IMG/VR virus record: IMGVR_UViG_3300021197_001360
Location: 1-30,262 of that record
DNA: 30,262 nt
Direction: 5' to 3' (one strand)
DNA from: a virus
A model generated the notes under the pieces. The model made no database searches. It had not been told where the DNA came from and worked only from the letters and a program-made list of their open reading frames with translations. This document shows, in pieces, positions 1 to 30,262 of the stretch. Every line of letters starts with the position of its first letter. Positions within the stretch are counted from its first letter, which is position 1. The position numbers and the translations under genes are program-made.

Positions 1-218
1 GCTTTAGGTAGCTTTACTTTAACCGTTCCTGCGGAGGCTGCCCCTTCAATAGTTACGGTAAACGTAGCAACAAGGGGCTTTCCTGCGTCGCGCCTAACTT
101 CTGCTTTAAACGTGTTGTTAGAGATATTAACAGCGGCCCCTCCGCTAGTTGCTATCGTTAATGTGAACGAAAAATCTTCGCCGCGACCTACTGTAATGTT
201 ATGTTTTGCTGCTGCCAT
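1..218 (-). CDS. Beta-rich tail/neck-type protein, N-terminal part (cut by window edge)
   Basis: The reverse strand encodes an open frame that starts at ATG 216-218 and runs off the left edge after 72 codons. It begins MAAAKHNITVGRGEDFSF and alternates hydrophobic and polar residues, with Gly/Ala-rich turns (TIATSGGAAVNI, TFTVTIEGAASAGTVKV). This looks like an all-beta sandwich domain. Small phage proteins that start with a 'pull-in' segment of the form xITxGxDFxFTLTI are often baseplate-upper (BppU-like) or neck/tail proteins, so I infer a tail or neck role; the family is not proven. Its start overlaps the end of the upstream gene by 20 nt, which suggests translational coupling at the end of the leftward morphogenesis operon. 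No Shine-Dalgarno is visible. The C-terminus lies outside the window. Confidence 0.6.
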   Translation of the reverse strand, partial: MAAAKHNITVGRGEDFSFTLTIATSGGAAVNISNNTFKAEVRRDAGKPLVATFTVTIEGAASAGTVKVKLPK

Positions 219-519
219 CAGTCATAGCCTTCTCTACGGCGATGACGAATCCTACATTATCGGGATCTTTTTGTCCAGCGTCCGGTTTGGCATCCCCGCC
301 GTTCACTACGTAGGAATGGACCGTGTCCAGATAATCATTAGCCAGCGTCACTTTGGACTGAACCCACGCTTCTGAAAGCTTAGGCGAGCCACAGCCACAC
401 TGTTGCAGGAGTGCCTCAACATTAGCTTGCACATTGGAAAGCTGCTGCTGAATCATCTCCAGATCCTTCTCAGCATTTTCATGCTGAGGAGAATCTTCGG
501 ATTGATAAACTTCGTTCAT
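199..519 (-). CDS. Small coiled-coil hypothetical protein (virion assembly operon)
   Basis: This 106-residue acidic protein is unrecognised. Residues 15-40 form a helical, Gln-rich stretch (EKDLEMIQQQLSNVQANVEA) that should make a coiled coil. A short CGCGSP motif follows, with two close cysteines, and then a helical block EAWVQSKVTLANDYLDTVHS. From memory, similar SEAWVQSKxTxAxDYxxT blocks occur in small proteins near structural genes of marine podoviruses and cyanophages, so an assembly or minor structural role is plausible. The start ATG shares one base with the TAA of the upstream gene (TAATG), so the two are almost certainly translationally coupled. The C-terminus is charged and probably disordered. 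Confidence 0.7.
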   Translation of the reverse strand: MNEVYQSEDSPQHENAEKDLEMIQQQLSNVQANVEALLQQCGCGSPKLSEAWVQSKVTLANDYLDTVHSYVVNGGDAKPDAGQKDPDNVGFVIAVEKAMTDGSSKT

Positions 520-1511
520 TACATAGATTCACGGTAGAACTGAAGAGCAAACTGGTTAGGAGACATCTCCTTACCTTTGTTTTGAGCTAGTAGCTTCTTC
601 ATATCTTCCAACTTACCTTTGTCTTTAACAGAATTAGGGTCAAAATCACTGCCGTGGGTGTTCTTAAATAGGCTAATAGCTTTATCCGTGTAGTCCATTT
701 CTGGTTCGTCAGGGACACTAGCTTGACGTGCGGCTTCAGCTTTTAGCTGCCCTGCCATACCTTCGTTACTAGCTTGACGCGCAGCTTCGGCTTTTAAAGC
801 TCCTGCCATGCCTTCGTTGCTAGCTTTCTCGGCAGAAGCACTAGCTTGACGTGCAGCTTCAGATTTTAAAGCTCCTGCCATGCCTTCGTTACTAGCTTGA
901 CGGTCAGCTTCACGCATAGCTAAATGCTCTTTTTTCAAAGCCGCTTCTTCAAGATCTAATTCTGCTCCAGCTTTTTCCAAGGCAGCAACTTTTCTTGATT
1001 CACGTTCTGCTTCATCTAGCAACGCCATCTGACGATCAAACTCTGATTCCTGATTCGCTGCGGTTGTTTCAGCCACATTCTTTAAAAGAACTTTTTGAGC
1101 TGCGGTATACGGGTCTACTGTCAGTTTGGATTCAGTAGTAGGTTCTGCTGCTTTAGGGGCTGCTTTAGGGGCTGCTTTAGGGGCTGCTTTAGGGGCTGCT
1201 TTAGGGGCTGCTTTAGGGGCTGCTTTAGGGGCTGCTTTAGGGGCTTTTAACTCCACTGCATTCTCCGTCCGGTCTAGTAAAGCTAAAGCCCTAGCTATCC
1301 GATCTTCAGTCTTTTCGCCTCGGTCAGCCCCAGTAATAGCGTCTTGTAGACGGGTTGTCCCTTCCATCTCGCCAACTAAATTCCCAAATGAACCTACTGT
1401 AGACATCAACCCATCTAAAATAGATGCGGCTCCTACTCCAGAGTTTTTTGCGTCTTCCGCTGCGGCTGATTTAAAAGCATCAGAGCTAAATAATTCGATT
1501 AGTTTACTCAT
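519..1511 (-). CDS. Repeat-rich coiled-coil structural protein, function unknown
   Basis: A 330-residue protein directly after the capsid gene and its terminator. Residues 1-89 are a mixed helical region. Residues about 90-121 are eight tandem APKA units encoded by a 12-bp repeat, giving an Ala/Pro/Lys linker. Residues about 140-205 are a long charged coiled coil. About residues 207-264 hold three copies of a 17-residue unit (SNEGMAGALKAEAARQA), the first separated from the second by a 7-residue insert. The last ~60 residues (from EMDYTDKAISLFKN) look like a compact helical domain. The position suggests a head-decoration, head-completion or internal protein, but I recognise no family. The start ATG follows the capsid terminator's T-run by about 15 nt with no SD, so expression depends on readthrough or an unseen promoter. 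Confidence 0.8.
   Translation of the reverse strand: MSKLIELFSSDAFKSAAAEDAKNSGVGAASILDGLMSTVGSFGNLVGEMEGTTRLQDAITGADRGEKTEDRIARALALLDRTENAVELKAPKAAPKAAPKAAPKAAPKAAPKAAPKAAPKAAEPTTESKLTVDPYTAAQKVLLKNVAETTAANQESEFDRQMALLDEAERESRKVAALEKAGAELDLEEAALKKEHLAMREADRQASNEGMAGALKSEAARQASASAEKASNEGMAGALKAEAARQASNEGMAGQLKAEAARQASVPDEPEMDYTDKAISLFKNTHGSDFDPNSVKDKGKLEDMKKLLAQNKGKEMSPNQFALQFYRESM
720..893 (-). repeat. Three 51-bp in-frame repeats
   Basis: Three copies of a 51-bp unit lie at about 720-770, 771-821 and 843-893, with a 21-bp insert between the last two. Each encodes a SNEGMAGxLKxEAARQA-type helical repeat in the 330-residue structural protein. Copies differ at a few bases, so the expansion is older than that of the 12-bp array in the same gene. 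Confidence 0.85.
1148..1243 (-). repeat. Eight 12-bp tandem repeats encoding an APKA linker
   Basis: Eight perfect copies of CTGCTTTAGGGG (plus strand) occur in a row, 96 bp in all, in frame with the 330-residue leftward gene. They encode alternating Ala-Pro-Lys-Ala. The perfect identity points to recent expansion or continuing slippage. Copy number should vary between isolates. Confidence 0.95.
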
Positions 1512-1526
1512 AGTAAATGTTTCTGT

Positions 1527-1571
1527 AAAAAAGAACCCCGCTACCCGTTTTAGAGACAGGCAACGGGGTTC
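1527..1571 (-). terminator. Rho-independent terminator after the major capsid gene
   Basis: Read leftward, GAACCCCG (1571-1564) pairs perfectly with CGGGGTTC (1540-1533) across a 23-nt loop that can pair further, and six T follow at 1532-1527. It sits 20 nt after the capsid stop codon and ahead of the 330-residue gene. It would end most capsid transcripts while letting some through. Confidence 0.75.
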
Positions 1572-1591
1572 ATGTTAAGTGTTAGGCTATA

Positions 1592-2896
1592 TTAAGCACC
1601 TGCGGCTGCTCCGCGAAGATATACGATTACAAAACCAAACTCGGTCTTGATCGGCTTAGTAGCACTGGCGAGAACTCCACGGAAGAAACCAATGGTTCCA
1701 TCAGGGTTGGTGATCTCACTAACGATGTTCTTCCAGTCAAACTTACCACGGTAGTTAACAGGATCGAAGCTGAGTCCGTTAGAACCACTCATTGGATTAG
1801 GAATGAGGGCTTCACAAACTTCAGGGTGAAGAACGAAAGCGGCTTCGTGAGTCGCGGTCTCATAAGCGGCATTTGGAGTAGCAACTCCAGCAGCAACAGT
1901 GTAAGGCTCGACCCTCTCAAGTTTGTCACTAGTAGCATTGAAGTTATAGCGAGGAGCCATATCATCGATGAGGTGGTAGAATCCACGGAAGGACTTTTCA
2001 ACACCAAGTGGTGCGATAAGATCACTTACCTTAGAGTTGTTATAGCGAATGTCATCACGGAATTCGGCTTCAGTCTGGAGCGCGTAGGACGCCTCAGAAG
2101 AAAGGACAACCGAAAATACCGGACGACCGTTCTCACGACCGTAAGCATTTGCACCAGCACCACCACGAACTTGCTTAAAGTAAACTTTATCCAAGATTGC
2201 GTTAGAGATGTTACCAGTGATGTCACTACCGTCACTCCCTGCATCCACATCAAGATCGGTCAATGTAAGACCTTCTCTAGCTCCAGTAATAACTGTTCCA
2301 GCGGTCTTACAAAGGACGAGGTTGTCGGAAATAAGCTCAAACTCATCACGGTAGCGGTTCTCCCAAGTGTTACGGGTGACCTCAGTCATGATGTTCATGA
2401 TGGCGCGGAGCTGGTCCTGACGATGAGCAGCAAATCGAAGGTCTTCCAAAGAAATCTTAGGAGACTCGATAACAGCACGCTTCAATGAGTAAGGCTTCAG
2501 CTTCTTACCGAACTGAACGTAAGAGCGTCGGTCGGTTCCAGCGGGGTTGTTATCAGAGACATCTTGCCCATCACCACGACCACCTTGGAAATCTTTCATG
2601 GTTCCCGGCTCCTGTGCGTCTGCAATAGAAGTTCCTGAGAAGGCGCTACCAAGAGTGGACCAGTTTACTCCAGCAGTTCCACCACCAGCGGTAGTAGTAG
2701 CGATAGCACGATCATACACCAAAGTCTGTTGGGTGTATCCTTGACCATCAGGGAAAGCTCCCTGCTTAGTTAGGTCCAACCAAGGAGAAGTGTGGAGCGT
2801 GCGTGAGTAGATGTCCTTGCCGATGCGGTTAGCTTCTTCAGCGAGGATTGTATTGACAGATGCGAGGCCCGTAGACCCCAAATTAAATGTAGACAT
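1592..2896 (-). CDS. Major capsid protein (predicted)
   Basis: A 434-residue protein in the position expected for the major capsid: portal, small protein, scaffold, then this gene. I chose ATG 2896 (MSTFNLGSTGLASVNTILAE); an upstream TTG would add 12 residues from the leader and is unlikely. The N-terminal helical arm, the charged middle (LRAIMNIMTEVTRNTWENRYRDEFELI) and the beta-rich C-terminal half ending in FGFVIVYLRGAAAGA fit an HK97-fold capsid protein of phage size. The gene has its own strong sigma70-like promoter (3065-3092), a ~160-nt leader with two direct repeats, and a terminator just downstream; this is the regulation expected for the most abundant virion protein. There is no SD, and the leader is AT-rich just before the ATG. 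The assignment rests on context and shape, not on a sequence match. Confidence 0.8.
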   Translation of the reverse strand: MSTFNLGSTGLASVNTILAEEANRIGKDIYSRTLHTSPWLDLTKQGAFPDGQGYTQQTLVYDRAIATTTAGGGTAGVNWSTLGSAFSGTSIADAQEPGTMKDFQGGRGDGQDVSDNNPAGTDRRSYVQFGKKLKPYSLKRAVIESPKISLEDLRFAAHRQDQLRAIMNIMTEVTRNTWENRYRDEFELISDNLVLCKTAGTVITGAREGLTLTDLDVDAGSDGSDITGNISNAILDKVYFKQVRGGAGANAYGRENGRPVFSVVLSSEASYALQTEAEFRDDIRYNNSKVSDLIAPLGVEKSFRGFYHLIDDMAPRYNFNATSDKLERVEPYTVAAGVATPNAAYETATHEAAFVLHPEVCEALIPNPMSGSNGLSFDPVNYRGKFDWKNIVSEITNPDGTIGFFRGVLASATKPIKTEFGFVIVYLRGAAAGA

Positions 2897-2968
2897 TGTA
2901 ATAAATAAATAAGAGTTTGCGCTTCCAGCCAACGTGGTCGGAAACTAAAGAGTTTTAGGGCGAACCTC

Positions 2969-2996
2969 TTAGAACTATGCAATGGCTAGAGCAACC
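2969..2996 (-). repeat. Leader repeat, copy 2 (capsid 5' UTR)
   Basis: A 28-nt element reads, on the capsid mRNA strand, GGTTGCTCTAGCC then ATTGCATAGTTCTAA. It repeats the element at 3024-3050 with only a few changes in the middle. Flanking arms (AACTC before, GAGGTT after) could close a hairpin with a one-base bulge. It lies in the predicted untranslated leader. Confidence 0.7.
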
Positions 2997-3023
2997 TGAG
3001 TTTCTATGTGCTTTACCAGTCGT

Positions 3024-3050
3024 TTAGAACTATTTAAGGCTAGAGCAACC
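3024..3050 (-). repeat. Leader repeat, copy 1 (capsid 5' UTR)
   Basis: The 27-nt partner of 2969-2996, offset by 55 nt: GGTTGCTCTAGCC then TTAAATAGTTCTAA. Its own flanks CAGTTG and CGACTG are complementary with one G-U pair. They differ in sequence from the flanks of the other copy, so pairing rather than sequence may be what is kept. Confidence 0.7.
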
Positions 3051-3064
3051 CAACTGATAAGCGC

Positions 3065-3092
3065 ATATTAACATTGTCTGGCGATCTGTCAA
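3065..3092 (-). promoter_or_regulatory. Sigma70-type promoter for the major capsid gene
   Basis: Read leftward, a perfect -35 TTGACA (3092-3087) is followed after 16 nt by the -10 TAATAT (3070-3065). A TG sits one base before the -10, giving an extended -10. Transcription should start near 3058, leaving a ~160-nt leader before the capsid ATG. It lies 5 nt after the scaffold stop codon. Confidence 0.7.
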
Positions 3093-3097
3093 CGGGG

Positions 3098-4279
3098 TCA
3101 CACAGCACCCAAAGCAGCCGCTACTCTTTCTTCAAAAGTACCGTTTTCAGGTATGCCGGAGCTAGCTGCTGGTGCTTTCGTCTGACCAGACATCGCTGGC
3201 TCCGCATCCTCATACTCAGCAAGACGATCAGTCAATGACTCGACTTCTTTCCTCATCTCAAGATATTGTCGAACAACCGTCGGGAACACTTGGGCTGAGA
3301 CCGCATTGTAGGCGTGGTCAACAGGATGGAGGACAGTAGGATCAGTCTCTGATGCCTTCTGCTGGATAGCGGACATGTCGAGACCCTCGATTCCTTTGAG
3401 GAACGGTAACTTCTGCTGGACTCTTTCGACGACATTTTTAGTGATGTTCTGCCTCAATTGGGCGTTTTCGGCGGCTGTAGCAGCACTCTGCTGCTCTTCA
3501 AGCTGTTTTGCCTCCGCTAATGCTGCGTCAGCATTCTCATACAACTGCTCGCGGCGTTGTATAATAGGATCAATGTCTTCCATGATCCTGTAAATCTTTG
3601 CCTTATCGCGATCACTAGCATTGGGTAAAAGCTCAGACAACTGCTCTTCCTGCTCTTGTGGGTCGTCTAGCGACAACACATCAATCAAAGCGTCAGAATC
3701 TACCTCGTATTTGTCAGCAATCTGGTCTGCCTGCTCAACGAGGGCTTCCAACGGCTGCGATACCGCCTGCTGATACGCTTGAGTCTGCTCCAGATTCGAT
3801 AAAGCCTGCTGCTGTTCATATTCAGCGAGCCTCTCTTGTAACTGCTCAACGTCCTTGTTCTCAGCAAGTCCCGTCAGTTCCTGAATCTTTGACTCGTATT
3901 CCTTAGACTGCTGGCGCAACTGGTCCAACTCAGAACGGTTTGTCTTCAACTCAGTCTTGAGTTCCTTAAAACGGTTAGCCGCTTTAGGAGTCCACTCGTC
4001 GCCGATGTCTTCGGTCAGGCTTTCGAGTGGATCTGTATCCTGTATCTCGGTATCCTGAACCTCTTCCGACGATTCCTCAGCAACTGGTTCCGGTTCCAGT
4101 TCCGGTTCCAGTTCCGGTTCCGGTTCCGGCTCTGCGGGTGCTTGATCAAGGTTAGCAAACGCTGCTTCCAATGAGGATTCAAAGGAAGCGGGTTCAGTGG
4201 CATCAGGTAAAGCATCTACATTAGTCGGTGCTTCTACGGCTTCGGTGGCCTCTACGGCTGCTTCTACAGGTGCGTCCAT
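3098..4279 (-). CDS. Capsid scaffold protein (predicted)
   Basis: A 393-residue, highly acidic, helical protein between portal and capsid genes, the usual place of a scaffold. The N-terminus is Glu/Ala/Pro-rich, with a Glu-Pro/Glu-Leu repeat tract at about residues 50-64 coded by 6-bp units. Residues ~90-270 are long charged coiled coil rich in Gln and Glu (LEQTQAYQQAVSQPLEALVE, AKQLEEQQSAATAAENAQL). The short C-terminal helix (GTFEERVAAALGAV) resembles the capsid-binding ends of known scaffolds. Its role would be to template procapsid assembly and then leave. The start overlaps the end of the 98-residue gene by 16 nt, and no SD is visible. Confidence rests on composition and gene order. Confidence 0.8.
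   Translation of the reverse strand: MDAPVEAAVEATEAVEAPTNVDALPDATEPASFESSLEAAFANLDQAPAEPEPEPELEPELEPEPVAEESSEEVQDTEIQDTDPLESLTEDIGDEWTPKAANRFKELKTELKTNRSELDQLRQQSKEYESKIQELTGLAENKDVEQLQERLAEYEQQQALSNLEQTQAYQQAVSQPLEALVEQADQIADKYEVDSDALIDVLSLDDPQEQEEQLSELLPNASDRDKAKIYRIMEDIDPIIQRREQLYENADAALAEAKQLEEQQSAATAAENAQLRQNITKNVVERVQQKLPFLKGIEGLDMSAIQQKASETDPTVLHPVDHAYNAVSAQVFPTVVRQYLEMRKEVESLTDRLAEYEDAEPAMSGQTKAPAASSGIPENGTFEERVAAALGAV
4087..4128 (-). repeat. 6-bp tandem repeats in the scaffold gene
   Basis: Seven in-frame hexamers of GTTCCG or GTTCCA lie end to end. On the coding strand they read Glu-Pro and Glu-Leu. The tract forms an acidic, extended linker near the scaffold N-terminus. Confidence 0.85.
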
Positions 4280-4560
4280 TCGTCTGGTTGGTTAGTTTTT
4301 GTGGTGGAGGGCCGATGAGTCAGCTTCTCCAGATCATTAAAGGCGTCTCTGTATCCCGCATACCAAGCCAGTTTATGGCTGTTCGCTTGCGGGTCTGCGT
4401 CCAACGACGTAACCGTTGGGCCAGATGCCTCTTTTAAAATTGCGATTGCTTGTTGCAGGGCAAGGTCGTCCAGTAGCTCCCGTAGCCTTGTAACCGACTT
4501 TAAATCTTTGAACCAGTGTTCCAGCTTTACTGGAACTGTGGCTTTCTTTTTAGCTGGCAT
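4264..4560 (-). CDS. Small hypothetical protein between portal and scaffold
   Basis: A 98-residue protein. The N-terminus is Lys-rich (MPAKKKATVPVKLEHW), the centre helical (VTRLRELLDDLALQQAIAIL), followed by AWYAGYRDAFNDLEKL and a polar tail. I do not recognise the family. Small helical proteins often sit between portal and scaffold genes of podoviruses and may help portal incorporation or procapsid assembly; that is inference from position. Its ATG shares one base with the portal TAA (TAATG) and its end overlaps the scaffold start, so all three genes should be translated as a coupled unit. Confidence 0.7.
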   Translation of the reverse strand: MPAKKKATVPVKLEHWFKDLKSVTRLRELLDDLALQQAIAILKEASGPTVTSLDADPQANSHKLAWYAGYRDAFNDLEKLTHRPSTTKTNQPDEWTHL

Positions 4561-6782
4561 TATTCTTGTTCACGAAACCTCAAGGCGGCTTCGGCATCGC
4601 GGATCGCTTGCTCTTGGTCGAACTTCTTCTGCTTAATAGCCATCTCAAGTTCAGCCTTCTGCTGCGTAATCTGCATATCGACTTGCGCCTTCTGTAGCTT
4701 CATATCTACCTCAGACGCTTGAGGTTGTCCACCCTCTTCTTCAGAAATTTGCTGTTGCTCTCTCTGGATCTTTTCCAACGCCTTCATGGTGTTGTTAATC
4801 GCTTCTTCAGCATACTGTAGAATCTGTTTCGCGTTCGACACTACGGCCTCCAATGCCGGATCACCAGAAGCATATTGGGCAGTCTCAGAAATATGCTGGT
4901 AAAGTGCCTGCAATGCGGGAAGAACCTGCTGCGGATCTGCTTGGCCTTCATTAATAGCCTGAATGAACTGCTGCAACAACGGAACGTGTAACTGCAAGTG
5001 CTGGCCGTGCATCTCACTAGAAACAACCGGAACTGGCTGGCCTTGTTGCAACTGCTGGTTCTCAAGATAAGCAATCTTGGTATCTACCGTTTTCCGGTCG
5101 TCTTCTTGCGCCGGAACGTAGCGATCCGCGAGGTCGTGACCGACACGAGTGCTAACGATGTCACGAGTAAGGTTGCGGCGACCAACGTCGTCGAATTGGC
5201 CACTAATTCCTTGAAGCTCGCGAAGCGAGACGAGTCTGTTTGCGTGCGATCCATTGCCAATGGAACGAACTGCTTTGGTCTGTGCGACATCTAATTTCTT
5301 AATGAATTCTTTTTCTACGCCCCGTTTCTCACAACGGTCGAAGAAATCTTTAATCGCCGCGTCAGGTCGTTTGACCTCAACAATACGGCGGACCATCTCG
5401 CGCATCAGGCGAGTCCAACTTGAGTAGAATAAGTTTAGCGTTGAACCACTAATCCGCGTAGCCACATCCATGTCCGCCACAACCTGCATCTGGTTCTTGT
5501 ATGGCGAAGTCTGGTTCGGGCCATACGGTGACATTGTGTCGGTGTTCAACGAAAGCTGCTGAGAAAGATCCTGCAAAGCTGGCTGGACCGCTGTGCCTAA
5601 GTTAGGAATCGCCTTCTCGACAATCTTTACGTTAGGTGACATCACGGCATAAGCGCCGTAGAACGTGAAGCTGAGTTCATCCAACGAGCGTTGGTTCTCT
5701 GGCTGGATCATCACCGACGACGCTAACATCGCGCCGTCAATCTGCTGGCAACGAAGTCTGTTACTCGTCTGAACGTGGGAGAAGATCCGCTGGCCAAGTC
5801 CTCTGATCGAATGATAAGTGCCATTACTACCAACTCCGTATGTGAAGAAGATATACGCCTGTTCAGGTGTATCGTAGCGACTGACCTTCTTGTAGAGGAA
5901 ATCTTTAGGACTAGACTCAGCGGATATGTAATGACTCACACTACCGTCGATCTCGCGCACCCAGTAGTGCAGCACGTCAACGGTAGGGTTCTGGATGCCT
6001 GTGTAGAGATCGTTGTTCTTGATCTCTGCCTGCAACGATTCGTAATCAGAATATGTGTTGCCGGACGTGTAGGAGCGCCCCGAAGTCTTGACGTTCTCCA
6101 TCATGACTCGTTTGACCTCTTCTACGTTCCAGCCGACTGCCTTAGCAGCCTTCTCGTTCTTAATAAAGTGGTATAGCTCGTGTAGCTGATACTGACGGCG
6201 ACCGACGGCAATGTCGATTGCGTTCTCTGATGCCTGCGACTGACGCGGGATCAAGATATCTGCGAATCCGCCGATACGAAACTTCCAATCTTCTGGTGAG
6301 TCGAAGTAGGCAATACCGACTCCGTGCTTAATAAACTGTGTGCAAAGGCGGAGGTAGCTACTGTGGAACTCTGGCCAGCGGCGGAAGAGGTTTGTCAGCT
6401 CCTCGGCTACGATGTCCTCCTTTGGCCCTACTTCGCTTCTCTCGCCTGTTGTGGCCTTGACCTCCACTAGCTTCTCCAAAGACGTGTAGAGGTCAACGTA
6501 GGCCGAAAGAGAGATGTCTAGCAAACGCTGCGCTTCGCCGAAGTTCAAGTTGGTCTTGAGTCCCTGACCACTAGCCGCTAGCTGTGATTGGCTGTAAGGC
6601 GCAACACCATCGAACATACTATCGATCCGAGAGCGGTTAACAGCAGACTTCTCATCAGCGCGGAGCAAGGTTGCAAAGATACCAATAGCAGCTTTAACAT
6701 CCTTGAGACGTGTTTCAACAGGCTTACCCTTCTCATCAAGGCTCCCTAAGTCGAGGCCGTCTAAGTCAATTAAGTTTGACAT
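4560..6782 (-). CDS. Portal protein (head-tail connector)
   Basis: A 740-residue protein, in the size range of large podovirus portals (P22 and N4 portals are of similar length). I chose ATG 6782 (MSNLIDLDGLDLGSL); a TTG 36 nt upstream overlaps the preceding gene and the promoter -35 box. The middle contains a portal-like stem/wing region (YHSIRGLGQRIFSHVQTSNR, TRISGSTLNLFYSSWTRLMR). The last ~150 residues are a Gln/Glu/Lys-rich coiled coil (DMQITQQKAELEMAIKQKKF), matching the barrel and core-contacting end of long portals. Twelve copies would form the ring through which DNA is packaged and ejected. A promoter lies just upstream with its -10 only 8 nt from the ATG. It is the first gene of the portal-scaffold operon. 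Confidence 0.88.
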   Translation of the reverse strand: MSNLIDLDGLDLGSLDEKGKPVETRLKDVKAAIGIFATLLRADEKSAVNRSRIDSMFDGVAPYSQSQLAASGQGLKTNLNFGEAQRLLDISLSAYVDLYTSLEKLVEVKATTGERSEVGPKEDIVAEELTNLFRRWPEFHSSYLRLCTQFIKHGVGIAYFDSPEDWKFRIGGFADILIPRQSQASENAIDIAVGRRQYQLHELYHFIKNEKAAKAVGWNVEEVKRVMMENVKTSGRSYTSGNTYSDYESLQAEIKNNDLYTGIQNPTVDVLHYWVREIDGSVSHYISAESSPKDFLYKKVSRYDTPEQAYIFFTYGVGSNGTYHSIRGLGQRIFSHVQTSNRLRCQQIDGAMLASSVMIQPENQRSLDELSFTFYGAYAVMSPNVKIVEKAIPNLGTAVQPALQDLSQQLSLNTDTMSPYGPNQTSPYKNQMQVVADMDVATRISGSTLNLFYSSWTRLMREMVRRIVEVKRPDAAIKDFFDRCEKRGVEKEFIKKLDVAQTKAVRSIGNGSHANRLVSLRELQGISGQFDDVGRRNLTRDIVSTRVGHDLADRYVPAQEDDRKTVDTKIAYLENQQLQQGQPVPVVSSEMHGQHLQLHVPLLQQFIQAINEGQADPQQVLPALQALYQHISETAQYASGDPALEAVVSNAKQILQYAEEAINNTMKALEKIQREQQQISEEEGGQPQASEVDMKLQKAQVDMQITQQKAELEMAIKQKKFDQEQAIRDAEAALRFREQE

Positions 6783-6790
6783 ACTTGGCG

Positions 6791-6818
6791 AGTATATTGA
6801 ATTGACAGTCAATGTCAA
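6791..6818 (-). promoter_or_regulatory. Sigma70-type promoter for portal, with palindromic spacer
   Basis: Read leftward: -35 TTGACA (6818-6813), 16 nt, -10 TATACT (6796-6791). The ATG of the portal follows after 8 nt, so the transcript would have almost no leader. The spacer holds a perfect palindrome, ATTGAC-A-GTCAAT (6801-6813), overlapping the -35 by one base, a possible operator. Confidence 0.65.
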
Positions 6819-7255
6819 TCATTTGGGTAAGCCTCTTTCATTATCTTCTCCATACGCACCCAATGGGCGCGACCATCTTCGGTTTTGAGGCGGACATACT
6901 CCTTCTCACCGATATCCTTCGTCCCCACTAAAATAGGGTTCCCCCTATACCTCTTGCCCGTATTCCGGTATTTCCAGACTGCGCCGTAAGGAGTCACCTT
7001 GTAATCGGGGTAATCGGCTATTACGACAAACTCCTCTTCCGGTAGGTCGTAGCGTAATACAGATAATTTGTTGTGATCCACCATCGTATACACGCCCTCA
7101 TCATTAGTAACAAAAGAGTAGTATTTTAACCCCCGCCAATATCGCTTAAGATTTTTGTCTGTTTTCAAGTTGTAAATATAACCGTCGTCGGTCAGGGCAT
7201 AATGCGAAGCCCCCGCAACGGGTTTCCAATCTTCTGGTATTTTATGTTTAATCAT
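6815..7255 (-). CDS. NUMOD4-like DNA-binding protein (no nuclease domain seen)
   Basis: A 146-residue protein with two similar halves. Residues ~7-66 start PEDWKPVAGASHYALTDDGY; residues ~76-144 contain VVIADYPDYKVTPYGAVW and end in WVRMEKIMKEAYPND. Both resemble NUMOD4 modules (WKxIxxYxxYxVSxxGxVxSL), the DNA-binding motifs that precede HNH domains in phage homing endonucleases. I see no HNH motif, so this could be a regulator or a remnant of an endonuclease. It lies between a long hairpin (7269-7344) and the portal promoter, and its stop overlaps the -35 box of that promoter. The likely start is ATG 7255; an in-frame alternative is not evident. No SD is visible. Confidence 0.65.
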   Translation of the reverse strand: MIKHKIPEDWKPVAGASHYALTDDGYIYNLKTDKNLKRYWRGLKYYSFVTNDEGVYTMVDHNKLSVLRYDLPEEEFVVIADYPDYKVTPYGAVWKYRNTGKRYRGNPILVGTKDIGEKEYVRLKTEDGRAHWVRMEKIMKEAYPND

Positions 7256-7268
7256 CTCGGGATGTAGT

Positions 7269-7344
7269 AAAAAACTTTTCTCTCCGGCTCTTAGTATCTT
7301 ATTATATATAATAAGATACTAAAGGTCTAGAAGAAAAGTTTTTT
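7269..7344 (-). terminator. Long hairpin terminator, copy A
   Basis: A perfect 32-bp palindrome (7291-7322, arm TTAGTATCTTATTATA) sits inside outer arms AAAAAACTTTTCT and AGAAAAGTTTTTT. Read leftward it ends in a T-run and begins at the stop codon of the 86-residue gene. It can work as a terminator in both directions. An almost identical copy lies at 26284-26360. Confidence 0.75.
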
Positions 7345-7603
7345 ATTGGGGTTTGAGTGCCACTTTTCTAGCACTGCGTTTAGCCGCGATTTTAGCCTTG
7401 TTTTTTCGGTAATACTCTTTGTTGTAGTCACTTACACGCTTTTTGAACGCCTTATATCGCTCCGGTTCAAGGACTTCACTTACCTCTAATTTTCGAGAGT
7501 AGCTGTATTTCGTCCTCCGGTAATACTCATTTTGATATTCGAGTCTCTTTTCCCGATTCTCTAAATAGTATTCCTTTTTCTTTTTCGGGTCGTATTGGGC
7601 CAT
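7343..7603 (-). CDS. Small basic helical protein, probably nucleic-acid binding
   Basis: An 86-residue protein very rich in Lys, Arg, Tyr and Glu (DPKKKKEYYLENREKRLEYQ, DYNKEYYRKNKAKIAAKR). It should be two long charged helices. Similar Lys/Tyr/Asn helical repeats are common in small phage proteins and next to HNH nucleases, but no catalytic motif is present. I do not recognise a function; DNA or RNA binding is inferred from charge. It is the first leftward gene of the left block, next to the divergent control region, so it could be a regulator. The stop codon TAA lies inside the outer arm of hairpin copy A. A weak promoter is possible just before the ATG. Confidence 0.65.
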   Translation of the reverse strand: MAQYDPKKKKEYYLENREKRLEYQNEYYRRTKYSYSRKLEVSEVLEPERYKAFKKRVSDYNKEYYRKNKAKIAAKRSARKVALKPQ

Positions 7604-7608
7604 AGCCG

Positions 7609-7637
7609 ACCCTACCCGATAGCCAGACCCCCGTCAA
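7609..7637 (-). promoter_or_regulatory. Weak candidate promoter for the 86-residue gene
   Basis: Read leftward: TTGACG (7637-7632), 17 nt, TAGGGT (7614-7609), then 5 nt to the ATG. The -35 box is good and the -10 poor. The geometry matches the other promoters in the window that sit next to their start codons. Confidence 0.3.
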
Positions 7638-7705
7638 TTTTTTTCTAAACACACATATGTATACGAGCCAGCTCGCGCAAAAAGCCGACCCCCTACCGGT
7701 GGCGT

Positions 7706-7764
7706 GGTTCATGTTCCATGAACCATGAACCCTTTACCCCTTATCATGGAACATGATTAGGGGT
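7706..7764. repeat. Overlapping inverted repeats
   Basis: Three overlapping inverted repeats are present: GGTTCATG-TTC-CATGAACC (7706-7724); a 12-bp perfect pair CATGTTCCATGA (7710-7721) and TCATGGAACATG (7744-7755); and ACCCCTTATCATG-GAA-CATGATTAGGGGT (7736-7764, one mismatch). They are mutually exclusive foldings, so the region could switch or serve as a multi-site operator or origin. No T-run follows them. Confidence 0.75.
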
Positions 7765-7788
7765 TCGGGATTCAGGGATCACTGTTCG

Positions 7789-7814
7789 GGGGTTCTACCT
7801 AAAGGTAGAACCCC
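7789..7814. repeat. Strong hairpin, perfect 11-bp stem
   Basis: GGGGTTCTACC (7789-7799) pairs perfectly with GGTAGAACCCC (7804-7814) around TAAA. No T-run follows on either strand, so it is not a standard terminator. It stands just left of the tandem-repeat array. Confidence 0.8.
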
Positions 7815-7835
7815 GCTTTGATTCCGTTGAACCCC

Positions 7836-7920
7836 GTATCACGTATCACGTATCTCTTATCTTGTATCTTGATTCTCTTGCCTTGATTCCCTTGACCTTG
7901 ATTCCCTTGACCTTGATTCT
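7836..7920. repeat. Iteron-like tandem array (7-bp then 15-bp units)
   Basis: Five 7-bp units of the form GTATCAC/GTATCTT run from 7836 to 7870. They are followed from 7868 by units of about 15 bp, CTTGATTCCCTTGAC: two perfect (7882-7896, 7897-7911), one shorter variant before and one partial after. A further related unit (TTGATTCCGTTGAAC) lies near 7818. Such arrays can be iterons for a replication initiator or binding sites for a regulator. Confidence 0.75.
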
Positions 7921-7944
7921 TACGCGTGGGTGCAGCGCACGTTG

Positions 7945-7993
7945 CTCCCTTTAAAAGGGAGTGGCTGATGGTCTTGCTGTCCTTTAGAGGTTG
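7945..7993 (+). promoter_or_regulatory. Hairpin leader element a
   Basis: CTCCCTTT-A-AAAGGGAG (7945-7961) forms a perfect 8-bp hairpin. A conserved segment TGGCTGATGGTCTTGCTGTCCTTTA follows in two halves, the second of which can weakly pair (GG...CC). It ends directly at the ATG at 7994. It matches leaders b and c in sequence and d and e in layout. Confidence 0.6.
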
Positions 7994-8200
7994 ATGAACG
8001 AAACCACTGACAAACAAATGGAAGATGCTATAGCAGAGACTAGCAGAATACTTAAGAGATTGAACCCCTACCAAAGGCGCGTGTTCAACACGTCTTTGGG
8101 AAAAGCTCTCGAAAAGATAACGCATTCCGAAGAACGATATCCTCAAATCGTTAGGATTCTCCAACGATTAAACCACGAGGCACGTACATGCTCTCTTTAA
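7994..8200 (+). CDS. Small helical hypothetical protein
   Basis: A 68-residue protein (MNETTDKQMEDAIAETSRIL...). It is almost wholly helical, with a charged N-terminal half and a basic middle (RLNPYQRRVFNTSLGKALEK). I do not recognise it. It is the first gene of the rightward block. The start ATG 7994 was chosen over a TTG directly before it. The last codons and the stop TAA lie inside the hairpin of leader b, so translation to the end of this gene would open the hairpin that precedes the next gene; this may couple their expression. No SD is visible. Confidence 0.6.
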   Translation: MNETTDKQMEDAIAETSRILKRLNPYQRRVFNTSLGKALEKITHSEERYPQIVRILQRLNHEARTCSL

Positions 8201-8243
8201 AAGGGAGTGGCTGATGGCCTCACTGACCTTTAACAATTGAACA
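8191..8243 (+). promoter_or_regulatory. Hairpin leader element b
   Basis: CTCTCTTT-A-AAAGGGAG (8191-8207; one G-U pair) is followed by TGGCTGATGGCCTCACTGACC, CTTTA and the start codon at 8244. It is very close to element a in sequence over about 40 nt. It overlaps the stop codon of the preceding gene. Confidence 0.6.
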
Positions 8244-9140
8244 ATGACCGAAACCATGACTACTACCGTAAAACATAAAACCCTGATAGCTTTCTCACGA
8301 GCAGCTCTCGCTGCTACCAAAGAAGGAAAGACTGTGGCTATGCCACAAGAAATCAAGACTGCCAGCAAGCATTGGCAGAATTGCTTCGCAAACTTTATCC
8401 TGTGGCAGCATTCCCTTGTCACTAGTGACGAAGCCGGAATCGCCATTGGTGTGAAAGGCAAAGCCTTCGCCGCTAATGGTAACAAGAAACTACCGTTTCT
8501 AAGCTGGTCATCCATGCCACTCATGGACTGCGGCGGAGCCGGAGAATGCAAGAACTTCTGCTACAGCCTGAAAGGCTGGAGGAATGTTCACCCTTTCTTC
8601 CGCCAACTTCGCAACAGTCTCTTACAGAGATTCCGGTTTGATCTTGTCCAAGCAGAGCTTGACCGTGTCATCCAGACCAGACAGTTCAAGTCACAATCGA
8701 AGATTGACTTCCGACTCTTCGTAGACGGTGACTTCGACTCTGTCGAAACGGTGGACAAGTGGATGTCCTTACTTCGTAACAAGCCGATCTTAAAAGCCTA
8801 CGGCTACTCCAAGTCTTGGGAAGAGCTTGCCAGTTACACTGGAGAGTGGCCTACAAACTACCGTTTGAATCTCTCCAACGGCAGTCGGTTCAATGAGAAC
8901 AGCGGGATTGCAAGACGTGTTCTTGCCCTACCGATCACAAGAGGCTGGTTCAAAGCAATCGGCTCCAAAGGAGGGATCGAATACAATACGACAGAATACA
9001 GACAGAAGGCGCGAGAATACGCCAAAGAGGCGGGACTAAAGCGTGTCTTCGTATGTTCTGGTCTCTGCGGTGAATGCACTCCACAAGGCCACTTCTGTGG
9101 CTCAGATAACAAAGCTGACGTAGTCATCCTGACTCACTAA
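8244..9140 (+). CDS. Gp88-like cysteine-rich phage protein
   Basis: A 298-residue protein that resembles the phage 'gene product 88' family. A first Cys group, CGGAGECKNFCYSLKGW (C96, C102, C106), is followed by a conserved core FRLFVDGDFDSVETVDKW (about 157-174) and KAYGYSKSW (about 184-192). A second Cys group lies near the C-terminus, CSGLCGECTPQGHFC (C271, C275, C278, C285). The layout suggests an iron-sulphur or zinc site, and the core resembles a TIM-barrel or radical-SAM-like fold, but the biochemical role of this family is unknown. It is the largest gene but one of the rightward block and is preceded by leader b. The start ATG 8244 follows an A-rich leader without SD. Confidence 0.75.
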   Translation: MTETMTTTVKHKTLIAFSRAALAATKEGKTVAMPQEIKTASKHWQNCFANFILWQHSLVTSDEAGIAIGVKGKAFAANGNKKLPFLSWSSMPLMDCGGAGECKNFCYSLKGWRNVHPFFRQLRNSLLQRFRFDLVQAELDRVIQTRQFKSQSKIDFRLFVDGDFDSVETVDKWMSLLRNKPILKAYGYSKSWEELASYTGEWPTNYRLNLSNGSRFNENSGIARRVLALPITRGWFKAIGSKGGIEYNTTEYRQKAREYAKEAGLKRVFVCSGLCGECTPQGHFCGSDNKADVVILTH

Positions 9141-9164
9141 CCCCCAACACTAACCCTAAAACCT

Positions 9165-9392
9165 ATGTATAAATACATCGTCACCGAGCTACAATCGCTC
9201 CCACCGTCACTTGGCGGCAACCATGAATATGGTTCCGAAACCATCACCTGCTTCTCACCTTCGCCTAAGAAGGCAGTAGCGATGGAAGGAACCGTCACCC
9301 GCTCCCATGAGGGAGTCGAAGGATGTCCTGTCCTCCTGAATGCGACCCTCGTCGCTCCTAACGGTCGAGTCGTCTTCGACCGCTGGGATTAA
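9165..9392 (+). CDS. Small hypothetical protein
   Basis: A 75-residue protein (MYKYIVTELQSLPPSLGGN...). It looks like a small alpha/beta domain, with a conserved-looking ending LVAPNGRVVFDRW. I recognise no family. It lies in the rightward block, 24 nt after the Gp88-like gene, with a leader rich in C and A (ACCCCCAACACTAACCC) and no SD. It has no membrane segment or signal peptide. Confidence 0.6.
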   Translation: MYKYIVTELQSLPPSLGGNHEYGSETITCFSPSPKKAVAMEGTVTRSHEGVEGCPVLLNATLVAPNGRVVFDRWD

Positions 9393-9415
9393 CCCCTAAC
9401 CCCGAACCATTAAAC

Positions 9416-9429
9416 CATAACAAGTTATG
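9416..9429 (+). promoter_or_regulatory. Palindrome over a start codon, copy 1
   Basis: CATAAC-AA-GTTATG is a perfect inverted repeat whose last three bases are the ATG of the next gene. It is preceded by a CCCCTAACCCC tract. The same combination recurs at 9769-9782. It could hide the start codon in RNA or bind a repressor as DNA. Confidence 0.55.
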
Positions 9430-9747
9430 AATACTAAAAAAGAAAACAGAACAATAGCAGCACTCAGCAACCTTTTAGGTTGTAGGGTAGAAGAGATTCA
9501 CGGTGACCTTCCCCCATTGGGGGAGGCTGGAGAAGTCAGACTCCCCATACAGACTCTGTCTCACGATGAGGAGAGATTCACGGTGACGGAGGATGTATAT
9601 TTAAACTTCAACCGTCTCCCATCCGGTAGGATAGGTCAGTGGCGGATGACATCCATCGACGTAGACGAAAGCTCCCCAACCTTTGGTGAGCGTATTATCG
9701 CCACTGGCAAAGGTCAGTTTAAAACCACACACTTCACATTACGATAG
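9427..9747 (+). CDS. Hypothetical protein
   Basis: A 106-residue protein. Residues 1-40 contain a helix (NRTIAALSNLLGCRVEEIHG); the rest looks beta-rich (ERFTVTEDVYLNFNRLPSGR, GQWRMTSIDVDE). I recognise no family. It is in the rightward block. The ATG lies in a 14-nt palindrome shared with the gene at 9780. A short direct repeat inside the gene (GAAGAGATTCACGGTGAC-like at about 9489 and 9571) is probably chance. Confidence 0.6.
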   Translation: MNTKKENRTIAALSNLLGCRVEEIHGDLPPLGEAGEVRLPIQTLSHDEERFTVTEDVYLNFNRLPSGRIGQWRMTSIDVDESSPTFGERIIATGKGQFKTTHFTLR

Positions 9748-9768
9748 CGTTTCCCGAACCCCTAACCC

Positions 9769-9782
9769 CATAACAAGTTATG
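9769..9782 (+). promoter_or_regulatory. Palindrome over a start codon, copy 2
   Basis: CATAAC-AA-GTTATG again, ending on the ATG at 9780 and preceded by GAACCCCTAACCCC, as at 9416-9429. Two identical start-site palindromes within 360 bp suggest common control of the two genes. Confidence 0.55.
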
Positions 9783-9962
9783 ACCATAGAAGTAACCCAA
9801 AAAGACGTGTATGGAAACACGCTGACATACGTGGCAAATGCCGCAGTGCAGCGATCCATACAGAAGCTGACAGGACGAAAGTCCTTGACCGACAGTGACA
9901 TCCAAGCTCTGAAAGAGCTAGGCTTCACCTTTAGGCTCAAACAATTAACCATTAACATTTAA
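9780..9962 (+). CDS. Small hypothetical protein
   Basis: A 60-residue protein (MTIEVTQKDVYGNTLTYVAN...LTGRKSLTDSDIQALKELGF...). The form 'VYGNxLxY...LTGxKxLTxxDIxxLKxLGF' recalls short phage and plasmid proteins of unknown function that I have seen, but I cannot name the family. It has a beta N-terminal part and a helical C-terminal part. It sits in the rightward block, ahead of leader c. The start ATG is within a palindrome and has no SD. Confidence 0.6.
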   Translation: MTIEVTQKDVYGNTLTYVANAAVQRSIQKLTGRKSLTDSDIQALKELGFTFRLKQLTINI

Positions 9963-9971
9963 CACCCACAG

Positions 9972-10048
9972 CCTACTGCTACTCCCTTTTAAAGGGAGCA
10001 GCAGTAGGTCTTGCCGACCTTTAATAAACGAAACCAACCAGTGATAGT
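9972..10048 (+). promoter_or_regulatory. Hairpin leader element c
   Basis: A long hairpin: CCTACTGCT (9972-9980) pairs with AGCAGTAGG (10000-10008) and, inside it, CTCCCTTT pairs with AAAGGGAG around a single T. A second hairpin AGGTC-TTGCC-GACCT follows (10006-10020), then TTAATAAACGAAACC and the ATG at 10049. It is the best formed of the five leaders. Confidence 0.65.
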
Positions 10049-10174
10049 ATGACCTACAAACAACTAACATGGACCATCGTCGGATTCATTCCGGCAGTTG
10101 CCGCCCTCCACGCCATTGGCATTGACACAATCGTCCGTGCCGTGATTCAACTCTTATTCAACGCCTTCGGGTAA
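10049..10174 (+). CDS. 41-residue membrane protein
   Basis: A short gene from ATG 10049 to TAA 10174 encoding MTYKQLTWTIVGFIPAVAAL and a second half HAIGIDTIVRAVIQLLFNAFG. The first half is a clear transmembrane helix; the second is an amphipathic or re-entrant helix. It is preceded by the most elaborate of the hairpin leaders, which supports it being a real gene. The function is unknown; holin-like or inner-membrane effector roles are possible. Start choice is fixed by the leader and the absence of another ATG upstream in frame. Confidence 0.6.
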   Translation: MTYKQLTWTIVGFIPAVAALHAIGIDTIVRAVIQLLFNAFG

Positions 10175-10194
10175 ACCCCAACTCCTAAAATATT

Positions 10195-10593
10195 ATGTTC
10201 AAATTCTTAAAAAATAACAAAACTCAAATCACCTCGCTCGCTCCATACTTCTGCCACGGCCAGTGGGTCTTCGACGACGACCGCTTCGGCTTGCATCGTG
10301 AGGCATTCGTCTGCGGTATGTCTGAGATCATCGACTTCGTCCTGACGGACAGTGGCATCGATCCCGAAGACGTGGAAGGTGGGTTCCGCCTCACGTTTAG
10401 CAAAGACAAGTTCCCTCACTCAACTCACTCCCTCAGTTGGCTGCGAGCCAGCGAGGGCGGTAATGACTATGTGTTGGATGGCCTTGGTCAATACGGTGAG
10501 AAGATGGAAGGTTGGCTGTGTCCTGCCCTGTTCCATTTCTTCGACAAAGCCCCAAAGAAACTTTATTTCAGCGTAGCTGAGTTTAAAAAGTGA
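10195..10593 (+). CDS. DUF6717-like protein
   Basis: A 132-residue protein with the pattern WVFDDDRFGLHREAFVCG, GFRLTFSKDKFP and EGWLCPALFHFFDKAPKKLY. It matches my memory of the DUF6717 family, small proteins of unknown function found in bacteria and some phages. It seems to be a complete single domain with a basic N-terminal extension (MFKFLKNNKTQ). It sits 20 nt after the 41-residue membrane gene in the rightward block. No SD; the leader is A-rich. The function is not known. Confidence 0.65.
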   Translation: MFKFLKNNKTQITSLAPYFCHGQWVFDDDRFGLHREAFVCGMSEIIDFVLTDSGIDPEDVEGGFRLTFSKDKFPHSTHSLSWLRASEGGNDYVLDGLGQYGEKMEGWLCPALFHFFDKAPKKLYFSVAEFKK

Positions 10594-10611
10594 TGAAAAG
10601 AATTTGACTGC

Positions 10612-10718
10612 CTGCCAGATAAGTGGCAGCTTGCCCCCGTCGGTCCTACCACATCGGTAGGGCCGTAGGGGACCAGAAGGTCCGAATAAACCAAAACCAA
10701 ATAGAAAGAATAAACATT
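10612..10718 (+). promoter_or_regulatory. Hairpin leader element d
   Basis: Three hairpins in a row: CTGCCA-gataag-TGGCAG (10612-10629), GGTCCTACC-acatc-GGTAGGGCC (10642-10664, one G-U), and GGACC-AGAA-GGTCC (10670-10683). GAATAAACCAAAACC then leads to the ATG at 10719. The layout equals leaders c and e; the stems differ in sequence. Confidence 0.6.
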
Positions 10719-11744
10719 ATGTCTGGAATTAAAGAAATCGATAGCGTCCTCATCCCACAAGGTTCCGAATACCGTATGTATCACGGTTTGGAGAAGGAGT
10801 CTGAAGGTGAGTTGATCACGCCCCGTGATGCGAAGGAGAAAGGCGTCTTCTTCCCGATCAGGATGGCAGACGTGTATGCCACCGTCAATGGGGAGTCGAT
10901 CCCGCTCGACAACCACAAGCACCTCATGGCAGATACTGCTGATGGTCTTGTGCCACTGCACATGGCGACGAAGAAGTATCAAAAGATCGAGAATGAGACC
11001 TTCGCGAGACCAGTAGTGTCCGCCCTCAGACAGTCTGCACCGGACTCGAAACTGTCCGCGATGGGGACTCTGAATGGTCTCAAGACATTCTTCATGTCGT
11101 TCAAGATGGACGATCACACCATCAATGGTGAGAAGCACAGTGGATACCTCAACGTAGTAGGGGGACACAACGGAACTGCGAACCGTGTGTTCCTTTCGGA
11201 CTTACGCTTGTGCTGCTCTAACAGCATCCACGCTGCCCTCGCCGGCAGTAAAGGATACATCGACCTAAAGGTCACCCACAGTGGCAACGTGGACATCAAG
11301 TGTGCCGATCTTACGAAGGACATCACTGGCCTGATCGAGCAGCGGAAACACTTCGCCGAAGCGATGGAGATCCTAGCCACTCAGAAGGTGGTCGAGCAGG
11401 ACATCTCAGCTATCGCTGCTGGATACTTCATCAAGAGTGCTGGCAAGGTGGACAAGTTCTCAACCCGAACCCTGAATGCCGTGTCCGGTATCACGGATCT
11501 GGCAATCAGAGGTAGGGGAAACAGTGGCGAGACCGTGTATGACGTTCTCAACGGCGCAACCGAATACTGGACATCCGGTGACGGTGTAGGGCGTGATACG
11601 TCTAGCTCTGCCAAGGCATACTCCAGCGAGTATGGCACTGCCGCGAAGCATAAGGTGAACTTCGCTGACTACCTGCTCACCTCACATGATGAGTCCTCTA
11701 TCGAGGAAGGTCATCGTGTTCTCACTGCTACCCTCAATGGGTAG
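10719..11744 (+). CDS. DUF932-like protein
   Basis: A 341-residue protein similar in layout to the DUF932 ('phage/plasmid-like') family. The N-terminal part (FPIRMADVYATVNGESIPLD) leads to a segment where a natural-type sequence YQKIENETFARPVVSALRQS is followed by a beta-rich core (LNGLKTFFMSFKMDDHTING, SGYLNVVGGHNGTANRVFLS), then DLRLCCSNSIHAAL, the counterpart of the C-x-N signature, and a helical C-terminal half. The family is common in phages and mobile elements with unknown molecular function. The start ATG 10719 was chosen because the upstream part would translate the hairpin leader d. It is the longest gene of the rightward block. Confidence 0.7.
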   Translation: MSGIKEIDSVLIPQGSEYRMYHGLEKESEGELITPRDAKEKGVFFPIRMADVYATVNGESIPLDNHKHLMADTADGLVPLHMATKKYQKIENETFARPVVSALRQSAPDSKLSAMGTLNGLKTFFMSFKMDDHTINGEKHSGYLNVVGGHNGTANRVFLSDLRLCCSNSIHAALAGSKGYIDLKVTHSGNVDIKCADLTKDITGLIEQRKHFAEAMEILATQKVVEQDISAIAAGYFIKSAGKVDKFSTRTLNAVSGITDLAIRGRGNSGETVYDVLNGATEYWTSGDGVGRDTSSSAKAYSSEYGTAAKHKVNFADYLLTSHDESSIEEGHRVLTATLNG

Positions 11745-11761
11745 TGAGTCTTGATACACTG

Positions 11762-11821
11762 CCCCTTCCAATTAGGAGGGGGTAGTAATCAGGAATAAAC
11801 CTGAGACTGAATAAAGATAAT
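11762..11821 (+). promoter_or_regulatory. Hairpin leader element e
   Basis: CCCCTTCC-aatta-GGAGGGGG (11762-11782, one G-U) is followed by a second perfect hairpin TCAGG-AATAAA-CCTGA (11789-11804) and an A-rich run to the ATG at 11822. It keeps the two-hairpin layout of leaders c and d. Confidence 0.55.
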
Positions 11822-12016
11822 ATGACTGATATAAAAGACCTGATTTTCGCTTTGCGAGTCCAATCAATTAACCACGCAAAGTTGCTGGAGAAGAAAATGA
11901 AGAAGGAACAAGAGTTGGAGCGGCTCCAAGACGAAACCACCGACTGCCTCCGCGCCCTCACTGTGATGCAACAGACCCTCGAATCCCGATTCCCGAACCC
12001 TAAACCGACCAAGTAA
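11822..12016 (+). CDS. Small coiled-coil protein
   Basis: A 64-residue protein (MTDIKDLIFALRVQSINHAK...). It is a single long charged helix (LLEKKMKKEQELERLQDETT) and should form a coiled coil. I recognise no family. It follows leader e and is followed after 3 nt by the 47-residue membrane protein; a joint complex is possible. It may be a regulator or a partner of the two small membrane proteins that end the block. Confidence 0.55.
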   Translation: MTDIKDLIFALRVQSINHAKLLEKKMKKEQELERLQDETTDCLRALTVMQQTLESRFPNPKPTK

Positions 12017-12019
12017 CTG

Positions 12020-12163
12020 ATGGACTACCTACAAATCATCGGCCTGATCGTGATGGTCCCGCTTACTATGATAGTAGTGGTAATGAACATGGCTAAAACA
12101 GAAACCCGCCGCCTCCGCAAGATGAGGGAGCAGGCCGACCAAAAGAAAAGGAGGCGGGCGTGA
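12020..12163 (+). CDS. 47-residue membrane protein with basic tail
   Basis: ATG 12020 to TGA 12163. The N-terminal part MDYLQIIGLIVMVPLTMIVV is one hydrophobic helix; the tail is strongly basic (ETRRLRKMREQADQKKRRRA), which would keep it in the cytoplasm. The layout is compatible with a small holin, pinholin or membrane anchor, but no family is recognised. It starts 3 nt after the preceding stop and its end overlaps the next start (GTGA), so the last genes of the block are coupled. Confidence 0.5.
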   Translation: MDYLQIIGLIVMVPLTMIVVVMNMAKTETRRLRKMREQADQKKRRRA

Positions 12164-12243
12164 TTAAAGATATCTTTAACGCTGCCGCCCCCTTCTTGAT
12201 ATTCATGGCTTTGCTAATGTTATTAGCAAAGCTATTAGGTTAG
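12160..12243 (+). CDS. Possible 27-residue membrane peptide
   Basis: A GTG start at 12160 overlaps the TGA of the preceding gene. It encodes VIKDIFNAAAPFLIFMALLM and ends LLAKLLG at a TAG, 12241-12243. It is one hydrophobic helix with a charged N-terminus. The GTGA overlap and the composition support a real gene, but its shortness leaves doubt. It ends one base before the stop of the convergent giant gene. Confidence 0.4.
   Translation: MIKDIFNAAAPFLIFMALLMLLAKLLG
12208..12232. repeat. Perfect 11-bp inverted repeat at the convergence point
   Basis: GCTTTGCTAAT-GTT-ATTAGCAAAGC lies within the 27-residue gene, just before two operons meet. No T-run follows on either strand, so simple rho-independent termination is doubtful. 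It may still slow polymerase or protect 3' ends. Confidence 0.6.
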
Positions 12244-12244
12244 T

Positions 12245-15200
12245 TTAATCCTTCAGTTTGAAGTAGCGTGGTTCTTTATCACGCGCTTCAAACAGAGGGG
12301 CTATCCTATCTGAGTGTCCTCTTTCGATTATGTTCTGCATGAATCCTTTGTTCGGAGTCAGTCGGTCCATCACGCCTTGAATGATCATGGCAGACTTATC
12401 TTTACCGAACCCGAACTGGCGCATCGTAGCGACCTGTTTAGGTGCAGATATGCCGAGGCTTTCAAAGCCCCGTCCAACTCGATAGAGTTCTCTGTTGAGC
12501 TTCTTACGGCCTTCGTATTCCTCGTTATAGACATCCATGACATCGTCATCTGACATCGGCTTGTCGCTGTATAGAATAAACTTCTTGTCGTTCACCAACC
12601 GGATTCTACTCTGGTGTTCTCTAAGGAACCTACGGTATTGCTTCTCGACATCTACAGAGTGGAATCTTACAGGATAAGCTCCCTCAACAAATTCCCCTAT
12701 TGGAGAGTCCGTGAACTTATTGTAATCTCCACCGGAGGCTTCGTAAGCATCTACAGCATCCGTCAGGATACGTGGTGAGTAAGCAGTTTTCAGAGTGTAT
12801 AATAAACCCTTTCCTACAGACGATCCGAAGCCATCCACTTCGGGAATCCATATTGGTTTTCCGGTGGTGGAGTTCTCGTTGTTCATTGTATCATTGACTG
12901 CGCCAGCGAGGATCTGCTCATCAAGGTATTGATCGAAGATCGCTCCCTTCACAAAAGCTCCCACAGCACCGCTGAAGTTACCGCGTGATAGTGATTCAAA
13001 CGCGCGAGCGAATGGATCAGTGACGAGCGAGAATGGATTGAGGTATGTCAGGTCTACAGAAGTTAGGTCTTTGCCTTTGCCCCAGTAGTAGAAGCTATGC
13101 CCTCGCAAATAGCTTGGCATAGACTTGCGAAGGGCTTCGTCCTCTTCATCGCCGATACCAGATAGAGCAGCTAATGCGGCTGGAACCGCTAAGGATACCC
13201 CACCTAATACGGTGTAGAGACCGCGAAGTCTCTGCTTACCTCTTCTGACGATGTCTGGATTATCACTGGCCTTTTCTTCTTTAGCTAATTTGTAGGTGTT
13301 ATAAACAATCCTTGGAACCTCAGCCTTGAATCGGATGAATGGAGCGAACAACATTCCGTAGCTCGATTTACTCAACGCGCGCACGAGAGGGGGAGCCTGA
13401 CTCAGAGATTGGGCAGTCCTCTTGACGTTACTCGCAGCTAATCGTTTGAGTTCATTGTCTCCCATCTTACCAACTTTGGTGTTGGGGTGGTTAGCCTTAG
13501 CTTTACGAAGAACACTAAGCTCATGCTCATAGTAAGCTATCTTGTAAGCACCGTCTACCGAAGCGGACAAGCCAGTGAGCTTCTTTTCAGTTGCTGCAAT
13601 AAAGCTCTTACCTTTACCGACAACAGGAGCTTCATCTAGAATTTCATTAAGCCTAGAAGCAAAGTCTTTCTTACCTTCGCCTGAGTCTAGAAGCTCTTTA
13701 ATCATCCCTGCGCGTAGCTCGTCGCCGAAGACTCCGAGTGTAACGTATTCAGAAAGAACAGCATTTAGCTCGTCTGGATTATTCCACTGTTGCGTGGAGA
13801 ACTTTAGTGTATCTACTAATGTAGACCCCATCTTGTGTAATGGCATCCCATTAGCTGGCCCGAAGAACAAGATGTTACCTAAGATGTTTCGGAAGTAGAA
13901 ACCTACTGAGCCTAATGTTTTAAGCAACATAGACTTACCTGTAAGATTCTGAAGAGCCGAAGCAGTCTTAGACACTGCCTGTTCAGCAGTAGAGCTACCG
14001 GAGTTAGCGAAGCTAGGATTGATGATGTCTGCCAGATCATCAACTAAAGATTTCTCAGCATATACATTCGCGAACGGATCATTTCTATTCGCGTTAGACT
14101 TCATTTGAATGAAGTCAGGATACTTGCTAGGATCAGCAGCGTATGTTTTAGCATCCACTATGAATCCTTGGTCTTTACCTACCTTAACGATGTTGCTTCT
14201 AAACACTTGTTCAGCCGCTATCGTAGATACTGTAGCGTAAGTTCGTGCGATCAAATCAGTGCCTGTTTCGGCTCCATACTCTCCGAGAATTTCTCGTAGT
14301 TCTGGAGGTAAGTCTTTTCTCTTAGAGAAGTTCTTTGCGATCTTAGAATATCTATTGGTCGTTGTAGGAGTCCCTGACAGGATGCCTTCATACCGTTGGA
14401 TGAAAGCGTCTAAAGCTCTTTCTCCGTGAGTGCTACCAGTTCCTGCTTTCGCATGAGCTTTCCTAAGAGCAGCGTCTGCCGCATCGTCTGCTTCCGCATC
14501 CGACTTATTATCAGCTTTAGCAGCAGCGTAGGCTTTGTCCTTAACGTCTCCGTCGAAGAACACCATCGCAGCAGCTCGGGCCTTTGCGTATGTCGGATCT
14601 TCCCTGACTTTCTGAGCGTGTGTAGGGTCATTGAACATACGATAGCTTCTAGTAATGTAGAAGCCTCCTGTCTGATCAATGCGGACGCGAAGCTCATTAG
14701 ATATACCCGCTCCTTTAATCTTCTCCTGTATAGGTTGGATTAACTGAGTCCTCATCGAAGTTATCAAAGCCGCGAGTTTTGGAGACATCTGAGCGAGGTC
14801 GCTCAAAGCTTGAGAAGTCTCTAGGTTCCGAGCGTCGATTGCAGTTCTTTCTTTAAGATCAATCTCATCGTCGTGAGTTTGTTTAGACGCCGCTTTCTGA
14901 GTTTTCTTTTCTGCGCTAGTAAGTGTGTCGTCTGCTTCGATCACTTTAACTCGCGCCCTATGCTCGTTCTCTTTAGCGACATAAAATGTATTGCTGACAA
15001 GAGAGTTTTCATTATAGCCCTGTGCAGCAGCGATAGTGTCTAGAGTGGATTTATCCAAGATGATACCGTCCTCTTCGACGACATCATTAAATTTCTTGTG
15101 GAACGATTTAAGAATATGGATTCCACCTCTCTTAAACTCATCTCTCTGATCCAGCATAGATCTGATCGGTGATCCGAGATCTCCTTGGAAGATACGAGAT

Positions 15201-18200
15201 ATCATTCCTTCAGGTGACTTGTAAGTTTTATATTCAAACTGAGGGATCTCAAGGAGTTCGGGTATCATCGAGAAGTCATACTTATCTCCAGAAGAAACAG
15301 GATTGGGGTTACGACTAGAAGCAAACAGTGGGAAGTCTAAGCCAATCTCGCCGTCCTTATCCATAACAAGGTCATTATACTTGTCTTTAATTAACTGGAG
15401 ATCTTCTGGTGCGGAATCCTTTACTTCAGCACGGTAGTCTGTGATGGCCTCAGCAATCTTCTCGTTGGTCTTCTTTTGTAGAAGGAGTTTACCAGTATAG
15501 CCTTTGAAGTAAGCTTTCAAGGAAGGGCTTCCGTCAGTTAAATCAAAGACGTAATTAGCTTCCGTACCAGAACCCTCCCAGTTTCTCTTTGCGGACTTGT
15601 TTTCGGCAACCGTGCCGCCGTTCACAGCTTTGAAAAGATCAAACTCACCTTCTGGTTGAGTGCTTAGAAGATCTTTTGCCCTACGAGAAGACTCTTTATA
15701 GTAATCTGTAAGAAGGTTTTTGGCGTAGTTAACAACCTTTTGTTTGTCTACATCACTAAGTTGATTTAAGTAGGCCGCTTTCGCGTCTTCAGAAACGTCT
15801 TGTGGCTCAGAAGGACCAACACCAAACTCCTCTCTCAAGAAAGTAGCCTCAAGATCAGCCTCAAGATCAGCTTCTCCCAAAGCCTCTCTTAATTGCATAT
15901 CCCGTATTTGATCTACATCTTTAGTAGCTGGTTCTTGTAATATATCTAAAATCTCACCCCCATACCTAGGATTTGATACTTTAGAAGGGGTATCAGATGT
16001 AATAACATTTCCCAAATGTTTTATAATCGTTTCCTTCTCAAAAAATTCAGGTTCAAAAGCAGTCTTCATCCACGTAGAGTAACCCACCATACTCTGAGAG
16101 TAATCAGGTAACATCTTGCTAAGAGCAGCTTGTGCATCAACTCCATACTCAGCACCTACAAAATTTAATATCTGAGTCTTGGCTTTCTTTAGGATAACGC
16201 TTTGATAATCCCCACCCCCTATAGTTGTGAGTTGTTTAATCCCGTTCACATCCGCATCAGCAATAACTGCTAACATAAACTCTGCTGAGAACGACTTGCT
16301 CTTACTGTTCTCAACAGGAGTAACCATTAAGTCGATGTGAAGCTCGCCGTCTTCCAACAAAGTTACATCAACAGATGACAGTAGGATTTCTTTCTTTGTC
16401 TTATCGTCTATCCTTTGAGGATCAGTCACCTTGATCTTCATCTTTTCATCAGGCAAAAGATCTACTGAGATTCTCTGTCTGTCGGTAGATAAATTCTCAA
16501 TCGATTGCTTTATGCCTTTGTGGTCCATGCCCGTAATCGGGTTCGGGTTTTGGACTTCAACTGGCTCTGCATCATCATCTTCGACATCAACTATTGTCCT
16601 CCCATCGATAACTGCTAGTCGGGCCTTTCTCATTATCCGGTTGATAGAATCAACAGGCAAAGAGGAAGCCGCTAAAGTTATAGCCTGATCTACTGCTACA
16701 CCGTAGTCTTGAGCTTCGCCTAAGACATCAACCTCCATGAAGCGTTTGAACTCAGCCATCGTGGCTTCGGGGTTATCTGTATTGAACGGCGTGTCAGAAG
16801 TGACTGTGTTAAAGCCAGCGTTAATCAATAAGATCTCTCCGTGAATCTTACGAAGCATAGAGTCTAACGCCCCTGATCCCCCCTTCATCTCCCGCATAGC
16901 TGAGAGCCTGCTGAAGATACCTTTGAAGTATCTCGCAATCATCTGAAGAAGCGATGGATCGGATGACCAGAAATCTACGTCTTCTTCAGTAGTGAATCCG
17001 CGAGTCACTTTTTGTAAGTGCATGCGGAGCTTCTCTTCAGCTAATTGTCTTTTAAGAACTCGTATAGCGTTCTCTTGTTCGGGCGTAAGGTTCTCTTCAA
17101 CCGAAGATTCTAAGAGGGCAATCTTAGCCGCTTTCTCAGCAGGGTTTAAGTAATAGGTTCCCGCAATTTCTTTAAAGTTGTCGAGACTTAGTCGGTCGAT
17201 GTAGTTGTTAATCTCACGAGAAGTAAGTGAATTCCAAGAAGCAACGTGGGCTACTTCTTCACTGACAATACTCTCCACATACACACGCGCACCGATCTGG
17301 TCCATGTCTGCCACATTGGCCATGATGACGGAAGGATTAATGAAGATCCTATTAGCGATTGCATATGCTGGGGATGGTGTGCCTACATCCATACCCACTT
17401 CCATACCGTAAGGCATCCGGCTTTTAAGGTGGAGGATGAGAGCCTCCATCTCTCTTTGGTCACTCTTAGGGTCTTTGGTGTCCTGCCTGTAATCAGATAT
17501 TACAGAAGCAAAGTTCGCGTCTTGAGGATCGACTGGTCTCTGCGCCGTCGCCAATACAGGAGCTTCTACAGTGCCAAGGAATTCATACATCTTCGCATTC
17601 TCAGAAGCTGCTCTCATAGCTTCGTCTGCTACCTTCGCACCTACCTGAGAGATCGGGACTGGCTGTGTCCGCGCTACTGACTTACTCAAAGCAATGACAT
17701 CTTTTAGAGCCGCAGTGTATGTAGCAGCTTCCGACTTAGAGACCTTTCGGAACATCGATACCAGAGCCTCTAGAATTCTAGTGAAGAATCCTCGCTGTGC
17801 TTTAGGTGGGTCGAGATCTTTGATCAATGACTGTAGCTCAGGAGACAGGAGGAACTTAGCTAAGAACTCATCGAAGTTCTCAAAAGCGTCTTCCATGTAA
17901 GGATTAGGGTTTCCTTTGCGATACTCCCTTTCCGCTAGCTTGAACAATCCTTCCAGTCGCGTGCGTGCTGATCTTTGATTCGGGCTAAGGTTCTCAAGGG
18001 GTAAATTAGCTATGTTGTTTAAGAAGGCGTGAACATACTCTTCAAGAAGAGCATTCTCTAAACCGAGTCCGTTGCCCGTCTTTGTGTTGATCAACACACT
18101 GTGGCTACCGTCAGTCAAACGGGAATACTTACCTGCAAAATCAGCCTCTATCTGAGCGATCTCAAAACTTACCTGCCTGATGAAGTTTACATCCTCAAGT

Positions 18201-21200
18201 AAAAGATCCGCTACCAATCTATGTGATTCGCTGTCGCTAGTCTTAGCTATAGTTTGAATAGCTTTGACAACCGACTCAGGGTTCTGTGACTCTAGTCCTA
18301 GACGTTCAATCTCTTGAAGGTTTTCAGCTTCGTAGATTGCTTTCTGCTGACCGGATACGTGTGTCCGAGAGTATAGGGCCAACCTACCTGAGTTGATTGT
18401 CTTAGCGAAGTTAATCGCTTGTTTCTCAGACACGTCCTTACCTAAAGATTCTTTAAGCATAGACCTAAGTCCGGCAATAAACTGAGGGTCGCTGCTATCT
18501 AGATTAGATAAGTAGTTTAAGTAAACAGCCTGCCTAAACGATTCTTGCCCCGCCAACGCACTGTCAGAAAGAAGCTTCTTAAACTTGAGGGCTTGAGATC
18601 CTTCAGCAGACTCGTAGTTAGCAGACCTCAAAAATTCACCCATGACGCTCATTATATCAGAGGTCGTCATCTTTTTGACTTCCGCTATCTGTTTAGCTGA
18701 TGCGTTCGGGACAATGCCGTCGATGAAGAGTTCCTCTAATGACTGGCGTAGTTCTGGCGAATCATTGATTTCTTCTACGCTCAACTGCGATGCCGCTTTA
18801 GCACCTAAAGAAGCTTCACTAAGATCAACATCACGATCAAGTGGGCCAGATCCAGCAAAGGGGTCTTCGACTCTACCCCCATCAAGGTCTGTCATTCCTT
18901 CCGTCCTCATTCCTCCTACGAGAGAGTCACCAAATATTTCTGAATCTAGATTCAGATCAGAGAAGGTAGAAACAACAGAGTTCTGTTGAGCCATTTTCCT
19001 GCTCTTTTCTTGATCAACATACTTCCTAACCTTCTTGCTAAGAACAGAAGGGAATGTCGGCATCGCGTTGTTCTCAAACGAGCGGTTATTTAAAATCTGT
19101 TGGTTTACGAACTCATTAATAATATCTGCGTTGGACGCCCTTTCGTCCACCTTTACAAATCCTTTAAGAGCGGAAGCCAACAACTTCGTATTGACTTTCC
19201 CGTTCTCCACCATGTTGTCGATAGACAGTCTAGTAGCTATCTCTCTAGCAGCGAAGTTCCTAGCTCTCTTATCGGGAACAGCTAAGATATCTCCGGCTGA
19301 GAAGTTATACTTCGTGCTTTTAAGTAGCGTGTCCCTTACAGAGAACAAATTCAAAAGGAATAAGTATTCGTGATACGCCTCGAAAATAGGCGTCACCGCT
19401 CCTGTGTCAGACTTTTCAAGTAAGTCTAATCCGGTTTTCTTAGCCCCGTTTAGGTGGATCTTGACCATCTTGAAATCCTCCCCGCTCCTCGTGACGGCTT
19501 CTGTATAGTCTTTTAACGAATTACGGATGTCCCCAAAAGTAGATAGAGAATCTCCTACAGGAAGAGAGTAACCCCTTTCGTTAACCGGAGTAGCCCCGTG
19601 AGGCATTACCGTATCCTCCATACCTGATACGGTGAAAGGAAGTTTAGTTAAGTCATCGAGTCGGCTCTTGTCTACTTTAGCATTAACAATGCTATTCAAT
19701 GGACTACCTAAATGCTCTACACCTAAACCATCGGCGCGGGGCTTCTCTACGCGAGTGACGTAACCATCTACGACTTTGATCGATGGGTTAATGTCGAACA
19801 CGTTCACGGAATCGGGAACAGGGATTCGGATGTTGTGGGCTAACATCTGAGCCATCAAGACAGGGTCGTTATTGAATACACCATTACCCTCAGTATCTAA
19901 CTTACCTTTGATGGCTTTGCTCGATACTTTCTTTTGTGTGACAGGATCAAAATAAGTAATACGCTGGCCTGTGAAATCTTGTGTCTTCTGTTTAGAATCC
20001 AACTCGATCAACGGCCACTTACTATAGATCCTATTAGCGAGGTGGTCAGAAACTTTTGAAGTATCTTTTCTAGTTAACGGGACTCCGTGCTTCTGAGAAG
20101 AAGTCAACCTAACAGGGTAACCTGCATTCTCTAGTTCTAGAACTGCGTTAGCTTCTTGTAACTCTGAATCTGTAAGCTCTTTGCCTTTTTGGAAGAATGA
20201 AAGGTCAAGAGGGGGTGGAGTAAACGATTTAGACGCTTTAGGATACAGACCAGCTTTGTCACCGGAGAGCGCGGAGTCGGCTGCTGCTTTGACTTCTTCA
20301 GGATCTGCTTCGTTAAGTGCCTTTGTAATGTCGTCTTCAGTTACCTCTTCCGTAATTTCTTCCTGTTGTGCTTTAAGTTCTTTCTGTTGTGCTGGAACAC
20401 TTTCGAGTTCTAAGTAACCCTTTAAAGAATTTCTAATGTCTATTGCGGCTTCCTGCTCTTCTGTAAGATTTCCTTCCTCTGTTACACTATCTGCCTGAGC
20501 CGCTATCTCAATAATCTCTGGTATAGATTTAACCTTTAAAAAATCAGGGTAAATATTTGTAAACTCCTCAGTTAGAAACTGAAGGGACTCTGATTGTCCT
20601 TGTGCAGTTAAACCATTGAACAATGAACCAATGTCAGTTGGCCTATCCGTAACTTCTGGCTGAGTCTCTTGCGTAACTTCCGGTGTAACTTCCGGTGTAA
20701 CTTCCGGTGTAACTTCCGGTGTAACTTCCGGTGTAACTTCCGGTGTAACTTCCGGTGTAACTTCTGGCTGAGTCTTCTGCGTAGCTTCTGGTGCAGGCTT
20801 ATCCGATACTTGAAGCTCGGCCTCCTTAGCACTCAATCTAAAATACCTACCGAGAACGGCAGCGGAAATAGGACTACCTGTATCTTTTAGATTCAACTCT
20901 ACGTCTTTTGCAATCTCGTCGTATAAACGATCTACTTGAGCAAACTTACGTTGCTCGTTCATCTTCAACCTAGAACCAACTTTCTGGACAACAGGCGCAC
21001 CTGCTCCCATAATACCACCGATCATGGCAGCGTGGAATGTCTGCTCCAGCCGCTCTAATAGAGGGGTGTCTTGATCAAGGGCTGCGTCTTCTACGAAGCT
21101 ATTGACGAACTGGTCAAGCCCCTCTTCCATAGCTTCATCAGTAAAGTTCTTACCGACTGAGAACACTCTAGCCATCTTGCCGTTTTTACTCAGCGACCTA

Positions 21201-23422
21201 CTTATCGATTTCTTAATCGCTTTTGTCAGAGACTCGTTCTTAATGTTTTGTGAAAAACCAGATACTCTTTCAGTAACCGCTTTCAACTCTCGGAAAGACA
21301 TACCGCGTAGAAGAGCATCGTCGAGTCCACCACGCCCCATCAGACTAAAACCAGAAGTAATGACTCCTGTTATAGCTGCACTCATAAAGCCAGCACCTAA
21401 AGCCCGATCTCTGATCTCTTCTTCGGACAGATCAGTGTTCTCTCGGAGGTGGTTAGTAATACTACCATAAGTGGCAGCACCTGATCTGGTAGCTGCTGGA
21501 ACAAAAACAGCCGAGCTAGTCCCAATCTTCTCAGCCAAGTTACTGTTGAACGCTTTCATAACGTCGTTAGTTAACTTGCCGTCCCCTTTCTTCACAGCTT
21601 CCTCAATTACTTGAGCCAACGTCTGCGACCCTTTAGTTTTACCAAACCCTAAAGTAGTTATCTTCTTAGGGGCTGTTTTAATAGTGTGGGATATTACTCC
21701 CTTAGTAATCGCCTTAGCAGCCGCAAAAGAACCCGCCCGTGCAGATACATATGCAGCACCACCTACTCCAGCAGCAGGCGCAGTAACCCCTGCTAAAATA
21801 GCAGTGGCCGCTATATCAACCGTCATAGGGACTATGGTCTCAAAAATTTCTTGAGCATAACCATACTCTTGGTTGAACATCCTAGCTACTTCTCTCCGAT
21901 CGGAACTACGCTGCGCCGACTTAGCTAAGTAGTCGATAGCGACATCGTTGCCCATAGCCGCTGGAACAGCAGCAAGGAGAGTTCCAAAGCCGTCGATTAT
22001 AGATGCGCCGACGCCAGCGGCCTTTTCGGTGAACTCACTGTAGTTGTCTTCATCAGCTAAGAAATCATTTAAGATTTTGTGGTTCGCTTTACCATCTGCT
22101 CTTCCTTGCATCAAAGCAGCATTCCACTCGTCATCTACGCCACTCCTACTAAGAACTTTTGCGTAGCTCTCAAAGTTTTGATCTAATACCGCAGTTCTAT
22201 TTGCTTCTAAGATCTGTCGAGTTTCAGGCGAAAGGTCAGGTCTGGCCTTCAACATGTCGTTGAAAGCATCTTCATTAACCATCGCAGCAGAGTGGACAAC
22301 AGGAGTTCCGAAAGATGTCATCCTCAGATTCTTCCCAGCTTCTTCTCCTTCATAGAACTCAAACATCCCACTGTTCGTAGCCTTCTCCAAAATGATCTGG
22401 TTATAAGCAGCTTCAATCTCTTCTGCGTTATATTCTTCTCCTTGGTCGAGTCCGCTCCTGTTGTTCAGCTTTTCCGCAATAGACCGGATAGCTTCTGAAT
22501 GATCGACTTCCTGAGCAGCGTCTAACGCATCAATCCTCTCTTCAGCGTCTGAATCAAACAAACCACTAAAGAACTCTCCAACATCTTCAAACCTTCTTTT
22601 AGACCAATCCATTACCCCTTTGTCTTCCGACTCGGCTAGGTTCTTGGCGTGGGCTTCAATTTGGATTCCTAATTTAGAGGAGCCATCAACCAAAGAGTTG
22701 ATCATTCCTTTTGCCTCATTATACCGATTCAGCTTAAAACGAGGAACATTAGATCCAGCAGGGACTACTAATTGCTCTTGGGCAATGTAAGCATCAGACA
22801 ACGAAACATCTCCAGCGGAAGAAGCAGCTATCGCGTCACTAAGGTTCTCAAACTTTAAGGCAGAGTCACCCGCAATAATTCTCCGGTTCCCTTCCGCGTC
22901 TGTTGTAGCTATGAAAGGGAGATCTCCTGCACGGAGCATACGTTTCTTAACAACATCATATTGACGGTCAACAGCTTCGTCAGATTTAAGCTGTAATTCA
23001 TTGAAGGTATCGTCTTCGATAGAATAAGGATTCTCCGTCCTCATTCTGTTAGCCTCTTTGAACTCGGTGATAGTAGTCCAGTCAGGGTCGTCTTGGCTGA
23101 TCCTAGATTGGATCATATCCAATTTAGCTTCTTTAGAAATACCTTTAGGGGCGGTAAGTGACTTATAGCCCTCAAGGTCTCCCTGCTCTAGAGAACCTTC
23201 CTTAACTAATGACGAATACAATCCTGTTTGGATTTCTTCTTCCGCCTTAACCGACATCGCACCCGCATCGATATAAGTTTTACGTAGGTAATCCGCGTAA
23301 TTAACGCGGCTAGTCGTATCCTCTTCTTCGATTGGTCTTTTAGAAGACCAGTCCGAGTATTTCTCAAATTCAGGTTCGGCAGAACCAGTTAGTGAGCCAA
23401 CAAGCTTCTCGTATTCAGTCAT
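12245..23422 (-). CDS. Giant 3725-residue phage protein, probable ejection protein
   Basis: One unbroken frame of 11.2 kb, last gene of the leftward terminase/ejection block. ATG 23420-23422 begins MTEYEKLVGSLTGSAE. Hydrophobic Gly/Ala-rich segments lie near residues 466-490, 521-567, 676-706 and 793-815. Seven or eight TPEV units follow (~889-916). Two zincin-like motifs occur, LEEYVHAF (~1794) and SEEVAHVA (~2055). Later come a coiled-coil region, a membrane segment YTVLGGVSLAVPAALAALSG (~3400) and a C-terminal region (SVDLTYLNPFSLVTDPFARA) reminiscent of the 'large polyvalent protein' LPD38/39 domains. In podoviruses the largest internal virion protein (T7 gp16) lies at this place and passes DNA through the host envelope. 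I infer the same role, though a DarB-type co-injected defence protein is possible. Start and end are clear; no frameshift is seen. Confidence 0.75.
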   Translation of the reverse strand: MTEYEKLVGSLTGSAEPEFEKYSDWSSKRPIEEEDTTSRVNYADYLRKTYIDAGAMSVKAEEEIQTGLYSSLVKEGSLEQGDLEGYKSLTAPKGISKEAKLDMIQSRISQDDPDWTTITEFKEANRMRTENPYSIEDDTFNELQLKSDEAVDRQYDVVKKRMLRAGDLPFIATTDAEGNRRIIAGDSALKFENLSDAIAASSAGDVSLSDAYIAQEQLVVPAGSNVPRFKLNRYNEAKGMINSLVDGSSKLGIQIEAHAKNLAESEDKGVMDWSKRRFEDVGEFFSGLFDSDAEERIDALDAAQEVDHSEAIRSIAEKLNNRSGLDQGEEYNAEEIEAAYNQIILEKATNSGMFEFYEGEEAGKNLRMTSFGTPVVHSAAMVNEDAFNDMLKARPDLSPETRQILEANRTAVLDQNFESYAKVLSRSGVDDEWNAALMQGRADGKANHKILNDFLADEDNYSEFTEKAAGVGASIIDGFGTLLAAVPAAMGNDVAIDYLAKSAQRSSDRREVARMFNQEYGYAQEIFETIVPMTVDIAATAILAGVTAPAAGVGGAAYVSARAGSFAAAKAITKGVISHTIKTAPKKITTLGFGKTKGSQTLAQVIEEAVKKGDGKLTNDVMKAFNSNLAEKIGTSSAVFVPAATRSGAATYGSITNHLRENTDLSEEEIRDRALGAGFMSAAITGVITSGFSLMGRGGLDDALLRGMSFRELKAVTERVSGFSQNIKNESLTKAIKKSISRSLSKNGKMARVFSVGKNFTDEAMEEGLDQFVNSFVEDAALDQDTPLLERLEQTFHAAMIGGIMGAGAPVVQKVGSRLKMNEQRKFAQVDRLYDEIAKDVELNLKDTGSPISAAVLGRYFRLSAKEAELQVSDKPAPEATQKTQPEVTPEVTPEVTPEVTPEVTPEVTPEVTPEVTQETQPEVTDRPTDIGSLFNGLTAQGQSESLQFLTEEFTNIYPDFLKVKSIPEIIEIAAQADSVTEEGNLTEEQEAAIDIRNSLKGYLELESVPAQQKELKAQQEEITEEVTEDDITKALNEADPEEVKAAADSALSGDKAGLYPKASKSFTPPPLDLSFFQKGKELTDSELQEANAVLELENAGYPVRLTSSQKHGVPLTRKDTSKVSDHLANRIYSKWPLIELDSKQKTQDFTGQRITYFDPVTQKKVSSKAIKGKLDTEGNGVFNNDPVLMAQMLAHNIRIPVPDSVNVFDINPSIKVVDGYVTRVEKPRADGLGVEHLGSPLNSIVNAKVDKSRLDDLTKLPFTVSGMEDTVMPHGATPVNERGYSLPVGDSLSTFGDIRNSLKDYTEAVTRSGEDFKMVKIHLNGAKKTGLDLLEKSDTGAVTPIFEAYHEYLFLLNLFSVRDTLLKSTKYNFSAGDILAVPDKRARNFAAREIATRLSIDNMVENGKVNTKLLASALKGFVKVDERASNADIINEFVNQQILNNRSFENNAMPTFPSVLSKKVRKYVDQEKSRKMAQQNSVVSTFSDLNLDSEIFGDSLVGGMRTEGMTDLDGGRVEDPFAGSGPLDRDVDLSEASLGAKAASQLSVEEINDSPELRQSLEELFIDGIVPNASAKQIAEVKKMTTSDIMSVMGEFLRSANYESAEGSQALKFKKLLSDSALAGQESFRQAVYLNYLSNLDSSDPQFIAGLRSMLKESLGKDVSEKQAINFAKTINSGRLALYSRTHVSGQQKAIYEAENLQEIERLGLESQNPESVVKAIQTIAKTSDSESHRLVADLLLEDVNFIRQVSFEIAQIEADFAGKYSRLTDGSHSVLINTKTGNGLGLENALLEEYVHAFLNNIANLPLENLSPNQRSARTRLEGLFKLAEREYRKGNPNPYMEDAFENFDEFLAKFLLSPELQSLIKDLDPPKAQRGFFTRILEALVSMFRKVSKSEAATYTAALKDVIALSKSVARTQPVPISQVGAKVADEAMRAASENAKMYEFLGTVEAPVLATAQRPVDPQDANFASVISDYRQDTKDPKSDQREMEALILHLKSRMPYGMEVGMDVGTPSPAYAIANRIFINPSVIMANVADMDQIGARVYVESIVSEEVAHVASWNSLTSREINNYIDRLSLDNFKEIAGTYYLNPAEKAAKIALLESSVEENLTPEQENAIRVLKRQLAEEKLRMHLQKVTRGFTTEEDVDFWSSDPSLLQMIARYFKGIFSRLSAMREMKGGSGALDSMLRKIHGEILLINAGFNTVTSDTPFNTDNPEATMAEFKRFMEVDVLGEAQDYGVAVDQAITLAASSLPVDSINRIMRKARLAVIDGRTIVDVEDDDAEPVEVQNPNPITGMDHKGIKQSIENLSTDRQRISVDLLPDEKMKIKVTDPQRIDDKTKKEILLSSVDVTLLEDGELHIDLMVTPVENSKSKSFSAEFMLAVIADADVNGIKQLTTIGGGDYQSVILKKAKTQILNFVGAEYGVDAQAALSKMLPDYSQSMVGYSTWMKTAFEPEFFEKETIIKHLGNVITSDTPSKVSNPRYGGEILDILQEPATKDVDQIRDMQLREALGEADLEADLEATFLREEFGVGPSEPQDVSEDAKAAYLNQLSDVDKQKVVNYAKNLLTDYYKESSRRAKDLLSTQPEGEFDLFKAVNGGTVAENKSAKRNWEGSGTEANYVFDLTDGSPSLKAYFKGYTGKLLLQKKTNEKIAEAITDYRAEVKDSAPEDLQLIKDKYNDLVMDKDGEIGLDFPLFASSRNPNPVSSGDKYDFSMIPELLEIPQFEYKTYKSPEGMISRIFQGDLGSPIRSMLDQRDEFKRGGIHILKSFHKKFNDVVEEDGIILDKSTLDTIAAAQGYNENSLVSNTFYVAKENEHRARVKVIEADDTLTSAEKKTQKAASKQTHDDEIDLKERTAIDARNLETSQALSDLAQMSPKLAALITSMRTQLIQPIQEKIKGAGISNELRVRIDQTGGFYITRSYRMFNDPTHAQKVREDPTYAKARAAAMVFFDGDVKDKAYAAAKADNKSDAEADDAADAALRKAHAKAGTGSTHGERALDAFIQRYEGILSGTPTTTNRYSKIAKNFSKRKDLPPELREILGEYGAETGTDLIARTYATVSTIAAEQVFRSNIVKVGKDQGFIVDAKTYAADPSKYPDFIQMKSNANRNDPFANVYAEKSLVDDLADIINPSFANSGSSTAEQAVSKTASALQNLTGKSMLLKTLGSVGFYFRNILGNILFFGPANGMPLHKMGSTLVDTLKFSTQQWNNPDELNAVLSEYVTLGVFGDELRAGMIKELLDSGEGKKDFASRLNEILDEAPVVGKGKSFIAATEKKLTGLSASVDGAYKIAYYEHELSVLRKAKANHPNTKVGKMGDNELKRLAASNVKRTAQSLSQAPPLVRALSKSSYGMLFAPFIRFKAEVPRIVYNTYKLAKEEKASDNPDIVRRGKQRLRGLYTVLGGVSLAVPAALAALSGIGDEEDEALRKSMPSYLRGHSFYYWGKGKDLTSVDLTYLNPFSLVTDPFARAFESLSRGNFSGAVGAFVKGAIFDQYLDEQILAGAVNDTMNNENSTTGKPIWIPEVDGFGSSVGKGLLYTLKTAYSPRILTDAVDAYEASGGDYNKFTDSPIGEFVEGAYPVRFHSVDVEKQYRRFLREHQSRIRLVNDKKFILYSDKPMSDDDVMDVYNEEYEGRKKLNRELYRVGRGFESLGISAPKQVATMRQFGFGKDKSAMIIQGVMDRLTPNKGFMQNIIERGHSDRIAPLFEARDKEPRYFKLKD
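20674..20757 (-). repeat. Seven 12-bp tandem repeats encoding TPEV
   Basis: Seven perfect copies of TAACTTCCGGTG (plus strand) occur in a row, with degenerate copies on both sides. In the giant gene they encode Thr-Pro-Glu-Val units, an extended acidic linker that divides the hydrophobic N-terminal quarter from the rest. Perfect identity suggests recent expansion. Confidence 0.95.
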
Positions 23423-23458
23423 AGCTGATAATATATGTATGTGGTTTAGTGGAGACTT

Positions 23459-24430
23459 TTAATCAAATGCCGTAGATAATTTACTTTGAGGTCCGCCGTT
23501 AGGTAGACTAGAAGCGATTTTAGAACTTAATGCTCCTAAAGCTGCGCGTCTTAATTCTTGATCGCTCATATGATTTAGAAGATCTTTTACTTTTACGGCG
23601 GGGTATTTAATAGGGTCTAAGATAGTGAAGACAGACTGTAAAGTATCTTTATCTTCACGTTCTAATGAAAATTTAGGTTTCTCTCCTTTCCCATCGTAAG
23701 AAGCTTGTATGTCTTCAGACGGACCTATTTTAGAAACTAGATCATAATAATGCTTATAATTTGTAAGACTTTCTTTTCGATCAGCGTCTTGTGCTTCCTC
23801 TTGGGCTTTTAGAGTAGAAGCTACTAGTCTTGACTTAGCCGCTTCAGCTCCACTCTGTAAAGCTCGTTCCATAGGCGTGACTTCATCATCCATTGAGGCT
23901 AATTCATTAACCAAATCAATATCACCAGCACTTGCAGCTATTTTTATAGCGTCGAGGTATTTGTTCTGCTCTTTTAGTCTATCTTGCTCTGCTTTAGTTT
24001 CTATTGATTTTTGTGAATCAATAGCTTTAAAAGCTGCTCCGAACTTACTAGATAGAATTGGGCTGTAAGAGATTACTGAAGAGTAATCTACGAGATTCCT
24101 GTTTAACTGCTCCGACTTCTGTAAAGGACTCAAGGTCTCATCATCAAGGATGCCGTTAACCAAAGAATCAATTTTAGGGGAAAACTCTAAAGCTTCGTTC
24201 TGCCTCTGGGCGTCCCTTCTAGCTTTCTGGAGATCCATCTTTTGTTTTTCGTAAGACAGTTCTTGCTGCCGCATCGCCATTGTGTGCTGCTGCATCTTCA
24301 TCGTATGCGTCTGCATAGGCATAATAACCTCTTGGCGATACTTCATCGCTTCGTCGAAACCTCTTTCGCCAGCGAGCATTGGGAAATACTGCTGGCGGAG
24401 TGGTGCGATGTCTTGGTTGTAATTAATCAT
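23459..24430 (-). CDS. Coiled-coil protein, probable internal virion protein
   Basis: A 323-residue protein beginning MINYNQDIAPLRQQYFPMLA. Residues ~30-80 are a Met/Gln-rich helix (QTHTMKMQQHTMAMRQQELS) and the middle is a charged helix. The C-terminal part (LLNHMSDQELRRAALGALSS) is helical. It lies between the 496-residue and 3725-residue genes, with a 5-nt gap before it and 36 nt after. In T7-like gene order the ejection proteins gp14, gp15 and gp16 lie side by side, and this would be the middle member. That is by position and helix content only. Met/Gln-rich amphipathic helices are common in proteins that cross or line a membrane tube. No SD at a usable distance. Confidence 0.65.
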   Translation of the reverse strand: MINYNQDIAPLRQQYFPMLAGERGFDEAMKYRQEVIMPMQTHTMKMQQHTMAMRQQELSYEKQKMDLQKARRDAQRQNEALEFSPKIDSLVNGILDDETLSPLQKSEQLNRNLVDYSSVISYSPILSSKFGAAFKAIDSQKSIETKAEQDRLKEQNKYLDAIKIAASAGDIDLVNELASMDDEVTPMERALQSGAEAAKSRLVASTLKAQEEAQDADRKESLTNYKHYYDLVSKIGPSEDIQASYDGKGEKPKFSLEREDKDTLQSVFTILDPIKYPAVKVKDLLNHMSDQELRRAALGALSSKIASSLPNGGPQSKLSTAFD

Positions 24431-24435
24431 ATAAA

Positions 24436-25926
24436 CTATAAGCCTCTGGGACGTGGGCCTTTGGGTTTTTTTACGTAGTCGCTCTTACGGTAAATACCTT
24501 CGCTACGATCTTCGATACCATTACCATTTGAATCCCTAAATTCCGCAGTCTGATATTCACTGACCATCATTTCGTTACCGTCTTTATCATAATAAACAGG
24601 CCCTTGCCCTCTCTTTCTCACTTCATCAAGTGAAATCGCGTTACCCTTTAGGTCATAAAGGAACTGGGACGGGTCTATGCTTGTGGGTTGGGCTTCTTTG
24701 GGGTTTTGGTTTCGTGTTTTATCTAAAGGAGATTGGTATTTTTCAAACGCTTTGGGTTTTTCGGGGTTTTGGTTTCGTGTTTTATCTAAAGGAGATTGAT
24801 ATTTCCCCACCTTTTTTGGCTGCTGGATCGAGTCGTTCGATTTTGGCTCCCCCACCCCCATCGCGTCAACTATGTTTTTAGAACCCGCAGCAATATCTGC
24901 TTGCTTTTTTCGTTCCTCTTCTTGTTTTGCTATTTCTTTACTAGCGTCAATTTTACCTAGAAGTCTTCCCGCCCTAAGTGCGGGAGTATCTATAGACGGC
25001 TCATTCGCACGAACCATCTCACCAGCCATTGCCATTTGTTCAGCGGCTCTGCCGTAACCTTGACGGCGGAGTCTACGTGAAGCCCTACGGGCCTTACCGC
25101 TCTTAGGTCCAATTGCGCGAGATGGTTGACGTAAGGGAGACCCGCTACCTATTTTATAGTTAGGGTCTTGCATGGCGGCAAGTGCGCCAAGTCCTGTGCC
25201 GTATTGCCGCTGGAAAATTACGTTCTGTGCTGCTTCTTTTGAAGAAGAAGTCGGGGCAGCAGTAGTAAAATTTGAAGGCTTAATTGAATTTTTTTTCATC
25301 GTTGCCTCAAAAGCTTCACCAGAAACACCTTCGTATTTGCCAAGTTGTTCCTTAGCTTTTGCGTATATCTCTGGAGTCAAGCGGGATGGGTCGTTTGGAT
25401 GTTTCTTTGAGAGACTTTTCAGCTCATTAAAGAAATCTTGACGCATAGTCGATTTCTCATCAAAAGCAGATTGATCACCAGATTCACCTTTAGGAGTCCT
25501 GTATATTCCTTTAAAAAATTCAGATTTTTCTTTAGGGTCTATTACAGGTGATTCAGGGAAACCCTTAGCCTCAGCACGTAGGCCAATCTGAGCGTCTTCC
25601 ATAGAAGACAATAAAGCTCCCGCTGGTTTAGGGTCACCTTCCTCAGCTTGCGGGAACAGAGACATACCCGAAAAAGTGTTCCTAGCTTCTTGAAGTTTTG
25701 AGGGGGAGGCGTCACGCTCAGGGGCAAGCTGGGCGAGTCTTTCTTCAGCTTTCTTTTTATCCGAAGCCTCTAATTCTTCGGGAGTTTGAGGGACTTCCAA
25801 TTGAGCAGCGCGTTTGGCTCCAGCAATCTGGCCCGCTGCCTTAATTAGTTCTTTCTCTTTATCAGTTAGCTCATATTCTTTTTTTTTGCTAACAGTTTTT
25901 TTCTGTGTGTCAGTTAACTCAGCCAT
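24436..25926 (-). CDS. Virion protein candidate with tandem repeat and calcium-loop-like motif
   Basis: A 496-residue protein, start ATG 25926 (MAELTDTQKKTVSKKKEYEL), two bases after the stop of the preceding gene. It is mostly polar and probably disordered in part. A basic patch (GKARRASRRLRRQGYGRAAE) lies in the second half. A 21-residue unit beginning KYQSPLDKTRNQNP occurs twice in a row (DNA period 63 bp). Near the C-terminus FRDSNGNGIEDRSEG resembles a calcium-binding DxNxNGxxD loop as in dockerins and thrombospondin type 3 repeats. By position it is the first of three ejection-type proteins after the terminase. No family was recognised, and an assembly factor is an alternative. Confidence 0.65.
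   Translation of the reverse strand: MAELTDTQKKTVSKKKEYELTDKEKELIKAAGQIAGAKRAAQLEVPQTPEELEASDKKKAEERLAQLAPERDASPSKLQEARNTFSGMSLFPQAEEGDPKPAGALLSSMEDAQIGLRAEAKGFPESPVIDPKEKSEFFKGIYRTPKGESGDQSAFDEKSTMRQDFFNELKSLSKKHPNDPSRLTPEIYAKAKEQLGKYEGVSGEAFEATMKKNSIKPSNFTTAAPTSSSKEAAQNVIFQRQYGTGLGALAAMQDPNYKIGSGSPLRQPSRAIGPKSGKARRASRRLRRQGYGRAAEQMAMAGEMVRANEPSIDTPALRAGRLLGKIDASKEIAKQEEERKKQADIAAGSKNIVDAMGVGEPKSNDSIQQPKKVGKYQSPLDKTRNQNPEKPKAFEKYQSPLDKTRNQNPKEAQPTSIDPSQFLYDLKGNAISLDEVRKRGQGPVYYDKDGNEMMVSEYQTAEFRDSNGNGIEDRSEGIYRKSDYVKKPKGPRPRGL
24700..24804 (-). repeat. 63-bp-period direct repeat
   Basis: A 42-bp block at 24700-24741 recurs at 24763-24804 with one mismatch, in frame, within the 496-residue gene. 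It encodes the KYQSPLDKTRNQNP unit twice. The high DNA identity shows a recent duplication. Confidence 0.9.
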
Positions 25927-25928
25927 AA

Positions 25929-26222
25929 TTACCAAAGTTTTTTGCAAGCCCAATAGCGTGCGGTTGTTTTGTCTTTTGCAGTTTTGCAGTTATGTCTGGC
26001 TCTGAAATTAGCCCGACGCTTGGGATTCTTGTGTTTTGTGAAATCGCTGTAATCGCGGTGTCCGTAGCCAACTTTCTTGATCTTGTCTCCTTCTTTACCT
26101 AATACGACGAATTTCTTCTTCGATCCTTTAGGGGCGCGTTTAGGCTTATTGAAGCCAGCGAACGTCTCGCCGTGGTATTGGATACGGCCAGACGGTAGCC
26201 GTTTGAATCTTTTATTCGCCAC
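25929..26222 (-). CDS. Small conserved basic phage protein (RARH...ARYW motif), GTG start
   Basis: A 97-residue protein from GTG 26222 (read MANKRFKRLPSGRIQYHGET...). It is rich in Lys, Arg and Gly; the C-terminus holds FRARHNCKTAKDKTTARYWA, then CKKLW. From memory, this RARHxC...ARYWxC block occurs in small proteins of many marine phages and algal viruses, with unknown function; the Cys/His pattern suggests a zinc site. No ATG exists in the frame, so the start must be GTG or TTG. A promoter (26230-26258) puts its -10 only 7 nt before the GTG, supporting that start; a longer TTG version would begin inside the hairpin terminator. It lies between terminase and the ejection-type genes and heads that transcript. 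Confidence 0.7.
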   Translation of the reverse strand: MANKRFKRLPSGRIQYHGETFAGFNKPKRAPKGSKKKFVVLGKEGDKIKKVGYGHRDYSDFTKHKNPKRRANFRARHNCKTAKDKTTARYWACKKLW

Positions 26223-26229
26223 GCGGCAT

Positions 26230-26258
26230 AATCTACCAGAATCCAACGAAACTGTCAA
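26230..26258 (-). promoter_or_regulatory. Sigma70-type promoter, 7 nt from a GTG start
   Basis: Read leftward: TTGACA (26258-26253), 17 nt, TAGATT (26235-26230) with TG one base before it (extended -10). The GTG start follows after 7 nt, so the transcript would be leaderless or nearly so. CCGTTGACAG around the -35 is identical to the capsid promoter. Confidence 0.6.
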
Positions 26259-26283
26259 CGGAAGGGAATTTTGGGGAGCAGTC

Positions 26284-26360
26284 AAAAAAACTTTTCTCTC
26301 CGGCTCTTAGTATCTTATTATTTATAATAAGATACTAAAGGCTTAGGAGAAAAGTTTTTA
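26284..26360 (-). terminator. Long hairpin terminator, copy B
   Basis: Arms TTAGTATCTTATTAT (26308-26322) and ATAATAAGATACTAA (26325-26339) pair perfectly, inside outer arms ACTTTTCTC and GAGAAAAGT. Read leftward it starts at the terminase stop codon and ends in seven T. It is nearly identical to the hairpin at 7269-7344, in the same orientation. Confidence 0.8.
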
Positions 26361-28148
26361 ACTGAGTAAGCTGGTATCGGGATTATTGAGTGCGCCACTA
26401 AGCGTTTTAATCGTAACCTGTTTCCTGTATCCTTTACCGTTCTCCTCTTTCGGTGGGTCAATGGCCACGAGTCCCATACGTTGGCGAGCGCAATCGAGAG
26501 CCAGAAATGCGGCATCCGCTAAGTCAGGTGAGCGACCGAACCGAGCTTTGAACTCCGGTTTTGATTCGATTTTTACTCTGAGCGTGCCTGTTCCCTTCGT
26601 CATATCGTAGTTTCTGGCGCACATTTCCTTAGCTAAATCCGCAGCTACCCCATATATCTGCTGTGTCCGAAGCAGTTCTTTGCCTACAAACCAGAGTTCT
26701 GACACTCTATTAGTATAGAGTTCTGCTCCCGTAAGCTGGCTATTCATGCTGACTCTCTTATCGGAAGCTTTTCCGCCAAAGGTAACACGCATGAACGAAC
26801 TCTCCCACTCGCCAGCGAGAACGTCGCAGAATGGTGCGCCTGCTCCGGTCGAGTCGAGAGCCACATTGTTAGCAGAGATATTCCTACGTTTGCAGTGGTC
26901 GATAATCTGATGCACGATCTGGTAGGTGCGCGGAACCGCTTTGTTTGTGGCATCATCATTGAGGTGTATGGCTTCTCCTAACTTGCAGACGTATTGGCCA
27001 TTTCGAGCGTAGCCAACTTCAGCGGTATACATAATCGTTCTGTCGCCGCCGTTAGTGAACGCCGGATCGATTCCGGCAACGGTGGTTGGTTTCTCCGCCC
27101 AATCGACTTCGCCCATCGCACCTCCTTTGATAAGCTCTGCTTCTGAGTAGATTCCAGTGGTTTCGTCGCTATCGAAGAAGACGGCGCGGACCATTCGCAT
27201 GTATCCTCTAGATTCCGGCCCCAATAACGCCCTGTCTTCTGCCAGCTTCTCAGCGGTCGGTAGCCAAGGAAACTTAACTTCTCCTAGCGTAATATTAGGG
27301 CTGCGCTCCCCATCGAGTCGGAGGTAGTGGCCTTTCCATTTCGTGGTCCACCTGTCAGCGGTTTGTGTATCTATGGACTCCCAGCCCTTCTTTGGCTCTG
27401 ACCAAACACCGAAAGCGTCGAAGCGGCTATTCGGGTTAGACATACCGATCATCTGGAAAAACGGGTTTTTAGATAGGTTAGTCAGACCAGCCTGCAATAT
27501 ACTTTCAGAAAGTTCTGAAAGTTCATCACCAATCATAATTACCCGCTTCTGCTTGATTCCGATGAATTTGCCGATTGCCTCTCGCGTCTTCGACTTCTCC
27601 GCCGCGATAAGTGAAAGCCCAGCTCTTTCGATAAGAGTGCCGTTCTCATCAACATACGCTGCGTTACCGATTGAGTCCCTTATCTTAATAGGCGCACCAT
27701 CGATCACCGATAGCAAAGACATGACTGAACCCCAAATCCTCTTTCGTGCTTCCCGTAAGGTGGTAGAGGTCATCAGGACTAGTGTATCTCGTGGCTGGCA
27801 GAGCCATTGGACGATACCCCACGCGGCCATCGTATGTGATTTACCACTACTGGCGGAACCACCAATCGCTAGATACTTGTGTTTGATGGCCGACCTAATC
27901 ATCTGCTCTGCCCAAGGATGGCGGACCATCATCTTCTCCGGCAGTTCTTCTCTATTCCATAGTTCATCGCAGATCCTCCAAAAATAAAACTCCTTAGCCT
28001 TATCGTTAGGGTGGTGGGCAAATCCATACAATAAAGAGGTCAGTAGACTTGTTGGCGGAATTATCAACCCACCTACGTCCATCTGCTTGGATTGTGGGTC
28101 GATGCGTGGCTCTAGAACGCGCTTGCGCTTGTCTGCTTCTGAGGGCAT
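26358..28148 (-). CDS. terL: Terminase large subunit (DNA packaging motor)
   Basis: A 596-residue protein, start ATG 28148 (MPSEADKRKRVLEPR). It joins an ATPase and a nuclease domain. Walker A is GGSASSGKS at 96-104. Walker B is VIMIGDE at 203-209, with the catalytic Glu. The RNase H-like nuclease shows Asp residues at GIDPAFTNGGD (D361), VALDSTGAG (D432) and SPDLADAAF (D542 or D545). It pumps DNA through the portal into the procapsid and cuts it. The gene begins the right-hand leftward block and ends in the long hairpin at 26284-26360. It diverges from the probable small subunit with only 10 bp between the start codons, so its promoter must lie inside that gene; I found no good -35/-10 pair there. 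No SD. Confidence 0.95.
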   Translation of the reverse strand: MPSEADKRKRVLEPRIDPQSKQMDVGGLIIPPTSLLTSLLYGFAHHPNDKAKEFYFWRICDELWNREELPEKMMVRHPWAEQMIRSAIKHKYLAIGGSASSGKSHTMAAWGIVQWLCQPRDTLVLMTSTTLREARKRIWGSVMSLLSVIDGAPIKIRDSIGNAAYVDENGTLIERAGLSLIAAEKSKTREAIGKFIGIKQKRVIMIGDELSELSESILQAGLTNLSKNPFFQMIGMSNPNSRFDAFGVWSEPKKGWESIDTQTADRWTTKWKGHYLRLDGERSPNITLGEVKFPWLPTAEKLAEDRALLGPESRGYMRMVRAVFFDSDETTGIYSEAELIKGGAMGEVDWAEKPTTVAGIDPAFTNGGDRTIMYTAEVGYARNGQYVCKLGEAIHLNDDATNKAVPRTYQIVHQIIDHCKRRNISANNVALDSTGAGAPFCDVLAGEWESSFMRVTFGGKASDKRVSMNSQLTGAELYTNRVSELWFVGKELLRTQQIYGVAADLAKEMCARNYDMTKGTGTLRVKIESKPEFKARFGRSPDLADAAFLALDCARQRMGLVAIDPPKEENGKGYRKQVTIKTLSGALNNPDTSLLS

Positions 28149-28151
28149 AAT
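28123..28151 (+). promoter_or_regulatory. Candidate promoter for the small-terminase gene
   Basis: TTGCGC (28123-28128), 17 nt, CATAAT (28146-28151), then 7 nt to the ATG at 28159. The -10 differs from consensus at one base. It lies within the start of the large terminase gene and overlaps its start codon on the other strand, so the two genes would compete. Confidence 0.45.
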
Positions 28152-28158
28152 TAAGTCG

Positions 28159-28800
28159 ATGTCTGAAAAACCTATACGGGAGTGCGAGGCTGAAGCCTTG
28201 CGCCTTAACAAAGAAGGTTACAGTAATAGTGCGATTGGTCAACACATTGGGGTCCACCGCAATACAATACGTAAGTGGTTAAAGAAACACGGAGTCGCCG
28301 CTAAGATGAACGGGGACATAGTAGACGGTAAAGTTCTCGACAACCTGATACATAATACAGACATCAAAGATGAACATCTGAAACCAGATGCTGACAAGGA
28401 CCAGCTTAAAGAGGATGTTGAAGAACACTTCAATGAGACGATGAGTTCAGCTATTGTGGAAGAAAGGTTCCGCGCATCCAAACAAGAGGACGTTACCCTC
28501 AACGAAATCGCGGAGGCGCAGAACTCTCCGGCTGATAAATACCAACACTACATCGCCGCAGCCGGAATTAAACTTCTACGCGATTCGATGAAGGGGTTAC
28601 GTGGCCCGAGAACGATTAGGGAGATGTCAGAACTAGACCAGCTCATTAGGCGTAACTTAGGTCTTAACGCCAAGACTGGAGGGGGAGCTAGCAAGATGCA
28701 GATTGATATCTCTATCTTGAACAACTCTAAAGCAGATAAAGGCGGCGGCGCGATTAGGCAGAAAAAAACGATTGACGCGGAGACCGGAAACGAGATTTAA
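28159..28800 (+). CDS. Probable terminase small subunit (HTH protein)
   Basis: A 213-residue protein. The N-terminus (residues 6-45, CEAEALRLNKEGYSNSAIGQ then HIGVHRNTIRKWLKKHG) is a helix-turn-helix of the resolvase/homeodomain-like type. The middle is acidic and helical and would oligomerise. The region LRDSMKGLRGPRTIREMSEL resembles the part of small terminases that follows the HTH, and the C-terminus is basic and flexible. Small terminases bind the packaging site and regulate the large subunit. The fit by domain order and location is good, but a transcription regulator is not excluded. The start ATG 28159 lies 10 bp from the large terminase start on the other strand. The longer reading from 28087 would overlap terL and is unlikely. 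No SD. Confidence 0.65.
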   Translation: MSEKPIRECEAEALRLNKEGYSNSAIGQHIGVHRNTIRKWLKKHGVAAKMNGDIVDGKVLDNLIHNTDIKDEHLKPDADKDQLKEDVEEHFNETMSSAIVEERFRASKQEDVTLNEIAEAQNSPADKYQHYIAAAGIKLLRDSMKGLRGPRTIREMSELDQLIRRNLGLNAKTGGGASKMQIDISILNNSKADKGGGAIRQKKTIDAETGNEI

Positions 28801-28810
28801 TATTACTACA

Positions 28811-29041
28811 ATGTTCCACGACCGTGAGCCAGAGGTAGGGCCAAAATTTATTACCCGAATAGACGAAGGGGCGGATTTCCGTTTTCCGGTAGATACCGCT
28901 GACGGTCTTTGGTATCGCGTGAAGCCGTCAACAGCCCGTGAAGTTTTATACTTGCAGTCCCTGCCGAAAGGGATCAGGGTCTTAGTTCCAGCAGAGGGCG
29001 ACGGCCTACTAGTCAGAGGAGATTCAATACCAGCAAAATGA
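28811..29041 (+). CDS. Small hypothetical protein
   Basis: A 76-residue protein (MFHDREPEVGPKFITRIDEG...). It looks beta-rich, with a conserved-looking core LWYRVKPSTAREVLYLQSLP and VLVPAEGDGLLV. I recognise no family. The ATG at 28811 was chosen because the upstream reading lies inside the preceding gene. Its stop overlaps the next start (ATGA), so it is coupled to the DUF1599-like gene. It may be a small subunit or adaptor in DNA metabolism. Confidence 0.6.
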   Translation: MFHDREPEVGPKFITRIDEGADFRFPVDTADGLWYRVKPSTAREVLYLQSLPKGIRVLVPAEGDGLLVRGDSIPAK

Positions 29042-29418
29042 AACCTGAAACCTTATTCCGTCTTCACGAATCGACGTGCAAGAAGACGCTCGAAATTATG
29101 CGGGCAAAGAACAGCGACTACTGCGGTGGTGCTGAGACAATCGATGCCCTCGCGAACTTCAAATCAGCGAAGTCGTTGGGCCTCCATCCGGTTACAGGAT
29201 TGCTGTTAAGGATGCAGGATAAACTGATGCGGATTAAATCATTCGTGAACGACGGGGAGTTGAAGGTAGCAGGTGAGTCAGTAGACGACGCATGTGAGGA
29301 TCTGGTGAACTACTCTATTCTAGCGAAAGCGTTACTCAGCGAGGAGCGTGAGTGTGGGACTTGTAGCAACCCTGTTTCTGGTGGCGAGTGTGACAATCTA
29401 TATTGTCCTGAAAAATGA
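29038..29418 (+). CDS. DUF1599/Nmad1-like protein with C-terminal Cys cluster
   Basis: A 126-residue helical protein. The pattern KNSDYCGGAETIDALANFKS, then LGLHPVTGLLLRMQDKLMRI and ESVDDACEDLVNYSILAKAL is typical of DUF1599 (nucleotide modification associated domain 1), found in phages next to nucleotide-metabolism genes. The family resembles all-alpha nucleotide-processing enzymes; its exact reaction is unknown. The last ~20 residues carry CGTCSNPVSGGECDNLYC, a possible zinc knuckle that is unusual for this family. The gene starts in an ATGA overlap and ends in another one with the RuvC-like gene, so the three form a translational unit. Confidence 0.75.
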   Translation: MKPETLFRLHESTCKKTLEIMRAKNSDYCGGAETIDALANFKSAKSLGLHPVTGLLLRMQDKLMRIKSFVNDGELKVAGESVDDACEDLVNYSILAKALLSEERECGTCSNPVSGGECDNLYCPEK

Positions 29419-29903
29419 TCGTCGGCATCGACAACGGATTAGATGGCGGACTTTGTGCAATATCTAAATTTGATGGTAGCCTCATCGATAAGATTAGGAT
29501 GCCGACTCTTCAGATGTCGAAGAAGAAAGAGATTGATATCCGTAAAGTCCACCAATGGATAATGGACTTAAACACACCTTTTATTTTTGCGGTAGAAGAA
29601 CCGCTCGCACACGCTAAGAGCAGCCAAGCGGTTCGATCAATGGCGATCTCGTTTGGTAAGTTAGTTGGGATGGCTGAGTCCCACGACTACGAAAACATAA
29701 TGCGCGTGTCCGTTCACAAGTGGCAGAAAGTTATGTTGGGCAAAGTCCCTAAAGGGAGGACTAAAGAAGTCGCCCTGAATCTCGCCAACCAGTTAGAGCC
29801 GTCTGAGAACTGGCTAGCTAATAAACGCTGCCGGACGCCGCACGACGGCATGATCGATGCCTACCTTATTGCCCGATATATTTGGGGTAGTAGAAAAAGT
29901 TGA
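29415..29903 (+). CDS. RuvC-like Holliday junction resolvase
   Basis: A 162-residue protein of the RNase H fold. It opens with the beta strand MIVGIDNGLDGGLCAI (catalytic D6). The second acidic site is VEEPLAHAKSS (E61/E62), and the C-terminal site is HDGMIDAYLIARY (D144, D148). Length and spacing fit RuvC and the phage/poxvirus A22-like resolvases, which cut branched DNA before packaging or during recombination. The start is an ATGA overlap with the preceding gene. The stop codon lies in a short perfect palindrome (29892-29912). The neighbouring helicase could act on the same branched DNA. Confidence 0.85.
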   Translation: MIVGIDNGLDGGLCAISKFDGSLIDKIRMPTLQMSKKKEIDIRKVHQWIMDLNTPFIFAVEEPLAHAKSSQAVRSMAISFGKLVGMAESHDYENIMRVSVHKWQKVMLGKVPKGRTKEVALNLANQLEPSENWLANKRCRTPHDGMIDAYLIARYIWGSRKS

Positions 29904-29912
29904 ACTTTTTCT
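29892..29912 (+). terminator. AT-rich palindrome, possible terminator
   Basis: AGAAAAAGTT-G-AACTTTTTCT is a perfect palindrome with the RuvC-like stop codon at its centre. The descending arm gives a T-run, so weak termination is possible on both strands, but the stem has little GC. It resembles the outer arms of the two long hairpins. Confidence 0.4.
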
Positions 29913-29937
29913 GGACATAGTAAGTCGTCTCAATTAT

Positions 29938-29955
29938 TTGTCTGTGTATAGACAA
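29938..29955 (+). promoter_or_regulatory. Inverted repeat before the helicase start
   Basis: TTGTCT-gtgtat-AGACAA lies 3 nt before the helicase ATG. A TATAGA -10-like box overlaps it, but no good -35 is seen. It may be an operator or an RNA hairpin that shields the start site. Confidence 0.35.
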
Positions 29956-29958
29956 TAA

Positions 29959-30262
29959 ATGAAGACACTATATCCAAAGCAGCAAGAGGCGTTCGACTTC
30001 TTTTTAGCAAAGCATAAGTTAGGTTTAAACTCCCTCGACACGAGCCATGTCGGAACTGGTAAAACAGTAGTAGCCGCTCATCTGGCTAAGATCTTAGGTA
30101 GACCCGTTGCGGTCTTATGCCCGAAGGCAGTGATCCCATCATGGGAGCGTGAACTCAAAGAGACTGGTATAGAACCACTCTTCGTTCTTAACTACGAAAA
30201 GATCAGGACTGGTAAAACAGAGTGGATGTCTAAGCGCGGTAAGAAGATAATGACGTGGAACC
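29959..30262 (+). CDS. SF2 helicase, N-terminal part (cut by window edge)
   Basis: Open to the right edge, 101 codons visible. It begins MKTLYPKQQEAFDFFLAKHK and has a Q-like motif at the start. Walker A/motif I is SHVGTGKTVVA (GTGKT at 32-36). Motif Ia is VAVLCPKAVIPSWERELKE, where the PxxxxxxWxxE form is typical of the SNF2-like and phage DEAD/DEAH helicases of superfamily 2. NYEKI follows, as in SNF2 helicases. It probably works in replication, recombination or repair with the resolvase just upstream. The start is the first ATG after the RuvC-like stop; no SD. Confidence 0.8.
   Translation, partial: MKTLYPKQQEAFDFFLAKHKLGLNSLDTSHVGTGKTVVAAHLAKILGRPVAVLCPKAVIPSWERELKETGIEPLFVLNYEKIRTGKTEWMSKRGKKIMTWN

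Follow-up and report, generated by a model that had tools for sequence, protein, structure and literature searches.

The virion RNA polymerase (vRNAP) of phage N4, gp50, is composed of an N-terminal domain (NTD, residues 1-906), a linker (907-1006), an RNA polymerase (RNAP) domain (1007-2101), a zincin domain designated C1 (2124-2375) and a helical region designated C2 (2376-3500) (PMC12633501). The absence of cysteine from N4-type vRNAPs has already been reported, with passage through the tail suggested as the reason (PMC3915230). In Pseudoalteromonas phage Y3 (vB_Pun_Y3) the giant protein is of the classical polyvalent kind and combines ParB-like, ART, methyltransferase, LPD1 and LPD5 domains; Iyer et al. 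have proposed that polyvalent proteins are processed by their MPTase domains (PMC5512222). For gp123 of Cellulophaga phage phi18:3, the annotation as virion structural protein derives from experimental MS/MS proteomics. The window analysed here, a virus record of 30,262 bases that is likely a fragment, encodes a giant protein which we judge, with considerable confidence, to be an ejected internal protein of the virion, packaged in the head and built on the N4 vRNAP chassis but carrying a different payload and a duplicated zincin-like domain.

Open reading frame and gene order

The giant is encoded on the minus strand by a frame of 3725 codons with an ATG start (12245..23422), yielding a product of 3725 aa and 410 kDa. 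An unbroken frame of 3725 residues had been noted in the original prediction, with the strand unstated; it is open from the ATG and is kept in relatives. The chance of a frame of this length at the given base composition is approximately 1e-98. Relatives spanning most of the giant were found in seven viral contigs, with best-segment identities of 66-74%. Full-length relatives numbered three (3615, 3680 and 3753 aa), and later scans added two further contigs in which a relative was partly covered. The open reading frame is real.

Related contigs exhibited a common order, comprising the large terminase gene (TerL, 617-618 aa), a small gene, a gene of 300-500 aa, a gene of 323-338 aa, the giant and a block on the opposite strand. 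In the window the corresponding genes, all on the minus strand, are TerL (26358..28211, phrog_2), a 118-aa DUF5754 protein (25929..26285, phrog_7595), a 505-aa protein (24436..25953) and a 323-aa protein (23459..24430). The giant had been assigned the last place in a terminase-small-496-323-giant series, and this order (TerL-118-505-323-giant) is maintained in related contigs, the 496-residue neighbour being the 505-aa ORF read from an internal ATG. The further suggestion that the giant may represent a merger of several ejection proteins was not borne out, as two partner genes are still present as separate units immediately upstream. No significant family match was found for the 505-aa and 323-aa proteins; synteny and cysteine content mark both as probable ejection partners, while the DUF5754 protein is probably not ejected. 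The latter, the neighbour of TerL, also weakly resembled phrog_220 ('minor head protein and DNA pilot').

Between the giant and the portal-position genes lies a block on the opposite strand that includes a DUF932 gene (8244-11744); in relatives, too, the giant is followed by a block of similar kind. The portal (4560-6818), scaffold (3098-4279) and capsid (1592-2932) labels were given by order and size only, since these genes had no significant family match; a portal query also returned no match. A 15-bp repeat of 3.5 copies (7868-7919) was observed upstream of the portal-position genes, where a short ORF nearby may not be a gene. Recognised tail genes are absent from the contig, and a short tail is presumed. 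No relative of the giant was found in two scans of bacterial genomes, hence no host was assigned. Searching 50,697 phage records by tblastn with the N-terminal 1560 aa matched nothing, and Pfam, PHROGs and PDB sequence searches using the giant singly or four-sequence profiles gave no significant match.

Domain organisation and similarity to N4 vRNAP

Comparison of four full-length relatives delimited conserved blocks at aa 1-880, 1050-2290 and 2650-3725, with a variable stretch (2300-2640) between the last two. Pfam detected no significant domain in the giant nor in four distant family members. Profile-profile comparison, which the original prediction had put forward as a check, was more informative: hhalign yielded two matches to N4 gp50, an ejected protein, one to the NTD (E 1e-4) and one to C1 (E 1e-12), where hhalign E-values here and below are pairwise and uncorrected for the several dozen comparisons made. 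Alignment of the whole chains gave both matches, in collinear order.

The first match involves a part of the N-terminal domain (aa ~370-820; 20963..22315, minus strand), which aligned with N4 NTD 34-450 over 373 columns with an E-value of 1.3e-4 and a modest Prob of 54-71. The score of 48.3 was approximately 8 s.d. above that of block-shuffled decoys (20.2 ± 3.5, maximum 26). Hydropathy analysis located three hydrophobic segments within this domain (aa 468-486, 530-548 and 674-692) and one near the C-terminus (3405-3423). Hydrophobic segments had been predicted at both ends of the protein, and they are present, although those of the N-terminal domain are not at the N-terminal tip. The domain is followed by a low-complexity linker (aa ~870-1045; 20288..20815, minus strand) that is weakly conserved among relatives and holds the TPEV repeat, recognised from the outset; in the DNA encoding it, a 12-bp unit is repeated perfectly 7.7 times (20673-20764). 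Elsewhere in the window a 12-bp repeat of 8.2 perfect copies (1147-1245) corresponds to a KAAP repeat in a 330-aa gene, a linker-making unit like that of TPEV.

The middle of the giant, originally described as a long coiled coil, consists of a conserved domain (aa 1045-1725) and then two zincin-like domains. The conserved domain, here termed M (~680 aa; 18248..20290, minus strand), stands in the position of RNAP in N4 gp50 and matched neither N4 RNAP nor Pfam. Scanning with M recovered approximately 50 further, distant relatives in viral contigs. M and the C-terminal module described below shared one open frame in all 18 records tested, some of them near-duplicates, with frames of up to 4828 aa; the size of the giant is therefore not unique.

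Flanking domains of the same kind and order as those of N4 gp50, a similar length and the lack of cysteine would also be expected if the giant were a true virion RNA polymerase, its RNAP having diverged past detection in the middle domain or being spread over the middle and variable regions. We regard this as improbable. Four Pfam vRNAP models match N4 and not one of them matches the giant, the slot from linker to zincin measures ~680 aa compared with ~1095 in N4, and a middle-domain profile built from 42 sequences scored no better against N4 RNAP than did its own reversal. By the sequence and profile tests made, the giant is not a member of the vRNAP family but a variant of the vRNAP/polyvalent class.

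Zincin-like domains

The second match to N4 vRNAP involves the first zincin-like domain, Z1 (aa ~1725-1960; 17543..18250, minus strand), a homologue of C1. A deep family profile aligned with C1 at Prob 96.9-97.7 and E 1e-10 to 1.5e-12, with a score of 88 as against 22 when reversed; a shallow profile of aa 1725-1984 gave an E-value of 2.6e-6, far above decoys, and comparison with polyvalent zincins bearing HEVFH gave Prob 95 and E 2.8e-8. A shallow hhalign comparison of the N4 C-terminal domain with the zincin region had placed the motif out of register and was replaced by the motif-centred and deep profiles. At the position where HExxH is expected, Z1 possesses EEYVH (aa 1794-1798; 18029-18043), which is kept in all close relatives, while 21 of the 42 family members have HExxH there. 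Downstream of the motif, NFDEFLAKF aligned with NEFMAWGL of N4.

A second zincin-like domain, Z2 (aa ~1975-2140; 17003..17500, minus strand), is proposed from an AF2 segment, VIA rows, the distribution of motifs and weak hhalign matches to zincin families. Its motif is EEVAH (aa 2055-2059; 17246-17260), with HExxH in some relatives. Structure prediction, also envisaged originally, was of partial use: the confidence of the AF2 models was low or middling, and the one built for the entire zincin region with four sequences was poor, at a pLDDT of 46.6, leaving only the Z2 segment usable (pLDDT mostly 60-86, fair confidence). Zincins and the metalloenzyme YbeY were prominent among the VIA rows over Z2, with low Z values of 4-5.5, which supports, short of proof, a zincin fold. 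A profile of Z1 and Z2 together gave a third match, to N4 gp50 2452-2774 (E 1.3e-3), where a further zincin-like domain, degenerate in form, may be concealed in N4.

The first motif positions of Z1 and Z2 were E and E in 15 of the 42 family sequences, H and E in 15, H with a lost Z2 motif in six, E and H in five and E with no Z2 in one, H at both sites being found in none; these counts represent a pattern and not a statistical test, because the sequences are related and some are near-identical. Judged by homology, a zincin-type metallopeptidase domain is present, and to this extent the proposal that the giant carries enzyme domains for delivery to the host is upheld. Proteolysis by the giant is uncertain, because Glu replaces the first zinc-ligand His at both sites. 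A region variable among relatives (aa about 2270-2690; 15353..16615, minus strand) separates the zincin-like domains from the C-terminal module.

C-terminal module

The C-terminal helical module (C-module; aa 2890-3658; 12449..14755, minus strand) is common to polyvalent and virion proteins. In tblastn searches aa ~3030-3650 resembled the C-terminus of the phage Y3 protein (E 1e-10) and matched the C-termini of proteins from Cellulophaga phages phi18:3, phi19:3 and phi13:2 and pelagiphage HTVC027P; pairwise BLAST widened the similarity to aa ~2880-3540. A profile led by Y3 identified more than 540 relatives in viral contigs. At 77 such loci the module was located near the C-terminus of ORFs mostly of 1200-4000 aa, many with one HExxH upstream. 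There is no Pfam or NCBIfam model for the C-module, while phrog_22602, 'virion structural protein', takes in 49 of 53 members, the group of the giant itself falling outside.

An AF2 model of the module (pLDDT 64.6) matched phi19:3 and many 'large polyvalent protein' models in BFVD, with E-values down to 6e-23. Against the PDB nothing significant was retrieved above a helical-repeat background; N4 vRNAP was not among the matches listed, which does not imply a different fold. The C-module profile scored 43.7 against N4 C2, compared with 19.9 ± 2.4 for decoys (maximum 26.5), at a pairwise E-value of only ~1e-3. A second profile (A7) reached only 31.7 against a maximum decoy of 28.3 and a profile of the giant only (A2) gave no match, so that a relation to C2 is suggestive only. 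Kinship of the C-module with T7 gp16 was not detected (score 16.8, E 0.61).

Two database entries bearing on this family were noted. Y3 proteins WPJ21802 and WPJ21803 (OR779980, 11850-13800) share an identical stretch of ~310 residues, as if a polyvalent giant had been split by tandem duplication, either real or assembly-made. StenR_269 (OR838459, 10351-17163), labelled 'putative virion-associated RNA polymerase', possesses the C-module and no vRNAP Pfam domain; the label may reflect shared delivery parts.

Sixteen C-module giants were found to carry, among them, ART-PolyVal, MuF_C (nuclease), LPD1, LPD5, LPD23, InPase, ddrB-ParB and methyltransferase domains. With such relatives, the giant might instead be a polyvalent effector of host takeover, its tandem zincins processing the chain itself or cutting host proteins after entry and any scaffold or ejection role being secondary. 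The MPTase processing proposal (PMC5512222) and the retention of HExxH at one site in some relatives are in keeping with this. It is nevertheless considered rather unlikely, given that EExxH occupies both sites in the giant and 14 other family sequences and that Pfam found in the giant none of the catalogued effector or LPD domains, several of which may occur in one chain.

Absence of cysteine

The giant contains no cysteine in 3725 residues, where 36.9 would be expected from the other genes of the window (P ~8e-17). Other residues are far less skewed, His and Trp occurring at 0.46 and 0.66 of background. Cysteine is also absent from the close relatives (eight sequences, the giant counted), from the 505-aa and 323-aa neighbours, from five N4-type vRNAPs, from N4 gp51 and gp52 and T7 gp15 and gp16, and from the homologous giants of Y3, phi18:3, HTVC027P and others. 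The 77 giants bearing the C-module contain nine cysteines in 158,946 residues (0.006%), compared with 0.912% for the 390 further ORFs on those contigs. At gene positions 1-5 upstream of the giant the cysteine content was 0.04, 0.07, 0.30, 0.65 and 1.06%, respectively. This near-absence, which the giant shares with the two or three genes preceding it, and the graded return upstream are usable as a signature of ejected proteins.

The absence of cysteine alone is no proof of ejection, because other structural proteins are also cysteine-poor: the 98-, 330- and 393-aa structural genes of the window, the 330- and 393-aa genes being in scaffold position, likewise encode none. The 505-aa protein, the 323-aa protein and the giant constitute the likely ejected set, since all three have no cysteine while the DUF5754 protein has three and TerL has seven. 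Neither a review of ejection proteins nor the 2025 paper on the N4 structure stated the absence of cysteine as a general rule, in a coverage of the literature that was not exhaustive.

The ejection-type character ascribed to the cluster is very probably correct, in view of a cysteine-free 505-323-giant set, a C-module found in a verified virion protein and an NTD and zincin matching N4 vRNAP. A long helical protein among late genes could alternatively be a tail or tape-measure-like structural protein never ejected into the cell, and phrog_19395 (tail fibre) weakly matches part of the C-module. That match involves only 1 of 53 members, however, and the C-module goes with enzymatic payloads; together with the homology to the NTD and C1 of N4 vRNAP and a complete absence of cysteine like that of ejected proteins, this renders a purely structural role very improbable.

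Proposed role of the giant

By homology with N4 gp50, the giant as an ejected internal virion protein would be packaged in the head and would exit as an unfolded thread, passing the portal and tail either before the DNA or together with it, a passage made with no residues capable of forming disulphides. Its chassis would comprise a membrane-type NTD, a floppy linker, a payload, a zincin-like domain and the large helical C-module, the payload slot being occupied by a different domain of ~680 aa with no detectable RNA polymerase. The 505-aa and 323-aa proteins may form a trans-envelope conduit with the NTD of the giant; the NTD would meet the inner membrane and the remainder, payload included, would be delivered to the cytoplasm, as has been proposed for N4 gp50.

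The chassis family occurs in dozens of viral contigs and the C-module is common to hundreds. We put at roughly even the chances of a broader proposal, that these proteins represent an uncatalogued class of phage giants (3.2-4.8 thousand aa) with the N4 vRNAP chassis, a non-RNAP payload and tandem zincins with at most one HExxH, and that cysteine absence is a general signature of ejected proteins. If so, the lack of cysteine over thousands of residues would offer a simple test for injected phage proteins, which are otherwise hard to recognise from sequence.

Comparison with known systems

T7 gp16 resembles the giant in being cysteine-free and in its ejection role, which for the giant is a probable one; it differs in that its sequence does not match the C-module, and Pfam detected no transglycosylase domain in the giant. 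Gp123 of phi18:3 (Pachyviridae, phrog_22602) shares a homologous C-module, lacks cysteine and follows a series of structural genes, and is itself verified in virions by MS/MS. However, gp123 is only 1935 aa in length, is matched only over the C-module and belongs to phrog_22602, which does not include the group of the giant. Polyvalent proteins (Iyer et al. 2017), such as the Y3 giant, have in common with it a homologous C-module, a late-gene context and a zincin-type domain, but the giant has no detected ART, ParB-like, LPD, methyltransferase or nuclease domains.

The giant differs from N4 gp50 (Schitoviridae) in having no detectable RNAP, in the other ~680-aa domain found in that position, and in a duplicated zincin with EExxH at both sites. 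Both are nonetheless giant single chains, free of cysteine, with a membrane-type NTD, a linker of ~100 aa, a zincin-like C1 and a large helical C-terminus, and both are encoded by the last gene of an ejection cluster, a probable one in the case of the giant. This resemblance suggests a wider delivery chassis, open to other cargo, of which the giant vRNAP of N4 would be one form.
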